DNA of 64,000 bases from NCBI GenBank assembly GCA_002368355.1, contig AP018283.1, forward strand, positions 1-64,000. Reading direction: 5' to 3'. The notes beneath the pieces are model-generated. The model worked only from the letters and a program-made list of their open reading frames with translations, ran no database searches and was not told where the DNA came from. The stretch comes from Chondrocystis sp. NIES-4102. GTDB lineage: Bacteria > Cyanobacteriota > Cyanobacteriia > Cyanobacteriales > Xenococcaceae. The position numbers were made by a program, and so were the translations under genes. Below, one piece after another: positions 1-64,000 of this stretch (the stretch's first letter is position 1; each line of letters starts with the position of its first letter).

Positions 1-189
1 GATATATGCAATGCAACGCATCCATGCAATTTTTACTTCACTCAAAAGATAAGTAAAGCTAATAGGTAGACAAGAGTAGAGTTAGCATATTATCAGATAA
101 TATGCTAACTCTACTCTTGTCTACCTATTAGCTTTACTTATCTTTTGAGTGAAGTAAAAATTGCATGGATGCGTTGCATTGCATATATC
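1..189. repeat. 189-bp near-perfect inverted repeat, candidate hairpin telomere
   Basis: Bases 1-94 are the exact reverse complement of 96-189, with one unpaired base (95) at the axis. The symmetry begins at the first base of the window. A contig that reads through a covalently closed hairpin end would look like this, so 1-94 may be the second strand of 96-189 and the physical end may lie near 95. The telomere resolvase-like gene at 55241-57349 supports this. Alternatives are a fold-back assembly artefact or a large palindromic resolvase target. The odd-length centre is atypical for known resolvase targets, which are even palindromes. Confidence 0.6.
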
Positions 190-353
190 CGAAGCCCTTA
201 CTGTATAAGGCTTTCAGACGTTGCATAAGTTTGTTGCATACTTGCATTTGCGTGATCCCCAGATTATAGATATAAATTACTTATCTTATATATCATTTTA
301 TTTAAATATTTATATCATATAGGTCATTACTTAACTCCTAATATTTAAAATAC

Positions 354-404
354 TTATCTTATTTGCTTTACTTTTTTTCTTAAGTGAAGTAAAATAAAGA
401 TAAG
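354..404. repeat. Imperfect hairpin with subterminal motif AGTGAAGT
   Basis: A CTTATCTT...AAGATAAG stem with GCTTTACTT/AAGTAAA pairing. It shares the octamer AGTGAAGT (383-390) with the palindrome arms (148-155, and its complement at 35-42), and the complement recurs at 780-787. These may be subterminal repeats or decayed copies of the terminal sequence. There is no gene between 190 and 451. Confidence 0.4.
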
Positions 405-451
405 AAAGTTAAGTAAGCTTTTTTCACCTAACAATTATTATTTTTCGCATC

Positions 452-727
452 ATGGCTAATTCTAAAGTTTCCTCTGCACCTTTACTATTGTTCTCAGTCT
501 ACATCTGTTTTATAGCGATCGCTAGTATTTTAATATTTGCAGTTATCATCATTTCAACTTTTGTAGTCCTTTCTTTTATTCTGCTTCAACGAAGCCACGG
601 CGGACAGCATGATTTAAAATCATGCTTCCGTGGGCTTCAATCTTTTTACTTTGTTAGATATCAATCATCTAAATCCAGAAATAACGATTTTTATAATCAA
701 GTTAAAGATTTAATGCTCACCATTTAA
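452..727 (+). CDS. Possible small membrane protein (weak ORF)
   Basis: A 91-codon frame whose first 46 residues form a hydrophobic, membrane-spanning stretch. The rest runs through the inverted repeat at 591-638 and has no recognisable family. The original gene may have ended near the repeat, with the tail being read-through of an inserted palindrome. No homology is recognised, and coding status is uncertain. Confidence 0.25.
   Translation: MANSKVSSAPLLLFSVYICFIAIASILIFAVIIISTFVVLSFILLQRSHGGQHDLKSCFRGLQSFYFVRYQSSKSRNNDFYNQVKDLMLTI
591..638. repeat. Interrupted palindrome (PATE or IS-end type)
   Basis: GAAGCC-ACGG ... GCATGATTT pairs with AAATCATGC ... CCGTGGGCTTC, giving two stacked stems with one bulged base. 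GC-rich palindromes of this sort occur at several places in the window (43801, 49583, 56643) and resemble ends of IS200/IS605-like elements or stand-alone palindromic repeats. Confidence 0.5.
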
Positions 728-805
728 TGCTCACCTATTAGTTAACTAGATATTTTCTTTTTAATCTTTACTCTCATTAACTTCACTCTTAAATACCAAA
801 TTACT

Positions 806-979
806 ATGAATATGATATTCACCAAGTCCGCAGCTTCTAGAATCCTTAATGTTTCCCCCAGCTTAGTTATTAAATTTGAAATCTGGCATTTCGCTAGTTA
901 CTTGATGTCTATAACTTTAATCACTCCTACCAATCTTTATTTTACTTTTCTTATTCATAATTATCTTTTTTATACTTGA
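806..979 (+). CDS. Small hypothetical protein, possible HTH-type fragment
   Basis: A 57-residue frame starting at ATG 806. The N-terminus (SAASRILNVSPSLVIKFEIW) resembles small cyanobacterial plasmid proteins that open with an 'A..LGVS...I..FE.W' helix-turn-helix-like segment. The C-terminal third is hydrophobic and lacks the usual family tail, so it may be truncated. It is followed by a GAGG-A7-CCTC mini-hairpin near 1013-1028. Function unknown. Confidence 0.35.
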   Translation: MNMIFTKSAASRILNVSPSLVIKFEIWHFASYLMSITLITPTNLYFTFLIHNYLFYT

Positions 980-1103
980 CTTTTTACAGAAAAAAAATAA
1001 TATATAAATATAGAGGAAAAAAACCTCTAAAAAATCAAAAACCTCTGAAGCTGCTGACAACAGCCACAAGAGTATTAAACATTCTCTTATCGGTATTAAG
1101 ACA

Positions 1104-1328
1104 ATGACTAAACATATCATAGCACTTCTCGAAAATCTAGTTACAGAAGGTTTTGAAACTGAAATTAAAGACGATCAATGCTTTAAACTTCGTGGGACTT
1201 ATCAAGGTTATCCCCTAGTAATATGCTCTGATCATCGTCGGCAAGAAATTTGGTTTATTAGTCGTACATTCCCAGGTATTGCAGAACTAAAATATTCTTA
1301 TGAAAGATTCTATCTTAAGTTCTGCTAA
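1104..1328 (+). CDS. Small hypothetical protein
   Basis: A 74-residue frame starting at ATG 1104 with no obvious ribosome-binding site. It has an amphipathic N-terminus (HIIALLENLVTEGFETE) and a mixed alpha/beta pattern with a YPLVICSDHRRQEIWF core. No family recognised. It sits just upstream of ardA and could belong to the same accessory cluster. Codon use is AT-rich like its neighbours. Confidence 0.5.
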   Translation: MTKHIIALLENLVTEGFETEIKDDQCFKLRGTYQGYPLVICSDHRRQEIWFISRTFPGIAELKYSYERFYLKFC

Positions 1329-1518
1329 TAGTCTGTAGATAAGAATTAGCCCTCTTGGGCTAATCCCTTTTCTCTTTAACTTATTAGTTTTACTCTAAGC
1401 TTAACTTTTAATTAAAGACCTCCAATTATTTAAGAGTAAAGATAAGAACAAACTTAGCCAGTAATTCTTAATCTGCTCATTCTTCAAACGTCCCTACTTA
1501 ATCAGGAAAATAATTACT

Positions 1519-2106
1519 ATGACCGCAACAACAGTAATTTGTACTAATGCAGTTGAAATTGATACACCTCACATTTATATTACCCCTACGCTATACTCAG
1601 TTGTCGGTGTTAATTCTAGAGTTGGAATCTGGATTAATACTATCTCATTACCTCGACACATTAAAGCTCAAATTAATCGTATTTTCCCCAATTGTGAACC
1701 ATCTCTTGATCAATTCCTGATCAAGGATACTGCGAATTTTCACGGCTTTGATATTTCTAAATTTAAAAACCTTGATTGTATTAATGCTCTTTCTACTTCC
1801 ATTAAAGAGCATGGTAAAGCCTTTACTCTCTATCTTAACTCTGAAGGTGTAGAAATTGATAGTTTACATAGTGTCGATGAACTAATCACTAATTTTGAGG
1901 AGCATTATCAGGGCTGCTTCGATTCCATTGAGGATTATGTAGACTATTATTATCAAGAGACAGGATTACTCAATAGTATTAAAGCTGCTGGCTTACCCCG
2001 TTACTATATTGATTGGGTTGCTATTGCTCGTGACTGGGAATGTTCGGGGAATTATCTGTTTTTGAAAGAATCCTATGATCAAATCCATGTTTTTACTAAT
2101 TATTAA
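1519..2106 (+). CDS. ardA: Antirestriction protein ArdA
   Basis: 195 residues. The C-terminal half carries ArdA-family features in order: EHGKAFTLYL, NFEEHYQGCFDSIEDYV, then YYIDWVAIARDWECSGNYLF and a final HVFTNY, matching the family's '...YFDYEAFARDLE...HVF' ending. The protein is acidic. ArdA is an elongated dimeric DNA mimic that blocks type I restriction enzymes, typically carried by conjugative plasmids and expressed early after entry. The N-terminal part (IYITPTLYSVVGVNSRVGIW) corresponds to the usual 'YVASLSAYNNG...GAWI' strand region. On this replicon it would help establishment in a new host. The family call is firm; the specific restriction target is inference. Confidence 0.88.
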   Translation: MTATTVICTNAVEIDTPHIYITPTLYSVVGVNSRVGIWINTISLPRHIKAQINRIFPNCEPSLDQFLIKDTANFHGFDISKFKNLDCINALSTSIKEHGKAFTLYLNSEGVEIDSLHSVDELITNFEEHYQGCFDSIEDYVDYYYQETGLLNSIKAAGLPRYYIDWVAIARDWECSGNYLFLKESYDQIHVFTNY

Positions 2107-2216
2107 TTATTGATATTTATCTCTGCTCTTATAAATAATCTTTACTTTTATACTTGACTTTTAAGTGAAGATGTGAGATTATAGAAGAGTAGAGATAAGA
2201 CAAGTCAATCCTCTAC

Positions 2217-2277
2217 AAATGATAAGCCCCCAAAGACTGCTCGTAACAGTTTCGGGGGAAATGAACACAATACACAA
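2217..2277 (+). promoter_or_regulatory. Repeated leader hairpin, copy 1
   Basis: CCCCC (2227-2231) faces GGGGG (2254-2258) across a 22-nt loop, ending three bases before ATG 2261. The last 30 bases (2248-2277), which include the start codon and six codons (MNTIHK), recur at 2577-2606 with one difference. The GGGGGAAATG arrangement puts a possible Shine-Dalgarno G-run inside the stem, so the hairpin could control translation. Confidence 0.5.
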
Positions 2278-2539
2278 GGTAATGAATATGTTCTTTGATA
2301 ATATAACTCATTCTAGCTCCGAAGTACCGATTGTCTATATGTATAAATATTCCCTTGTCTTTGCTGATGATCATGGGGATGTAGTAGAAACTATCGCAGT
2401 ATTCGATCATCTACCTACTTCTATCGATTGGGAATGCTGGAGTAATGGATGGGAGTTTCTCGGCTACAAACTTCAGAATCGACCTGTTTTAATTGAGTAT
2501 TATGATATAGCTTATCCTAATAAAAATAAGATGAGCTAA
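2261..2539 (+). CDS. Small hypothetical protein starting MNTIHK
   Basis: 92 residues from ATG 2261, chosen over an upstream ATG (2219) because the second gene of the pair has the same leader plus MNTIHK start. The body has a 'VVETIAVFDHLPTSIDWECW' segment and no recognised domain. It lies downstream of ardA and likely belongs to the same accessory block. Function unknown. Confidence 0.55.
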   Translation: MNTIHKVMNMFFDNITHSSSEVPIVYMYKYSLVFADDHGDVVETIAVFDHLPTSIDWECWSNGWEFLGYKLQNRPVLIEYYDIAYPNKNKMS

Positions 2540-2546
2540 CTCTTTA

Positions 2547-2606
2547 CAAATAATGATCCCCCAGACGAAAAGCAATAGTTTCGGGGGAAATGAACACAAT
2601 ACATAA
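2547..2606 (+). promoter_or_regulatory. Repeated leader hairpin, copy 2
   Basis: CCCCC (2558-2562) faces GGGGG (2583-2587). The loop differs from copy 1 but the 3' side through codon 6 is conserved. Sequence change in the loop with retention of the G/C stem and start region suggests selection on structure or recent duplication. Confidence 0.5.
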
Positions 2607-2898
2607 AACATCTCTTCATTCTATTTTTTTCATGACTAACTATCAGATCGACCTTTGTGATGCAATTCCTGATATCGCTGCTAACTTAATTTATCAGTCC
2701 GAGTTCAATAACTTTCCACCTGATATCTTTGAGCAATTAGTCTTTGAAATTTTAGAGGAACTTATTGAAAGATTTTCTAGTGATCCTAAAGATTATCTAC
2801 TACCCAAGCATCAAGAAAAAATAGAACAGATTGCTTACGACTATTTAGATCAAGACTTTGATAAATCTGAACTTAAGCAATATTTTCCTGGTGATTAA
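2590..2898 (+). CDS. Small acidic hypothetical protein starting MNTIHK
   Basis: 102 residues, acidic and largely helical (FEQLVFEILEELIERF, EKIEQIAYDYLDQDF). It starts with the repeated leader codons. An internal ATG (2632, MTNYQIDLCD) is an alternative start if MNTIHK is a leader peptide. No family recognised. The charge pattern would fit a DNA-mimic or antirestriction-type protein, but this is speculation from composition. Confidence 0.55.
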   Translation: MNTIHKTSLHSIFFMTNYQIDLCDAIPDIAANLIYQSEFNNFPPDIFEQLVFEILEELIERFSSDPKDYLLPKHQEKIEQIAYDYLDQDFDKSELKQYFPGD

Positions 2899-2959
2899 TT
2901 ACCATTTTACATTTTCTCATTGCCTAGTAAATCATCTTATCTTATCTTATCTTAAATTT

Positions 2960-3286
2960 ATGCTCTCTTCTTATCTGGTTCAACGCTTTAATAGCCTTGG
3001 TATTCCTTTTGATCATGCGATTGCTAGTTTAATTAATCAATATCATACCTCTCAAGTTTCGGCTGCCTTAGATCACGTCGAACGTAACAGGGAATTTATC
3101 CGCTCTCCTAAAGCTGTTTTTCTCTACCAACTACCTAAACAACCAGTAATAGAAAATAAGCCTTTACTACCTATCTATTCTGCTTCTGATTTTTCAGGCT
3201 TTACTATTGCTCACCTTAAAACTTGGTATCCTAACCACTGGCGACAAGCTACCCTTCATTTTGGTTTAACTGTTCCACACTCTTAA
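2960..3286 (+). CDS. Small protein with Rep-like C-terminal helical motif
   Basis: 108 residues from ATG 2960; the longer frame from 2858 overlaps the previous gene and has a non-protein-like start. The segment YLVQRFNSLGIPFDHAIASL followed by 'QVSAALDHVERN...I.SPKAVFLYQL' resembles the short helical repeat seen near the C-terminus of the replication-initiator-like protein at 5260-6423 (LLKMYTAEQVKGAIAIM...NPSGYFVAALKQ). It may be a shared plasmid-replication accessory motif. Exact role unknown. Confidence 0.5.
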   Translation: MLSSYLVQRFNSLGIPFDHAIASLINQYHTSQVSAALDHVERNREFIRSPKAVFLYQLPKQPVIENKPLLPIYSASDFSGFTIAHLKTWYPNHWRQATLHFGLTVPHS

Positions 3287-3395
3287 CCATAATTTTCATT
3301 CTCTGCTGTGATCTAATAAGTAATTTATTTCCAGCAGAGTAATCAACTAACTAAACCTCACTTTACATACTACTTACATTAATTTTTGATTAATT

Positions 3396-4010
3396 ATGGG
3401 TTTAACAAATTGTTCCAATTGCCAATATTATAATTCTTTTCCTCATCATCAAGATGATATTTGTTGCAGCGTACAACCTGCTTACGCCACCATGTACAGT
3501 AAACTTAAAGATTTAGACTCCTATAGTATTAATTGTCTTCCCTTAGATGACTGTAACGATTTCCAGCTTGATCCTCAATTAGTAGAGAAAACCATTACTT
3601 TTTCTCTAACTTTTCAACAGTGGCAACAATTAGCCCGTGATTCCTCTTGCACATCTAATATCTTAAACTTTCTACAAAACTTAAAAATTGAATATACTTT
3701 ATCTTTAACTATTTCTGATTGGCAAGCGATCGCTAATCATTCTTATAGTCAACCTGTGCTACAGCAATTAGAACAACAGCAAATTTACCCTAATGATTTA
3801 ACTGAGGCATGGATTGAAATTGATTCTTCCTGTATTAATGCTACTGCTTACAATCAGCAAACATCAATACTTAAGATTCGTTTTAATAGTGGTTATGAAT
3901 ATAAGTATTTTAATGTTAGTCCTAATATTTTTGCCGACTTCTGTGCAGCAGATTCTAAAGGAAAATTCTTTAATCAATATATCAAGGATATTTACGACTA
4001 CTCAATTTAA
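3396..4010 (+). CDS. KTSC domain-containing protein with N-terminal Cys cluster
   Basis: 204 residues. The N-terminus has CSNCQYY and ICC, a possible metal-binding cluster. The middle repeats a 'LTFQQWQQLARDS...ILNFLQNL / LTISDWQAIANHS...VLQQLEQ' unit. The last 60 residues (SSCINATAYNQQTSILKIRF...YEYKYFNVSPNIFADF...SKGKFFNQYI) form a KTSC domain (named for lysyl-tRNA synthetase C-terminal-like proteins), a small fold often attached to replication or RNA-related proteins. The domain call is good; the biological role is unknown. Confidence 0.7.
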   Translation: MGLTNCSNCQYYNSFPHHQDDICCSVQPAYATMYSKLKDLDSYSINCLPLDDCNDFQLDPQLVEKTITFSLTFQQWQQLARDSSCTSNILNFLQNLKIEYTLSLTISDWQAIANHSYSQPVLQQLEQQQIYPNDLTEAWIEIDSSCINATAYNQQTSILKIRFNSGYEYKYFNVSPNIFADFCAADSKGKFFNQYIKDIYDYSI

Positions 4011-4156
4011 CACAGGCTAGCTTAACAAGTCCGTGTCATCATACAATAATGTTGCAAAAATAGGTAAGTTCATTTTGCGAACTATTACTATCTCTTCTTA
4101 TAACTGCGATGACTTTAACTGATCTTCCGAGTAAAGACATTATTTATTCGATCTGT

Positions 4157-4216
4157 TAATCACCTTTAATTTACCCTCACACATTATGCAATTACAAAAA
4201 TGATGAGGAACTTTAG
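4157..4216. repeat. 60-bp direct repeat, copy 1 (second copy in the candidate oriT region)
   Basis: 55 of 60 positions match 16308-16367, including an unbroken run ACCCTCACACATTATGCAAT and beyond. The other copy lies between the divergently transcribed relaxase and accessory mobilisation gene. The rest of 4011-4772 holds only a 47-codon frame and no other recognisable signal. Confidence 0.75.
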
Positions 4217-4458
4217 ACTAAAATTTTGGGTATTTAGCCTTATTAATTAACACTGCTAAATTAAAGCCTTAAACAGTCATTATGTACACTAAAATTTTGA
4301 GCTGTGAAACGACGGCGAACTTGTACAGACTGTTAGCATCGAAGCTTGGAGCGCAATGTAAAATTTTTAACGGGCTAACCGCTCAGGCCCGATCATAACT
4401 TATACAACTACTCATATATTTGCAGTAACAACAATGGTAAATAATAGATTAACTGTTG

Positions 4459-4602
4459 ATGCTCAAGCAATTTGAAGAGGGAAGATTAACTTTTATATCT
4501 ACTAATCATCCTAGTAACTATTTTAATCAAGATTATTCAGCACAAATAAGTCACCTAGCCGACGCTTTATCCAGTCGCAGCAGTAATTTGTTAATCGAAT
4601 AA
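4459..4602 (+). CDS. 47-residue ORF, probable gene remnant
   Basis: ATG 4459 to TAA 4602, protein-like composition (FEEGRLTFISTNHPSNYF, QISHLADALSSRSSN) and in frame throughout. It looks like the C-terminal piece of a longer protein that I do not recognise. It stands alone in a 760-base region without other genes. Confidence 0.3.
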   Translation: MLKQFEEGRLTFISTNHPSNYFNQDYSAQISHLADALSSRSSNLLIE

Positions 4603-4772
4603 TTACATTAATACTATTTTTATTTATATCTAATTGAAAATGGTTAATAATTAGTGCTAAATAAAATAAATCGGTCAGGACGCAAACCTGAACCCATAGT
4701 GCGATCAGGTCTGATCGTTGAGCAATCTTTTATAAACGATAACTATTTTTTTGTTAACAATATTAAATAACT

Positions 4773-5219
4773 ATGAAAATAATTGAATATCTTAAGCCTA
4801 ATATAGAATCACAATTTAAATATAAATTTCCTGGTCATTCAGTAAATAGTCTATGTAAATTAAAATATTATTTTGCTGATAATTCAACTTCAAAACAGAT
4901 TATTATTTTAACAGAACTATTAGATAATCCAGGGGCATCAATTACTAATGCTGCTGAATTTTTATACCCTCAATTAAGAAACTTTTTTTGTCGAAAATAT
5001 GAAATAGATCTTCAACCGAACGCAATTCTTATTGAGCATTATCAAGCCAATCATTACGGTGATATCGAACCACCTCGATTTTCTTTATTTGATCTAGAAG
5101 GAAGATTCAAACATCTTTCAGTAGAAGATTTAGCATTGATATTTAAGGAAAATTATTCTAATCAGTGGCAAGCGATTGCTACTTTAGAGTATTTATATCA
5201 AGGAAATAAATCAGAATAA
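4773..5219 (+). CDS. Conserved cyanobacterial hypothetical protein
   Basis: 148 residues. The pattern KIIEYLKPNIESQFKYKFPG, then IIILTELLDNPGASITNAAE and ILIEHYQ resembles a cyanobacterial family of unknown function seen on chromosomes and plasmids. A mixed alpha/beta fold is likely. It is transcribed toward the convergent rep operon that ends at 5260. No catalytic motif recognised. Confidence 0.6.
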   Translation: MKIIEYLKPNIESQFKYKFPGHSVNSLCKLKYYFADNSTSKQIIILTELLDNPGASITNAAEFLYPQLRNFFCRKYEIDLQPNAILIEHYQANHYGDIEPPRFSLFDLEGRFKHLSVEDLALIFKENYSNQWQAIATLEYLYQGNKSE

Positions 5220-5259
5220 TTGTCATAGATAACACATTAGTTAATTAAGCGATTTAAAT

Positions 5260-6423
5260 TTATTGCCCATTTTTATTACGCTTCATTATTTTCTTTAAAT
5301 AATCCAAAGAATAACCACGCCCTACCGCATCCTCCCACTTTTCCCATGATCCAGATAATAATACCCATTGCTCCCCTTCTTTGATTTCTTGACCACTACA
5401 ATAACCAAGTTCACGAGCTAAATCATACCAATGACGAAATATAGCAGCCGTGTCCACCTCTGTTAATGATTCTGAATTTTCTACAACTTGCCCCGTTGCC
5501 CATCCTTGTTTGAGTGCTGCCACGAAATATCCAGAAGGATTCGGTATATATTGATCCCGCCTTCTGGATTTCATTATGGCGATCGCTCCTTTAACTTGTT
5601 CTGCTGTGTACATTTTTAGCAAGTTGACCACAGTTTTATTTACTGGTATCCCTGTACTATCTAACAAAGGTATCAACTCTCTCCATCTTTCGTTGACTAT
5701 ATAATCAACCTGGGGGACTGTTTTGTTTTCATCAAGATTTTGTTTATTTAGTTCTGATTCTTCGTTATTTTGGGCAACAGAGGCAGTTAAATCTTGTCTT
5801 GGTGATTCTACTCTCTGTTGGTTTCCCTCTTGATTTAAATTTAATTTTTCAGAGGCAGCAGCAATATCAAATTCTTGCTTGACTTGTTTGAATTGGCGAT
5901 TACCCAAAGGGTACGCTACGCGATCGATTTGGTTTTGTTTTGTTGTTATATCTAATGATGTATTCTTTGTTTCATTATATGAGATGTTACTATCCCTCAT
6001 CTCAAGGTGTTGGTTATTCTCATCTTGATCTGTGTACTTCCACATCTCGGAGATTTCAATACTTTGGGAACTTTGGGACTTGAGATATTCATTTAATCGA
6101 TCGCTATCTAAAGTGTAATAGTTTGTCTGATTCCACTGTTTCGATTTGTACCTGATTACTTTGACGATACCGAGCGATCGCAGCAAAGACATTGCCTTCC
6201 TAAATTGCCATACGCTCAACCAGCTAAATTGCTCTTTTACCCACTGGTAAAATGTGTTGTATACGTATTTAATCCCGTTTACTATTACCCCAACATCCTT
6301 CTTCTTCATCCAGTAATGTAGTTGTTGGACTATTATTGCTGCGTTTACGTCTCCTAACGCAGTGGCTATGGAAGCATCAAAGTGTCTAGTGCTGCTTGGG
6401 GAGGTCGCCAAGATACTACTCAT
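5260..6423 (-). CDS. Replication initiator-like winged-helix protein
   Basis: 387 residues from ATG 6423. The N-terminal 120 residues (GDVNAAIIVQQLHYWMKK, YNTFYQWVKEQFSWLSVWQF) form a winged-helix module like phage O/DnaD-type and plasmid initiators. A low-complexity linker follows (about 130-245), then a helical C-terminal region with QVKGAIAIM and NPSGYFVAALKQGW. The GTG at 6429 is in frame, but ATG 6423 overlaps the upstream stop as TAATG behind a GGAGGTGAG ribosome-binding site, so the two genes are probably translationally coupled. The linker carries an in-frame 24-bp HIP1-type insertion. It most likely starts replication at this plasmid's origin; biochemical function is inferred. Confidence 0.65.
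   Translation of the reverse strand: MSSILATSPSSTRHFDASIATALGDVNAAIIVQQLHYWMKKKDVGVIVNGIKYVYNTFYQWVKEQFSWLSVWQFRKAMSLLRSLGIVKVIRYKSKQWNQTNYYTLDSDRLNEYLKSQSSQSIEISEMWKYTDQDENNQHLEMRDSNISYNETKNTSLDITTKQNQIDRVAYPLGNRQFKQVKQEFDIAAASEKLNLNQEGNQQRVESPRQDLTASVAQNNEESELNKQNLDENKTVPQVDYIVNERWRELIPLLDSTGIPVNKTVVNLLKMYTAEQVKGAIAIMKSRRRDQYIPNPSGYFVAALKQGWATGQVVENSESLTEVDTAAIFRHWYDLARELGYCSGQEIKEGEQWVLLSGSWEKWEDAVGRGYSLDYLKKIMKRNKNGQ
5896..5926. repeat. 24-bp small dispersed repeat inserted in a HIP1 site (in frame)
   Basis: GCGAT is split from CG by 24 bases (5901-5924, TACCCAAAGG...CTACGCGAT). Eight codons are added to the rep linker without a frameshift. A similar element splits the aldo/keto reductase at 26137-26170, and the same copy persists in the decayed duplicate at 8578-8608. 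It fits the class of small dispersed repeats described in cyanobacterial genomes. Confidence 0.7.
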
Positions 6424-6974
6424 TACCACTCACCTCCTGCCAATGCTTCTAAGTCTTGGGTAAAGAACTGCGATGCACCACAACTGGATAAAACGGCAGC
6501 TACCAATGCCCGTTTTTGCGCCATCTTACATATCGTGTTTGTTAGGTCAAAGATTTTATATTTCTGGCAATCGTATTTTTTCTCTTTGGAGTTACAACTA
6601 CCATCCCCTTGTCCGACCATTTCTCCTTGTCTAACTAACGTACATCTGTAGTGATAGTGAAATAGAGGTTTATCAAAATCGGTCACGAAATGGATTAATT
6701 CGTAGCTTGGGCGTAGGCTGAACAACCTACACAGTTTCTCTGCTCCTGGTTTCAATAAGGTGGGCTTCGATGTGCTTGGTATCACTCCATAGTCTATGTT
6801 CTCTACCATCTGGGTTTTTACAAACCTCACCATCAATCTGTAATGTTGAGCAGTATGAGACAGGGCATTCTGGTATATAGGGTCAATAGTTTCTGTAGCT
6901 ACTATCAACCCTTGTTTTGGGATTTTATTCATTCTTTTTAACTGATATTTTTGACCACGGAAAGAAACCACCAT
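6423..6974 (-). CDS. Conserved phage/plasmid protein, possible ssDNA-annealing role
   Basis: 183 residues. Conserved blocks are MVENIDYGVIPSTSKPTLLK, PGAEKLCRLF, HYHYRCTLVRQGEMVGQGDG and TICKMAQKRALVAAVLSSCG followed by FFTQDLE. These match a widespread family in actinobacterial and cyanobacterial phages and plasmids, usually left as hypothetical and sometimes placed near recombination or annealing proteins. It is the middle gene of a three-gene operon (7240 to 5260) and overlaps the rep start by one base. A role in replication or recombination follows from context only. Confidence 0.65.
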   Translation of the reverse strand: MVVSFRGQKYQLKRMNKIPKQGLIVATETIDPIYQNALSHTAQHYRLMVRFVKTQMVENIDYGVIPSTSKPTLLKPGAEKLCRLFSLRPSYELIHFVTDFDKPLFHYHYRCTLVRQGEMVGQGDGSCNSKEKKYDCQKYKIFDLTNTICKMAQKRALVAAVLSSCGASQFFTQDLEALAGGEW

Positions 6975-7006
6975 TACTCCAAGACAAGTAATGATGGTTG
7001 ATGGAT

Positions 7007-7240
7007 TTAGAACTCAGTCGGTATTTCTACCCCTAACTTTTTCGCCCAATATTCTCTGCTTCCTGTTTGATACCCTGACCAATAACTGTGTTTCTCTGGT
7101 GCAGATGGTTCTAACCCTATCAGTCCATCGAAAAATCCCGCCGAATACATATCTGTCTCCAGGCTGGCTTCGTTATGAATTCTGTCAACTTCTTGTTTTT
7201 CCCGATTCTCTTGTTCTACACTTAGATATAAATTAATCAT
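7007..7240 (-). CDS. Small conserved protein of the replication operon
   Basis: 77 residues from ATG 7240, preceded by AAGGAATCAACATG; the longer upstream frame lacks a plausible start region. The conserved body YSAGFFDGLIGLEPSAPEKH, then YWSGYQTGSREYWAKK and a GVEIPTEF ending, matches a short family seen beside plasmid genes in cyanobacteria. Function unknown. First gene of the operon with 6423-6974 and 5260-6423. Confidence 0.65.
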   Translation of the reverse strand: MINLYLSVEQENREKQEVDRIHNEASLETDMYSAGFFDGLIGLEPSAPEKHSYWSGYQTGSREYWAKKLGVEIPTEF

Positions 7241-7310
7241 GTTGATTCCTTCAATATGGTTTCTATGAGGGTGGTTGTTAGCATCTGAAACTTCAACCAC
7301 CCCTCTTATT

Positions 7311-7378
7311 ATTATAATTAGTATACAGATAAAAATCAACTTTTTATGAACAATTTTTAATTGTATACTTGCTATAAT
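7311..7378. promoter_or_regulatory. Divergent promoter region with 17-bp operator-like inverted repeat
   Basis: Arms 7320-7336 and 7353-7369 match at 15 of 17 positions (AGTATACAGATAAAAAT against its complement), 16 bases apart. Leftward promoter: TTGATT (7334-7339) and TATAAT (7311-7316, minus strand), spacing 17. Rightward -10: TATAAT (7373-7378), with a weak -35. The repeat overlaps both promoters, fitting control by the ribbon-helix-helix protein encoded at 7414. Confidence 0.6.
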
Positions 7379-7413
7379 AAATTTACTCAATACTCAATAT
7401 CTAACTTTTGTTT

Positions 7414-7617
7414 ATGCCAGGAACTAAGACTAGCGGTAGACCAGGCGGTAATCCTGACCTTAAAAAATATGGTTTTCAAAGTGACCGTGATGAACCTTTG
7501 CGCGAACGGTTACAGATTCGAGTCCCCCTTTCTATGAAACAACAGCTTCAACAACAAGAAAATTGGCAAGAATTTGTTAGAAATGCGATCGCTGAAAAGC
7601 TTCAAAAATCTGCTTAA
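7414..7617 (+). CDS. Ribbon-helix-helix protein, candidate copy-number regulator
   Basis: 67 residues from ATG 7414 (the in-frame TTG at 7408 is less likely). A basic N-terminus (GRPGGNPDLKKYGF) is followed by RLQIRVPLSMKQQLQQQ and WQEFVRNAIAEKLQ, which reads as beta strand, helix 1, helix 2 of a MetJ/Arc/CopG fold. It is divergent from the rep operon across an inverted repeat, an arrangement typical of plasmid copy-control repressors. A fragment of this gene also sits in the decayed duplicate near 8676-8727. DNA binding is inferred. Confidence 0.6.
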   Translation: MPGTKTSGRPGGNPDLKKYGFQSDRDEPLRERLQIRVPLSMKQQLQQQENWQEFVRNAIAEKLQKSA

Positions 7618-7630
7618 ATTAAATTATTAT

Positions 7631-8155
7631 CTACTGTTTGTAAATGGTGTATCCACTAGGAGAAGATTCAATTACAGTCTTTGTTACTCTTTGATAGTAA
7701 GCAAGAAGCTGTTCCCAAGTTAAATCACTAGCCTGTTCTAGATCCATACTCCAAGTATCCCCCACAGGATCGACGAAGATAATTTTGCCCCCAGACCAAA
7801 AATTATCTTGAACATCAACAACAAGATTTTTCAGTATGTCCACTCGACTTGCCATTGACCACCATTTTTGGGCAGGACTTTTAAAGTTGGGATTTTCTAG
7901 AAAACTGTCTTGCCATTCGATGGGAGTCCAGTTATGAGTAAAAGCTTCAATTAATAACTGATTGGCATTACCAATTTCTCGATTCTGATTTTGTAACCAA
8001 TACCAATAAGAAATAATCGCTTGAAATTTGCTTTCAAGATTATGACTACAACTTTCAATCAAATCAACAACCGAGTAATCTTCAAAATCAACACCGATTG
8101 TTACTAAAGCATTTTTATATTTGAGGAAAATTTCTTTTTCAACATCATTAAGCAT
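7631..8155 (-). CDS. Hypothetical protein
   Basis: 174 residues from ATG 8155 (MLNDVEKEIF); the further upstream start would be TTG. The protein is helix-rich in its first half (SKFQAIISYWYWLQNQNREI) and has a beta-rich tail with GGKIIFVDPVGDTWSMDLEQ. No domain recognised. It converges with the ribbon-helix-helix gene, ending 13 bases from its stop. Confidence 0.5.
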   Translation of the reverse strand: MLNDVEKEIFLKYKNALVTIGVDFEDYSVVDLIESCSHNLESKFQAIISYWYWLQNQNREIGNANQLLIEAFTHNWTPIEWQDSFLENPNFKSPAQKWWSMASRVDILKNLVVDVQDNFWSGGKIIFVDPVGDTWSMDLEQASDLTWEQLLAYYQRVTKTVIESSPSGYTIYKQ

Positions 8156-8347
8156 CAATTTAACTAGAATCACAGTTTTCAGAAAATCAAGCAATTTTGG
8201 CTGTAAAACTTACCCTTTGGCTTAATCTCCCTTAATTTCATCTTATCCTAAATTAGTGCGATCGCTCATGCAATGCTCCGCTTAATCACTTTTTGGGTAA
8301 ACTAAAGCGATTGCCTAAGTAGACGCAACTGCGTAATCCCTCAGTTA

Positions 8348-8815
8348 AACAAGATATTAACTCTCTGCATTGCTTGTTGACTGTATAATCAATTTGGGGA
8401 ACTGTTTTGTCCTCATCAAGATTTTGTTTACTTGGTTCTGATTCGTTGTTATTTTGGGCAACAGAGGCAGTTGAATCTTGTTTTGGTTTCTATATCTTGT
8501 TGGTCTTCCTCTTGATTTAAATTTAATTTTTTAAGAGCAGCAGCAGTATCAGATTCTTGCTTGACTTGTTTGAATTGGCGATTACCCAAAGGGTACGCTA
8601 CGCGATCGCTATTGCTATGCTGTAGTTAAAACCTCAAAATAAATATTTATTAGTACAACTATACCTCACATATTAAATGCGATCTCTGAAAAACTTCAGA
8701 AATCTGCTTAAATTGAATTATTAGGTACTACTTTTATTTCATGTTTTTTTACATCCAGTAATACAATTGCTGGACTCTCATTGCTGCGTTCATACCTTTT
8801 AGTGGGTGTGGCAGA
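8348..8815 (-). pseudogene. Decayed, rearranged copy of the replication region
   Basis: 8348-8608 aligns with the rep gene at 5662-5926, including the 24-bp HIP1 insert. 8676-8727 aligns with the end of the ribbon-helix-helix gene (7583-7632), and 8752-8815 with the rep 5' part (6309-6365). The blocks carry many substitutions and indels, their order differs from the functional region, and no frame is open. This is a relic of an earlier duplication or of a second related plasmid. Confidence 0.75.
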
Positions 8816-8903
8816 GATGCTTAATTTAAAGAACACGGATTTAAATATATTTAGTTATAAAGATCTAGATCACTGCCATTAAATAATTAATAGTTCAAAG
8901 TGA

Positions 8904-8928
8904 AAAAATTAGTTTAACTAATTTTTTT
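8904..8928. terminator. A/T hairpin
   Basis: AAAAATTAG TTTAA CTAATTTTTT is a 9-10 bp stem with a T-run, immediately before the ATG at 8929. It looks like a terminator for rightward reads, so the ORF that follows would need its promoter elsewhere or be translated from a hairpin leader. Confidence 0.4.
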
Positions 8929-9177
8929 ATGAAATTAAATATCAAAAATATTAATCAGTTTGTTGACTTTATTGAACCTATTTGTAAGTGGGCGATATCA
9001 ATACTTAGCATTTTAATTGCAGCTATCTGCTTTGCTGTGTTTACTATAGGTTTTACCAAATTTGCATTGATTTTCTACGGCATTGTATTTATAGGCATAA
9101 GCATCATTTTTTGTCCAATGAGCCAATTTAAGCGTTTGATAACAATATCAATTGCGTATTTATTGATGTTTTATTAG
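8929..9177 (+). CDS. Small membrane protein
   Basis: 82 residues with three hydrophobic segments (about 18-38, 42-62 and 68-82: WAISILSILIAAICFAVFTI, FALIFYGIVFIGISIIF). No family recognised. Start ATG 8929 follows directly on the A/T hairpin. A small inner-membrane protein is likely if the gene is expressed. Confidence 0.4.
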   Translation: MKLNIKNINQFVDFIEPICKWAISILSILIAAICFAVFTIGFTKFALIFYGIVFIGISIIFCPMSQFKRLITISIAYLLMFY

Positions 9178-9282
9178 TATAAACATTATTTTTACAGCGA
9201 TTGCGTAGCATAGCCTTATTATATAGTTGTACTATAATCTAGAAAGTTAACTTAAGAAGTATTATTGTAATGTATATTCAAT

Positions 9283-9354
9283 GCAGCAAACGGCCCACAG
9301 CTTGAGGTATACGAAAGTGTCGGCTCGTTTGGCGACCTCAAGCTTGGGTACTGC
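9283..9354 (+). ncRNA. Candidate structured RNA with possible pseudoknot
   Basis: GCAG (9283-9286) pairs with CTGC (9351-9354). CCCACAGCTTGAGGT (9294-9308) pairs with ACCTCAAGCTTGGG (9335-9348) with one bulge. The 26-nt loop holds CGTTTG (9326-9331), complementary to CAAACG (9287-9292) outside the stem. It lies in a 540-base gene-free stretch (9178-9723). Strand is arbitrary because the stem is symmetrical. No known RNA class recognised; a DNA-level palindromic element is the alternative. Confidence 0.4.
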
Positions 9355-9723
9355 TCAATATTAACTTCTAAACTTATCTAAGAGAAAAAAGTGTACTATC
9401 AATTGCGCGATCGCAGTTTAATGTTATTAGTTTTGTAAGACAAAAAGTTAACAATAAGATAATTAATAATAATATATCTGCCAGGTAATTAGCGTAAAGA
9501 TTCAGGCTACTCAATCGCACTATAATCTCTATAGCCTGCTTAACTATTTTTTAGTTTCAATAAATGAGTTTTTCGCAAAATAGATATTAAAGATTTGGAA
9601 AAGAAAAACTGAGTATTCAAAAGTAATTAATAAATATCACTTTTGAAAGGCGAAATTATACATACTAAAGTAATTACAATATATATAAACTTTTTATCGG
9701 TAACTGAAAAAGATATTGGCGTA

Positions 9724-10092
9724 TCAAATATGCTTGATAGCAGAGTTTTTGGATAACAATAGAGTTTTGATATGTAATCTAAATAGATCATCGTTTATAT
9801 CAAACTCATTGAAAGTCGTTAAATGAGAAATATGAGAATGTATTAATTTGTCTATTTGATTATAATCTAGGCTATAAATAATTTTTTTATATAATAATAT
9901 ACTTGATGGTAACAAACAAAACTTTATTAATTGAATTATTTCTTCTTTATTAATACCTATTTCAGCTAAAGATTGCAATATAAAGAGAGAAATCTCTTCA
10001 TTTGGATTAGTTAATTTTGTAGACAATAAATACTTAATTTCATCAGGTAAGTTTATAATGTATTTATATATTGGTGTATGATGTTCACTCAT
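9724..10092 (-). CDS. Hypothetical protein
   Basis: 122 residues, all-helical composition (YIINLPDEIKYLLSTKLTNP, IKFCLLPSSILLYKKIIYSL), AT-rich codons. It starts MSEHHTPIYKY. No family recognised. The neighbouring gene at 10285-10765 has similar composition, and the two may form a poorly conserved pair. Confidence 0.45.
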   Translation of the reverse strand: MSEHHTPIYKYIINLPDEIKYLLSTKLTNPNEEISLFILQSLAEIGINKEEIIQLIKFCLLPSSILLYKKIIYSLDYNQIDKLIHSHISHLTTFNEFDINDDLFRLHIKTLLLSKNSAIKHI

Positions 10093-10284
10093 TATATATA
10101 TGTTCCTCTAATTTTTTGAATTAAAAAGATAGTAGTGTACTATTATTGTATGATCTATATGGTTTGTATGAATAATAAAACTACCTAACTATAGAAAATC
10201 ATAAAAATAGTTGTTTTAACTTAATAATTTCTAAAACATAATCCAACCAGGATATTAAACAAATGAATTAGAAATTGGTAAACT

Positions 10285-10765
10285 TTAGTTTAATTCAAAT
10301 AGTGTATGAAAATCATCTTCAGTGATATATTCCTTAGCAATCTCAAATATACAGTTATTATTCATTGAATTTAGTAGTATATGTTTAAACTGTTGATTAC
10401 TTGATAGATTAATTTCTTCCATTATGAAATTTTCAATTTTTATAGATAAATTAATCAATAGATCTGCAATAAATTGATCTCGGTTCTTTTTATAGTATTC
10501 AATAGAATTCGTATTAATTATATGTTCAATGGCTAAAGTTTTCATACTTAGATACATTGAAAATTGAAATGTAGAATTATTCTCTAAATAAATCGAAATG
10601 AAAGAAGTGCAAGTACACATACAATCTAAAGAATGAAGTGCAAATAAGTAGTGATTCGCAAAAGCCTAAGAGATTAATATCAAAATTCTCAATTAACAAG
10701 GAATAAAAATTATTATAATTAGGAATCTTAATTACTTTCTCTTGTATATTTATATTGTAACCCAA
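10285..10765 (-). pseudogene. Hypothetical gene split over two frames
   Basis: Two overlapping frames read in the same direction: 10765-10577 (MGYNINIQEKVIKIPNYN...) and 10620-10285 (...IENFIMEEINLSSNQQF...). The first ends in a composition unlike a protein terminus, and the second has a doubtful start (MCTCTSF), so one gene with a frameshift between about 10580 and 10640 is the simpler reading. The joined product would be about 150 residues. No family recognised. Two separate small genes remain possible. Confidence 0.35.
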
Positions 10766-10872
10766 GAGTATATAGTTATTGTGACAAAAACTTTTAAGAC
10801 TTTTTTACAAATCAACAAGTAACTCTTAGTTTTGTTCAGATGAACAATATTTCTGCTAAATGATTTTAGTAA

Positions 10873-10912
10873 TTTACTTTTTTATGAAAGCATGAAATAC
10901 TAAAAAAGTAAA
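10873..10912. promoter_or_regulatory. 12-bp perfect inverted repeat upstream of zeta-like gene
   Basis: TTTACTTTTTTA (10873-10884) and TAAAAAAGTAAA (10901-10912) are exact complements with a 16-base spacer, ending 16 bases before ATG 10929. Could be an operator for autoregulation of a toxin-antitoxin locus. Confidence 0.4.
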
Positions 10913-10928
10913 GATATCCCACTTCATT

Positions 10929-11216
10929 ATGCCTGAAATATTTGTTTTTGCTGGCTGTAATGGTTCAAGTAAATCTACTATAGCTATTAAAACATTATCT
11001 TCAATCAATCCTTCACCTGAGTTTGTTAACGCTGATCTGATTGCAGCACAACTTAATCCTAATGACGTGGATGCTGTGGCTATTATGGCTAACAGAATAA
11101 TGCTAGATCGCCTCAAAGTATTAGCATCTGCTAATATAGATTTTGCCTTTGAAACCACCCTTTCTGCTCGTTCTTTTGCTCATTTTTTAGATAAATGTAA
11201 AAATAGAAGCTGCTAA
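10929..11216 (+). pseudogene. Truncated zeta-toxin-like P-loop kinase
   Basis: The first 90 residues match the zeta/PezT-like family: FAGCNGSSKST (Walker A; the usual GxGKS/T has Ser for the second Gly), FVNADLIAAQLNP, ANRIMLDRL and FAFETTLSARSF. Family members run to about 200 residues; this one loses its C-terminal half at KCKNRSC. A different reading frame (11207-11367, LEYFLILSKRYEELEDELI) follows as a second gene remnant. The pair indicates a deletion joining two genes. A functional UDP-sugar kinase toxin is unlikely. Confidence 0.6.
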
Positions 11217-11367
11217 TAAAGCATTACTTTACTTAGAGTATTTCCTAATTTTATCAAAAAGATATGAAGAATTAGAAGATGAATTGATAATTACTCAAAA
11301 CAGCTTGATGGATATGCAAACTAAAATTAGTGATCGTGCTAAAATCTCCTTATCCAACTTTTTGTAA
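11207..11367 (+). pseudogene. C-terminal gene remnant after zeta-like fragment
   Basis: An open frame without a start codon: EAANKALLYLEYFLILSKRY, then EELEDELIITQNSLMDMQTK and ISDRAKISLSNFL before TAA 11367. The composition is protein-like, helical with coiled-coil character. It looks like the tail of another gene fused to the truncated toxin by deletion. Parent family unknown. Confidence 0.35.
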
Positions 11368-11512
11368 TTGAATTAACAGTGAATTAAAAAGATGATATTA
11401 GCTTTTGCAAATAATTAATATTTCAAAAACTAATATTATTTCTCACTAAATCAAGTTCTCATAATAATGATAACGATATGGAATATTTTGTCAATCACTT
11501 TCATCTTCTATT

Positions 11513-12655
11513 TTATATTCCAGTACCCACAAATATTACATCATTAATACCTACGTTTCCCATTGGAAAAGGAATTGGACCGATGAAATAAGCTGAGGAA
11601 CCACACATAACATTAAAGTTGAAAAACATCACAATTTCTCCCGTATCCGTAGTTTCATCCGTTCTCCAAAGAACAGATTTAAATAGTTCTCCGAATGGAT
11701 GAATTCCTGTAGGTTCTCTACCGCCACTTAAACATCCAGTTCCTCCGCTTACCCAATGCTCTCTGCCTGCTATCCACTGTTTACCCTCGCTTTGACTTTG
11801 GACTGTAACACCTATATTTTCTAAATCATCTAATTCAAAATATTCACAATTAGATTTACAAAGTACATTAAAACCTTCGGGATAAGATCCAGAAATCGTT
11901 CTATTACGATCACTTTCAGCAGATCCCCAAATAAAATCAATTCTTGCAAAAGAATTACCTACTGGGGTCAGAGGATTAGGATAACTTCCTAGCGGTACTT
12001 GGGTTAATCCTGGGATTTCTGAAATTAAACTATCTTTATATTCGGCAAAATCTTTTAACTGTGCGAGTTCAAGATTTGGTATTGATCCTACTGTGTATTT
12101 TTGAAGATTTATAGAGTCTAATTCTAAATTCGCTATTTTCTTGTTTCGAGAAATTAAAGTTTTTAAAGCAATATTTTCTATATCAAAATTATTCTCTTCC
12201 AATAGTTTAGCGATCGGTGGCACTTGCTTGGCAGATAAAGAACCCAAATCTGGAACAGCCTTAATTAGTGACTCAATATTCTGTTTACTTGCTAAAGAGA
12301 ATTCTGATAAAGGAATATCAGTTGATTGTATTATTTGAGACTTGGTAAGAACACTAATTTGCTCTAATGTAAAATTTTGAGGTTGTAAAGAATTAGTTAG
12401 ATCACCTAATTTTAAAACGTCTTCTGGACTATCACCTTTTACCCATTCCCTTGATACTTTATAATCAGCTATTTGATCATATTCTGAATTAATTTCTCCG
12501 TCTTGATTAAATTTACTAAGATCATCAAGTGATATTTTATTCCAATCAGGAAATAATTTGATTAATTTTTGTTGAGCAGTCGCTTTTCTTGGTAAATACA
12601 GACAACATATAAATAAAATTAAAAAAACTAGTTTAAACTTTTTAACATATAACAT
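11513..12655 (-). CDS. Secreted protein of unknown function in the mobilisation region
   Basis: 380 residues from ATG 12655. It has a clear signal peptide (KKFKLVFLILFICCLYLP then a KATAQQ cleavage region). The middle is rich in short helices with Leu/Ile/Ser (SLSAKQVPPIAKLLEENNFD). The C-terminal third is beta-rich and Gly/aromatic with Cys residues (CKSNCEYFEL, GGTGCLSGG, NVMCGSSAYF) that could form disulphides. Its start lies nine bases from the divergent response regulator start, so promoters must overlap coding sequence. Location before the mobilisation genes suggests a role in conjugation or the cell envelope; no family recognised. Confidence 0.6.
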   Translation of the reverse strand: MLYVKKFKLVFLILFICCLYLPRKATAQQKLIKLFPDWNKISLDDLSKFNQDGEINSEYDQIADYKVSREWVKGDSPEDVLKLGDLTNSLQPQNFTLEQISVLTKSQIIQSTDIPLSEFSLASKQNIESLIKAVPDLGSLSAKQVPPIAKLLEENNFDIENIALKTLISRNKKIANLELDSINLQKYTVGSIPNLELAQLKDFAEYKDSLISEIPGLTQVPLGSYPNPLTPVGNSFARIDFIWGSAESDRNRTISGSYPEGFNVLCKSNCEYFELDDLENIGVTVQSQSEGKQWIAGREHWVSGGTGCLSGGREPTGIHPFGELFKSVLWRTDETTDTGEIVMFFNFNVMCGSSAYFIGPIPFPMGNVGINDVIFVGTGI

Positions 12656-12664
12656 AATAATTGA

Positions 12665-14146
12665 ATGAGAAATAATCAAAATAATGAACGGGTAAAAGTA
12701 TTAATTGTTGATGATCAAGTAACAATTCAACAAGCGTTAATAAATATATTTTCGCAATTACCTGAAATTGAGATTATTGGAGTAGCAAGTAATGGACAAG
12801 AGGCTATAGATAAAACTATCATCTTAAAACCAAACATTATATTTATGGATATTGTCATGCCTGTAATAGATGGTGTTACAGCTAGTAAACAAATATTACA
12901 ACAATTTCCAGATATAAAAATTGTGATTGTCGCTAGTGATCCTATTAATTATGAACAAGCTTCAAAAATAGCCATCAAAGGGTATATAGTTAAAGGATCT
13001 ATTCCAGAAGATTACGTTGCATTAATTAGGAATATTATACACTATGACAACTTAAATAATACTTCTTACAAAAACAATATTTATCCACTTAGTAATTATG
13101 CCTTAAACAGTGGCGATAATCATACAAGTAGTAAAAAAATGCAAAATCATTATATTAATATATTAATAATTCAAATTATTGATTTATGGCTTAAAAATAA
13201 TAGTGCCAATATATTACCAGAGAATTTTTTTGAAGAGATATTAAAGCTTGATGAAAATTTCAATTTTTTAGAAAAATTTTTACTACAGGGCGAATCTGTT
13301 AACTGTGACATAATTAAAGAATCAGAATTAAGAATTAATAAATATTCATCTGATTTATTAAAATGTATATCAAAAAATGATTTTGGTTTATTTAACCGCA
13401 CTTTATCAGATATTGAAAAAAAAATTGATGTATGGATATATAAAGAAGAATGTATTAGAAATCATATGTCATGTCAATTAAGATTACGAATTAACGCTCT
13501 CAATTTAAGGATAAATTTAATAAAGAAAGTTCGTGATTTTATTAAAAGTTTTTGGAATAATACTTTACCTCAAGAATCTTTAAATTATTTAGAAAATCTG
13601 GAGCAATTAATTGCAAACCAGATTTATAATTTTCATCTTATGTTAAAAAGTTATTTGCAGTATCAAAAGTCATATGAAAAATCTTATGAAATTTTAAAAG
13701 CGAAAGTTTTATCTAGTGAACAAGTGAATGAAAACTATGATTATATGATTAAAGCTTTTAAATATATGTGCATATATAAAATTAAAAGAGAAGCTTTAGA
13801 GTTGTCTATTGAAGCATTAAAAAGTATTAGAGAAATTTCTCAAACTTCTATTGATACAATTATTTTGACTGTTAAATTACTTCAAGAAGCTAAAATTCAA
13901 TGTAAATTTCAACTTAATTGTCAATTTAATGATGACAGCAATCAAGAAAATATTTTATTTGAGCAAATACAAGCGCAAGTTATACCAGAAAAGTTGAAAT
14001 ATAGCTTAGAAAAGTATTTAGGAATGGAACTAAATAGCTGGGGTAATTGTAGCTATATTACTGAACATAGAATAAGAGAATTTTTTATACTGGAACTAAA
14101 CGAAATTATAAAAAACTTCAGCGTCGAGATAATGCAAAATTTATAA
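12665..14146 (+). CDS. Response regulator with uncharacterised C-terminal domain
   Basis: 493 residues. Residues about 9-125 are a CheY-type receiver: VLIVDDQ (acidic pocket), IIFMDIVMP with the phospho-acceptor Asp, IVIVASDP and KGYIVKGSIPEDY with the conserved Lys. The remaining 365 residues are helical and show no DNA-binding, GGDEF, EAL or kinase motif that I recognise. No histidine kinase is present in the window, so the partner may be chromosomal. It may sense host state and control plasmid functions, but that is inference. The C-terminus converges with and overlaps the gene at 14118-14795. Confidence 0.75.
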   Translation: MRNNQNNERVKVLIVDDQVTIQQALINIFSQLPEIEIIGVASNGQEAIDKTIILKPNIIFMDIVMPVIDGVTASKQILQQFPDIKIVIVASDPINYEQASKIAIKGYIVKGSIPEDYVALIRNIIHYDNLNNTSYKNNIYPLSNYALNSGDNHTSSKKMQNHYINILIIQIIDLWLKNNSANILPENFFEEILKLDENFNFLEKFLLQGESVNCDIIKESELRINKYSSDLLKCISKNDFGLFNRTLSDIEKKIDVWIYKEECIRNHMSCQLRLRINALNLRINLIKKVRDFIKSFWNNTLPQESLNYLENLEQLIANQIYNFHLMLKSYLQYQKSYEKSYEILKAKVLSSEQVNENYDYMIKAFKYMCIYKIKREALELSIEALKSIREISQTSIDTIILTVKLLQEAKIQCKFQLNCQFNDDSNQENILFEQIQAQVIPEKLKYSLEKYLGMELNSWGNCSYITEHRIREFFILELNEIIKNFSVEIMQNL

Positions 14147-14795
14147 CAACTATAATAATTAATAATATTAAAAATATAAATAACGAAGGAAATAACAAAT
14201 TATTTACAATTTTAAATTTAATTTTGTTCCAAGTATTTATAGATTGTTGAATTTGATAATTAAGATTGATTAAATCCTCATTGGTCTTTCCAATTCCTTC
14301 AATTAAGGATTTCATAATATTAATATTCACTTCTCGATCTGCTTTAATTTCAGAATTAATTTTGGTTAACTCTAATATTGTTTTTTTAATTTGCTTTTCT
14401 GCTCCACGATTAGCTACTAAAATTTCGTCCAACAACATTTTATTGGAATTCCTAATATTTTCTACGTTTTCATAGTTTATATAATTAATTGTTTGTTTAA
14501 TGTTTTCTAAATGGACAAGTTGAATTTCTTTTACTTGAGCGATCGCGATCGATAAATCATTAATACTTGTCTCACTTTGAAGCTTCCAAGCCGATAATAA
14601 ATTATCTAACTGTTCTGGCGCAGCTTCTAAAAAAACGCGCATTTGACCCGTTAACGCCAAAACGAGAAACATAGGATCGTTTGGCTTAATACCGCTTGTA
14701 TTTAATATTTCATATACTTTTGTTCTCAATTTAGGAGATTCATTTGACAAACAAAGTTCTAATATTTCTTCTGCTCTATCTTTCGGCAGATTCAC
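14118..14795 (-). CDS. Coiled-coil, C-terminally membrane-anchored plasmid protein
   Basis: 225 residues. The N-terminal 60 residues (MNLPKDRAEEILELCL, KPNDPMFLVLALTGQMRVFL) match a family common on cyanobacterial plasmids (I believe DUF6753; not verified). A long coiled coil follows (about 75-190), then one transmembrane helix (LLFPSLFIFLILLIIIVVIN) and a short basic tail. It belongs to the group of minus-strand genes next to the mobilisation ATPase. It may link the mobilisation complex to the membrane; role unproven. Confidence 0.65.
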   Translation of the reverse strand: MNLPKDRAEEILELCLSNESPKLRTKVYEILNTSGIKPNDPMFLVLALTGQMRVFLEAAPEQLDNLLSAWKLQSETSINDLSIAIAQVKEIQLVHLENIKQTINYINYENVENIRNSNKMLLDEILVANRGAEKQIKKTILELTKINSEIKADREVNINIMKSLIEGIGKTNEDLINLNYQIQQSINTWNKIKFKIVNNLLFPSLFIFLILLIIIVVINFALSRR

Positions 14796-14942
14796 GGAAA
14801 CCTCACTGTATCAAAAAAGATTACATTACAATTAACTTTTTATCTTGTATAACTAATTTGACATAGTTTTAAAATGGCAAATATGAATATCAGTTATTTA
14901 ATTTTTGATTAAAAGCTTTAAACATCGTATAGAGGATATAAG

Positions 14943-14983
14943 TAGGGTATAGTATAGTGTTTCCCTTTACTGTATACCCTACA
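14943..14983. repeat. Hairpin beyond the mobilisation ATPase gene
   Basis: GTAGGGTATAGTA and TACTGTATACCCTAC form a stem with a two-base bulge, just past the stop of the gene ending at 14993. It could act as a transcript end or as an attenuator ahead of 14795; there is no strong T-run. Confidence 0.4.
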
Positions 14984-14992
14984 CTTAATAAC

Positions 14993-15682
14993 CTACCAAG
15001 ATTCTGTTGAATCAAAAGCTGCATAAGCAGAATTTAAAAAATTTACAACTCTCTGCTTACCTAAAATAGTTAATTGATCATTTTCCCTAGCTTTTTCAAA
15101 AGTTAGTTGTTCTTTGTTGATAATATATCGCTCATTATGCTCAAGTTTGGGAAAATCTATCACCTTGACATTATATTTTTTAATCACTTCTTGAACTTGA
15201 TGATCATCGTTTACTTGCCCCCACTCGTCACATAGTCCAAAATTTCTTACCAAAACGTGAGGTATTTTTTCTCTATAAAAATTTGCTGATTTGACAAATA
15301 ATTTGATGCTATCAAACTCTCCATTAGAAACAAACCATTTTTGAAATTTTATACCATACTGAGGGCTTATTTCTAAAAGTTTATTTTTTTCAATCCAATT
15401 TCTCAGAGATTTATGAACTTGTGAAGGTAAACTAACTATAAGTGGGTTGCTTAAAGCCAATTCAAATATACGATCAGCTTTATGAGCTTGCTTTTCATCT
15501 TCACTTAATACAGCACGCTTGCAAATATCACCGTATATATTAGCGACATCAGGATTAGAGCGGTCTGTTTCTACTGCTACATAGGGAAATTTTCTATCTA
15601 TTGCATATTGCACCATTGTTTTGGCGACAAATGATTTGCCAACTCCCCCTTTTTCACCATCAATCAAATGTATAGTTGGCAT
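14993..15682 (-). CDS. ParA/MinD-like ATPase of the mobilisation region (TraL/MobD type)
   Basis: 229 residues. The deviant Walker A motif GEKGGVGKSFVAKTMVQYA is at the N-terminus, followed by VETDRSNPDV (switch region) and long helical segments. It is shorter and less typical than the segregation ParA at 46453, and no parB is beside it. It sits 31 bases downstream of the small accessory gene and faces away from the relaxase, like TraL/MobD ATPases of mobilisable plasmids. It probably assists relaxosome positioning or transfer rather than partition. Confidence 0.7.
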   Translation of the reverse strand: MPTIHLIDGEKGGVGKSFVAKTMVQYAIDRKFPYVAVETDRSNPDVANIYGDICKRAVLSEDEKQAHKADRIFELALSNPLIVSLPSQVHKSLRNWIEKNKLLEISPQYGIKFQKWFVSNGEFDSIKLFVKSANFYREKIPHVLVRNFGLCDEWGQVNDDHQVQEVIKKYNVKVIDFPKLEHNERYIINKEQLTFEKARENDQLTILGKQRVVNFLNSAYAAFDSTESW

Positions 15683-15713
15683 TATTTAATTTCTCTCCTA
15701 TAGTACGTATTAA

Positions 15714-16151
15714 TTAATAATCATTAAAATCTTCTGCATAATCTTCATCAGTTAATGATGGTTTAGACCAAATCGTCTGACTGTCGTCTACTGTAATGAT
15801 AGAAGGAATATCAGTTTTTTCAAACGAATTGGTTTCTACATTATTTCCTTGATTAATCTGATGAGAACCAATTTTCGATATATTCTCCACACTCTTATTA
15901 TCTAGTAATTTACTTTTCCTATTTGCTAAATGATATCTCTTCAAGGTTGAAGAGGTTATTTTTACTTTGCGTTTAGATAAAACATCTGCCACTTGTTCAA
16001 ACGAACAGCCATCTGCTAAAGCTTCTTCTATCGTAAAATATAACTTCTGTATTAGCTCTCTTGCATATCCTCGTTTTTTTACTTTGGGCTTAATGCTTTT
16101 TATGTCTGACTCAATTGATATTTCAAAAGAATCTAAACCTAGTTTATCCAT
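15714..16151 (-). CDS. Small mobilisation accessory protein (TraK-like)
   Basis: 145 residues. Residues about 28-75 (YARELIQKLYFTIEEALADG, CSFEQVADVLSKRKVKITSS, TLKRYHLA) give a helix-turn-helix-like domain seen in accessory proteins paired with MobD/TraL ATPases, followed by a disordered acidic tail. It is divergent from the MobF relaxase across a 380-base region that contains the 60-bp repeat. A likely role is binding the origin of transfer and autoregulation; inferred from position and domain shape. Confidence 0.55.
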   Translation of the reverse strand: MDKLGLDSFEISIESDIKSIKPKVKKRGYARELIQKLYFTIEEALADGCSFEQVADVLSKRKVKITSSTLKRYHLANRKSKLLDNKSVENISKIGSHQINQGNNVETNSFEKTDIPSIITVDDSQTIWSKPSLTDEDYAEDFNDY

Positions 16152-16307
16152 TCTCCGTATAAAGTCCTTGATGTTATTTTGCCAGAAAACTTCTATTTTT
16201 GCTCAGAATTAGTTGAGCAAGTTTCTCAAATATTAATACATTACATTTAATCTGATAGCTTAAAGATATACTTTAATTCCAAATCCATATATATATTTTA
16301 CTATCTA

Positions 16308-16367
16308 TAATCACCTCTAATTCACCCTCACACATTATGCAATTACAAAAATCATTGGGAACTTTAG
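16308..16367. other. Candidate origin of transfer region (60-bp repeat, copy 2)
   Basis: The 60-bp repeat (55/60 match to 4157-4216) lies in the 380-base gap between the accessory gene and the relaxase, where MobF plasmids usually keep oriT. The 29-base core around CCTCACACATTATGCAATTA is identical in both copies. A nic site cannot be assigned by eye. Confidence 0.5.
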
Positions 16368-16533
16368 CGTAAAAAAAAAGGAAAATCAACATTGTAAATT
16401 ACTGCTTTTTTACGGAAATTTTAGATTATCATAATCTATGTTAATATTTGTTAAATATAATTTATTGAAATTGTTAACAAATCAATTTTGATGCAAAATT
16501 AGTTTGATAGGTGCATACTATTTCTTTTCAATC

Positions 16534-19335
16534 ATGGTTTGCTCAATAGGAATTCCTTATCATAATTTCGCTAATTATGCAGAAGACAATTTACTGATAA
16601 ATATAGAGGAAGGCAAAAGCTATGCAATTACTAATCATGTAATCGTGTCACAGATAAACAATAACGAATTTATCAAAGAAGACGATGGACAGCAGCAATT
16701 GCAAAGTAACGAAAATTCTAGGCAACGTATAGCAGAAAATAGCAGATGGTTTGGTGATGGAGCGCAGTCACTTGGATTATCAGGTCAGATAAATTCACTT
16801 AGTTATAGAAATATCTATCAAGGAGTAGACAATAATGAATTACCGTTAAGAAGAAAGTTAAAAAAACAAAATCCAGTACCAGGAAGAGATCTAACTTTTT
16901 CTGCACCCAAATCAGTTTCACTTTTGGGCTTAGTTCAAGAAAATAAACAGATAATAGATGCTCATAATCACTCAGTTAATCGTGCCTTAGAATATGTTGA
17001 GCATAATTGTATTTATACGAGAATAGGCACAGGAAAAAAATCGTACCAACAAACTAATAATTTAGTCGCTGCGATTTTCAATCACCAAGATAGTCGAAAT
17101 TTAGATCCTAATCTTCATAGTCATTGTGTGATTTTCAATTTAACTCAAGGTAATGATGATAAATGGCGTGCAATGGATAACAGAGAACTTTACCGTCAAC
17201 GAATTACTATAGGTTTAATCTATCATCACGAATTGGGTCAAAAATTAACAGAACTTGGCTACTCTGTTAATTGGAATAACAATGGCACTATTGAGCTTGC
17301 TAATTTTAAGCCTGAACATCTACAACAATTTAGTTCTCGCAGAACGGAAATTTTAGAAGTTGCTGGTGTCGATAGTAGTGCCAAGATTAAGGCTATTGCT
17401 TGCATTTCTACAAGAAATCAAAAGCAATATATTAAAGCTGATGATAGAAAAATTATTAGAGCGAGTTGGATAGATAAATATAGTGCTTTAAATATATCTA
17501 GTTTTAACAATGATAATAAGAATATTGTTGAAGCTAAAAAAACTCTAGAAAATGGGCAGCAATATGTATCTTCAACTTATCTAATTGATCAGACAATCAA
17601 AAGTTTAAATACAGAAAATAAAGTTTACTTTTCAAAGCATGAAATATTAAAAAAAGCGTTAATGCAATCACAAGGTCGATTTCAATTGTCATTGCTTCAA
17701 CAAACTATATCTCAGCATCCTAGTTTAATCGAAACTAAGGCAGGGAAATACACAACTTTTGCTTTACAACAAAATGATAAATTGTACAGTAATAAGGATA
17801 TAAGAGAAAGACATATAGATACCTATGATTATAGTCACCCGCAGCAAACACTAAGAAGTAACTTGAATCCTAGTGTTCTAGATTTAGCTACTTTATCATT
17901 TGAATCTGAACAATTTAATTTGCCTTCCTCATCATCAAAATTTCAATTATTAATGATCGAAGATGACCCTACATCTGAACATACAGATGTAAAATTGATA
18001 AACAATAACAAAGGTGTAGTATTTAAGGTTATAGAAAATTATCTTCAGACTAATGAAAACCAGCAAACCAAAACTATTATTCTTACAGATGCAAAATTCG
18101 ATGAGGAGCAAATTACTTCTTCGTTAAGAAATGAACTTATTAAACAGAAAAAACTTGGTGATTTTCCATTACGTTCTGTTTGTTTAGAACGTAAGCAAAT
18201 ACAGAAAGCAAATTATAATCAACTTAAAAATTATCAAGTTGGTAATATGATTAAGTTTAATCGTGAGTCTAAAAAATTTAGTAATCAGCACTTGTATAAA
18301 ATATTGGATATCGATGAAAACAAAAGAATTCTAATTTTAGGAAACCGTTTTGGAAAAATAATGGAACTTCCTATAGATCGATATCGCGATCGCCAAGTTT
18401 ATGACGTAAAAAGGAGAGAACTGCGCGTCAACGATAAATTACGTTTTAATCATAGTCAGTACTTTAAAGGTAAGCAAGTATTGGCAAGGCAATCTTTCAT
18501 TATCAGCAAAATAGCAAGTAAAGATAAAATCACTATTGAAATGAATGGTAAAAAAATTATTGTGAAAAGTAGTGAATTATTGTATGCAGGATATAATTAC
18601 GCTGATACAATCAAAGAACGTTGCAATGCAAAAATTAATAATTGTATCTATTTATCTTCAGCGAATAAGCCAGATTATTTATTGAAAGAAGATATATATA
18701 ATGCTGCTACTCTTACAAAAAATGAACTTACAGTATATACATCTACTAGTTCATTGAATCAACATCAATATTCTAAATCAAATACAAAATTAATACAATT
18801 ATCTGATAACACTAATAATATTTCTAAAAGATTCATGGATAATATAAGTTCAACTAATAAAAACGAGCCTAATATTAAGGAATTGAATGATTTAGTAAAT
18901 GAAAATCATCAGTTTTCGCAATTAAAATTAGAACCAACACAATCTTCTAATTCACTAATTAAGCCAATTGATTATCATAAAAGTATTGAAGATACTTTAT
19001 TTGATATTGCTAGTTCAGCGAAATATATTGTGTTAAATGAAGGACAAAAATGTATGAAATCTGTTGATAAAGAGCCAAGCGCAAATGGAGGGCTATTAGA
19101 TAAAATAATTTATAATTCACCTGATGGGTTAATTATAGAAAAAGATTCTCAAAATCTATCTATTTATTACGATGGTAAAACTATAGAATTTGATCAAGAT
19201 TATAAAGTTAAACGTCAAGAATTAAATGAAAATCAGACAAGACAGTTAACTCAAAAAACACAAACTATTAAACAGCAAATTATAGAAAGAGATCAAGCGC
19301 AAAATATTAATCAAAGTCTAGATTTATCTAGATAA
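16534..19335 (+). CDS. MobF-family conjugative relaxase with degenerate helicase region
   Basis: 933 residues from ATG 16534, where MVCSIG...FANYAEDNLL aligns with the usual MobF start 'M.SI......A.YY' (the in-frame TTG at 16504 is less likely). Candidate nucleophile Tyr15. Conserved blocks: WFGDGAQSLGLSG, GRDLTFSAPKSVSLL, IFNHQDSRNLDPNLHSHCVI with the metal-binding His184/195/197, and KWRAMDNRELYRQ. The distance from the Tyr to WFGDGA is longer than usual. The C-terminal half keeps TraI-like blocks (YQVGNMIKFNRESKKF) but I find no Walker A motif, so unwinding may depend on another helicase. It nicks oriT and pilots the strand. Confidence 0.85.
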   Translation: MVCSIGIPYHNFANYAEDNLLINIEEGKSYAITNHVIVSQINNNEFIKEDDGQQQLQSNENSRQRIAENSRWFGDGAQSLGLSGQINSLSYRNIYQGVDNNELPLRRKLKKQNPVPGRDLTFSAPKSVSLLGLVQENKQIIDAHNHSVNRALEYVEHNCIYTRIGTGKKSYQQTNNLVAAIFNHQDSRNLDPNLHSHCVIFNLTQGNDDKWRAMDNRELYRQRITIGLIYHHELGQKLTELGYSVNWNNNGTIELANFKPEHLQQFSSRRTEILEVAGVDSSAKIKAIACISTRNQKQYIKADDRKIIRASWIDKYSALNISSFNNDNKNIVEAKKTLENGQQYVSSTYLIDQTIKSLNTENKVYFSKHEILKKALMQSQGRFQLSLLQQTISQHPSLIETKAGKYTTFALQQNDKLYSNKDIRERHIDTYDYSHPQQTLRSNLNPSVLDLATLSFESEQFNLPSSSSKFQLLMIEDDPTSEHTDVKLINNNKGVVFKVIENYLQTNENQQTKTIILTDAKFDEEQITSSLRNELIKQKKLGDFPLRSVCLERKQIQKANYNQLKNYQVGNMIKFNRESKKFSNQHLYKILDIDENKRILILGNRFGKIMELPIDRYRDRQVYDVKRRELRVNDKLRFNHSQYFKGKQVLARQSFIISKIASKDKITIEMNGKKIIVKSSELLYAGYNYADTIKERCNAKINNCIYLSSANKPDYLLKEDIYNAATLTKNELTVYTSTSSLNQHQYSKSNTKLIQLSDNTNNISKRFMDNISSTNKNEPNIKELNDLVNENHQFSQLKLEPTQSSNSLIKPIDYHKSIEDTLFDIASSAKYIVLNEGQKCMKSVDKEPSANGGLLDKIIYNSPDGLIIEKDSQNLSIYYDGKTIEFDQDYKVKRQELNENQTRQLTQKTQTIKQQIIERDQAQNINQSLDLSR

Positions 19336-19351
19336 AATATTAATAAATAGC

Positions 19352-21007
19352 ATGAATAACACTAATAAAGAGCTTGATTTTTCCAAACTCTGGATGATTT
19401 TGTACGCTATCTTCATTTTATTGCTTGCATCATTATATTGGACAATTAAAAACCCAGAAATTACTGTTTTTTTAATTAACCATCCTATTATTATATTACC
19501 CTATCTTATCGATACTTACGGCTTATTTAAAATTGCACTTTCTATATTAATAGTTATCGGCTTCATTCCTTTAATTTTAGTCTTACCTTCTTCTAATCAA
19601 TCAAAGGAATCTAAAGTTATCAGAGGAGCAAGAGTGATTGATAACCATAAATTAAAAGATATTATGGTTAATACTTGTATTGAAGAAATTGCAGAAGAAA
19701 TAAAATTGACTCGAAGAAAATCCAAAAAGATAACAATACTATATATATTAAAAGAAAAATTAAGAAAACCATTAAGAATAGTTGAAGCTAAAAAAATATA
19801 TAAAAAAAAGAAAGATAGTTATCTTCAGATTGGTGGTATTCCAATGCCTCGACAATTTGAAAATAGAGGATTTTTCTTTTTTGGCGATCCAGGTACAGGA
19901 AAAAGTCAGTCTATCAAACAAATCTTAGCTACTCTAAAAAAACGTCCTGATTTTCGAGGTATTATTTTTGATCGTAATGGCGAAATGCTCAAACAGTTTT
20001 ACGATCCAAGTAAGGATTTGATTTATAATCCTTTCGACAGCCGTAGTGTAGATTGGTGTCATGATTACGAGGAGGGAGTAAGACCAGAAACAATGGCAGA
20101 AGCTTTAATACCACCTCCTTTGCCTGGCGAAACTCCTTATTTTAATTATGCAGCAAGAGTTGTAGTTAGTGAAATTTTTCGTAAATCAACGACTAATAAG
20201 CAATTTTACCAATTAATTACAAGATCTGACGAAGAAATAAAAAGTGATTTACAAGGTACATTAGCTGCTAGATACGTAGCTGAAATAAAATTAGCAAGTT
20301 CCGTTCTATCAACAGCAATTAATTATTGTAAGTTTTACCGATATGTTGAAGAACCGAAACCCGATAAGATTAGCTTTTATAATTGGGCTTATAACGATGA
20401 TCCCAGATGGATTTTTATTACTTTGAAAGAAAATGATGCCCCAGTTTTAAAACCTTTGCATAGTATGCTCTTTGAACTTATGCTTAAGGGACTATTATCT
20501 AATCAAAATAGAAAAATCAAAACCGCAATAATTATAGATGAATTAGGAGCTTTAAACAAACTTGATAGTCTAAAAAGATTATTAAATGAAAGTCGTAAGT
20601 TTTTAGGATGTCCTTTTTTGGGAACTCAAACTCATGCTCAAATTTCAGAAATTTACGGTGATAAGGAAACTAGTATTTTATTGCAGGGAACTCTTACAAA
20701 ACTTATGCTCCGTTGTAGTGATCCCGAAACTTCCGAGAAGATGGCTATTTTAATAGGTAAACGAGAAATGATTAGATATAAAACTAATCAAAGCCAAACC
20801 GCAGCAACTTTTAAAAATCCTGGATCTAAAACTAAAACTGTTGTTGAAGATTATAATGAAAGCTACGCAGTTTTACCTGCTGATGTGAGTAACAGAGATG
20901 ATATGGAAGGATATCTTAAAACTAAAAAATTTACTGCTAAAGTACAAGTGCAATATCATCCTTTTCCAGATTTGCACCCAGATTTCGTTGGCTCACAAAA
21001 TATTTAA
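19352..21007 (+). CDS. Type IV coupling protein (VirD4/TraD/TrwB family)
   Basis: 551 residues. Two N-terminal membrane helices (WMILYAIFILLLASLYW; about 50-75). Walker A is FFFFGDPGTGKSQSIKQIL, Walker B IKTAIIIDELGALNKL, followed by the T4CP LNESRKF...GTQTHAQISEIYG and LQGTLTKLMLRCSDPET blocks. It couples the relaxosome to the type IV channel and pumps DNA. Starts 16 bases after the relaxase stop, so they form one transcript. Length and motifs are complete. Confidence 0.88.
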   Translation: MNNTNKELDFSKLWMILYAIFILLLASLYWTIKNPEITVFLINHPIIILPYLIDTYGLFKIALSILIVIGFIPLILVLPSSNQSKESKVIRGARVIDNHKLKDIMVNTCIEEIAEEIKLTRRKSKKITILYILKEKLRKPLRIVEAKKIYKKKKDSYLQIGGIPMPRQFENRGFFFFGDPGTGKSQSIKQILATLKKRPDFRGIIFDRNGEMLKQFYDPSKDLIYNPFDSRSVDWCHDYEEGVRPETMAEALIPPPLPGETPYFNYAARVVVSEIFRKSTTNKQFYQLITRSDEEIKSDLQGTLAARYVAEIKLASSVLSTAINYCKFYRYVEEPKPDKISFYNWAYNDDPRWIFITLKENDAPVLKPLHSMLFELMLKGLLSNQNRKIKTAIIIDELGALNKLDSLKRLLNESRKFLGCPFLGTQTHAQISEIYGDKETSILLQGTLTKLMLRCSDPETSEKMAILIGKREMIRYKTNQSQTAATFKNPGSKTKTVVEDYNESYAVLPADVSNRDDMEGYLKTKKFTAKVQVQYHPFPDLHPDFVGSQNI

Positions 21008-21089
21008 GCCATGTTGAAAAGTATATTTGTTCTATATGATCCACTTAAGTCTCTTACCTCATCACATTAACAACTTCTTCGCGAGTGTC

Positions 21090-21171
21090 CCCACCCTATC
21101 TTCGCTTCGCTACGATTGAGGGTGGGGAGGGATAGCGCACTGATTTGAGGATTCGATACCCGAAGAATCAG
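21090..21171. repeat. Two hairpins at the IS200/IS605-type element end
   Basis: CCCCACCCT...AGGGTGGGG (9-bp stem) is followed by CTGATT...AATCAG ending at the tnpA stop. IS200/IS605 transposases recognise subterminal hairpins, so these probably mark one element end. Confidence 0.5.
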
Positions 21172-21534
21172 TTATTTGGGAGAGTCTTGCTGCTCAATAT
21201 AATTTCTTAAACGTTCTATCGTTACTCCGCCACTGCTAGAAATATAGTATGAGCCAGACCAAAAAACAGATTTCCAGTATGTTTTGTTGATCTCTTCAGT
21301 GAATTCTTTTCGCAATATTCTACTAGATGCACTTTTTAAACTAGCTACTAGCTGAGAGATATTATTATCAGGATGAAGATCAATTAAAAGATGCACATGA
21401 TCGCTCTCTCCGTCGAACTCGATCATCATACTTTTTTTAGTTTTACATATTCTTTGAAATACCTCCGACATTACTCTCATCATGTCCGAAGTGATTACTT
21501 TTTTGCGGTATTTAGTAACCAAAACTAAGTGTAA
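21172..21534 (-). pseudogene. tnpA: IS200/IS605-family TnpA (Y1 transposase), 5'-truncated
   Basis: HUH signature DHVHLLIDLHP and the catalytic Tyr region IERLRNYIEQQ are intact; the core SQLVASLKSASSRILRKEF matches the family. In-frame sequence continues upstream of the annotated start as RFEIHLHLVLVTKYRKK, but a stop lies just before it, so the N-terminal 10-15 residues with a proper start are missing. The break coincides with the start of the truncated DUF262 fragment (21535), so the element probably inserted there and lost its edge. Confidence 0.75.
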
Positions 21535-21828
21535 GTGAATTTCAAATCTTTATTACTGGGATTACCTCTAATTGATATTATTGTTAAAAATTTTGATAAT
21601 TCTGAAAAATTAAAGTTTATTAATGGTAGACAAAAGCTTTATACAGCTATAAATTTTATTAAAGGAAACCTTATACTTTCTAATCTAAAAACTTTAACTT
21701 TGTTGAATGCATTTACTTTTAATGAATTATTACCTGCTAGGCAAAAATCATTTAAAAGGGTTTATGTGAAAGTAATAGTTATTGATCCCAAGTCTGATTT
21801 ATTAATTTGGAAAACAAGATATTATTAA
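21535..21828 (+). pseudogene. DUF262 protein fragment (cassette copy C)
   Basis: SLLLGLPLIDIIVKNF, FINGRQKLYTAINFIKGNL and QKSFKRVYVKVIVIDPKSDL match the C-terminal 90 residues of the DUF262 proteins at 29636 and 42107. The N-terminal 65-70 residues are absent because the IS200-type element abuts at 21535. It is non-functional as it stands. The orientation is opposite to the HNH copy at 22446. Confidence 0.75.
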
Positions 21829-22009
21829 AAATATACTAATATATTTTTGATGAAGTTTTTAAATGACAATATTGAGTAGCATTTTGTAGCGCACTAATCA
21901 ATATTAGATAGAAACCCGAATATAAACACTTACCAACTTTTGAAGAAGATAAGTATAAAAGAAGGTTTGATAATAAAATTAAACTGCTATGGACTGAGAC
22001 AAAGTAAAG

Positions 22010-22399
22010 ATGAATTTGAAACTCAAAATAAAAGACCTTCTCGATCCTTATGATTCTTCTCAGACTGAATGTGATGGCATGACTCGAATCTGTCACACAA
22101 TATTAAGTCAACACCGCATAAAACATCAGCCAATGATCGGTACATTGCAATTTGAGGAGCAAAAAATAGAGCCTCACCTTTGGATTGATCTACCATCGGG
22201 AGAAAGGATTGATTATCGATCTAGAATGTGGCTAATGCAATGTAATAAGACTTCGCCTCAGTTACGCGATCGCATTCCTCATGGAATATTTAAGCCTATA
22301 GACTTCCCAGATGTATTATATAAAGGTCAATCTATTGAACTAGAATTGTTACCGCCTGTAGTATTAGAAATTATGACTATTAAATTTAGTTATGACTAA
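22010..22399 (+). CDS. Conserved protein, possible papain-like fold
   Basis: 129 residues. DGMTRICHTILSQHRIKHQP, then HLWIDLPSGERIDYRSRMWL and a DRIPHGIF motif are conserved in a family of short uncharacterised proteins. A Cys in RICH, a His in EPHLWIDL and a nearby Asp would suit a Cys-His-Asp arrangement, so a transglutaminase/papain-like fold is possible but unproven. Upstream, 21930-22007 holds the tail of another lost gene (PTFEEDKYKRRF). Confidence 0.5.
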   Translation: MNLKLKIKDLLDPYDSSQTECDGMTRICHTILSQHRIKHQPMIGTLQFEEQKIEPHLWIDLPSGERIDYRSRMWLMQCNKTSPQLRDRIPHGIFKPIDFPDVLYKGQSIELELLPPVVLEIMTIKFSYD

Positions 22400-22445
22400 G
22401 TATATCTGTACTTATAACGCTGATTATTATTTTTAATATTTCATT

Positions 22446-23251
22446 TTATGCTATTTTTTCCAAAAAGATTTGACGATGCCAAACGATCGCGTCTGTTCGG
22501 GGATGGTACAAAGAATTGTTGGGTAGAATAAGGCGTTGACCGTGAAAGGCTTTCATCGGGGTGGTATGGGGTGAATTTTCATGAAGGTTATCCGAGACTA
22601 AAATACTGTAATCATCATTAATGGTGAACCAAAAGCGATCAAATGCCCAATGATGGTTTTTGCAGAGAGATAATCCGTTATTGATGCGGTCGTCATAAAA
22701 TTGGGAGAAGGGTTTGATATGCGCTCCATCGACAATATTCTCTTGGTTATTGAACACTTGCAAACCACAAAAAGCACAACGGTAGCCATAGATTGAGGTA
22801 ACAATTCTTCTAAAAGCACCATTTCTAACGATCACGGTTTGGGAATCGGCTATCTCTATTTCTTCTTTTTGATAAACCCTACCACCAGTTTCTAATAGTT
22901 CATCCGAAATGTTGGCAAAAGCATCGAGAGATAATGATCGCTCTATCTGTTGGCTTTTATTTGAGAACCAGGAGTCAATTAGAACTAAAATTAACTCATT
23001 ACGGGAAGTAGAATTTTTAAGTAAAGAAAATAGTTCGGGGTCGAGATAGGCGTATTGAACTGCTTGATTAAGTGCGCTGACGGTTCTAACCTTTATCTTG
23101 GATTGAGAAAATCCGATATATTCAAAACCAGGATTAAATTTAAAATGCCAAAAATTATCATTTTTTAAATGAAAAAAAGGCATACCGATATTGGGTTTAC
23201 GTGTCTGTTCTAGCTCGAGCCAAAACTTAAAAAAAGTAGCAATCAGTTCGT
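22446..23251 (-). pseudogene. SBD-HNH restriction endonuclease, N-terminally truncated (copy C)
   Basis: The sequence from ELIATFFKFW to the C-terminus aligns along its length with the intact protein at 30489-31472. The HNH motif is intact: CAFCGLQVF, VDGAHIKPF and NGLSLCKNHHWAFDRF. The first 65-70 residues are missing. Homology stops at about 23251, where the helicase gene (23243-24850) takes over, so two genes were joined by recombination. A shorter product could start at ATG 23183. Confidence 0.75.
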
Positions 23252-24850
23252 TACAGTTATTTCTTGTCCTTCTCTAAAAGCTCCTTGAACTTCGTAGCCA
23301 ATGCTTTCCCATTCAGCTTTTGTAGTTAATCCTGACAACATACCGTTTGGACGAAGTAATCCCATACCAATTGCATGAGCAGCCGTTAAAATTTCGCCTG
23401 GTGTACGATAGCATCGGTGCATAACTTCAGATTTATTAATACCACCTTTGTATTGTCGTCCTCTGCTAAGAAGCTGACTTAATTCTTCGCCGAATAACTC
23501 TTTAGCAGTAGGAATTTTCAAGGTATCTAAACTTTGAGCTTCATCATAAGCCCATATCAATCTTCTCTGTTCTGGCTGTTCTGGATCGCTTGGACGAAGT
23601 GATTGGTAAGCCATCCAATAAATAGCTTGTTTATCTTCATAATTAAGTTCTATGGGGTCTGCAACTAAATCTTGACCTTCATCAATAAGAACAGCATCAA
23701 ATATTGGTTTGAGTGCCGTTTCTTTCATCAGACGTTTGGAAAGATCGGCTAAACCCTCATTAGGTTGCTTGTATTCTGTATCGCTAACTCCCAGAGGATA
23801 TTCATCATTTTCCTTACAAATGAGTCTATAGAATCCTGCCCTATTTTTTGCACCCCAAGCGTGTAAAATTCTTAATTTACTTTGAGCTTGAACATTACTT
23901 TTATAATCAAGTTCTCCACAACTATAATGACGTATCCACTTATCAACTAAATCTTCTATTTGGTCATATAGAGAACGAGTAAAAAAGACTAAAGCAATAT
24001 CCCAATCAGGATGCTTGAGGTGCATATTTGCAGCTTTCTGACAAAGCAATACTGTTTTACCCGATCCAGCAATACCTCTAATACGCTGCGCTCCTGGGGG
24101 AATTTCTAAACTAATATGTTGTTGTTGTAAATCCAATTCATAAAGACGTTCTCTCAATTGATTGATTACACTAGAGCGTGTTTTATTATCTTGAGCAACT
24201 GTTATTGATTTACTAAGAGTTTTACGAAGTACAGGAGTCCCACCAACAACAGCAAGAAGAAGCTCCCATTGTTCATCATCAAGATTTTTTCCAGATTGAA
24301 CTAAAGGACTTTGCTCAATTTTGCTGATTAAAGATTTTGCTCCTAAATGCTCTTTGAAGATAATTGGGGGGCAACTCGGAAGTCGCTCAAATCCTTTTTC
24401 CTGCCATTCTTTTTCGCTGATGAAAGGTAAAGCTACAATGGCTCTACCTCTTACTTGACGACGAATTATCTCTTCGCGATCGCAATAACCAAGCAAAGAA
24501 TAAAGTTGACTTTCAGCTTGTTTATAAGGACTTCCCTCTTGGTCATAAAAATTCTGATTCTGATATTGCCATAAATGACCGTTTACTGACTCAATTTGCT
24601 TGATCGTGATACATTTAACTTCAATAACTACTATTCCAAATTCTTTATCTACTATTAAAACATCAGGTTCTTTGCGACATTCTCCAGTTTTAGAAAAAAT
24701 TGGAGAATGTCGCAAAGAACCAATACACTCGCGATCGGCAAAAGCTCTTTTACAAGCATCCCATAATCTCTGCTCACAATGTTCGCCATCTTGACCGATT
24801 GGTTCAGTTTCTATGAATTTTCTTCCTTTTTCGTTAATTCCTACTGGCAT
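23243..24850 (-). CDS. NERD nuclease-domain / UvrD-like helicase, C-terminally truncated
   Basis: 535 residues. The N-terminal NERD domain (about 20-130) has KEPDVLIVDKEFGIVVIEVK, a PD-(D/E)xK-like core. SF1 helicase motifs follow: Walker A GIAGSGKTV (about 258) and AVLIDEGQDL. Later motifs (typical length near 650-700 residues) are lost at EITVTN, where the sequence switches to the HNH gene. NERD helicases occur in DNA repair and defence loci. A 21-bp perfect inverted repeat alters the NERD domain at residues 43-62. Probably inactive. Confidence 0.75.
   Translation of the reverse strand: MPVGINEKGRKFIETEPIGQDGEHCEQRLWDACKRAFADRECIGSLRHSPIFSKTGECRKEPDVLIVDKEFGIVVIEVKCITIKQIESVNGHLWQYQNQNFYDQEGSPYKQAESQLYSLLGYCDREEIIRRQVRGRAIVALPFISEKEWQEKGFERLPSCPPIIFKEHLGAKSLISKIEQSPLVQSGKNLDDEQWELLLAVVGGTPVLRKTLSKSITVAQDNKTRSSVINQLRERLYELDLQQQHISLEIPPGAQRIRGIAGSGKTVLLCQKAANMHLKHPDWDIALVFFTRSLYDQIEDLVDKWIRHYSCGELDYKSNVQAQSKLRILHAWGAKNRAGFYRLICKENDEYPLGVSDTEYKQPNEGLADLSKRLMKETALKPIFDAVLIDEGQDLVADPIELNYEDKQAIYWMAYQSLRPSDPEQPEQRRLIWAYDEAQSLDTLKIPTAKELFGEELSQLLSRGRQYKGGINKSEVMHRCYRTPGEILTAAHAIGMGLLRPNGMLSGLTTKAEWESIGYEVQGAFREGQEITVTN
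24666..24721. repeat. 21-bp perfect inverted repeat inside the NERD coding region
   Basis: Arms 24666-24686 and 24701-24721 are exact complements with a 14-base spacer. In the protein it gives GSLRHSP...GECRKEP, where the first half is the antisense image of the second. This is the signature of a template-switch event at a quasi-palindrome. Confidence 0.85.
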
Positions 24851-24993
24851 TGTAATTGTTATGTATATACTACAATAACCAGCTTATTTTGAGTAATTTA
24901 ATAACGCTGTGATTTCTACTTGATCAATATCTTAAAATTTGCTCTTTTACTCTTTCTGCTGTGATATCCTGACAGCTTTGGTGTCAATCATTA

Positions 24994-25560
24994 TTGAACG
25001 TGGGCGAACAACTAGAACTATTCAACATCAGACCAGCTTACAGAGTAGAGCAACCTAGAGAATTGATGAGCTTTGAAGCTCTACTGAAATGGAAAGCTAG
25101 AGTATTCAAGCATCAACAACGCACGTTAAACACTCCTGCACCAGAGCAAACAAGCCTGTTTGAACCGCCAAGAAGCCATTGTGATGCAGATACGATCAAT
25201 CCTTTTGAATTGAAGCTACACAATGCCCAGTTCTACAGGATGAAAGAACATCAAGAAAGAATCTGTATCTATTTCATCATCGATAATGCCCTGCCTCTGC
25301 TTCTCTACGTTGGTGAAACTATGCAAACTGCCGAACAAAGATGGAATGGTACTCATGACTGCAAGGATTATGTGATGAACTATGTGGAACTACATCGTAA
25401 ATATGACCTAGAAACTAAGATGTGTAGTGCCTTTTGGTACGATACACCAAAAAATAGAACGAGCAGATTGAAGCTAGAAAGTGCCTTGATTAACAGATGG
25501 CAGTCACCATTCAATAAAGAGAATTGGGGCAAGTATGGAAAACCGTTTGGAAAGATTTAG
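24994..25560 (+). CDS. GIY-YIG nuclease family protein
   Basis: 188 residues; start TTG 24994 (a GTG two codons on is possible). The N-terminal 80 residues are linker-like (LFNIRPAYR, EQTSLFEPP). The nuclease domain has IYFIIDNALPLLLYVGET (the GIY-YIG strand pair), an EQRW arginine and LESALINRWQSPFNKENW with the catalytic Glu and Asn. The order fits a complete domain. Stand-alone cyanobacterial members are common; the target is unknown. Confidence 0.75.
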   Translation: MNVGEQLELFNIRPAYRVEQPRELMSFEALLKWKARVFKHQQRTLNTPAPEQTSLFEPPRSHCDADTINPFELKLHNAQFYRMKEHQERICIYFIIDNALPLLLYVGETMQTAEQRWNGTHDCKDYVMNYVELHRKYDLETKMCSAFWYDTPKNRTSRLKLESALINRWQSPFNKENWGKYGKPFGKI

Positions 25561-25587
25561 AGAAGGCGCGATCGCCTGAATGCTTAT

Positions 25588-26447
25588 TTATCTCATTGCT
25601 AAAGACATTTTACGACTGGGAGGCTTGTATGCTCGGTCTAATTCTTTCAAGTCTTCTTTTGTTAGTTTGATGTCTAATGCTGCGTGATTTTCTTTCAAGC
25701 GATCGCGATTGGATGTTTTGGGAATAGCAATTACATTATCTTGATGCAGCAACCAAGCTAGGGCAATTTGAGTAGATGTAGCATCATGCCTAACTGCAAT
25801 GTCATTTAACTTGGAATCACTAACAAAAGCACCTTGTTCGATAGGAGAATAAGCCATTATGGGAATACCACGCTTTCTACACCAGGGCAGTAAATCCCAT
25901 TCAATACCGCGCCGTTTGAGGTTATAAAGTACCTGATTGGTGACTATTTCCTTTCCTCCAGGTAAAGATTCGGCGAACTCCATATCATTTGTATCGAAGT
26001 TACTCACACCATAATCAAGAATCTTACCCGTCTGTTTTAAATGCTGCAAACCTTCTAGGGTTTCCGACAAAGGAACAGATCCGCGCCAGTGGAGCAAGTA
26101 TAAATCTAGGCAATCAGTTTTCAATCTTGATAAAGAGCGATCGCGTAGCGTAGCCCTTCAGGCTAATCGCAAGCTTTTATTAATCCCTCATAACTGGCGT
26201 TGTGGGGATAAAATTTACTGACTAGATATATTTCATCTCTACATCCAGAAATAGCTTCGGCTACTACTTCTTCTGCGCCACCTTCGCCATACATTTCGGC
26301 AGTATCGATTAAGCTCATCCCCAAATCTATTCCCAATTTAAGGGCTGTGACCTCTGCCTGTCTCTGACTGCTTTTTTCTCCCATGCGCCACGTCCCTTGT
26401 CCGAGTCTGGGTATTTCTTTTTGTCCTCGCAGTCTTAGAGTTTTCAT
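25588..26447 (-). pseudogene. Aldo/keto reductase broken by a 26-bp repeat
   Basis: The N-terminal part (26447-26163) has RLGQGTWRMGE and SLIDTAEMYGEGGAEEVV with the catalytic Asp and Tyr. The C-terminal part (26124-25588) has DCLDLYLLHWRG, YGVSNFD and AIPKTSNRDRL. Between them a 26-bp insertion in a HIP1 octamer adds a TAG and shifts the frame after IKACD. Removing it restores one 280-residue reading frame, so the inactivation looks recent. Confidence 0.85.
26137..26170. repeat. 26-bp HIP1-inserted repeat disrupting the aldo/keto reductase
   Basis: On the minus strand GCGAT is separated from CGC by 26 bases (TAGCCTGAAGGGCTACGC and on). It is related in layout to the 24-bp insert at 5896-5926, but its length is not a multiple of three. 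Confidence 0.75.
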
Positions 26448-26687
26448 GATATCCGTTAAACAGAGCGTTTTATCTTAATATTATGACTGGATTTCTGACA
26501 GCCAATCCATAATTTGTCACTCAATTCAAAGTGAACGCAGTTACTATATATCCTGTTCTTTCTGCGATCGCCACTCTACGGTAAGATAAAAACAGCGATC
26601 GCCAAGGTTCGAGATATTTCAGAACTCTTGCAACCATTGGGCTTGTTCTTCAGGGCATCCAGACTCTTACAAACTGCCTGGATTATT

Positions 26688-26765
26688 AAAGATAGGTACG
26701 ATGGAATAATACCCCAATCAGAAAGGGAATTATTGAAGCTGCCAGGCATCGCTAAAACTAATTAG
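26688..26765 (+). pseudogene. Fragment of an endonuclease III/MutY-type glycosylase
   Basis: KDRYDGIIPQSERELLKLPG followed by IAKTN and a stop matches the helix-hairpin-helix segment of Nth/MutY proteins ('Y.G.vP....eLl.LPGig..TA'). No flanking domain remains. A short relic only. Confidence 0.4.
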
Positions 26766-26964
26766 TTGCATCTTTTACATCGTCTCCAGCATCTTCTACT
26801 GCGTCTTTTGCATCGTCGCCAGCATCTTCTACTGCATCTCCAGCATCGTCTCCAGCATTTTCTATCGCTTCACCTGCATCTTCACTTTGAGTTGATTCTT
26901 GGCAAGCTCCAAACAGGAGAGATAAACCTAAGATTAAAGGTAAAGTTAATTTTTTCAAGTTCAT
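26758..26964 (-). CDS. Small acidic repeat lipoprotein
   Basis: 68 residues. Signal peptide with lipobox LGLSLLFGAC (Cys acylated), then three to four repeats of an 11-residue unit, AGDDAxDAVED. It is likely anchored in a membrane as an extended acidic helix, similar in style to entericidin-like and other tiny lipoproteins. Function unknown. The start ATG 26964 follows A/T-rich promoter-like sequence. Confidence 0.7.
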   Translation of the reverse strand: MNLKKLTLPLILGLSLLFGACQESTQSEDAGEAIENAGDDAGDAVEDAGDDAKDAVEDAGDDVKDATN

Positions 26965-27072
26965 AATCGTTTAATAGTTTTAGTTTAGTAATTAATCATT
27001 TTCAGAATTGTAAGTTTCTGTTTGATATTTTCGCGTCTGTCAAAAGATGTCTAACAATGCAATCATCTAAGA

Positions 27073-27103
27073 GCGATTAGGCTTCGCCTAGCCTACGGAT
27101 CGC
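27073..27103. repeat. HIP1-associated small dispersed repeat
   Basis: GCGATTAGGCTTCGCCTAGC continues to CTACGGATCGC, an interrupted HIP1 octamer with an internal AGGC-TTC-GCCT palindrome. It lies in the promoter region of the HNH gene at 27149. Confidence 0.55.
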
Positions 27104-27148
27104 CACACTACGATAGAATAATCTCGTCAGCGATCGCCAATAACTAAA

Positions 27149-27445
27149 ATGCCTGTAAATCCTAGTCTCTATCCCGATAACTGGAACAATCTAGCATTGA
27201 AAGTCAAAGAAGCTGCTCGGTGGCGTTGTCAGTGCTGCGGAAAGAGATGCTACAGACTAGGAGAAAGACCAGATAATTTAACTCGTTCTGAGTGGACGGC
27301 GGATATTTTGCAGGTGCATCATCGCAATCATGATACGAAGGATAATCGATTATCTAACTTACTGTCTGTCTGCGCTGCTTGTCATTTAAATTTACATCGG
27401 GGGCGATTTAGTCCAGTCAGTGAGGGTCAGTTAAAATTATGGTAA
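27149..27445 (+). CDS. Small HNH endonuclease
   Basis: 98 residues. WRCQCCGKRCYRL supplies the first Cys pair, LQVHHRNHDTKDNRLSNLLS the HH and Asn-rich helix, and CAACHLNLH the second Cys pair and final His. This is a complete compact HNH domain with no extra domain. Similar stand-alone proteins occur in many cyanobacterial genomes. Target and role are unknown. Confidence 0.8.
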   Translation: MPVNPSLYPDNWNNLALKVKEAARWRCQCCGKRCYRLGERPDNLTRSEWTADILQVHHRNHDTKDNRLSNLLSVCAACHLNLHRGRFSPVSEGQLKLW

Positions 27446-27485
27446 GCGCGATCAATGCCGTTACGCTATTAATCTGTTATTAATT

Positions 27486-27746
27486 GTGGAAAACGAATAT
27501 TCTCATTCTCAAAATCGAAATAAGTCAAACCTTGTCTTTGCTTTGGCTCACGAACTTCAACAATACGTAGAAGCAAATGCCGAGCAACTCGATCCCAATA
27601 CCTATGACAATATCAATCATTGGCGTGGAGGAATTCTTTCTCAGGGTAAGATTACCGAAGAAGATTTGTCAGAAATAATTGAATATATTCCCGCCGAAAA
27701 GTTACAGGAATTGATTGAATTAGCTAGCTCTAAGACTGCATCATAA
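27486..27746 (+). CDS. Hypothetical protein
   Basis: 86 residues from GTG 27486. Helical and acidic (FALAHELQQYVEANAEQLDP, EDLSEIIEYIPAEKLQELIE). No family recognised. Its stop overlaps the convergent gene at 27741 by a few bases. Distance from the HNH gene is 40 bases, so co-transcription is possible. Confidence 0.5.
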   Translation: MENEYSHSQNRNKSNLVFALAHELQQYVEANAEQLDPNTYDNINHWRGGILSQGKITEEDLSEIIEYIPAEKLQELIELASSKTAS

Positions 27747-28253
27747 TTGCTGCGATAGCCTTTGATAGCTACACTTTTCAATCGCATCATCTGGCAATCC
27801 TTCTTTTAGTAACGAAAATTTCTCTAAGTAGTTACTTTCAAAAATAGCTAAACAGTCTTCTCGATCACGCGATCGCAATAGTTTAATAAACCATTCTGTG
27901 TTAAAAGGAATGCCTAAATATACTGTATTGCAGTTATTCCAAGTAGGATCTATTATTTGTCCATCTTCATTAACTAGCCAAGCGTGAATAAGTGGCAATG
28001 ATAGGTCAGATTGTAATGCGTATCCTTCACAATATATCAAATCAGGATTATCTACTAATACTCTAAAAGAGTTATAATAACAGCCTTTTTGGAATCCAAG
28101 CTTTATATCTTCTGGTAAGGGTGAAAAACTCATTTCGACACCCAAATCTAAAACTAATTCCTCAAATCCTGCATATTTCCAATAAAGATTAGGACGAGTT
28201 TCCCTTGCAAATTGAGCTTGCTTACTTAAAAACTCTTTTAATATATTAATCAT
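27741..28253 (-). CDS. Conserved protein with Cys-His-Asp pattern
   Basis: 170 residues. The core KGCYYNSFRVLV, YCEGYAL, PLIHAWLVNEDGQIIDPTW resembles a family with a papain/transglutaminase-like order of Cys, His (HAW) and Asp (DPTW). Enzyme activity is therefore possible but not shown. The start ATG overlaps the stop of the upstream small frame (28250-28398) as ATGA, suggesting translational coupling. Confidence 0.55.
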   Translation of the reverse strand: MINILKEFLSKQAQFARETRPNLYWKYAGFEELVLDLGVEMSFSPLPEDIKLGFQKGCYYNSFRVLVDNPDLIYCEGYALQSDLSLPLIHAWLVNEDGQIIDPTWNNCNTVYLGIPFNTEWFIKLLRSRDREDCLAIFESNYLEKFSLLKEGLPDDAIEKCSYQRLSQQL

Positions 28254-28398
28254 TTATTCAAAAATCCATCTATATCTCTGTTTAACTCCAAACAATTTAA
28301 GACAAAATCTCCTAGGTTTTGCCATCGGTGACGGCGAGTTCCATCAATTACTAAATAACCTGTTTTGTAACTAATCTTTGCGCTTGTGATAACCTCAT
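28250..28398 (-). pseudogene. Small coupled gene with likely frameshift
   Basis: The frame ISYKTGYLVIDGTRRHRWQN then LGDFVLNCLELNRDIDG ends in TGA overlapping the next start (ATGA), strong evidence of a real coupled gene. No ATG exists in that frame; the nearest, ATG 28398 (MRLSQAQRLVTK), is one base out of phase and joins it at an A-run near 28350. It is either a sequence error or a true frameshift. Confidence 0.4.
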
Positions 28399-28401
28399 AT
28401 T

Positions 28402-28644
28402 TTAATATCCTTGATATTCCAGATCCATCAATTTCTCTAGCTTACGAATTACTAGAGCAGCATTAGTTTCAGGTAGCCCGTCACTATCATCCCATCTTTC
28501 TTTTTCTAACCATTCTCTAAGTTCTGGTGTTGGTCGAAATCCCCAAACAGGATTATCTTTGTCGTATTTAGCTTTGGATTCTTTTATTTTATCTGGGTTA
28601 TTTTTGTCCCAATTATTTTTAGCTACTCGATATTTATCAGACAT
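28402..28644 (-). CDS. Small basic/acidic protein of cassette A
   Basis: 80 residues from the second ATG (28644). A charged N-terminus (KNNWDKNNPDKIKESKAKYD) is followed by PVWGFRPTPELREWLEKERW and NAALVIRKLEKLMDLE. The C-terminal half looks like a short ribbon-helix-helix-type or helical DNA-binding segment found in cyanobacterial plasmid proteins. The start overlaps the preceding stop as ATGATG/TGA, so it is coupled to 28644-29567. Confidence 0.55.
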   Translation of the reverse strand: MSDKYRVAKNNWDKNNPDKIKESKAKYDKDNPVWGFRPTPELREWLEKERWDDSDGLPETNAALVIRKLEKLMDLEYQGY

Positions 28645-29567
28645 CATGATTTAAGTTGATTGACTGTAGTAGGTTCGATCCAATGCCATTTATATTGCCA
28701 CTTTTCTCTATTTCCATGTCTTCTTCTCGCCCAATGTCCCCGTCGATAGTGTTCTCTAGGCTCTCTAATTAGTCTGTTGCTTTGATGGCGACCTGTCCTC
28801 TCTTCAGAATATACTTTACCAATCCAAACTGGGTTTCTAGAAAAGTTCGATGGTAATTTACCTGCATTACTAAAACCTATACCTTTTGATTCACTTGTTG
28901 GCTTATCTAATAACTCTGGCTTGTAGTTCAGCACTAGCATCGTGTTGAGTAAAAGCTTGTTAACTTGCTCAACAATCTTTCGATCTTTTTCAGACAAAGA
29001 AGCATTACCTAGTTTGCTGTCTATTAGATTGATAGTTCCGTAAAAAACACTCAGGCGATCGCTGCCACTCGTCCAGATAATTTCAGGTTTGTCGTTGTCA
29101 ATACTGGATTCTAGTAGGCTCTTATCCGTTCTTATGTCGAAGTAAAGCCAATCGATACTCTCAGTTTCTCCAAAGCCAGAGTATTCGATACAGTTTTGAG
29201 GTAATAATAAAAATCCTCTATTGATAAAAGGTTTTAAGCCAGTCCAATTATCGGGAATATCGGTTTCAATCAATGACTCCGCTAATTCTGATGCCAACCA
29301 GTAACAGGGAACGAGTTCTCGTGATGCACATTTAGCGGCATATAAAAATATTTTGGTGGGGGTACTTTCTGCCGTGTGAGCTAAATCTTTGGGTAACTTA
29401 CCCTCTAAGTATTGCTCAGCTATCATCACCTGTGCTGCTAGATTAACAGCTATGTTCTGCGTGCTAGGATAACCCTTACAGGGACGATAATTAAGGTTTT
29501 TACTAATTGCCTTGTATGCCTTAGTTCTTTTAATTGGCTTTTTAATTGAATCTAGATTAGTATTCAT
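28644..29567 (-). CDS. Conserved hypothetical protein of cassette A (307 aa)
   Basis: No named domain recognised. The N-terminal two thirds contain NIAVNLAAQVMIAEQYLEGK, LVPCYWLASELAESLIETDI and GFLLLPQNCIEYSGFGETES. The C-terminal 50 residues form a His/Arg/Trp-rich tail (EHYRRGHWARRRHGNREKW, WIEPTTV) typical of uncharacterised cyanobacterial plasmid and phage proteins. A decayed paralogue lies at 41320-41815 beside cassette B, so the gene travels with the DUF262 gene. It could be a nucleic-acid-binding member of the system. Confidence 0.6.
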   Translation of the reverse strand: MNTNLDSIKKPIKRTKAYKAISKNLNYRPCKGYPSTQNIAVNLAAQVMIAEQYLEGKLPKDLAHTAESTPTKIFLYAAKCASRELVPCYWLASELAESLIETDIPDNWTGLKPFINRGFLLLPQNCIEYSGFGETESIDWLYFDIRTDKSLLESSIDNDKPEIIWTSGSDRLSVFYGTINLIDSKLGNASLSEKDRKIVEQVNKLLLNTMLVLNYKPELLDKPTSESKGIGFSNAGKLPSNFSRNPVWIGKVYSEERTGRHQSNRLIREPREHYRRGHWARRRHGNREKWQYKWHWIEPTTVNQLKS

Positions 29568-29635
29568 TAATTATTAGTTTCTCAAATAATTCCCCAACTA
29601 AACAAATGTCAGGGAATAAATGTTACTTAGTTTCT

Positions 29636-30124
29636 TTATTTATCTTCACTCCAAACAGATAGATCTGAATTTGGTGCTACTGCGATCGCCCGAACAGAAA
29701 TCCTTTTAAACTTCTTTTGTCTAGGTAGAGTTAAATCTTTGAAACTAAAGCTATTTAACGAACTCAAGGTCTTTAAGTTTTGAAATTCTAGATTCCCCTG
29801 AATGAAATTAATTGCCGTGTAGAGTCTTTGTTTTCCATCTACTATTTTTAATTCATCATCATTATCATCGATCACTAAATTAAGAACAGGCAAACCTAAC
29901 AGTAATGACTCGATAAAATAGGATTGCTGTAATTTATCCCAGTTGAGATTATCATTTATTTGTTGCTGAGTTATCTTGTCGATAAAATACTCTATCGGGA
30001 ATTCTGCGGTATTGTAATCTATAGTTTTTCTCGCTTCAGTAATTGCTGTTTCAGCTTCTTGGACGAGTTGCTCTTTGTTGAAGGCAACAAGACCGCACTC
30101 GTCCGCTTCTTGATTTTTAAGCAT
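29636..30124 (-). CDS. Short DUF262 protein (cassette A)
   Basis: 162 residues. It has YFIESLLLGLPVLNLVID and VDGKQRLYTAINFIQGNL, the DGQQRL-type motif of DUF262 (the ParB-like NTP-binding domain of GmrS-type restriction proteins), but is much shorter than usual and lacks the partner DUF1524/HNH domain. The separate HNH protein encoded upstream could provide it. Members of DUF262 use NTP to control nucleases against modified DNA; function here is inferred. Confidence 0.7.
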   Translation of the reverse strand: MLKNQEADECGLVAFNKEQLVQEAETAITEARKTIDYNTAEFPIEYFIDKITQQQINDNLNWDKLQQSYFIESLLLGLPVLNLVIDDNDDELKIVDGKQRLYTAINFIQGNLEFQNLKTLSSLNSFSFKDLTLPRQKKFKRISVRAIAVAPNSDLSVWSEDK

Positions 30125-30149
30125 TAACTTCTTTACTTAATAAATTAAA

Positions 30150-30365
30150 TTACATTTGATTGATAAATTGACAGTCAATTCCGTTTTTAGTTTGATTTTG
30201 AACGAGCCATTCTATAAGCGTTCCTCTACTGCTATTTAAAGATGGTTCATACAGATCGTTAGTGATTTTTACTAAATATTGTATATGTCTATAACTATGA
30301 TTATTTAATTTTTGTCTGAGAAGATATTGATATCTTTCTTTAATTCTTTTTTCGTAATTATCCAT
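30150..30365 (-). CDS. Small protein between HNH and DUF262 genes (cassette A)
   Basis: 71 residues, basic and helical (YEKRIKERYQYLLRQKLNNH, HIQYLVKITNDLYEP). A frameshifted copy occupies the same position in cassette B (42626-42839), so the gene is a regular member of the module. No family recognised. Confidence 0.55.
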   Translation of the reverse strand: MDNYEKRIKERYQYLLRQKLNNHSYRHIQYLVKITNDLYEPSLNSSRGTLIEWLVQNQTKNGIDCQFINQM

Positions 30366-30488
30366 TCTTAGTTTTATTTAATTACTTTTATCGTGTTTTG
30401 GTACTAATATTTTATCATTTTATTCTAGATATTTTCGGCAATTTACTAATATTAACTCTTCATTTTTGTTATTCAAAAATGATTATTT

Positions 30489-31472
30489 TTATGCTGTTTT
30501 ATCTAAGAAAGTTTGACGATGCCAGGCGATCGCATCTAATCGGGGATGGTGTGAAGAATTGTTGGGTAGAAGAAGGCTTTGACCGTGAAAGGTTTTCATC
30601 GGGGTAGCATGGGGTGAATCTTCATGAAGGTTATCTGATACGAGAATAGTGTAATCATCATTAATGGTGAACCAAAAGCGGTCAAATGCCCAATGATGGT
30701 TTTTGCAGAGAGATAATCCGTTATTGATGCGGTCGTCATAGAATTGGGAGAAGGGTTTGATATGCGCTCCATCGACAATGTTCTCTTGATTATTGAATAC
30801 TTGCATACCACAAAAAGCACAACGGTAGCCGTAGACTGAGGTGACAATTCTTCTAAAAGCACCATCTCTAACGATCGCGGTTTGGGAATCGGCTGTCTCT
30901 ATTTCTTCTAGTGAATAAACTTTACCACCAGTTTCTAATAGTTCCTCTGAAATATTGCCCAAGGCATCAAAAGAAAGCGATCGCTGTAGTTGTTGAGTTT
31001 TATCTGAGAACCAGGAGTCAATCAGAACTAGAATCAATTCATTACGAGAGGTAGGATTTTTAAGGAGAAAAAATAGTTCGGGGTCGAGATAGGCGTATTC
31101 TACTGCTTGTCTAAGTCCGCTAACGGTTCTAACTTTTATTTTAGAACTTGGTGATTCAACATATTCAAAACCAGGATTAGATTTAAAATGCCAAAAACCA
31201 TCTCTCTTGAGATGAAAAAAAGGCATACCGATATCGGGTTTACGTTCGATTTCTAACTCGTGCCAGAACTTGAAGAAAGTAGCAATCAGTTCGGGAGAAA
31301 GATATATGCGATTATTGGTAATAAGCGATCGCTCTATTAACTCAATCACTGAAAGTAATAATATGGGTTTATTAGGTGCGACTCCTGCCGAACGACTGAC
31401 GTTTAAACCCTCCTTATTAGATTTAGATTTAGGAGAAAACTTTAGACGATAATAATTGATATCTTTAATCAT
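30489..31472 (-). CDS. HNH endonuclease with SBD-like N-terminal domain (cassette A, intact)
   Basis: 327 residues from ATG 31472. The N-terminal region (GVAPNKPILLLSVIELIER, YLSPELIATFFKFW, MPFFHLKRDGFWHF) resembles the sulphur-binding domain of McrA-type enzymes that recognise phosphorothioate DNA. The C-terminal HNH domain is complete: CAFCGMQVF, VDGAHIKPFSQF, NGLSLCKNHHWAFDRF. It probably cuts modified incoming DNA. Two further copies in the window (22446, 42963) are truncated. The SBD assignment rests on motif similarity; HNH is firm. Confidence 0.75.
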   Translation of the reverse strand: MIKDINYYRLKFSPKSKSNKEGLNVSRSAGVAPNKPILLLSVIELIERSLITNNRIYLSPELIATFFKFWHELEIERKPDIGMPFFHLKRDGFWHFKSNPGFEYVESPSSKIKVRTVSGLRQAVEYAYLDPELFFLLKNPTSRNELILVLIDSWFSDKTQQLQRSLSFDALGNISEELLETGGKVYSLEEIETADSQTAIVRDGAFRRIVTSVYGYRCAFCGMQVFNNQENIVDGAHIKPFSQFYDDRINNGLSLCKNHHWAFDRFWFTINDDYTILVSDNLHEDSPHATPMKTFHGQSLLLPNNSSHHPRLDAIAWHRQTFLDKTA

Positions 31473-31582
31473 AAAAAGCACTCATCTGCTTTAATTATTT
31501 ATCAGTATCATTTCTAACCTAAAAAATTTAAGTGTTCTTCGGACGAGAGCGATCGGCAATAAATAGAGACAAACAATTGACC

Positions 31583-31903
31583 ATGACTGAATACAGATGT
31601 ACTCGAAATGCTGACTATGATTGTGACTGTATAGGACGTGATGACCTAACTGTTAGACAGGGATATTATATTCATGCTGAGAGTGAAGAAGAAGCTTGGC
31701 AGATAATGGCTATTAGATATCCCAAAGAAACTACAGCAGGGTTTACGGTTCAGGATTGGTCAGACCGTTCTGGAAAAAGCGTTGTCATCCTCAAAGCAGA
31801 AGCAGATGAAGCAGGAAATGAAATATTAATTAATCAAGATGGTAAAAAAGCCATAACTAATGATGAGGGGGAAGTAATTGGTTATGAAGACGAACAAGAG
31901 TAA
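31583..31903 (+). CDS. Hypothetical protein, small conserved family
   Basis: 106 residues from ATG 31583 (MTEYRCTRNADYDCDC); the longer frame from 31532 has no support. It contains LTVRQGYYIHAESEEEAWQI, a pattern that recurs as a relic at 54847-54940, and an acidic tail. Function unknown. It is divergent from the cassette A operon. Confidence 0.55.
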   Translation: MTEYRCTRNADYDCDCIGRDDLTVRQGYYIHAESEEEAWQIMAIRYPKETTAGFTVQDWSDRSGKSVVILKAEADEAGNEILINQDGKKAITNDEGEVIGYEDEQE

Positions 31904-31948
31904 AAGTTATACTAGAGTCTCTTTTTTCGTACCATTTATAATTTTTAG

Positions 31949-32566
31949 ATGTTTAAAAAAATTGCTTCTGATGCACTTGGTTTGAGCGATATCGGAGTTA
32001 TTGTAGAACCGCCCGATTACGATAAAGTAGAATCTGATGATTTTATATTGCACGAAGAGAAAGAGAAAATCTTTTTCTTAATCAAATCAAAAGCAGATGA
32101 ATATTGTTTTACCAATCAGGCTTTAATCCATGTTGATGGTGCGTCCGCAGTAAGTAAAAAACGTACTTTAAAACGTTGGGATTACAGTAAGCACTATATT
32201 CAAAATGTAGTATTAGAAACGGCTGGTACTATAGATTTGGATATTGAAATCAAATTTATCATTGGCTCTCACCCATACTCCATTGACGTTGGGAGAAAAT
32301 ATATAAAACAGTTGAGGAATTTATACAAAGCTCTAGTCAAAATCAGTTTAATTCAAGAGAAAAACGATCGCTATCTCAAATATGCCGAAAACAGTTTAGA
32401 AATCGCCTCACGTTCTGTCAATCGCTCCTCAAGTTCTCAAACTCTTCAACAAGAATTTAAAGCGATCAATGAGTATACCTTCGAGTGGCTGACTCACTTT
32501 CATGAAACTTACAGTGTCAAAGATTTTACTTCTGTGTTTGAGTTGTTTATTCAACCCAATTCTTAA
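31949..32566 (+). CDS. Bacterial PH-domain protein (YvbH-like)
   Basis: 205 residues. The first 125 residues (MFKKIASDALGLSDIGVIVE, DDFILHEEKEKIFFLIKSK, CFTNQALIHVDGASAVSKKR, ETAGTIDLDIEIKF) match the bacterial pleckstrin-homology family. A helical C-terminal part follows. Complete. Cytoplasmic; role not known, possibly stress related. Confidence 0.8.
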   Translation: MFKKIASDALGLSDIGVIVEPPDYDKVESDDFILHEEKEKIFFLIKSKADEYCFTNQALIHVDGASAVSKKRTLKRWDYSKHYIQNVVLETAGTIDLDIEIKFIIGSHPYSIDVGRKYIKQLRNLYKALVKISLIQEKNDRYLKYAENSLEIASRSVNRSSSSQTLQQEFKAINEYTFEWLTHFHETYSVKDFTSVFELFIQPNS

Positions 32567-32567
32567 A

Positions 32568-33218
32568 TTAACTCTCAACTTGCCACACATAAATACAGTT
32601 TTGTTCGGGATGTTTACCTCTAGAAACCAACCAACCAAAATAATAAGTTTCATGAGGTTTAGCCATGATTAAGCGATCGCTATGAATATCTTCATTACCG
32701 ATGTGAATATAAGTGACATCTGTATCTAGGATTTCCCTTTCATCTGGTGCATATTTATGTCCCGCATCAATTCCTTCTGGATCGTTTGTTTTTAAAGTCA
32801 TCCAAGAGGTAATAACCGTTTCTGGCTGATATTTTTTAATAGCTGCGATCGCGTCAAGGTTTTCTACTTCAGGTGGTGGATTTGTTGAAGGTTCGTGAAG
32901 AATGTCGTGGACTAACTTTACGGCTGGTATTTGTTCTGAATAGTTATCGACTCCTTTGATACCGAGATGGTGATAGAGATAGTTGTTTCCAGCACCAATT
33001 TCAATGGCTTTGTCGAGATTAAAGTTGCTTTTAAGCCATTCAATTAGTTCAACTGTGGGTAGCTGGTAAATAGCCCGACAGATACACCAAACTCTTAAAT
33101 CTGTATTGTCTAGAGTCTTATAAAAGTCAGCAGATTGTAGTTTCAGGATTCCTTGGGGGTCTAGGAGGATGCGATCGTATTTTTCTAGGAACTCTTGGAC
33201 TTCGGGAGGATAAATCAT
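32568..33218 (-). CDS. Class I methyltransferase-like protein
   Basis: 216 residues. KAIEIGAGNNYLYHHLGIKG resembles the SAM-binding GxG loop, preceded by a helical N-terminal part. PETVITSWMTLKTNDP lies where the active-site strand would fall. The substrate is unknown. It converges with the PH-domain gene one base away. It is also possible that this is a methyltransferase-fold protein without activity. Confidence 0.55.
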   Translation of the reverse strand: MIYPPEVQEFLEKYDRILLDPQGILKLQSADFYKTLDNTDLRVWCICRAIYQLPTVELIEWLKSNFNLDKAIEIGAGNNYLYHHLGIKGVDNYSEQIPAVKLVHDILHEPSTNPPPEVENLDAIAAIKKYQPETVITSWMTLKTNDPEGIDAGHKYAPDEREILDTDVTYIHIGNEDIHSDRLIMAKPHETYYFGWLVSRGKHPEQNCIYVWQVES

Positions 33219-33376
33219 TACAACGTTACAGTACTGTATATTTGAGGCTTAATTGTACTGCGAAGATATTGTATTTACATTTCAATTATTCCCATTCAGT
33301 ATTAACTCAACCATTTAAGATAAACAATAAACATCTGTTAGATAATCAAGAAAAGCATTTTGTATTCGAGGTTTGA

Positions 33377-34153
<777 letters not shown>

Positions 34154-34290
34154 GGATGAATTGGTTTGAATCTGCATGATTAGGAATGTTCGTTCATTGA
34201 GGTCATAGTTCTGCAAGAGGATGGGAGTTATCTTGGTCTTTGGTTGGTGGCGTATTCAGCCTTCCTTATTGTCAAGATGTAGCGATCGCA

Positions 34291-34670
34291 TTACTTATTA
34301 GCCTTTCGCCATTCCCAAGGTGGTTGAGGATTGCCCGACCAAATGCCCGCTTTTTCCTGTTTTGCCATACCTTCTGCTGCAATTAATAGGTCACGCATCG
34401 TACAAGTATCTGAGTATTGGGCATAATGCCAAGCATAACCACCCCGAACCATCTCAAGATTCAGATTGATAGCTGAAGTTTTCTTGTCTGGTACATAAAC
34501 CTCTGCCACAGTACGCCCATAGCGGTCTTTTTCAATTGGTACGATCATTAGTTCACCATCTTTGAGAGAGACAAGCGATGCCTTCGGCTAGGCGAAGCCT
34601 AATCACAAGTAATTTCTAGATTCAATGCCAAACTCTTGATCGCGCTCTGGGTTCTTAATCGTCATGGTTC
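34291..34670 (-). pseudogene. Thermonuclease (SNase-like) gene interrupted by a small repeat
   Basis: The C-terminal part (34548-34291) has DRYGRTVAEVYV, YAWHYAQYSDTC and GIWSGNPQPPWEWRK. Upstream, in another frame, PERDQEFGIESRNYL continues the family. Between them (34572-34607) is a HIP1-type small repeat that adds stops. The N-terminal catalytic region is also missing, so it is inactive. Confidence 0.6.
34572..34607. repeat. Small dispersed repeat in thermonuclease remnant
   Basis: AGCGATGCCTTCGGCTAGGC then GAAGCCTAATCAC contains the same AGGC/GCCT palindrome as the repeat at 27073. Beyond the remnant, 34680-35056 holds no gene I can see. Confidence 0.5.
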
Positions 34671-35116
34671 TAGCTTTTGGCAACTGGTCATATTTTACTA
34701 CCGAAAACTAGACTTCTCGGCAGCAAAAACGCTTTGCTTGCTTTTCAAGCTTCTGCCCAAACTGCTAAAACGTATATTTACTTGGTACAAAAATACTGTT
34801 AAGTAATTCACGAAAAGACGCTAAATATAGACAACAGACAACGCAATCTCAATTAAAGTTCCGCTATATAAAGCGTAGACCCGATAAATTCGTTTATTTT
34901 AAGCATTTATAAAGATTAAGAATAATTCACGATTACATCAGCTTGAGATCGCAGCTATATTCGACAATATAACGTTTACGAAATCAAACAATATATCAAA
35001 TAACTAAACATAAGCTCGATATAAACGGTCGTCTCAAGCATCCGAACTAAATTCGGATGACGCGACCTCCTCTAACGAGCTTTATTACACTTATGCAGTC
35101 AATCAAAATAACCGCG

Positions 35117-35338
35117 ATGAAACAGCCCCAAGTAGGTGAGTTGATTCGTTCGCTTCGGCATGAATTGAAGCTAACACAGCAACAGCTAAGTGTCGAATTA
35201 GGAGTAGTTACGCCCACGGTTAACCGATGGGAAAACGGTCATTCTCAACCGTCACCAATGGCTCTCAAGTTAATTGAGGTGAAGCTGAAAGAGTTGGGAA
35301 AACAGGGTAAGGAGTTGTTATCAGAGTATTGTAGTTAG
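35117..35338 (+). CDS. XRE-family helix-turn-helix regulator
   Basis: 73 residues from ATG 35117 (the longer frame begins with non-conserved sequence). LIRSLRHELKLTQQQLSVEL and VTPTVNRWENGHSQPS are a standard HTH_3 domain. It ends 10 bases before the restriction gene, so it is probably a controller protein of the restriction-modification operon. Confidence 0.75.
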   Translation: MKQPQVGELIRSLRHELKLTQQQLSVELGVVTPTVNRWENGHSQPSPMALKLIEVKLKELGKQGKELLSEYCS

Positions 35339-35348
35339 GAAGATGTAA

Positions 35349-38300
35349 ATGAAATCAGTCGTCATTGAAAACCCAATCGTCAATTCTCCGTTCTCTGAAC
35401 CAAAACGTCACTTTCGCTTTGATGATGAGGGTATTACCAGTGAGATTGTTGAAAAAAGGCGCAATAGTCAATATTTTATACCTATCGCCAAACCGAAGAA
35501 AAAGGACAATCAAAAACAACTCGAATTAGAATTTTGGACGAACGATCGCATTGAAGAAAACGGCTTTATCAATGATATTCGTAGCTCTGTTTCCTTGTGG
35601 AGAAATGCTGATTATCGCGGTACTGTTAACATCACTCCGATTACAAGACGGCTGCTAGAATACTGGAAAAATCCAGAGCGGGAACGACGATTGTTTTTTT
35701 GTCAGCTCGAAGCATTAGAAACAATCATTTATCTGACTGAAGTTGCTCCAAAATCTGGAAAGGCTTGGTTTATCAACAAACTGAATGAGTTCAAAGATGT
35801 TGCCAATCCCTTGCTATTTCGCATGGCAACTAAAATGGCAACTGGAAGTGGTAAAACCGTTGTCATGTCGATGTTGATTGCTTGGCACACCCTCAACAAA
35901 GCTGCTAACCCCCAACGTCGAGAATTTAGCGATGCTTTTTTGATAGTCGCACCAGGAATTACGATCCGCGATCGCTTGCGAGTACTGCAACCTAATGACC
36001 CCGAAAACTATTACCAAAAGTTAGATTTAGTTCCCCCAGATTTAAGAGGAGATCTAGCTAAAGCCAAAATAGTCATTACTAACTATCACTCTTTCAAACT
36101 ACGAGAAAAGGGTAATGCAGCTTCCTTGACCAAAAGTATTTTAATCAAAGATCAAGAGGAAAGTCCCTTTACCGAAACTCCTTCTCAGATGGTCAAACGA
36201 GTATGTCGAGAACTGGGGACTAAGAAAAATATTGTTGTCATCAACGATGAAGCTCACCACTGTTATCGTCGTAAAGAAAATGGTGATGAACCAACGTATA
36301 AAGGTGATGACAGAAAGGAAGCTGAAAAAAACCAGAAAGAGGCTCAACTCTGGATTTCTGGATTAGAAGCAATTCAAGAGAAACTAGGTGTTAAAACAGT
36401 CTACGACCTCTCGGCAACTCCTTTTTATCTCAAAGGTTCGGGATATAAAGAAGGAACGCTATTTCCTTGGGTAGTCTCGGATTTTTCCCTGATTGATGCG
36501 ATCGAATCGGGCATAGTCAAAATTCCTCGCGTTCCCGTCTCCGATGACAGCATGAAAGGAGAACTGCCTACTTACCGCAACATCTGGGCATTAATCCGCG
36601 ATCATCTTCCCAAGAAAGGCAGAAAGTCCAAGGAAACCGAGCCATCAACGCCAGAGCCAAAGTTACCTAAAGAATTAGAAGGTGCGTTACGAACTCTCTA
36701 TGGCAACTATGAAAAATCCTATCAACAGTGGCAAGAGAACGCAGAGGCGATCGCTAAAGGTTTAACTCCGCCAGTATTTATCGTTGTCTGTAACAATACC
36801 AGCGTTTCTAAAATGGTTTTTGACTGGATTGCGGGATGGGATACTGAGAAAACTTATCCCGACGGTAGACCCGTTTTAGCTAAAGGAAAACTGGAACTAT
36901 TTAGTAATGTAGAACGAGATAGATGGACACCCAGACTCAACACCATTTTGGTAGATAGCGAACAGCTAGAGTCTGGGGAGAGTATGACTGCTGATTTTAA
37001 GAAGCTAGCAGCGACTGAAATTGAAGAATTTCAAGCCGAATATCGCGATCGCTATCCAGGTAGCGACCCCAATAAAATTAGCGATGAAGACTTGCTACGG
37101 GAGGTATTAAACACCGTCGGCAAAATTGGCAAATTAGGAGAACACATTCGCTGTGTGGTTTCAGTTTCCATGCTCACTGAAGGTTGGGATGCTAACACAG
37201 TTACTCACGTTTTAGGCATTAGAGCATTTGGTACTCAGCTTTTATGCGAACAGGTAGTAGGTAGAGGTTTGAGGCGTATTAGCTATGCTACTAACGATCA
37301 GGGAATGTTTGAGCCAGAATATGCTGAAGTCTATGGCGTTCCCTTCGCTTTTATTCCCTGTGCTGGTTCTAAAAAAACTCCCAAACCAGGAGCATTACCC
37401 ACCCGCGTTCGTGCCTTAGATGAACGAATTGAATGTGAAATTACTTTTCCTAGAGTAATTGGCTATCGTTACGAAATTGGCAGTAAAAAACTAACTCCCG
37501 ATCTCGATAATCCAGGCTGTCGTTATTCTCTATCAACAGAGGACTTACCCACTAAAACAGTTAACGCACCGATCATCGGTCAGTCCAGTATCCATACTCT
37601 CGATGACTTGCGATCGCGTAGAGAACAGGAAGTAGCTTTTTTATTGGGTAAACTGACTTTAGAAAAATACTTCAGATATGACGGTACACAGAAAAAAGAA
37701 AAAGAAATACCTTTATTAAATGATGCCGACGTACAGGCTTGGTTATTCCCCCAAATACTAGAGATAGCTAAATTATGGTTGGCTGAATGCGTTACTTACA
37801 AATCGGGTACTTATCCACAACTGCTATTGCTCAATGAATTTGCTCACGATGCCTCAGATTGTATCTATCAGGCGATTTGTGCTGGAGAAGCAGAAAAATC
37901 ATTAAAACCAATTTTGCGACCTTACGAACCGATGGGTTCTACACGCTATGTAGATTTTAGTACCGCCCGTCCCGTTTACACTACCGACGCTAGTAAATGT
38001 CATATCTCTCATGTAGTCGCCGATACCAATAGTTGGGAACAAAAGATGGCTCAGGTGTTGGAAAGTATGGACGAGGTAAATTGTTATGTCAAAAATCAAG
38101 GGCTAGGTTTTCTCATTCCTTATATCTATGAGGGCGAACAAAAGAACTATATGCCTGACTTCATCGTAAGGGTGAAAGATAATCGTGATGACCTACTCAA
38201 TCTAATCGTTGAAGTGTCGGGTGAAGCGAGAAAAGATAAGAAAGTTAAAGTCGCTACCTCTCTTAATCTTTGGCTACCTGCGGTCAATCAACATGGTGGT

Positions 38301-38411
38301 TTTGGTAGGTGGAATTTTATCGAGATTACCGACCCTTGGGATGCAGAAAATACAATTCGAGCTTTTCTAAATCAACAACAAACTAAGTCTCAATTATTAG
38401 TTATTAACTAA
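35349..38411 (+). CDS. res: Type III restriction enzyme Res subunit (helicase-nuclease)
   Basis: 1020 residues. Walker A ATGSGKT (164-170), DEAH box INDEAHHCY, helicase motif VSMLTEGWDANTVTHVLGIR and QVVGRGLRR, and a C-terminal PD-(D/E)xK nuclease (YMPDFIVRVKDN ... LIVEVSGE). It cleaves DNA after ATP-driven communication between unmethylated sites, in complex with Mod. It precedes mod by 44 bases in the same direction, and the XRE gene lies just upstream. Full length. Confidence 0.9.
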   Translation: MKSVVIENPIVNSPFSEPKRHFRFDDEGITSEIVEKRRNSQYFIPIAKPKKKDNQKQLELEFWTNDRIEENGFINDIRSSVSLWRNADYRGTVNITPITRRLLEYWKNPERERRLFFCQLEALETIIYLTEVAPKSGKAWFINKLNEFKDVANPLLFRMATKMATGSGKTVVMSMLIAWHTLNKAANPQRREFSDAFLIVAPGITIRDRLRVLQPNDPENYYQKLDLVPPDLRGDLAKAKIVITNYHSFKLREKGNAASLTKSILIKDQEESPFTETPSQMVKRVCRELGTKKNIVVINDEAHHCYRRKENGDEPTYKGDDRKEAEKNQKEAQLWISGLEAIQEKLGVKTVYDLSATPFYLKGSGYKEGTLFPWVVSDFSLIDAIESGIVKIPRVPVSDDSMKGELPTYRNIWALIRDHLPKKGRKSKETEPSTPEPKLPKELEGALRTLYGNYEKSYQQWQENAEAIAKGLTPPVFIVVCNNTSVSKMVFDWIAGWDTEKTYPDGRPVLAKGKLELFSNVERDRWTPRLNTILVDSEQLESGESMTADFKKLAATEIEEFQAEYRDRYPGSDPNKISDEDLLREVLNTVGKIGKLGEHIRCVVSVSMLTEGWDANTVTHVLGIRAFGTQLLCEQVVGRGLRRISYATNDQGMFEPEYAEVYGVPFAFIPCAGSKKTPKPGALPTRVRALDERIECEITFPRVIGYRYEIGSKKLTPDLDNPGCRYSLSTEDLPTKTVNAPIIGQSSIHTLDDLRSRREQEVAFLLGKLTLEKYFRYDGTQKKEKEIPLLNDADVQAWLFPQILEIAKLWLAECVTYKSGTYPQLLLLNEFAHDASDCIYQAICAGEAEKSLKPILRPYEPMGSTRYVDFSTARPVYTTDASKCHISHVVADTNSWEQKMAQVLESMDEVNCYVKNQGLGFLIPYIYEGEQKNYMPDFIVRVKDNRDDLLNLIVEVSGEARKDKKVKVATSLNLWLPAVNQHGGFGRWNFIEITDPWDAENTIRAFLNQQQTKSQLLVIN

Positions 38412-38455
38412 TAAATTAACTATTTATTCTATAAAGTTCTTATATAGGTATTGCT

Positions 38456-41239
38456 ATGGTTAGTCGTAAAAAAACACCTAAAACAGAGATAGAAAGTGTC
38501 AAACATAAAGATAAACGAGCTAATATTCCAACTGAAGAATTAAGAGGATTTTTATCAGAAGAAGAGAAACAACCAAAGACACTACTTTATCCCCGCGACC
38601 CTTCGTTAGACCCTCAGTTAGTTTGGCAAACCAAAGACGAACAGGATAGTCAAGATTTAGAAGTTACCGCCGTACCAATTTATATTCAAGAAAAGATTCA
38701 TCCCCAAGCAATTATCGACGATTTTCGCCACCAAGTAAAAAAAGAACAAGCCGAACAACAATTAAGTTTATTTGGTGATTTTAACGGCTTGGAATTCGAG
38801 AAATTAATTGACTTTTATCAACACAAAGATGGAGTCAAATGGACGAATAGAATGATTCTCGGCGACTCCCTTTCTGTTATGGGTTCTCTGGCAGAAAAAG
38901 AAGGTTTAAAAGGGCAGGTACAGATGATCTATATAGATCCTCCCTACGGCATTAAATTCGGTTCAAACTGGCAAGTTTCTACGCTTAAAAGAGATGTCAA
39001 AGATGGAAATATTGGTGATGTAACCAGACAGCCAGAACAGGTAAAAGCTTTTCGAGATACTTGGGAATTGGGCATACATTCTTATCTAAGTTATATGCGC
39101 GATCGCTTGGTTGTAGCGAGAGAGTTATTGACTGAAACAGGTAGCGTTTTTGTCCAGATTGGGGATGAAAATGTTCATCTGGTTAGATGTTTAATGGATG
39201 AGATTTTTGGAGGTGAGAATTTTGTAAGTTTGATTACCTTTAGAAAAACAACAGGTGTTCAAAGTAACTATGTTGCTTCGGTTTCTGATTATTTACTTTG
39301 GTATGCAAAAGATAAGGAAAAAGGAAAATTTCGGAGTTTATACCGTTCAAAGGAAAACGATGACAATTATTGCTACTTTATGAATTCTGATGGAAGCTAT
39401 AACAGAGTATATCTAGAACAAAAAATACAACTATCTAACGAAAAAAATAACACAAGAATTTTTAGGTTCGATCACTTGCTTTCTTCAGGAGCTTCAAAGA
39501 CCGAACAAAATTTTGAATTTCAGAAAAAAGTTTATCGTCCACCTACTAATAATCATTGGAAAACTAATATTGATGGAATGCAAAGACTTGCAAAAAGTGG
39601 CAGGATTTATTCTAGCGGTAAAACCTTAAGTTATATTAGATACTTGCATGATTTTGGGGTTTTTCCTTATACAAATTTTTGGGACGATACAACAGTTGGA
39701 GGTAGTTCAGATCGATATTATGTAGTGCAAACTTCTCCAAAAGTAATTGAACGTTGCCTTTTAATGACAACAGATCCAGGCGATTTAGTTTTAGACCCAA
39801 CGATGGGCAGTGCCACTACAGCTTATGTTGCCGAACAATGGGGAAGACGCTGGATAACCATCGACACCAGCAGAGTAGCTTTAGCATTAGCTAGAACTCG
39901 TCTCATGTCAGCCCAATATCCCTACTATCTGTTAGCTGACTCTTCAGAAGGCATTGCCAAAGAAACAGCGATCGCTGGTCAAATACCACCCGCTAATCCT
40001 AATACCGACGAAGATATCAAGAAAGGTTTTGTATATAAGCGAGTTCCCCACATTACATTGGGAGCGATCGCCAATAATCCAGAAATAGACACCATTCATG
40101 AGAAATGGCAGAAAAAGCTAGAACCTATTCACACTCAACTAAACGAACTACTCAAAAAATCTTGGGAAGAATGGGAAGTACCGCGAGAGCCAGAGAATAA
40201 ATGGTCAGACGAAGCTAAAAACTTATTACAGGAATGGTGGAAACTAAAATGCGATCGCCAGAATGAAATTGATGAATCTATTGCCCGTAACTCTGACAGC
40301 GAAATACTTTACGACCAACCTTATGATGACAAAAAACGTATTCGGGTAACTGGCCCGTTTACAGTCGAAAGTCTCTCTCCCCACCGCGTCCTTTCAACTA
40401 ATGAAGAACGTCCAGCTTCTGAAGCAGAAGGCATACAACAAGCTTCGGATAACTTTGAAATCAGAATTATTGAAAACCTGAAGAAAGCAGGAGTTCAAAA
40501 CGGTAAAAAAGACGAACGACTCAAATTTGAATACTTAGAACCCTACCCAGGTACTTGGATACAAGCTGAAGGAGAATATGTCGACAAAGATGGCACAACT
40601 CATAAAGTAGGAATTTCTATTGGCTCAGAATACGGTACTGTTGGCTCAGACCAGATTAAGGAAGCTGCTAAAGAAGCCGTGCAAGGTTTGGGTTATGACC
40701 TACTGATTGTTTGTGGTTTTGCTTTCGATCCTGGTGTATCGGAACAATCAAAGCGTTTTGGCAAATTGCAGATATTGGTTACTCGCATGAATACCGACCT
40801 GTTACTGGGCGATGAAATGCTTAAGAAAACAGGTTCAGGTAATCTGTTTATGGTCTTTGGTGAACCAGATATCGAAATTAAGAGATTAGATGATGGAAAA
40901 ATAACTGTCGAACTTAAAGGATTAGATATCTACGACCCTACCACTGGAGAAATCCGCAGCAGTTCCACTAAAGATATTGCCTGTTGGTTTATCGATACTA
41001 ACTATAACGATGAAAGTTTCTTTGTTCGTCATGCCTATTTTACAGGTGCAGATGAACCTTACAAGAAGCTTAAGAAAACGCTAAAAGCAGAAGTAGATGA
41101 AGATGCTTGGGATGCTCTCTACTCGGATATTAGTCGTCCTTTTGATGCACCTCAAGGTAAGAAAGGTAAACCTGGAAAGATTGCCGTAAAAGTTATTAAC
41201 CACTACGGAGATGAGGTTTTGAAGGTTTATGAAGCGTAG
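38456..41239 (+). CDS. mod: Type III DNA methyltransferase Mod
   Basis: 927 residues. Catalytic motif IYIDPPYGIKFGSNW (DPPY at 161-164) and the SAM-binding block LDPTMGSATTAYVAEQWGRR, with motif order DPPY before FxGxG as in beta-class adenine methyltransferases. A long target-recognition region and C-terminal extension follow. It makes N6-methyladenine and, with Res, forms a type III system. The stop is close to the decayed cassette B gene, whose 3' end has been lost here. Confidence 0.88.
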   Translation: MVSRKKTPKTEIESVKHKDKRANIPTEELRGFLSEEEKQPKTLLYPRDPSLDPQLVWQTKDEQDSQDLEVTAVPIYIQEKIHPQAIIDDFRHQVKKEQAEQQLSLFGDFNGLEFEKLIDFYQHKDGVKWTNRMILGDSLSVMGSLAEKEGLKGQVQMIYIDPPYGIKFGSNWQVSTLKRDVKDGNIGDVTRQPEQVKAFRDTWELGIHSYLSYMRDRLVVARELLTETGSVFVQIGDENVHLVRCLMDEIFGGENFVSLITFRKTTGVQSNYVASVSDYLLWYAKDKEKGKFRSLYRSKENDDNYCYFMNSDGSYNRVYLEQKIQLSNEKNNTRIFRFDHLLSSGASKTEQNFEFQKKVYRPPTNNHWKTNIDGMQRLAKSGRIYSSGKTLSYIRYLHDFGVFPYTNFWDDTTVGGSSDRYYVVQTSPKVIERCLLMTTDPGDLVLDPTMGSATTAYVAEQWGRRWITIDTSRVALALARTRLMSAQYPYYLLADSSEGIAKETAIAGQIPPANPNTDEDIKKGFVYKRVPHITLGAIANNPEIDTIHEKWQKKLEPIHTQLNELLKKSWEEWEVPREPENKWSDEAKNLLQEWWKLKCDRQNEIDESIARNSDSEILYDQPYDDKKRIRVTGPFTVESLSPHRVLSTNEERPASEAEGIQQASDNFEIRIIENLKKAGVQNGKKDERLKFEYLEPYPGTWIQAEGEYVDKDGTTHKVGISIGSEYGTVGSDQIKEAAKEAVQGLGYDLLIVCGFAFDPGVSEQSKRFGKLQILVTRMNTDLLLGDEMLKKTGSGNLFMVFGEPDIEIKRLDDGKITVELKGLDIYDPTTGEIRSSSTKDIACWFIDTNYNDESFFVRHAYFTGADEPYKKLKKTLKAEVDEDAWDALYSDISRPFDAPQGKKGKPGKIAVKVINHYGDEVLKVYEA

Positions 41240-41319
41240 CGATCGTCTTAGTCTAGTTGATGTCTTCGGTAATGATGCCAGTGCCACAGTCGAAGTGAAG
41301 TAGCGATCGCTACACCTCG

Positions 41320-41815
41320 TCCACAAAATCGCAGGTTCATCATTATCAAGCTTAGAATTAACTTGGCTCTTATCGGTTCTAACTTCAAAGTAAAGCCAAT
41401 CAATACTTTCCGTTTCACCAAAACCAGAATATTCGATACAGTTTTTAGGTAATAATAAAAATCCTCTGTCGATAAAAGGTTTTAAGCCAGTCCAATTATC
41501 GGGAATATCGGTTTCAATCAATGACTCCGCTCATTCTGATGCCAACCAGTAACAGGGAACTAATTCATATTCTGCTTTTTTAGCAGCATATAAAAGTATC
41601 TGAGTAGGAATACTTTCGGCAGTATGAGCTAAATCTTTAGGCAAACTACCTGTCTTATATTGCTTGGATATAATTACTTGGGCTGCTAGATTGACAGCTA
41701 TATTTTGAGTATTAGAATAACCTTTTACCGCGTTATAGTTGAGATTTTTACTAATTGCTTTGTATTCCTTGGTTTTCTTGATTGAATTCTTAATTAAATC
41801 TAGATTAGTCGTCAT
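41320..41815 (-). pseudogene. Decayed paralogue of the 307-aa cassette protein (cassette B)
   Basis: 41815-41531 (NIAVNLAAQVIISKQY, LVPCYWLASE) and 41521-41320 (SLIETDIPDNWTGLKPFIDR) align with 28644-29567. A TTA to TGA change makes a stop after CYWLASE, and the C-terminal half is lost where the mod gene begins. Non-functional. Confidence 0.8.
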
Positions 41816-41876
41816 AAACTCAAAAACTTTTGCCTTACAGAAATATTCTTGTAGTTAATAATTGATTGTTTTGAGA

Positions 41877-42110
41877 CTAGTCTTTTAGAGAAATATGAAT
41901 AGCAGGATAAAAATCGCCAGAAGAATTATTTACTATTTTTAACTCTCCTTTTGCACCGTCCCAATCCTCTTCTGCTTCGACAGGTTTAACCTTTACTTCG
42001 TTAACAAGATTAGGGCATATATAGCCTTCTAAATGATCAATTATTACCAAATGTTCGTTATTATATTTTTCTAAGATTTTTTTTAACTCTCCAACAGTCA
42101 TTTTATTCAT
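41877..42110 (-). CDS. Small acidic protein of cassette B
   Basis: 77 residues. MTVGELKKILEKYNNEHLVI, then EVKVKPVEAEEDWDGAKG. The start overlaps the DUF262 stop as ATGA, so it is translationally coupled. Absent from cassette A. A 'MTVGELI..L....P...V' opening is common in small phage/plasmid proteins. Function unknown. Confidence 0.55.
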   Translation of the reverse strand: MNKMTVGELKKILEKYNNEHLVIIDHLEGYICPNLVNEVKVKPVEAEEDWDGAKGELKIVNNSSGDFYPAIHISLKD

Positions 42111-42619
42111 CTATATTCCCTCCAAACTGATAAATCTGATTTTGGAGCTACTGCGAACGCTCTGACAGAAATCCTTTTAAATTTACTTTGTCTAGATAGC
42201 ATTAAATCTTCAAACTTAAAGCCGTTCAATGTCTCTAATTGTTTGAGGTTAGATAATTGCAAATTATTGTTAATGAAATTAAGTGCGGTCAACAGTCTTT
42301 GTTTACCATCTATTATTTGTTCTATAGAGTTTAATTTATCCCAGTCATTGCTATTCTTTTCTTTAAAAACGATTGCAAGAATAGGAAGACCTAACATTAA
42401 TGATTCAATAAAATAAGATTGCTTTTCTTCATTCCAGTGAAGATTATCATCTATTTCTTGTTGGCTTATCTTATCGATAAAGTATTCAAGCTTGAATTCT
42501 ACGGTATTATAATCTATAGTTTTTCTAGCTTCTCTAATTTCTGTTTCTGCTTCTTGGACGAGTTGCTCTTTGTTGAAGGCAACAAGACCGCACTCGTCCG
42601 TTTCTTGATTTTTAATCAT
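42107..42619 (-). CDS. Short DUF262 protein (cassette B)
   Basis: 170 residues. The first 45 residues are nearly identical to cassette A (ECGLVAFNKEQLVQEAETEI). SYFIESLMLGLPILAIVFKE and IDGKQRLLTALNFINNNL carry the DUF262 motif. It has an eight- to nine-residue insertion before the motif compared with A. Still open, so it may be functional although its HNH partner is truncated. Confidence 0.7.
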   Translation of the reverse strand: MIKNQETDECGLVAFNKEQLVQEAETEIREARKTIDYNTVEFKLEYFIDKISQQEIDDNLHWNEEKQSYFIESLMLGLPILAIVFKEKNSNDWDKLNSIEQIIDGKQRLLTALNFINNNLQLSNLKQLETLNGFKFEDLMLSRQSKFKRISVRAFAVAPKSDLSVWREYR

Positions 42620-42625
42620 TTATTT

Positions 42626-42839
42626 CTACATTTGATTGATAAATTGACAGTCAATTCCGTTTTTAGTCTCATTTTGAATTAACCATTCTACAAGTCTTCC
42701 TCTACTACTATTCAAAGGTAGTTTATTTGATGATGTTGTGATTTTGACTAAATACTGTATGCTTATAACTATGATTGTTTAATTTTTGTCTGAGAAGATA
42801 TTGATATCTTTCTTTAATTCTTTTTTCGTAATTATCCAT
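42626..42839 (-). pseudogene. Frameshifted copy of the 71-aa cassette protein
   Basis: It aligns with 30150-30365 at the DNA level from the start codon (42839) to the stop (42626) but has a two-base deletion near 42760 (CTGTATGCTTAT against TTGTATATGTCTAT). The frame is lost. Confidence 0.7.
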
Positions 42840-42962
42840 TTTTAATTTTATTTAATTACTTTTATCGTGTTTTGGTACTAATATTTTATCATTTTATTCT
42901 AGATATTTTCGGCAATTTACTAATATTAACTCTTCATTTTTGAATAACAAAAATGATTATTT

Positions 42963-43654
42963 TTATGCTGTTTTATCTAAGAAAGTTTGACGATGCCAGG
43001 CGATCGCATCTAATCGGGGATGGTGTAAAGAATTGTTGGGTAGAAAAAGGCATTGACCGTGAAAGGTTTTCATCGGGGTAGCATGGGGTGAATCTTCATG
43101 AAGGTTATCTGATACGAGAATAGTGTAATCATCATTAATGGTGAACCAAAAGCGATCAAATGCCCAATGATGGTTTTTGCAGAGAGATAGTCCGTTATTG
43201 ATGCGGTCGTCTAAAAATTGGGAGAATGGTTTGATATGCGCTCCATCGACGATATTCTCTTGATTATTGAATACCTGCAAGCCACAAAAAGCACAACGGT
43301 AGCCATAAACTGAGGTAACAATTCTTCTAAAAGAACCATCTCGGACGAGCGCGGTTTGAGTATCGGTCGTTTCTACTTCTTCTCTTCGATAAACCCTACC
43401 ACCAGTTTCTAATAGTTCATCCGAGATGTTGGCAAAAGCATCGAGAGACAGCGATCGCTCTATCTGTTGGCTTTTATTTGAGAACCAGGAGTCAATCAGA
43501 ACTAGAATCAATTCATTACGAGAGGTAGGATTTTTAAGGAGAAAAAATAGTTCGGGGTCGAGATAGGCGTATTCTACTGCTTGTCTAAGTCCGCTAACGG
43601 TTCTAACTTTTATTTTAGAACTTGGTGATTCAACATATTCAAAACCAGGATTAT
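42963..43654 (-). pseudogene. SBD-HNH endonuclease truncated by IS630 (cassette B)
   Basis: The HNH domain (CAFCGLQVF, VDGAHIKPFSQF, NGLSLCKNHHWAFDRF) is intact, and coding homology extends to NPGFEYVES at 43653. The first 95-100 residues were removed where the IS630 element begins (43654). No good start codon remains before TTG 43511. Confidence 0.8.
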
Positions 43655-43656
43655 AG

Positions 43657-44624
43657 CACTACGCAAAAACGTTAGGACAGTTTTTGAAGGCAGCATCTAC
43701 ACATTCTCGGACTGTTTCAAACTCAGGCAACATTTGTTTCATCCAAGTCTTTAAAACAGACCACCAATTCTCAATTTTGTTTAAATCAGGAGAATAAGCA
43801 GGTCACGTTCCTCGGAGGTAGCCTCCGAGGAACGTGACCGTTGGTAAAACCAGATTTCACATCACGGACATATCAAGCGGATGAGGAAACCTCATCCGTC
43901 TTGTCCTCCAGCATCTTCAATAATTTCTCTGATACTTTCTCCCTTATGAAAAGTAGCATTATCAACAATGATGATATCTCCTGGATTCAATTGAGGAATT
44001 AAACTTTGAGATAACCAAGCTTCAAATAAATCTCGATTACAACTACCCTCAAAAGTTAAAGGTGCAAAAATTTTTCCTTCTCTTAAAGCACTAATCCAAC
44101 TAGTTCTTTCTCTCTTTTTTCCACATTTTAAAGCGTAGCATCTTTCCCCTTTGGGACTATAGCCATAGGGATAGCTCTCTCGATTATCAAAACCCGCCTC
44201 ATCTACATATACTCTTCTTTTTTTAGTAATTTTTGAGAGTTTTTCTCGGAAAGCTTCTCGTTCTATTTCACTTCTTTCCTGATATCCGTAAGTTTTTTTT
44301 TCTTGTTATCCCTAGTTTTTGGCACGCATAACTAATATTTTGCTGAGTAATATTGTTCCCCCATAATTCAGCTATTTTTGTTTGAGTTTTACCATTATTT
44401 TCTCTAATAAAAAGCTTAAACTTTTCTTCGTCTTTAATTTTACTATCTCTTCCTTGTTTATCAGCGATCGCTACGTAATCTCCTGTTTCTTTTTCTCTTT
44501 TCAACCATAAATCCAAAGTATTACGACTAATTTTGAATAAACGACAGACATGAATTTTTTTATGTCCTCTTTTTACTGCTTCAATCGCTTTTTTACGTAA
44601 ATCATAGCTATAAGGTGCTGGCAT
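43657..44624 (-). pseudogene. IS630 transposase, disrupted
   Basis: The N-terminal HTH part (44624-44268) has YSYDLRKKAIEAVKRGHKKI and the IS630 'TQTKIAELWG' linker. The DDE part follows in the next frame after a run of nine A (44293-44301, minus strand), the usual IS630 frameshift site: VYVDEAGFDNRESYPYGYSP and IIIVDNATFHKGESIREII. An insertion at 43801-43908 separates this from SPDLNKIENWWSVLKTW with the last Glu. Inactive. Confidence 0.8.
43801..43908. repeat. Nested palindromic element inside IS630
   Basis: Two hairpins: 18-bp perfect arms 43801-43818/43822-43839, and CGGATGAGG/CCTCATCCG at 43878-43886/43890-43898. Together they look like an end of an IS200/IS605-type element or a small non-autonomous palindromic element. 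It interrupts the transposase. Confidence 0.7.
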
Positions 44625-44697
44625 AATTAATAGCGGTCGCCGATATTTTGATGACTTTCTTTCTATTATAAAAATGTCCTAACCAAAATGCGTAGTG

Positions 44698-45267
44698 CTA
44701 TAGATATTCTCTAACTTCGTATTGATGTAAAGTACTTTGCTGATATTCAACGCCAGATATTTCAGGGTCTTGAAGCTTTTGAGTATCGAACTTAACTAGC
44801 TCCATTGCTATTGACCTAATTGGACAGAGCTTAATTAATCTTTTTACCCATGTCAATGTAGTTAGAACCCGATGGTCTAAACTTGGTGGCAACCAACCTG
44901 ATAATCTGGTTCGATTAAGAAACCTAGGTTGTCTGTATCTAGTGTTTCTATTGCTACGCCCTCGTCTCAAAGAGCGACGAGATTCTAGATTGTCTTTGAT
45001 TTGTTGACCACGATGGGTTAACTCTGCCGCCCAGATAAGCTTGTTGTCTTGAAGTATTGCTATTCCAGTAGTTTTAGAACCTGGATTGAGCTTTAATTGA
45101 CACTGTTTTTCTTCGTTTAATTGGACTGCTTTCTTGAGGATAATCGTAAATGGATACTGTCTAAATACCGCAGCTTTCCCTGCCTTTAGCAAGCTTCTAG
45201 CAATTCCTGGCGTACAGGGTGTTAGCGGTTGTTTATTTGTATCCAGTATAAAAACGTGGTTAGACAT
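44698..45267 (-). pseudogene. iscB: IscB RNA-guided nuclease, N-terminal half only
   Basis: 190 residues from ATG 45267: MSNHVFILDTNKQPLTPC, then LLKAGKAAVFRQYPFTIIL, RRSLRRGRSNRNTRYRQPRF, GWLPPSLDHRVLTTLTWV and ISGVEYQQ...YEVREYL. This is the PLMP, RuvC-I and bridge-helix portion of IscB (RRXRR domain). The IS630 end supplies the stop, removing the HNH, RuvC-II/III and C-terminal domains. The omegaRNA region lies upstream on the same strand. Confidence 0.88.
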
Positions 45268-45309
45268 GATTTTGTCTCTTCTACAAATGTGTAATGTTTG
45301 CCTCGTCAA

Positions 45310-45505
45310 TGTTATTTGAGCTTGTTAAGCTAACTACACTTTCTTGTCCCTCGTAGGAATGTTTAATAGTTAGCGACAGAGCGGAAGGCTGGCACGTACC
45401 CAAGGGTGTCATGACTTAAATAACGCAGTCAGTTAAGATTTAGACTGGTCAGCTAGCTACAGCTAGAGGCTTGAAGCCCCGTTCGCTTTAGCGCGGGGTG
45501 CTGAC
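45310..45505 (-). ncRNA. IscB omegaRNA (HEARO-type)
   Basis: The 200-base non-coding stretch directly upstream of iscB on the same strand. At its 5' end are CAGCACCCCGCGC, TAAAGCG and CGGGGCTTC, forming a CCCCG...CGGGG stem where the omegaRNA adaptor hairpin is expected. Further stems (CTAGCTGTAGCTAG, GGGTACGTGCC) follow. The guide would be read from outside the element, across the end of parB (45506-45525). Boundaries approximate. Confidence 0.6.
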
Positions 45506-45514
45506 ACAATATTG

Positions 45515-46423
45515 CTAGAGCAGACTTTCCATTTCTTGAATAATCTTTTGTAGTTTTCTTTGTTTTTTTGAATCGCTAGATATTTTAGAAGAACGAAGAA
45601 CTTTACTATACACTTTTTTAAAATCACTTTTAATATCATCAAAATTCTCTGCTTTCATTACAGGTTTTTTATTAGATATTAATTTTTTTATCTCTTCTTT
45701 TATTTTATCTCTGTTCCAATTTTCTTTTACAACTCTTTCGACAATTTCTTTAGCTAGATTTTCATCAGACGATGCTAATTTCGCAATCATTGGAACACAA
45801 TAATCTGACATATCACCACGTTTGATAGGATCGAGAATAAAATTAGGTAATTTTAGAAGTCTTAATCTTTTTTTCACAAAAGTATTAATAGAAATTTCAG
45901 ATGTTCTGCTGAAAATATCTTCAACTGATTCTATGAAATCAATTGGTACATCAGTAATTTTCTTATTACCAATCCTATGTAAATATGTAACAATTGTTTC
46001 TTGATTTTCTTTAGTAGTTAACTCTATTAAATTTAAAGTTGCTAAAGTGTCATCAATTAAATTTAATTTAGATCTTTGTCTATTTTCTATTAAAGCTATT
46101 TCAAAAGCTTGAATATCATTAAAATCTTTTACTTTAGCTTCTATAATTTCGCAACCAGCTTCCTTTGATGCCCAATATCTTTTCTCACCCGCTACTATTA
46201 AATATTTATCTGTTTTTTCAGGATGTGATCTAACTATTATGGGTGAAAGCTGCTCATAATTTTTAATCGAATTAGCTAAATCTGTTATTTCTTGAGGATC
46301 TATAAAATTACGAGGTTGGTTCTTCCATACCTCTATTAAATCTAGAGATATATTAATTACAGATGTTTCTTCCTCTTTAGTTAGTACATCTAAATTAAAG
46401 TCGGCTAGTGAATTAAATGCCAT
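45515..46423 (-). CDS. parB: ParB/Spo0J-family partition protein
   Basis: 302 residues. The N-terminal ParB domain has LIEVWKNQPRNFIDPQEITD, IIVRSHPEKTDKYLIVAGEK and the ENRQRSKLNLID helix. The middle DNA-binding domain is followed by a basic C-terminal tail (KKVYSKVLRSSKISSDSKKQ). It binds a centromere and stimulates ParA; parA lies 29 bases upstream in the same operon. The 3' end adjoins the omegaRNA guide region of the IscB element. Confidence 0.85.
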   Translation of the reverse strand: MAFNSLADFNLDVLTKEEETSVINISLDLIEVWKNQPRNFIDPQEITDLANSIKNYEQLSPIIVRSHPEKTDKYLIVAGEKRYWASKEAGCEIIEAKVKDFNDIQAFEIALIENRQRSKLNLIDDTLATLNLIELTTKENQETIVTYLHRIGNKKITDVPIDFIESVEDIFSRTSEISINTFVKKRLRLLKLPNFILDPIKRGDMSDYCVPMIAKLASSDENLAKEIVERVVKENWNRDKIKEEIKKLISNKKPVMKAENFDDIKSDFKKVYSKVLRSSKISSDSKKQRKLQKIIQEMESLL

Positions 46424-46452
46424 AGTTCTATGTATTATTATTAAATAATTTC

Positions 46453-47079
46453 TTATATCGTAAATTCTTGAAATAATTTATGATAGTCTTGTGCTGCTCT
46501 TTTTCCAGAAGCACCCATATCAAACACTGTTTTGCCGTATTGAGGTGCTTTACGAATGATTTGTAAATTACTAATCGGCGTTAATAGTTTTATTTTATTT
46601 TTTAAAAAGTATTCCGATGCTTGCTTGAAACTAGTAGTATTAGTTTCTACTAAACTTAAAAAGAATCCTACACCTAAATCTTTCCTAATCGTCATTTTTC
46701 TCTTGATAATGCGGATAATTGATAATGTATCGGTTAAATCCAAAGTTGAAGCTTGAATTGGTATTAATACTCGATCACAGACATCTAACGCATCTTTCAC
46801 TGATTCTGATTCACCAGGAAGATCTATTACTACGATATCAACATTTGAATTATCAATCGTAGATAACATTAATTCTGTATTAGTCTCTTGAATATAGTCA
46901 ATTCCTAAGTCCTTAGCCCAGCAATTAGCTCCTAGTTGAGATGAGGCATTAATAAAGAGCAATTTTTTTTCAGGATTTGCTATTAGTAGCCATTTAGCTA
47001 GATGCAAACTAGTTGTAGTTTTGCCTACTCCACCTTTAATATTAGCAACCGCTAAGACTTGTTTTTTCTGTTCACTCAT
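46453..47079 (-). CDS. parA: ParA partition ATPase
   Basis: 208 residues. The deviant Walker A ANIKGGVGKTTTSLHLAKWL, Walker A' LFINASSQLGANCWA (the usual Asp is replaced by Asn-Ala-Ser) and Walker B VDIVVIDLPGESE identify a small type Ib ParA. It forms the segregation operon with parB and the short gene upstream, whose stop it overlaps by one base at 47079. Confidence 0.85.
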   Translation of the reverse strand: MSEQKKQVLAVANIKGGVGKTTTSLHLAKWLLIANPEKKLLFINASSQLGANCWAKDLGIDYIQETNTELMLSTIDNSNVDIVVIDLPGESESVKDALDVCDRVLIPIQASTLDLTDTLSIIRIIKRKMTIRKDLGVGFFLSLVETNTTSFKQASEYFLKNKIKLLTPISNLQIIRKAPQYGKTVFDMGASGKRAAQDYHKLFQEFTI

Positions 47080-47279
47080 TATTTTGAAGAATTATTATTT
47101 ACTGTAAAGCAATAGAGTCTTGGTTTTACCTCGCCAGTCTCTTGAGGTGCGCCCGAATTCTGCCCAGTTGCCTCAAGAGCGTGTGGCGAAATGCTTTCCG
47201 CACCGTCAAATGGCAGAGTACCGATGACTCGATAAAATCCGCGTTTCACCACGATATATATAGTAATCACTTTACTCAT
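47079..47279 (-). CDS. Small protein at the head of the par operon
   Basis: 66 residues from ATG 47279 (MSKVITIYIVVKRGFYRVIG). The second half (SISPHALEATGQNSGAPQET) is encoded by an inverted repeat and may be read through an inserted palindrome. It overlaps parA by one base. Either a short leader gene for translational coupling or a partly repeat-derived frame. Confidence 0.4.
   Translation of the reverse strand: MSKVITIYIVVKRGFYRVIGTLPFDGAESISPHALEATGQNSGAPQETGEVKPRLYCFTVNNNSSK
47132..47188. repeat. Two-step inverted repeat in the par leader gene
   Basis: CGCCA/TGGCG outside and CTCTTGAGG/CCTCAAGAG inside, with a 23-base loop. Its CTTGAGG-loop-CCTCAAG layout resembles that at 9294-9348. 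Confidence 0.6.
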
Positions 47280-47418
47280 TCCAATACAGGATTTCACAGT
47301 CTGTGATCGCGCCACAGTTAAATCTGTACTTATTTGATAAACGCAATCACTATAATTAACAGTTTAAATTATTTACCTTAATTGACAAGCTGTACACCAT
47401 TAAAATTTTACAATTATA

Positions 47419-47444
47419 TATAAATCACTCATGAGTGATTTATA
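47419..47444. promoter_or_regulatory. 26-bp perfect palindrome upstream of the par operon
   Basis: TATAAATCACTCA followed by its exact complement, about 140 bases upstream of the first par start. The position suits a parS centromere or an autorepression operator. The rest of 47316-47905 has no gene that I can support. Confidence 0.55.
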
Positions 47445-47905
47445 CGTAAGTATCAATTTGATAATTGCCCGCCTCAATCATCAGCGATTCGCATTTTAGC
47501 AATAGTACATACATTAGTAAAACGGCACGCAACGTCTAGGCTTTTACATTTTGTATTCCGTTCGCCTTCGAGGTAAAATTTAATATATAAGCGGTTAATT
47601 AAATTATATCTTTAAACAAAGAAGACAAGTTTATTAATATACAATTACAATTGATAGAAAGATGGATGAATACCAAATTGATTGTAATTTTTTTTATTGA
47701 TATATACTAATGATTATGCTTTTAACCTCTTGGTTCGCAGTTGATTTTAGTAGTTGTTTTAATTCATCAACCGTTTCAAGGATTTCTATTTTGATTACTC
47801 CACTCACGACTCTTCTCAATTTATTATTGCCTTTTCTTTATTTTATTTGTAGCGTTCTTTTTTGTATTTCATATTAGAAATGAGAATAAATAATTCAAGC
47901 AGCCT

Positions 47906-49038
47906 TCACTCTTTATGGTTAAAGATCTCAATTACTATAGCATCTCCCAAATCCATCAAAACAGCATAGAATAACCATGTCGCCCAAATTTGTAGCTTAA
48001 TGCCATTAATCGAACCAGTCCACAGATAACTTAGACCAAGTAATCTTTTGACAGTGTTAAAAGCTTGTTCGATACGCCATCTTTTACGATATAAATCAGC
48101 TAAGCTACGACATAGGGAGGTAAAATGGTTGGCTCAAGAACGCTAGTAATGTAAGAATGCCAAGTTTTACCCGAACGAATTTCAACCAGACGAACCCGAA
48201 CATAGGGAGTTCGTTTAGTTCCAGAACCAAGAATAATCAGGCGATAGCGAAGCGAATAACTATCAGTAAAGACTGCTTCAACCTTAATTGATGCACCTTT
48301 CTTGAGTCGAGTAATGAAATGAATTTTTTGTTGGATTAATTGTAGCCAAAAACTAAAATGATAAAATCCACGATCTAACAAAAGCAGGGTATTGCCTGGG
48401 ACTATACTCAAAATATTTTCTTCCAACTTGGTATCATTAGTCCGAGGATTTTCTTGGAACCAGATTTCTACTGGCAATCGGGTTACTAAATCGATTACTA
48501 CACCAATTTTGCCTCCTAATTGCCCTTTTGGAGCATCCTCTAAACTTTTGAGTTTTTTAAATAATGCTTCCAAGACAGAGCTATCTACTATCCAAATTTT
48601 ATCGAACTTAGATAGTGTATATTCAACGCTTTCAGGTAATGGTCGGCGTTTTCGGTTCTTCCAAGATGATTTGAAATTTGGCAGCAAGTCCTTAAATACT
48701 CTTTCAAATAGTTCGGCAGCAAAGGTGAGAAATCGATTCGATATTGCTTGTTGGCTGATACTCGTTGGATTACACCATAAAAATCCTTCTCTGGCTAACA
48801 GCCTAGTTAATTCTGTCACCCCTGGAACATCTCTCCACAGTAAAGTTAACACCGCAGCTACCATCAAGGGCAAATTCAGGATTCTGTCTCTAAGTCCTAA
48901 TTGACGATAGTAATTTTCTTGATTGGTAATTGCTGGTGTTAGTAATGCTTCGAGTTGATTGGCTATCACCTCATCTTCCATCATTGGACGTTGAGTTTTT
49001 TTAGCATGGTCGCGGTTGAGTTTCTTACTCTTGCTCAT
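47906..49038 (-). pseudogene. IS4-type transposase broken by a 5-bp duplication
   Basis: The first frame (49038-48100) has WIVDSSVLEALF (first catalytic Asp), GNTLLLLDRGFYHFSFWLQL (second Asp) and LPPYVVA. The sequence then has GTAGCT-TAGCT-GAT, a five-base tandem duplication that makes a TAG stop. In the next frame DLYRKRWRIEQAFNTVKRLL carries the Y...R..E signature to a stop at 47906. Removing one TAGCT restores the whole protein. Terminal repeats were not found. Confidence 0.8.
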
Positions 49039-49135
49039 AGAAAAACTTAATCGCTCAATTGCTTGTCATTTCTCAGCTTCACACGATTCTTTGTTTTTCT
49101 TGACTTTCTTCTGATTTCCTTAACTTGTGACCAAT

Positions 49136-49573
49136 GTTGCTGGTACAGGCGGTCAAACCAAGTTTAATTGAACTCAACAGGGTTTAAACAAAACTCATTG
49201 GTTAGATGCTGCCTGTGTTGGCAATACTTCAAAACTAGAAGTACTAATCAATCAGCCATTACTAATTAAATGTAGCGGTCACGGCAATAGGCAAGCTATT
49301 CACGTTGATAAGTTTGGTTTTCCTAAAAAAAATAAAGCTGGTCAATTAGTTAGAAAATCTGCTCTGATTAAATCAGTTAAAGGTTTTCAGACTGGTGACA
49401 TTGTTAGAGCAGTAGTTACCAATGGCAAAAAAATCGGCTCTTATCTTGGCAAGGTTGCCGTTCGCTCCAGTGGCTCATTCAATATCAAAACTGTTTCCGA
49501 AACGGTTCAAGGTATTAGCTACAAATGTTGTAAACAAGTACATTTAAAAGATGGTTATGTTTATGGTTTCTAA
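49136..49573 (+). pseudogene. IscB C-terminal fragment
   Basis: GTGGQTKFN(stop)TQQGLNKTHWLDAACVG, LLIKCSGHGNRQAIHVDK, GFQTGDIVRAVVTNGKKIGS, RSSGSFNIKTVSETVQGISY and HLKDGYVYGF match the RuvC-III and C-terminal domain of IscB. An Arg codon has become TGA. It lies on the opposite strand from the N-terminal half at 44698 and starts where the IS4-type sequence ends. Confidence 0.8.
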
Positions 49574-49582
49574 CGGACATCT

Positions 49583-49612
49583 CACGGGCTTGAATCGCAT
49601 TCAAGCCCCGTG
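49583..49612. terminator. GC-rich hairpin after the IscB fragment
   Basis: CACGGGCTTGAAT/ATTCAAGCCCCGTG (13-bp stem, one bulge) lies ten bases after the IscB stop and probably marks the element end. Confidence 0.55.
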
Positions 49613-49626
49613 TCCTCATCTTCACG

Positions 49627-49712
49627 GCAACTAAAGTTGCTCGTATCGTAGTTCCTAAGTGGCTGTCGCTTGGAATTTCCCCAAGCGTTTATACGCCACG
49701 TCTGCCACTTAA
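49627..49712. repeat. Nested hairpins downstream of IscB remnant
   Basis: GCAACT/AGTTGC, then AAGTGG...CCACTT enclosing CGCTTGG/CCAAGCG. Non-coding, probably structured; may be another transposon end. Confidence 0.4.
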
Positions 49713-49822
49713 AATATGGCAGTTTCCTTACTCCCGTATTATTCTCATGACAACTTTTCATCTACTAATGATTTTATTGTCATACATTTTTAAAATATCT
49801 TTTTTGAAAATTTATATGTACG

Positions 49823-50504
49823 TCACTTTTCACATATGAGGGCAAATTGGATATTTTTGTATAATTCGATTCTTAAATTAATGCAATATAAACAAGCTAT
49901 GCTAGTACTACCTAAAATAGATGTCATCGTCATGTATACTAGGCAAGTTATATTAAAAATAAATCGATTTATATTATCGATTTGAGCAAATCTAATTAAA
50001 AATAATGAAAGCAAAAATTGTATTTGAAATGTTACATTAATGAATCTTTGCAAATTGTTATTATAATTAATTTCATATTTAATTAATTTATTTATATCAA
50101 TATTTTCTTTATTGGTGGCAGGTACTCCGCGGTTTAACAGCGAAACCTGTTGCCACTGCATCTCCGTAGTAATTTTTGGAAATTGAAGTGCGCCGTATAC
50201 TTGAGAAAGCAAAATATCTTTATAAATAATATTTTTTACACTACGAAGCAGTATACTATTTGGGTGTAATAAATAAGTTAAATAATGTTTGATTTGAGTT
50301 AAAATTTTATACAATTTATATCTAATGATAATATAATTTAATGTCGTAATGAATAACTGAATCTCAAGCCAATTAATAAAATTGTATTTAAAGATAATGT
50401 AACCTATAGTTATCGTAAGTATTATATTACAAATAATTAATATTATTGTAAATTTATTGACAAGCCTTAATTGATTCTTTAATAATTTTTTCTGAGCTTA
50501 TCAT
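49823..50504 (-). pseudogene. Membrane protein with homopolymer frameshift and inserted repeat
   Basis: The open frame reads from about 50505 without a usual start (KFTIILIICNIILTITIGYI, then FIRFAQIDNINRF and further helices). ATG 50504 (MISSEK) joins it if one A is removed from the six-A run near 50486, which would give about 225 residues and several membrane spans. A palindromic repeat at 50118-50170 (GTGGCAGGT...ACCTGTTGCCAC) adds an in-frame segment. Family not recognised. Confidence 0.4.
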
Positions 50505-50563
50505 AATAATTTATCTTTCTTATATTTAATATACTTTCGTTGCTAATACATACGTTTATAATA

Positions 50564-50872
50564 CTAAAATGCCTTTGATTTATAAAACTTCATTCCAAAA
50601 CAATTAAGTTTTACCGATTCACCCTCTTCGCGCACACAGTAACGATGACACAAAGGCGAATTCATTCTTTTATATGTGAGATGGTATCTGCTATATCCAT
50701 CATCATTATCGCGATCTAGAAGAGATGATAGCTGAATAAGGATGGTTGTGTTATTCATACAACAATCTATCGTTTGGTTATGGCTTATGCCCCAAAACTT
50801 AATCAACGATGTCGTCCACATCTTGGACAAATCAATGATTCTTGGAAGATAAGAATATTTTAGATATTTCAT
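50564..50872 (-). CDS. Hypothetical protein
   Basis: 102 residues with several Cys and His (IDCCMNN, SPLCHRYCVREEG). No family recognised. It is divergent from the topoisomerase gene and 50 bases away. Coding status is moderate because the composition is unusual. Confidence 0.3.
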   Translation of the reverse strand: MKYLKYSYLPRIIDLSKMWTTSLIKFWGISHNQTIDCCMNNTTILIQLSSLLDRDNDDGYSRYHLTYKRMNSPLCHRYCVREEGESVKLNCFGMKFYKSKAF

Positions 50873-50922
50873 TTTATGACGGGCTTGATAATTAGGTTGT
50901 AAATAATTTTATTTTTTTTACC

Positions 50923-52965
50923 ATGTCTTTAAACTTATTAATAGTTGAATCTCCCAAAAAAGCAAAAACTATTCAAAAATTTCTACCTAAAAATTGGGTT
51001 GTTAAAGCTAGTTATGGTCATTTTAGGGAATTGGCGAAAGATGGCGAAAACAAATTGGGTTTTGAGATAGTGGGCAATCGGGTAATTTGTCGTTATGTTC
51101 CAATTAGCAGTAAAGCGATCGCCAGTTTAAAAGAATTAAAGCAGTTAGCTAAGACAGCATCAAAAGTCGTATTAGCGACTGACCCAGATCGAGAAGGAGA
51201 AGCAATATCGTTCCATCTGCTAGAAGAGTTAAAACCAAAAAACTATCAAAGAATAACCTATAGCGAGATAACTGAAAAAGCGATTAATAATGCGATCGCT
51301 AATCCCAGACAATTAGATGATAATTTGGTAGGGTCTGCAATAGCTCGTAGTTGCCTCGATAAAAAAGTTGGATACACGCTTTCTCCACTACTTTGGTCGC
51401 TTAATATAGGAGCAAAAAGTACGGGTCGCGTTCAAGCTCCAACTTTGCATATAATTTGCACTAGGGAAAAGCAAATCCAAGAATTCAAATCTGAACCTTA
51501 TTGGACTGTTTGGGTCGATTATGCTGAAGGTTTTAGAGCTTATTATCATGCGATCGAGTCTACCGAACAGGAAATTGAAAAGCAGAGAGATGACACCGAA
51601 GCAACAGAGGAACAAAAAGTAGAAACTACTAGAGTAGGAACAGAAGCAGAAGCACAAAGATTGCTAGAAATAACTCGTTCTAATCCCCATAAAATTATTA
51701 CTCTAAAAACCTTTACCCAAAACAAAAATCCTCCACCACCTTTTACGACTTCGAGTTTACAGCAAGCAGCAGGAGCAAGACTCAAGTTTAATCCTGAAAA
51801 AACAATGCAAATCGCTCAACATTTGTTTGAAGCAGGATCGATTACTTATCATAGAACAGATGCTTATTATCTTTCCGACGATTTCGTGACAGCAGCCAGA
51901 AAATATCTTCTTCAAAAAGATCCTCGAAACTTACCAGATAAACCACCTCAATTTAAAAGCAAAAAAAATGCCCAATTCGCTCATGAAGCGATTCGTCCGA
52001 CTGATTTGACCAAACCTTCGGCTGTACTTAAAGAAGAATTAGATTCAGATCACTTTGCTCTTTATGAACTCATCTGGCGTAGAGCGATCGCTTCTCAATG
52101 TAATCCTGCTCAAATCGAAAAAACTAAAATTATTAGCCAATCGGGTTCAGCTTTGTGGCTAGCAAGAGGTCAAGTCATCCAATTTTTGGGCTATGGTCGT
52201 TATTGGAAAGATTTTGGAGACAATAACAACCTTCCGCAAATGAGAAGAGGAGAACAACTTCAGCTTCTTCAAGCTGATAGCAATCGCAAAATGACTGATC
52301 CTCCGCCACGTTATTCAGAGGCAAAATTGGTGCAAATTATGGAGCGAGTTGGCATCGGTCGTCCCAGTACTTACAGTTCGACGGTTAAAACTTTACAACA
52401 AAGAGATTACGTTAAAGTACTCAAAGGTAAACTCGTGGCTACAGAATTAGGTTTAGCGGTCGATCTTTTTCAAACTAAAACTTTTCCTCAATTAGTAGAA
52501 AGTAATTTTACGGCAGAAATGGAAACATCCCTTGACGCGATCGCTCAGGGTGATTTAGAGTGGCAGCAATATTTTATTAATTGGAGTAAAAATAGTTTTG
52601 ACCCTGCTCTAGAAAAAGCTCATTCGGTTGCAGCAAGCGAAAGCAGAAATAACGTTAAACCACATTACGAAGTTTCATCTTCATACTCCAAAAAAGCACA
52701 AATTTCTTCAAAAACCCGCAAATCTTCACCTAAAAAACCAAAAGCAGCAACGAAAGCCAAATCTTCTCCTACTACTCTGCTTGATAAAAATTGTCCCGTT
52801 TGCCATTCGCCCCTCGCAGAAAAGTCCTACACAAAAAATGGGGAAACCAAAAAAATGCTGGTTTGTTCTAGTAATAATGGCGATCTTACCCACAAAGATA
52901 TTGTTTATTTTTGGACCTCAAGAAATCAGTGGTGGAGTCCAAAGCTTGGAGAGCTTGAGTTTTAA
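50923..52965 (+). CDS. topA: DNA topoisomerase I (type IA), plasmid-borne
   Basis: 680 residues. The Toprim domain has LIVESPKKAKTIQKFL and ATDPDREGEAISFHLLEEL. The central domain includes VQAPTLHIICTREKQI, and the active-site segment GSITYHRTDAYYLSDDF with the catalytic Tyr. One C-terminal zinc-finger-like Cys cluster remains (CPVCHSPLAEKSYTKNG...LVCSSNNGD), fewer than in chromosomal TopA. It relaxes negative supercoils. Complete, no partner gene adjacent. Confidence 0.9.
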   Translation: MSLNLLIVESPKKAKTIQKFLPKNWVVKASYGHFRELAKDGENKLGFEIVGNRVICRYVPISSKAIASLKELKQLAKTASKVVLATDPDREGEAISFHLLEELKPKNYQRITYSEITEKAINNAIANPRQLDDNLVGSAIARSCLDKKVGYTLSPLLWSLNIGAKSTGRVQAPTLHIICTREKQIQEFKSEPYWTVWVDYAEGFRAYYHAIESTEQEIEKQRDDTEATEEQKVETTRVGTEAEAQRLLEITRSNPHKIITLKTFTQNKNPPPPFTTSSLQQAAGARLKFNPEKTMQIAQHLFEAGSITYHRTDAYYLSDDFVTAARKYLLQKDPRNLPDKPPQFKSKKNAQFAHEAIRPTDLTKPSAVLKEELDSDHFALYELIWRRAIASQCNPAQIEKTKIISQSGSALWLARGQVIQFLGYGRYWKDFGDNNNLPQMRRGEQLQLLQADSNRKMTDPPPRYSEAKLVQIMERVGIGRPSTYSSTVKTLQQRDYVKVLKGKLVATELGLAVDLFQTKTFPQLVESNFTAEMETSLDAIAQGDLEWQQYFINWSKNSFDPALEKAHSVAASESRNNVKPHYEVSSSYSKKAQISSKTRKSSPKKPKAATKAKSSPTTLLDKNCPVCHSPLAEKSYTKNGETKKMLVCSSNNGDLTHKDIVYFWTSRNQWWSPKLGELEF

Positions 52966-53065
52966 TGGCAAAAACCAGCAATTAAAACCCCTTTCTCAAT
53001 TCAAATGACGCAATTAAAATGGCATTTGTCGTATAATCTAGATAGTAAATATCTTTTGCTATTTT

Positions 53066-53482
53066 ATGTATTCAATTATTTCTCAAACACTTCATGCAGA
53101 GCGTCCTCTCGAATCGATATTTGATTTAGTTGATTTGGCACGGGAAGGTTTAACGGCAGCCTCTATTCATTTTTTAATTGAGGCTTTAGAAATATCTGTC
53201 GATGAGATGGTAGCTTTATTACCTATATCAAGAAGAACCTTAGAACGTTATGAGGTAACTCAAAAGTTGTCCCCAGAATTGTCAGATCGTTTAATTCAAA
53301 TTGCTAGAGTTTATTCAAGAATTCTCGATATTTGGGGCGATCGTGATTTAGCATTACGCTGGTTAAAATCTCCTTGCAAGGCATTTGGCGGTGTTATCCC
53401 CTTATCTTATTTAAATCTTGGTAGCGGTTTTGAAATTGTAATTGATGAACTCGGACGCATAGAATATGGAGTTTATTCTTAG
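53066..53482 (+). CDS. Xre/MbcA/ParS-type antitoxin
   Basis: 138 residues. The middle helices (LISRRTLER-like: LLPISRRTLERYEVTQKLSP) and the C-terminal toxin-binding DUF2384 domain (ALRWLKSPCKAFGGVIPLSY) are typical of antitoxins paired with RES toxins. It ends directly before the toxin start, so both are made from one transcript, and it likely represses its own promoter. Confidence 0.85.
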   Translation: MYSIISQTLHAERPLESIFDLVDLAREGLTAASIHFLIEALEISVDEMVALLPISRRTLERYEVTQKLSPELSDRLIQIARVYSRILDIWGDRDLALRWLKSPCKAFGGVIPLSYLNLGSGFEIVIDELGRIEYGVYS

Positions 53483-53950
53483 ATGGTTTTGCTATATCGC
53501 ATTAGCAAAGCTAAATATGCCACAGACTTATCGGGAGAAGGAGCGAGATTATTCGGCGGTCGTTGGAATTTAAAGGGAACACCCGTCATTTACACCTCTG
53601 ATTCTACTGCCCTAGCTACTTTAGAAACGTTGGTACATTTTTCTCTAGAATTAGTTCCTCAAGATTTCTCTATAGTGACTCTTAATTTGCCTGACGAATT
53701 GTCAACTTATGAACTAAATTTTCAGGATTTACCTAATAAATGGTGGGTCAATCCTGCTCCTTCTAAACTCGCTCGAGTAGGACAAAAGTGGTTTGAAAAA
53801 AATCTAGAGATAGCTCTGGTTGTTCCCTCATTTGTTATTCCTGCTTCAGAAGGGCGTAACTATATTCTCAATCCAAAACACCCAGATTTTTCCAAAATTG
53901 AGATTGTTAGTGTAACAAAATATATCTACGATTCTCGCTTTTTTAGTTAA
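53483..53950 (+). CDS. RES-domain toxin (NAD+-degrading family)
   Basis: 155 residues. YRISKAKYATDLSGEGARLF, GGRWNLKGTPVIYTSDS and ALATLETLVHFSLEL hold the conserved R...Y...E residues and give the family name. RES toxins cleave NAD+ and arrest growth; the preceding gene is the antitoxin (TAG directly followed by ATG). It probably stabilises the plasmid. Confidence 0.88.
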   Translation: MVLLYRISKAKYATDLSGEGARLFGGRWNLKGTPVIYTSDSTALATLETLVHFSLELVPQDFSIVTLNLPDELSTYELNFQDLPNKWWVNPAPSKLARVGQKWFEKNLEIALVVPSFVIPASEGRNYILNPKHPDFSKIEIVSVTKYIYDSRFFS

Positions 53951-54020
53951 TATTCTCAATAACTAAACACTTATTATGAGTGATTTAAGTTAATTGCTGA
54001 GAATTAACCGCACAAATACC

Positions 54021-54611
54021 TCAATTTGGCGGAAATAGAAGGTTCGTGCGGTGAATGTTTTTATGTCCTAAATAATCCTGAATTGCTCTGGTATCGTGAC
54101 CTTGAGCAGCAAGATAATAACCGCACGCATGACGAAGCTGATGAGGATGAACCTCAAAGGGAATACCCGCACTTTTTCCTGCCCTAGCTACAATGTGGCG
54201 GATAGAACGAGTTGAGAGGGGAGCTTGGCGTTCGGAAACAAATACATAACTCGTATCGGTATAATCTCTTTGAATTTGGCGTAAAGCTCTTATTTCGGGA
54301 GAACGCAAGGGATGAATGCTATCGTGACCGTGTTTGACTCGATGGACTTCAATGTAACCATCTGCAAAATCTATTTGCGTCCATTTGAGTGCTACTAATT
54401 CTGCCGTTCTTAATCCGTGACGAAACATTAGTAAAATAATTGCTCCATCCCTGACACCGTGACGACCTATTTTTTTGGCAGCCCGAATCATCGCTTTAAT
54501 TTCTGAGGCTCGCAGGTATTCTCTATTTCTTGTCGATGGTTTTTTCGGTGGAGGGGAAGGAGAGGAAAATAACTTTGCCGAAAAGAGAAGTTGGGCTGTG
54601 ATTTGTAGCAT
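54021..54611 (-). pseudogene. Tyrosine recombinase lacking its catalytic tyrosine
   Basis: 196 residues. Catalytic residues are present up to the second His: FRHGLRTAELVALKW (Arg), HPHQLRHACGYYLAAQGHD (His-x-x-Arg) and DYLGHKNIH. The usual 'HT.RYTEL' ending with the nucleophilic Tyr is replaced by RTNLLFPPN, encoded by the 25-bp inverted repeat at 54026. The domain is therefore truncated by the repeat. XerC/D-like cyanobacterial integrase, probably inactive. Confidence 0.75.
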
Positions 54612-54782
54612 GGGTCAAATCCTCATGCAGGTGTTTATACTCTCATGATACTTTGCCTAAAAGGAATCAAACTAGGCAAAGTATCGATTTGTATTTCTTA
54701 TCAATTAGACCAAAAAATGGTATAAAAAAATACATTTTTTTTGAGGCTGCACTTCGTCGCACGAACCTTCTATTTCCGCCAA
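54026..54782. repeat. 25-bp inverted repeats flanking the recombinase remnant
   Basis: TTGGCGGAAATAGAAGGTTC and on (54026-54050) is the exact complement of 54758-54782. The left arm replaces the recombinase C-terminus. The 757-bp unit could be a small mobile element or the product of inversion at the repeats. Confidence 0.7.
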
Positions 54783-54846
54783 TTTGGAGTTGGGATCAAA
54801 GTATCGGCGCAAAGCGGTTCTTTATCTGTTTATCAAGTTAAATGCC

Positions 54847-54940
54847 CTTAAAATATTTTCTGCCAGGCTTCCTCTTCGCTTTGGGCATAAATACAATATC
54901 TCTGTCTAACGGTTAAGTCAAAACGTAATTCTGAGATTGC
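54847..54940 (-). pseudogene. Relic related to the gene at 31583
   Basis: FDLTVRQRYCIYAQSEEEAW then QKIF and a stop resembles DLTVRQGYYIHAESEEEAWQ at 31583-31903. No start or complete domain remains. The surrounding 54842-55240 has no other gene; it contains a short GCGGAGATGCAGTGGCAA repeat shared with 50150-50168. Confidence 0.5.
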
Positions 54941-55240
54941 CCAACGGGTGACGACGAACAGTCGGGCAGAAACTCGAACAGTACGCAGGCTGCGGAGATG
55001 CAGTGGCAATCATAGTTAATATTATAAGTATATTTGTATTTAGTTATCATACTTCGTCTTTTCCTTCTGGGAGTACCAATGACTGCAAAGCAGTCAAAGT
55101 TTAATCTAGTTATTAGCTAATAATTAAACAAGGGCGATCGCTTTGTCTGTTATAACAAAGCACGCTAGGCGCGATCGCTATTTACTTGTCTTTTTAAATA
55201 AATTAACTTAAAATAAAAAAGTAATTAAAAAGCAAAAAAA

Positions 55241-57349
55241 GTGGAGTACGATGTTCTTTTAAAGAATGCTATAGCATCTGGTAAAACCCAATGGGTAAGG
55301 GATTTACTAGAAAATAGTCTTTGTGAATTAGATTCTCCTAACATTAATTATCAAGATTGGTTTACAAAAGCAATTAGAGTAATGGAAGAAAGGGGATTAA
55401 TTGAACCTAGCCAGCAAAAAAATTATCTAACAAATATTAGAGGGGCAATTAAACTATTAAATCCTAATCATCCAGCCTTAGCAGTAATTAGATTTAATAA
55501 AGAAACATGGATAGGTATTAATAATAAAGATAATGATCGAATTGCACAAAGAATAACTAAACTACTCACTAATCCAGAAGCGATTGTTAATAAAGCCATT
55601 TCGCTAATATCTAGCCATTTGTGGACAAATATAGCAGCAGGGTTAGCGGTACTTACAGGTCGGCGTATATCAGAAATACTCAAATCAGGAAAATTTGAGT
55701 ATAAAACTAAATATAGTTTAATTTTTTCAGGTGCATTAAAAAGAAGAAATGAAAGTGTAGAATGTATATTTGAAATACCCACATTAGCACAAGCGGATAT
55801 AATTCTTGAAGCTATAGCAAGGTTAAAGCAAGAATTAAATCATGAAGTAGAAAATTTATCTTTAAAAGAAGTCAATATTAAATATAGTAGGGCAGTATCA
55901 AAACAATGTGATATTGAATTTGTAGGCTTAGTTCCTCCAAGATATGAGAAAGATAATTTATATACTCATCTATTTCGCGCCATTTATGCAACGATCGCAA
56001 CTCATTGGTATTGTCCAGTAACTATTCCAGAAATTGAATATCGAGCAGCTATTTGTGGACATTATCAAATTTTAGATGAAAAAAATCCAGAGCTTAGGCG
56101 TTCTCTAGCTGCTTCACGTAACTATTTTGACTATAAAATCGCTGACGAAACAGGCAACATAGACGGTAGATTAGGCATAAAACTAAATATGCCTGGAGTA
56201 AAAGTAATCGAGCAATTCAGTTATGCGATCGCTCAAAAAGAAGAAAGTACTTCAGAAAAGCAGGGATGTGACGCGACCCTTACTTTGCCAAGACAAGATT
56301 TTCCATCATCCTGTACTAGTGCAAATAGTATAAACGAGCAGATGCAGCCCGAATCTATATCTTTAGTGAATAATTCTCAGAATAAAAAATATAATATGAT
56401 TCAACATACTCAACAAATTCCATCATTTCTTATACCTAGATTAGAGATTATAGCTAAAAAACTAGATTTGTCTGAAACTGAAGCAATTCAAATCATGTTT
56501 AATTGGATGGAAATGGGATTAGCTTTGACCAAAGTTCTAGAAATAGAAGAATTTAACCCTCATTTCTTATATAACAATATTGAACAAATGAAAAGTGAAC
56601 TAAATTTTCTGCGAATCTCTGAAAGTGACCAACGGTCAAACGGTGGGCGTAAATCTGATGGAACATCAGATTTTACGCAGCCCACGGCTACGCGCGCACA
56701 TTCTGAGGCAACCTCAGAATTGCGTTTTGATAAAACATCTTTTAAGCATCAAAATGAAATATTAAAATCTCAACAGACTCCACAATTTAATGGTAATAGT
56801 GTTGAAGATTTATGTACTTCTGTCAAAGTGCTATCGGAATTGTTATCACAGCAATTAGGATTAGGGAGGCATTCAGGCATAATAAGCCAGGGGAAAGACC
56901 ATAAGCCATCTGAGCGTTGGTCACAAAAATCCAAATCTGTATTTACAGAAAAAGAACAGATATTACCACCAAGCACAAGGCAGGAGATAAATAATGATCA
57001 CAATGATTCTGTTTTTTTAGAAGAGAATAATGCGAATATTAATGCAACCTCATCCGTAGTTGCGTCACCTGCTCCTATTAAAAAGAATAAGAAAGAAGAA
57101 ACTGTTCATCAAGCTATAGATGCAGTGATGGAATACAATAATAAAGAAGGTCGAGTTCACCACGATAAATGGTTTATTAATGTATCTTCTTTACGCAGTC
57201 TTACAGGAAGAGGGGATAAACTTATTGGTCGTGTCCTTCAACAAAGGCAAGCAGAAGTAGAGCAACATAATGAACTACATAATTTAACATCTAGACATAA
57301 TTGTCGGGGTCGGTTTTCACCATCAATTCAAGATGTAATTTCTTTTTAA
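55241..57349 (+). CDS. Telomere resolvase (protelomerase)-like protein
   Basis: 702 residues from GTG 55241. The catalytic domain (about 110-300) has LAVLTGRRISEILKSGKF (Arg141/142), LIFSGALKRRN (Lys167), IFEIPTLAQADIILEAI, LFRAIYATIATHWY (Arg246), CGHYQ (His274) and SRNYFDYKI (Tyr295 or 298). This is the R-K-R-H-Y order of tyrosine recombinases in the telomere resolvase form (ResT/TelK/TelA type) rather than XerC. These enzymes cut a replicated palindrome and seal hairpin ends. The 400-residue C-terminal extension ends in a charged domain (SRHNCRGRF) of unknown role. It fits the terminal palindrome at 1-189. Confidence 0.65.
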   Translation: MEYDVLLKNAIASGKTQWVRDLLENSLCELDSPNINYQDWFTKAIRVMEERGLIEPSQQKNYLTNIRGAIKLLNPNHPALAVIRFNKETWIGINNKDNDRIAQRITKLLTNPEAIVNKAISLISSHLWTNIAAGLAVLTGRRISEILKSGKFEYKTKYSLIFSGALKRRNESVECIFEIPTLAQADIILEAIARLKQELNHEVENLSLKEVNIKYSRAVSKQCDIEFVGLVPPRYEKDNLYTHLFRAIYATIATHWYCPVTIPEIEYRAAICGHYQILDEKNPELRRSLAASRNYFDYKIADETGNIDGRLGIKLNMPGVKVIEQFSYAIAQKEESTSEKQGCDATLTLPRQDFPSSCTSANSINEQMQPESISLVNNSQNKKYNMIQHTQQIPSFLIPRLEIIAKKLDLSETEAIQIMFNWMEMGLALTKVLEIEEFNPHFLYNNIEQMKSELNFLRISESDQRSNGGRKSDGTSDFTQPTATRAHSEATSELRFDKTSFKHQNEILKSQQTPQFNGNSVEDLCTSVKVLSELLSQQLGLGRHSGIISQGKDHKPSERWSQKSKSVFTEKEQILPPSTRQEINNDHNDSVFLEENNANINATSSVVASPAPIKKNKKEETVHQAIDAVMEYNNKEGRVHHDKWFINVSSLRSLTGRGDKLIGRVLQQRQAEVEQHNELHNLTSRHNCRGRFSPSIQDVISF
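56643..56720. repeat. Two palindromes inside the resolvase linker
   Basis: GTGGGC...GCCCAC (56643-56685) with an inner AAATCTGATG/CATCAGATTT stem, then ATTCTGAGG/CCTCAGAAT (56700-56720). Both are in frame within a low-complexity linker. They resemble the palindromes in IS630 and near iscB. Confidence 0.7.
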
Positions 57350-57419
57350 AATAAAGATAAAGTGTGTAAAGACGCACCTTATCTAAAGCAAAGGCTTCCT
57401 ACTATCTGGACAAATAGCT

Positions 57420-57790
57420 ATTTTGGTGCGGTTCGTTTCTAGGTGAATTTATAGCCTAGAGTCCTTACTGCGCGTTGGTTATAGACAATGAAAAAAAGTA
57501 AGGGTAACTTCGGTTTAGAGGGAGTTGAATTCTCCCACATTAATGGATGATAGTATGCCAGACCTATCCACATGGAGAATGAGAAAACATTCAAAGTAAA
57601 GCTGGAAATAGGACGGCGCGACTTGAACTGGTCGTATAGAACGGAGAGCGTACTCTCTTAAGGGATTAACACCCCTTACCTTCATGTAAAACACTCTACA
57701 AAGAGTGCGGTCACACCCAGGTAGGTAACGAAAACGGTTGAATGCAGACCACAAAACTAACCCTAACTACCAGCCTAAAAAGTGGTCTGG
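57420..57790 (+). ncRNA. Dense series of hairpins, possible group II intron fragment
   Basis: In order: CTAGG/CCTAG, GGGAG/CTCCC, GAATG/CATTC, GAGAG-CGTA-CTCTC, AAGGG/CCCTT, CACTCT/AAGAGTG and CAGACCAC/GTGGTCTG. It begins near GTGCGGTTCG, like the GUGYG start of group II introns. The 3' domains V/VI and a reverse transcriptase are not seen. Its 3' edge overlaps the ORF at 57742. Confidence 0.4.
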
Positions 57791-58068
57791 GAGCAAGAAG
57801 GAGTTTCTATAAGCGACCTAATAGTTTACTACAAAAGACTATTGAAGTGTTAGAAACATCTAAAGGATATATAGCATCGAAGTATATTTCAGTTTTAACA
57901 AATAACAAAACTGGTAAATTAATTCAAGAAGTTTATTATATAGATAAGCATAATAAAATTGGAGAATTATATATATTAAATTCTCGTAAAATGTATCTAT
58001 CGAAAAATCCAAATCTAGATTCTGAATCAAATATAATGCTCGAATTTAAAAATATTGAGTTAATGTAA
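57742..58068 (+). CDS. Hypothetical protein
   Basis: 108 residues. The body (LLQKTIEVLETSKGYIASKY, LIQEVYYIDKHNKIGELYIL) looks protein-like and beta-rich; the first 25 residues lie in the structured RNA region and may not be translated. No family recognised. Confidence 0.4.
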   Translation: MQTTKLTLTTSLKSGLGARRSFYKRPNSLLQKTIEVLETSKGYIASKYISVLTNNKTGKLIQEVYYIDKHNKIGELYILNSRKMYLSKNPNLDSESNIMLEFKNIELM

Positions 58069-58154
58069 ATAAACACATATTTAATTAATTTAAGCATATC
58101 TATTACGTATTAGGAGCAATATAACTACAGATTTATTTCGACAAAATTGAAATC

Positions 58155-58307
58155 TTACCAAATATTCATAACTTTTTCATTTGAGAACACTTGTGACCAT
58201 ATAGCAGCTAATTCACCTAAAGAGCTAAACACGAACCAAGCACTAAGAGAATAGAATGCAAATATTATTGCTTGAGGGGATACATACTTAATTATATTTT
58301 TAAACAT
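58155..58307 (-). CDS. Small membrane protein after the AAA+ gene
   Basis: 50 residues, ATG 58307, one base after the AAA+ stop (TAA-T-ATG). One hydrophobic helix (AIIFAFYSLSAWFVFSSLGE). The tight spacing suggests translational coupling. Third member of the operon with 59843-60238 and 58309-59838. Confidence 0.5.
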   Translation of the reverse strand: MFKNIIKYVSPQAIIFAFYSLSAWFVFSSLGELAAIWSQVFSNEKVMNIW

Positions 58308-58308
58308 A

Positions 58309-59838
58309 TTAAATAGCTGGGGTGTAATCCTTTGGAAGTTGACTCATTTGCTTTTGGAATAATTGAACAGGTGGAGATGCAAAACGAGAACGATCTTCAC
58401 CTTGCACTGGTCTAGCATAATCGGCATTACGTCTAATTTTTGCCAAAGCATCACTAATAATGCGATCGCTAACAGCAGGTTTAAATTTTGCTCTTTCTTT
58501 AATTAAATATTCAATTAAAATTTCCACTGTTAGTTCAGTATGAAGATTTAGATAAAATATTTCGTCATGAGTTCTACGAACTGCTAAAGACAATTCAGAA
58601 GGGGAGCAAGATCTATAGTGAGAAAATATTCTATACCAATCCTCATCACTAAATAAAGGATGAAAACCAGGAAAATGATAATCTATATGAATTTTTAAAA
58701 TCTCCCACATTGTACCATTGTGCAGATTAAGATCAAAGAACCAAATGTATTCAAATCTTCTAATTAGTTCTGGAGGTAACATATCTATTCTATTAATGGT
58801 CGCTATCATAATTGAGGGAGAAGTATGATCCTGCATCCATGAAAGTAAATAACCTGCCATTTTTGCCATAACACCACCAGATTCTTCGCTATTCCAGCCA
58901 AAAAAAGCTTTTTCAAATTCATCAAAAAAAATGATACAAGCTCCAATACTATCTACAAGTTGAAATACTAAATCAAGATTTTGAAGAGATTCTTGTAAAG
59001 TTGACGATACAAGTTCATTCCAATCACAAGATATTAATGGAACTTTAAGAATTTTACTGAGCATTTTCGCTGTTAAAGATTTACCAGTTCCAGGCAACCC
59101 CCAAAGCAAGCATCCTTTCGGTGGTCTTAACCCCCTATCCATTGCTGAGGGTAAAAACAACTTTTTTATTTTGTTAAGATCTCGCATCAACAAATCCAAA
59201 CCACCAATCGACTTTACATCAGGTTCTGGTGTAATTCTTAATCCTTTAGCTGCAAGTTTGGCTGTTTTATAAGATAAAATATCATCAATACAAGCATTTT
59301 TCTTGGCAAGTGATTCAACTTCTCCTAAAGATAAACCTACATAATCTGTATAATTAATTGAAGAGTAATTTTCTCTTTCCAAGAATGACCGTATTATTAA
59401 AGCATTCGGCAATTTGAGCTTCACTTTAGGAACTATAGAATTTAAACTATCAGCAATTTTGATCAAATGTCCCGTCAACAATATTTTGTTGTTTAATTCA
59501 AAATCAAAGTGTAAATTTTCAAGCTTGGATGCTAATGATTTACCTGAACAAACTTCCTGTACACCTCCTAAAATTAAAAAACCATTCAAACTATAAATTA
59601 ATTCTAAAGCTTCCTCTTGACAATTAATAATATATTCATTTAATGAATGTAATCTTCCATCTATTGATAACTGCTGCAAATATGTACATCCTTGATTCCA
59701 AAAATATATATTATTACCATTGTAATATTGAGCTATTTCCTTAAAAATTATAGAGCGATCACAGGTAAAAAATTCAATAGCAACAATTTTATTGGTATCT
59801 ATTACTTTCCAGTCAATAATATTTAAGCTATCCATCAT
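58309..59838 (-). CDS. AAA+ ATPase (Ycf46-like)
   Basis: 509 residues. The N-terminal 200 residues are a Ycf46-type domain. The AAA+ module has Walker A LLWGLPGTGKSLTAKML, Walker B CIIFFDEFEKAFFG, sensor 1 IMIATINRID and the arginine-finger region PPELIRRFEYIW. It follows the 131-residue gene by four bases and precedes a small membrane protein, so the three may act together. The substrate is unknown. Confidence 0.75.
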   Translation of the reverse strand: MMDSLNIIDWKVIDTNKIVAIEFFTCDRSIIFKEIAQYYNGNNIYFWNQGCTYLQQLSIDGRLHSLNEYIINCQEEALELIYSLNGFLILGGVQEVCSGKSLASKLENLHFDFELNNKILLTGHLIKIADSLNSIVPKVKLKLPNALIIRSFLERENYSSINYTDYVGLSLGEVESLAKKNACIDDILSYKTAKLAAKGLRITPEPDVKSIGGLDLLMRDLNKIKKLFLPSAMDRGLRPPKGCLLWGLPGTGKSLTAKMLSKILKVPLISCDWNELVSSTLQESLQNLDLVFQLVDSIGACIIFFDEFEKAFFGWNSEESGGVMAKMAGYLLSWMQDHTSPSIMIATINRIDMLPPELIRRFEYIWFFDLNLHNGTMWEILKIHIDYHFPGFHPLFSDEDWYRIFSHYRSCSPSELSLAVRRTHDEIFYLNLHTELTVEILIEYLIKERAKFKPAVSDRIISDALAKIRRNADYARPVQGEDRSRFASPPVQLFQKQMSQLPKDYTPAI

Positions 59839-59842
59839 GATT

Positions 59843-60238
59843 TCAAATCTTTATTTCAGATGGGATGTGATCAACTTCTGTATTCAAAATTGAATTGCAA
59901 TTAATGTTAGTATTGTAATATTTTTGACGAATTATATAGGGGGTAAGATTTTTAATTTTATATTGAGCTTGAGTTAATTTATCTGAAAATAATTTTAGAG
60001 ATCTATAATAAGCAGAACTTAATGTCTCTAAATCGGGGTCGATATTATGCCAATCTATGGGTTCTACAAGTTCAGATAAGAAAATCAGGTTAAGTACAAT
60101 ATTATTTAATTTCCTACCTGAAGTGTGTTTAAGCCTATCTATAACTTTACCACATAATGTATTTCGGTTATACCTAATATATAGTACCCCTATTTCCTTT
60201 TTATTTTCATTGTTAATAACTTTCGATTTTTTTTTCAT
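59843..60238 (-). CDS. Hypothetical protein upstream of AAA+ ATPase
   Basis: 131 residues, basic N-terminus (KKKSKVINNENKKEIG) and helical middle (NNIVLNLIFLSELVEP, SAYYRSLKLFSDKLTQ). No family recognised. Likely co-translated with the ATPase and a candidate substrate or adaptor. The gene-free stretch 60240-60837 beyond it holds only AT-rich sequence, presumably promoters. Confidence 0.5.
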   Translation of the reverse strand: MKKKSKVINNENKKEIGVLYIRYNRNTLCGKVIDRLKHTSGRKLNNIVLNLIFLSELVEPIDWHNIDPDLETLSSAYYRSLKLFSDKLTQAQYKIKNLTPYIIRQKYYNTNINCNSILNTEVDHIPSEIKI

Positions 60239-60837
60239 CTAAATTAATTCATAAATTATTGGATGTGCTGGCAGAGCTTACTAAAGCTAACAGATTGCTT
60301 GCTTAAAAGTGACCTTTTTCAAACTTGAATATTGAAGATACTAAGATTATTTGTTTTGACGAATCATAATGCTAGCATTAACAGTTATCTTATTACGAAA
60401 TTTAGATTTTAAACCAAATATCCTAATAAGATAAGTATTTTGTAAAGAATAATTACAAAAAATCAATTTTGCTTTGCTAGCAAAAACCAGCATTAGCTAG
60501 CTAAAATAAACTATTACAATATAAAAGTAAACATAATACAAATATTTTTTATTTAAATAAACCAGTTATATACATAGATCCCAAGTATTTTTAGATAAAG
60601 TTTAAAAATAAATAAAATATAAAAATTGCTAGCAAATGAAAGGAGTTAAGCAACTTGTATCTAAAATTTAGACAAGGTAAAAGTTAAATAGGCATAAAAA
60701 TCCAAATTTCAAAACTGGATATTTTTGCAAGTTGTAAGTCATTCTTTATGCTCCCCATGCGTCAACGTAGGAGTATTTATAAATAAGAAATGATTCTAGA
60801 TTTTCGCCCTCACGGGAGTACTCTGGAGGTATGTTAA

Positions 60838-61425
60838 ATGGAGAATGCAATTGCTAATGTTATTTTCTGCCCAGACAAAGTATTCAATATATTGGATGCC
60901 TACATTACTTTAGTCCAAACTCTCGATAATGTGCCAGTTTTAAATCCAAGAAAAATAATGTCGAGAACACTGGGTTTAATATCTCTTTGTGAAAAACTAG
61001 GTCAAAAAGAGATTGAAATTATCAAAGATGGATTAGTTTTATATAAAGCAGAGAAAACAACTGATTGGCAAGTTTTTGAGTTTAATCTTAATGATCAACA
61101 AGTCTTAGCTATAGAAAGTCTACCTCAGACTAAAGAACAAGTTTTAATTGAATTCTATGGGCGCAAACTAACTCATAAACTAAAAAAGGTTTTCCAGTCT
61201 AAAAACTATCCTGTCAATAAACATATCAGCCTTAATCATGCTCAAGTTCCTTACAGTTTCTGGATTGATAGTAAGTCAACGTCTAGCGAAATATTTTTCG
61301 TAGGAATTAATACTGAAGATAATGTTGTTTTTGAATCTTCTTTGAACAAGAGCAAACAAGTAAAAGTTATCAAAAATTACTTATCACTTGAACATATTAA
61401 TCAACTATCTTCCTTTGATCCCTAA
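60838..61425 (+). CDS. Hypothetical protein upstream of conjugation genes
   Basis: 195 residues. CTGGAGGT sits 11 bases before ATG 60838 as a ribosome-binding site. The protein has ILDAYITLVQTLDNVPVLNP and LGLISLCEKLGQKEIEIIKD, then a beta-rich half. No domain recognised. It leads the VirB2/VirB4-like genes but is separated from them by 330 bases without a gene (61426-61757) that include a HIP1-type repeat near 61610. Confidence 0.5.
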   Translation: MENAIANVIFCPDKVFNILDAYITLVQTLDNVPVLNPRKIMSRTLGLISLCEKLGQKEIEIIKDGLVLYKAEKTTDWQVFEFNLNDQQVLAIESLPQTKEQVLIEFYGRKLTHKLKKVFQSKNYPVNKHISLNHAQVPYSFWIDSKSTSSEIFFVGINTEDNVVFESSLNKSKQVKVIKNYLSLEHINQLSSFDP

Positions 61426-61757
61426 AAACAATGCTTACTACAGATTGAAAACTAGTATATTTCATAATAGTTAGAAATCATACAAATCCCTTTTGGATAC
61501 TCCGTCGTTATATAGTGAAGCCTTCTTACAAAGTTTGCTCAATAGGGCTTTCCTCGCAACGCAACTTCGCGCTACTTCCAAAATTCATAAGTTTGCAATG
61601 AGCCTGTGGGGCTATGCTACGTAATCGCACCGCATTAACTATAAAGCAATTACCAATTCAATGATCAAAAGTCAAATACTCTGCCTTTGCGTTAAGCGTA
61701 TAACACCCTAACGTTCTAACTTAAGGTCTTAATTCACCATTCTTTACCCATAAAATT

Positions 61758-62318
61758 ATGCTCATGATAAACTTACCATCCATATTAACTGTTGAACAAA
61801 AAAAACTTAAATTAGGTTCAATTGCTCTTACTAATATTCAATCTTTAGTTATTACTGCAACTTTCTTAATTTATTACTACTATCAAAATAGCCAAATACA
61901 AGATATTTTACAGTTAATAACTAATATGTTATTTATTGTAGGTGGAATAATACTTTCATTTCTATTTTTTCAAAAAAAACTACCTAACTTAAAAAAGTGG
62001 CATTTACTAGTGATATTTTCAGTTTTTGCTGCTGTATTTAGCTATGAAACAACTTCCCATGCTCAAATTTTAGAGCAAATTGATAATGCCATTGGAGATG
62101 TTGGTACAGCAGCAGGAAGTAGTTTTTCTACTACTGTTCTAGAAGCAATAATTGATTTAATTAGAATTGCCATATTTATTGTAGTTGGTGCAGCAGTTAT
62201 TGCAGCGATCGCATTCGGGGTAACACAGGGTCAGTGGCAAGCACCACTATTAGTAGTAGGAACTGTTGCTGGAATTGGTTTGTTTTTAGAAATTATGGGG
62301 GAGGTAGTCTTCGGCTAG
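61758..62318 (+). CDS. VirB2/TrbC-like conjugative pilin
   Basis: 186 residues. An N-terminal membrane region is followed by a second signal-like helix ending SYETTSHAQ (likely cleavage after SHA). The mature C-terminal part, ILEQIDNAIGDVGTAAGSSF, then two hydrophobic helices (IAIFIVVGAAVIAAIAFGVT, LLVVGTVAGIGLFLEIMG), fits VirB2/TrbC pilins. Followed directly by a VirB4-like gene. Confidence 0.6.
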   Translation: MLMINLPSILTVEQKKLKLGSIALTNIQSLVITATFLIYYYYQNSQIQDILQLITNMLFIVGGIILSFLFFQKKLPNLKKWHLLVIFSVFAAVFSYETTSHAQILEQIDNAIGDVGTAAGSSFSTTVLEAIIDLIRIAIFIVVGAAVIAAIAFGVTQGQWQAPLLVVGTVAGIGLFLEIMGEVVFG

Positions 62319-62419
62319 CCTAACAATTGTCTGTTTACATTTGTAAACAGATAATACTCAATATTTGTTATTCATCAAAAAACAATTGACCGTGTTGGTG
62401 CATAAGCCTGTCTGGATAA

Positions 62420-64000
62420 ATGAAACATCAAAATTTTGAGCGTGAGATTTTAGCAGAGCAAATAGTTACTATTAGTGCTTTAGGAGAAAAATCAAAAGTA
62501 GCTATAATCCCTAAAGAGTATATCTTACCCTGGCTTATAATTGTCATTGTTTGTATTATATTGTATAAATTTTTGCAATTGTTCTTCAATTTTGGTTATT
62601 TTTGGATTGTACTTGCTATATTTTGGCTTTGCGCTTCCTGGTCTTTAATAGCGGGTCGAAAAAGCCACGATTTTACAGATGAATTTTACTCTTTGCCTTT
62701 AGATAATTGGATCGATCTACCTCACAGCTTTATCCCTGCTACAGATAAAATGTTTATTAAATCAGCTACTTTAAAATTTAAACCAGTTAAACAGGTAGAC
62801 CGCTCACTTCAAGTACATAAATATATACCCTTTCAAAATGAGTCGGAACTACACGGAAACATCGGTATTAATATAGGGAATCAATCTTTTGTTAGTTTCT
62901 TACGCTGCAACCCGAAAACTTTGAAATGGTCTGCTTCTGTTCCTTTTAATTTGATTGGTTTACATCCTCAGTTAACAGACTCAGATATCATTAATCAATC
63001 AAATGCTATTAGTAATGCCCTGCAAGACATACCACAAGGTGAATCTATTTGCTTTATGTTCGGTTGCCGTTCTAAATTTAGTAAAAGAAATCGCCAATTG
63101 TCCGAATTAATAAATGAAAAATTTCCGATTATGGGGATAATACTTGAATCTGAAAAATTAAAAACAGAAGAAATAACCAGAAGAGGATTAAGACAAGAAT
63201 GGCATCATTACGTAATGATTAACTGGAGTGAAAGAAATCAAGATCTCCGTCAAAATTTAGATACTATTTCCATCATTATTAATTTCTGTAAAAATGTGTT
63301 TAGTGACCATTTTCGTAGTTTATTAGGTACAGAAAATAGCTATTGGAAAAACATTTACGTAAAACTTGGAAGGGATATATACAATAATTCCTTTTTACCG
63401 TGGAAAATTCGTTTAGAATCTAAAGGTAAACTTCTTTTATCTAGTTTAGATCATTCTTCAGCTTACGAACTTTTAGCAAGTCGATTTAATAATGAGATTG
63501 ATCGCAATTTAGAGTATGATATTCCGCAAAAAATTAATGTATCTGATGTTTCTGGCAAACTTAAACATTGTGTAATTGTAGAGAATCCTGTTCATCAAAA
63601 AGATTTATTATCTAAATTAATCGAAGGAGATGAAGGAATATCCAACTGTCCTAATCATGATAAAAGAAGAGATATTATTAGAGTTCGTAATGATTTAATT
63701 GCTATTCTAAAAATGGTTGTTCCACCTTCAAAAGTTCCATTCGGAGAGCAACTATTTTGGGTATGGAACAGGATGAAAGAAATCGAAGTTAGAGATACTG
63801 ATGTATTTGTTGAGATAACACCAGGAGATAAAGAGCAAAGTCGCACTAATTTAACTAGATTGGTACGACAAAGTACATATGCCAATAGGTATGCAGCAAA
63901 AAAAGGTAATGTCATAGACGTTGAGGCATCAAATTTAAGCGAAGAGGCAATTGAGGCACAAAAAAGATTGAGATCGGGGACTCAACCATTAATAGTATCT
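62420..64000 (+). CDS. VirB4/TraC-like conjugation ATPase, N-terminal part (runs off window)
   Basis: 527 codons from ATG 62420, still open at the window end. Two N-terminal membrane helices (LPWLIIVIVCIILYKFLQLF, WIVLAIFWLCASWSLIAG) suggest a fused VirB3-like segment. Later text (YIPFQNESELHGNIGINIGN, GESICFMFGCRSKFSKRNRQ, ANRYAAKKGNVIDVEA) resembles the N-terminal domain of cyanobacterial TraC/VirB4 proteins. The Walker motifs would lie beyond the window. It follows the VirB2-like gene. Confidence 0.6.
   Translation, partial: MKHQNFEREILAEQIVTISALGEKSKVAIIPKEYILPWLIIVIVCIILYKFLQLFFNFGYFWIVLAIFWLCASWSLIAGRKSHDFTDEFYSLPLDNWIDLPHSFIPATDKMFIKSATLKFKPVKQVDRSLQVHKYIPFQNESELHGNIGINIGNQSFVSFLRCNPKTLKWSASVPFNLIGLHPQLTDSDIINQSNAISNALQDIPQGESICFMFGCRSKFSKRNRQLSELINEKFPIMGIILESEKLKTEEITRRGLRQEWHHYVMINWSERNQDLRQNLDTISIIINFCKNVFSDHFRSLLGTENSYWKNIYVKLGRDIYNNSFLPWKIRLESKGKLLLSSLDHSSAYELLASRFNNEIDRNLEYDIPQKINVSDVSGKLKHCVIVENPVHQKDLLSKLIEGDEGISNCPNHDKRRDIIRVRNDLIAILKMVVPPSKVPFGEQLFWVWNRMKEIEVRDTDVFVEITPGDKEQSRTNLTRLVRQSTYANRYAAKKGNVIDVEASNLSEEAIEAQKRLRSGTQPLIVS

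Follow-up and report, generated by a model that had tools for sequence, protein, structure and literature searches.

An odd-centred end palindrome on a probable linear hairpin plasmid of the cyanobacterium Chondrocystis sp. NIES-4102

Introduction

In the general model of hairpin telomeres, as parts of two published accounts give it, the replicated hairpin junction is cut and refolded by a telomere resolvase (PMC7861564, PMC3558466). Where the corresponding sections describe a target, namely the TelN oligonucleotide and the TelA core, it is even (PMC12624138, PMC3558466); the TelA target has the even core TCATGA with scissile positions 6 bp apart (passage in PMC3558466), unlike the odd axis described below. 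The linear plasmids of the Rhizobiaceae are hairpin-ended, with sizes of ~77-83 kb and terminal inverted repeats of 1.1-1.2 kb (PMC13293297, whose main text contains no words beginning "palindrom" or "odd"), and the consulted portion of PMC13221069 holds no passage on stagger or on cyanobacteria.

Few linear cyanobacterial replicons have been described, a statement of the earlier note on this DNA with which the relevant part of PMC5987646 agrees. There, the Nostoc sp. N6 plasmids pNPM8-10 are presented as linear, with inverted-repeat ends and closed hairpins already inferred from reads, and the only other known linear replicons named are the linear chromosome of Cyanothece 51142 and an element of Anabaena variabilis. 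Two linear plasmids are given for Nostoc ATCC 53789 in a section of PMC7118181, and several public plasmid records labelled linear carry genes named protelomerase or telomere resolvase. In the titles and abstracts of the open-licence literature, the scope of our search, there was no mention of odd-axis telomeres or of the resolvase clade associated with them here.

The contig considered here, C3, resembles pNPM8-10 (as described in part in PMC5987646) in being, on our reading, a cyanobacterial linear plasmid with inverted-repeat ends. Compared with the Rhizobiaceae plasmids (PMC13293297), its inverted repeat is much longer at 8.6 kb, and it too has topA near the resolvase gene. Like C3, plasmid pGLO7428.02 of Gloeocapsa sp. 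PCC 7428 (NC_020051; deposited as linear, typed conjugative) has an end palindrome, a protelomerase gene and an exact terminal inverted repeat, of 1,340 bp; unlike C3, it has an even axis, GGAATTCC, and a resolvase of a distant clade.

Results

The window, the whole stretch of 64,000 nucleotides analysed, starts at base 1 of C3 (AP018283.1, 123,154 bp), one of seven contigs of a 5.0-Mb genome, which places its opening palindrome at a contig end. This 189-bp palindrome, which the earlier note had called near-perfect around an axis at base 95, is perfect apart from the axis base: positions 1-94 and 96-189 form 94-nt arms that are 100% complementary, with one unpaired base (95) between them, against a chance expectation of ~2e-48 for such a palindrome in 64 kb.

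1..94, no strand: copy of the opposite strand made by read-through (snap-back beyond the axis), not unique plasmid sequence; 100% complementary to 96-189, stopping at contig base 1
95..95, no strand: telomere axis, one central base (A on the + strand), core TATC-A-GATA; this core recurs at the right end (123053-123067) and at further telomeres within the clade
95..8629, + strand: exact terminal inverted repeat, left copy, with the axis taken as its start; its right counterpart has its axis at contig base 123060

The same half-palindrome was found at the opposite end of C3, in the same register and within a terminal inverted repeat in which 8,629 bases are identical between the opposite strands of the two ends before immediate divergence. 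Both contig ends read back on themselves in the assembly (94+1+94), and the first and last 189 bases match at 188/189 positions on the same strand, so that an assembler might also join the two ends into a circle. In a scan for arms of at least 13 across 1.23 Mb, and of at least 10 in C3, perfect palindromes with arms >23 occurred only at contig ends. An internal TATTATC-T-GATAATA at C3:95446 was considered as a second resolution site and taken as chance, its arm being <10 and its surroundings lacking telomere-like neighbours. GC skew, looked at for an internal origin, is mixed internally, and the inverted repeat by itself dictates that the two ends have opposite signs.

The telomere resolvase-like gene that the earlier note placed at 55241 is borne out by profile and structure matches.

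55241..57349, + strand: telomere resolvase gene, 702 aa; PF16684 (E=3.2e-34), 12-sequence alignment, TelA structure 4dwp (E=5.5e-7)

Its product scores 118.5 bits against PF16684, the ResT/TelK catalytic family (cut-off 27), and 53.1 bits against the NCBIfam TelA equivalog NF052462, below the cut-off of 800. The best solved relatives are chains named protelomerase, including 4dwp and 4e0g, the latter given as TelA in the pertinent part of PMC10686437. Catalytic positions were assigned by pairing with the TelA catalytic set as named in a passage of PMC3558466; the putative residues R142, K167, H243, R246, H274 and Y295/Y298 are invariant in the alignment of 12 relatives. The protein has catalytic positions corresponding to those of TelA of Agrobacterium tumefaciens, which resolves replicated telomeres, but it differs from that enzyme in its greater length (702 aa), in its C-terminal domain (conserved, about residues 620-700) and in having H for Y at the 363 position. 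Two further resolvase genes lie in the same genome: that of C4 shows 46% identity in the alignment, and that of C6 is shorter. A structure prediction of the C3 resolvase from two sequences reached a mean pLDDT of 38 and was discarded, and an IMG/VR scan with the resolvase profile returned five pattern matches with no relative among them. Within the order, 75/388 genomes match the profile at E <=0.001, some of these matches being weak or partial; PF16684 also scores above its cut-off in a control genome, that of Synechococcus elongatus.

We surveyed 49 contigs or records picked by Pfam, tblastn or profile matches to the resolvase (G014:C7 and G379:C28 match in the C-terminal part only). A perfect end palindrome, required to start at the first base of the contig and to have an arm of at least 9, was present at 17/90 ends, on 13 contigs, and at none of 60 control ends without a resolvase match: 0/20 from ten contigs taken at both ends, some of them probably circular replicons cut anywhere, and 0/40 contig starts. 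Fisher's test by end gives p=0.038 with 20 controls and 1e-4 with 60, treating as independent the ends of one contig, which are not so; counted per contig against the first ten controls, significance is not reached (p=0.098).

The palindrome arms at the 17 ends range from 9 to 94 bp. One and the same telomere, present in two assemblies, has 18-bp arms in G124:C5 and 63-bp arms in G091:C6, so that arm length is set by where the assembly stopped, which is what reading through a closed hairpin would give; a palindrome that was a biological part of a longer molecule should have one length throughout and a flanking sequence. G124:C5 shares its end with the Gloeocapsa PCC 7428 record NC_020051, and G010:C30 begins ~5 bases short of the axis of a telomere closely resembling that of G010:C48. 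C4 (149,096 bp), which has its own related resolvase, ends on the right in a palindrome of 46+1+46 with the same core as C3, whereas its left end has no telomere in the assembly and its last 3,000 bases were not found a second time in the genome. End palindromes were absent from four G015 contigs with resolvases, from Leptolyngbya pLBX, pLBY, NIES-3755 plasmid1 and NIES-2135 plasmid2, and from Gloeothece Cy782202 and Cy782206; the right end of Cy782202, Cy782206 and the IU 594 record discussed below lie outside the 49.

The odd-length centre, which the earlier note had entered as a caveat to its hairpin reading, proved to recur at five distinct telomeres in four genomes, all belonging to one resolvase clade: C3 (both ends), C4 (right end), G014:C16, G010:C48 and G295:C79. 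The core is TATC-W-GATA at the first four and GTTC-W-GAAC at G295:C79, TC-W-GA being common to all five, and folding either strand of an odd core alone leaves a 3-base tip. In this the five targets depart from the even axis of the studied resolvases ResT, TelA, TelK and TelN, and a single-base centre is not anticipated by the present model of these enzymes. At the other 11 ends, which represent seven distinct telomeres, all outside the odd clade, the axis is even: GGAATTCC in G124 and G091, TTAATTTAAATTAA in G382, G211, G215 and G362, ATTATTTAAATAAT in G170 and TTAATCTAGATTAA in G158. The Nostoc sp. N6 end AAATTAACRGAC, as printed in the part of PMC5987646 concerned, differs from C3 in the same way, as it fits the even core shared by G382:C5, G211, G215 and G362, members of another resolvase clade.

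A maximum-likelihood tree of 44 catalytic domains (among them G006:C261, which is outside the end survey) places the five odd rows on one side of a branch with support 98/98 and the eight even rows opposite, and one change between odd and even axis suffices on it. When labels were shuffled on the tree, an equally good arrangement arose in 2/500 trials for odd and 0/500 for even. Because long branches meet outside the odd clade, only the odd/even split was used and the deep order was left aside. As defined here, the odd clade has five contigs with a telomere, from four genomes; these are 5/15 of its contigs whose ends were examined, the other 10/15 lacking an end palindrome, and we assume that loss of such ends in assemblies is frequent. 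When the two 15-base odd cores were searched in 376 genomes, they matched in 7 and 17 genomes; besides the known telomeres the matches are scattered, at least 1,500 bases internal and with arms of 7-12 wherever a locus was given (G001:C315 had none).

Subterminal motif repeats, which the earlier note had seen in the first 800 bp and regarded as usual for subterminal repeats, are real on C3. There are four copies of AGTGAAGT in bases 1-800, on both strands, the pair in the palindrome at 35 and 148 being mirror images, and eight of the nine copies across the whole of C3 lie at its two ends. As a general subtelomeric repeat or telomere motif, AGTGAAGT was rejected, since none of the five other ends checked has it within its first 800 bases. 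A separate block recurs more widely.

220..260, + strand: subtelomeric block; GTTGCATA at 220 and 233, TGATCCCC at 253

This block (TTGCATA; GATCCCC or GGGATCGATA) is common to C3, C4, G014:C16, G010:C48 and G015:C1, ~100-250 bases from the axis; in the last four, TTGCATA lies <=250 bases from the end, and it was not found at the G295:C79 end. It is possibly a protein-binding site.

C3 also carries the following genes.

1519..2106, + strand: ArdA antirestriction protein gene, within the inverted repeat; PF07275 (E=1.5e-22)
5260..6429, - strand: replication-initiation/DnaD-like helicase-loader-like gene, within the inverted repeat; phrog_6493 (E=2.9e-15), phrog_11233 (E=5.6e-9)
16504..19335, + strand: TrwC-type relaxase gene; PF08751 (E=1.7e-68)
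19352..21007, + strand: TrwB-type coupling protein gene; PF10412 (E=4.8e-72)
45515..47079, - strand: ParB and ParA partition genes; PF02195; PF13614 and PF01656
50923..52965, + strand: type I DNA topoisomerase gene (topA), near the resolvase gene; TIGR01051 over its cut-off

Lying within the inverted repeat, the ArdA gene and the replication-protein-like gene (the latter without a Pfam match) are each present in two copies on C3. The relaxase and the coupling protein suggest that C3 may be mobilisable; mobility as a general trait of resolvase plasmids was set aside, 17/20 records with a related gene being typed non-mobilizable. The only other match to PF01131 in the genome is on C1, and this topoisomerase family has no match on C4. 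C3 further carries a type III restriction-modification pair and an Xre/RES toxin-antitoxin pair. An AAA ATPase gene (58309-59838, - strand) encodes an ATPase domain with matches to the IetA models for a defence system (best E=1.2e-18), which may reflect no more than shared AAA similarity.

Discussion

The ends of C3 are identical and inverted, their palindromes are snap-backs whose extent depends on the assembly, and the same molecule encodes a resolvase with the expected catalytic residues. C3 is therefore very probably a linear plasmid of ~122.97 kb whose two telomeres are identical, covalently closed hairpins, and the suggestion of the earlier note that a hairpin telomere lies at the start of the window is supported by the matching half-palindrome at the far end, the 8.6-kb inverted repeat and the plasmid's own resolvase. 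Taken as a whole, with the odd axis included, the reading of C3 as a linear plasmid with hairpin telomeres remains a likely one. From these features we infer covalent closure of the ends, the replication route and cleavage at the C3 telomeres.

It is conceivable, although we think it unlikely, that C3 is a linear hairpin plasmid of the ordinary kind, in which the odd axis base arises from an error of consensus or assembly, the real axis being even and cut at 6-bp spacing. In favour of this, snap-back regions are difficult to polish. An error would, however, have had to arise at five distinct telomeres in four genomes and in step with the resolvase clade, while the same test yields even axes in other clades.

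A circular C3, in which two 8.5-kb repeats stand head to head and the 189 bp are the untrimmed overlap of a circular contig, is improbable to a slightly greater degree. The 188/189 same-strand match between the contig ends is what such an overlap would give, and two related resolvase-bearing Leptolyngbya plasmid records are labelled circular. Yet this arrangement would require an almost perfect 17-kb palindrome in a circle, and nucleases that attack long palindromes usually destroy such structures; the plasmid's own resolvase should moreover cut that junction. Among the comparable records, the circle of Leptolyngbya boryana IU 594 opens with the same bases as the linear record of the same plasmid, and pGLO7428.02 of Gloeocapsa PCC 7428, with the same end architecture as C3, was deposited as linear.

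Fold-back chimeras formed during amplification or library preparation do create terminal palindromes, but as the source of these ends they are scarcely credible, given the same axis at both ends of C3, a core common to other genomes and 0/60 control ends with a palindrome. A protein-capped linear plasmid of the Streptomyces kind, with short end palindromes and 3-base loops, would share the long terminal inverted repeats and small loops seen here, and is just as remote in view of arms that vary from 9 to 94 bp over 17 ends, one telomere with two lengths in two assemblies and the presence of a telomere resolvase.

Returning to the linear plasmid with hairpin telomeres, we propose that replication would round each C3 hairpin and leave a junction that is palindromic; the tyrosine-type resolvase encoded by the plasmid itself would cut this junction and refold it into two hairpins. 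As the axis is odd, two cuts placed symmetrically about it must be separated by an odd number of bases, and we lean towards a spacing of 5 or 7 bases (5- or 7-nt overhangs), compared with 6 in the studied enzymes. The overhang ATCAGAT or TCAGA would then fold back with a CAG tip and the partner product would have a CTG tip, so that the two products of one junction would differ at the axis base and each end would occur as two complementary variants. Poxviruses are known to have flip-flop hairpin ends. It seems somewhat more likely than not that this entire clade of cyanobacterial resolvases acts on odd targets in this manner, with a 5- or 7-base stagger and unlike CAG and CTG hairpins, one of each per junction.

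An odd axis cannot be cut symmetrically with a 6-bp spacing, and these enzymes therefore test how far the protein fixes stagger and refolding; moreover, since one junction must yield hairpins with different axis bases, ordinary reads could reveal the outcome of resolution. Our survey suggests that such resolvases are common in cyanobacteria. What is new appears to be the odd centre, as linearity alone is not, the Nostoc sp. N6 plasmids having already been published.

Several related elements were seen alongside. G000:C6 (L017, 18,150 bp) is a small plasmid of phage-like character, whose bases 1-1099 recur in inverted orientation at the opposite end as an exact terminal repeat of 1,099 bp.

5802-9011 of G000:C6: 1069-aa ORF
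11652-12659 of G000:C6: short telomere resolvase, 335 aa
14971-16398 of G000:C6: terminase

Judged by its motifs, the 1069-aa ORF, which has no Pfam or NCBIfam match, seems to encode a family B DNA polymerase. Comparable short resolvases are present on Stanieria NC_020052 and on the linear Gloeothece Cy782206; a contig of G011, a genome from the same family group as that of C3, is identical over its whole 12,398 bases to NC_020052, a plasmid of Stanieria cyanosphaera PCC 7437. On short-resolvase contigs, the C-terminal domain of the long resolvases is found as a separate ORF (L017 10875-11579, G011:C6, G025:C78, G382:C7 and G132:C12), an arrangement that looks like a division of the enzyme between a catalytic protein and a partner. 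Finally, Leptolyngbya boryana IU 594 p2 (NZ_CP092421, circular) and NIES-2135 plasmid2 (AP018205, linear) have the same opening bases, and in each record the two ends are inverted near-copies; the circular label of IU 594 p2 looks doubtful.
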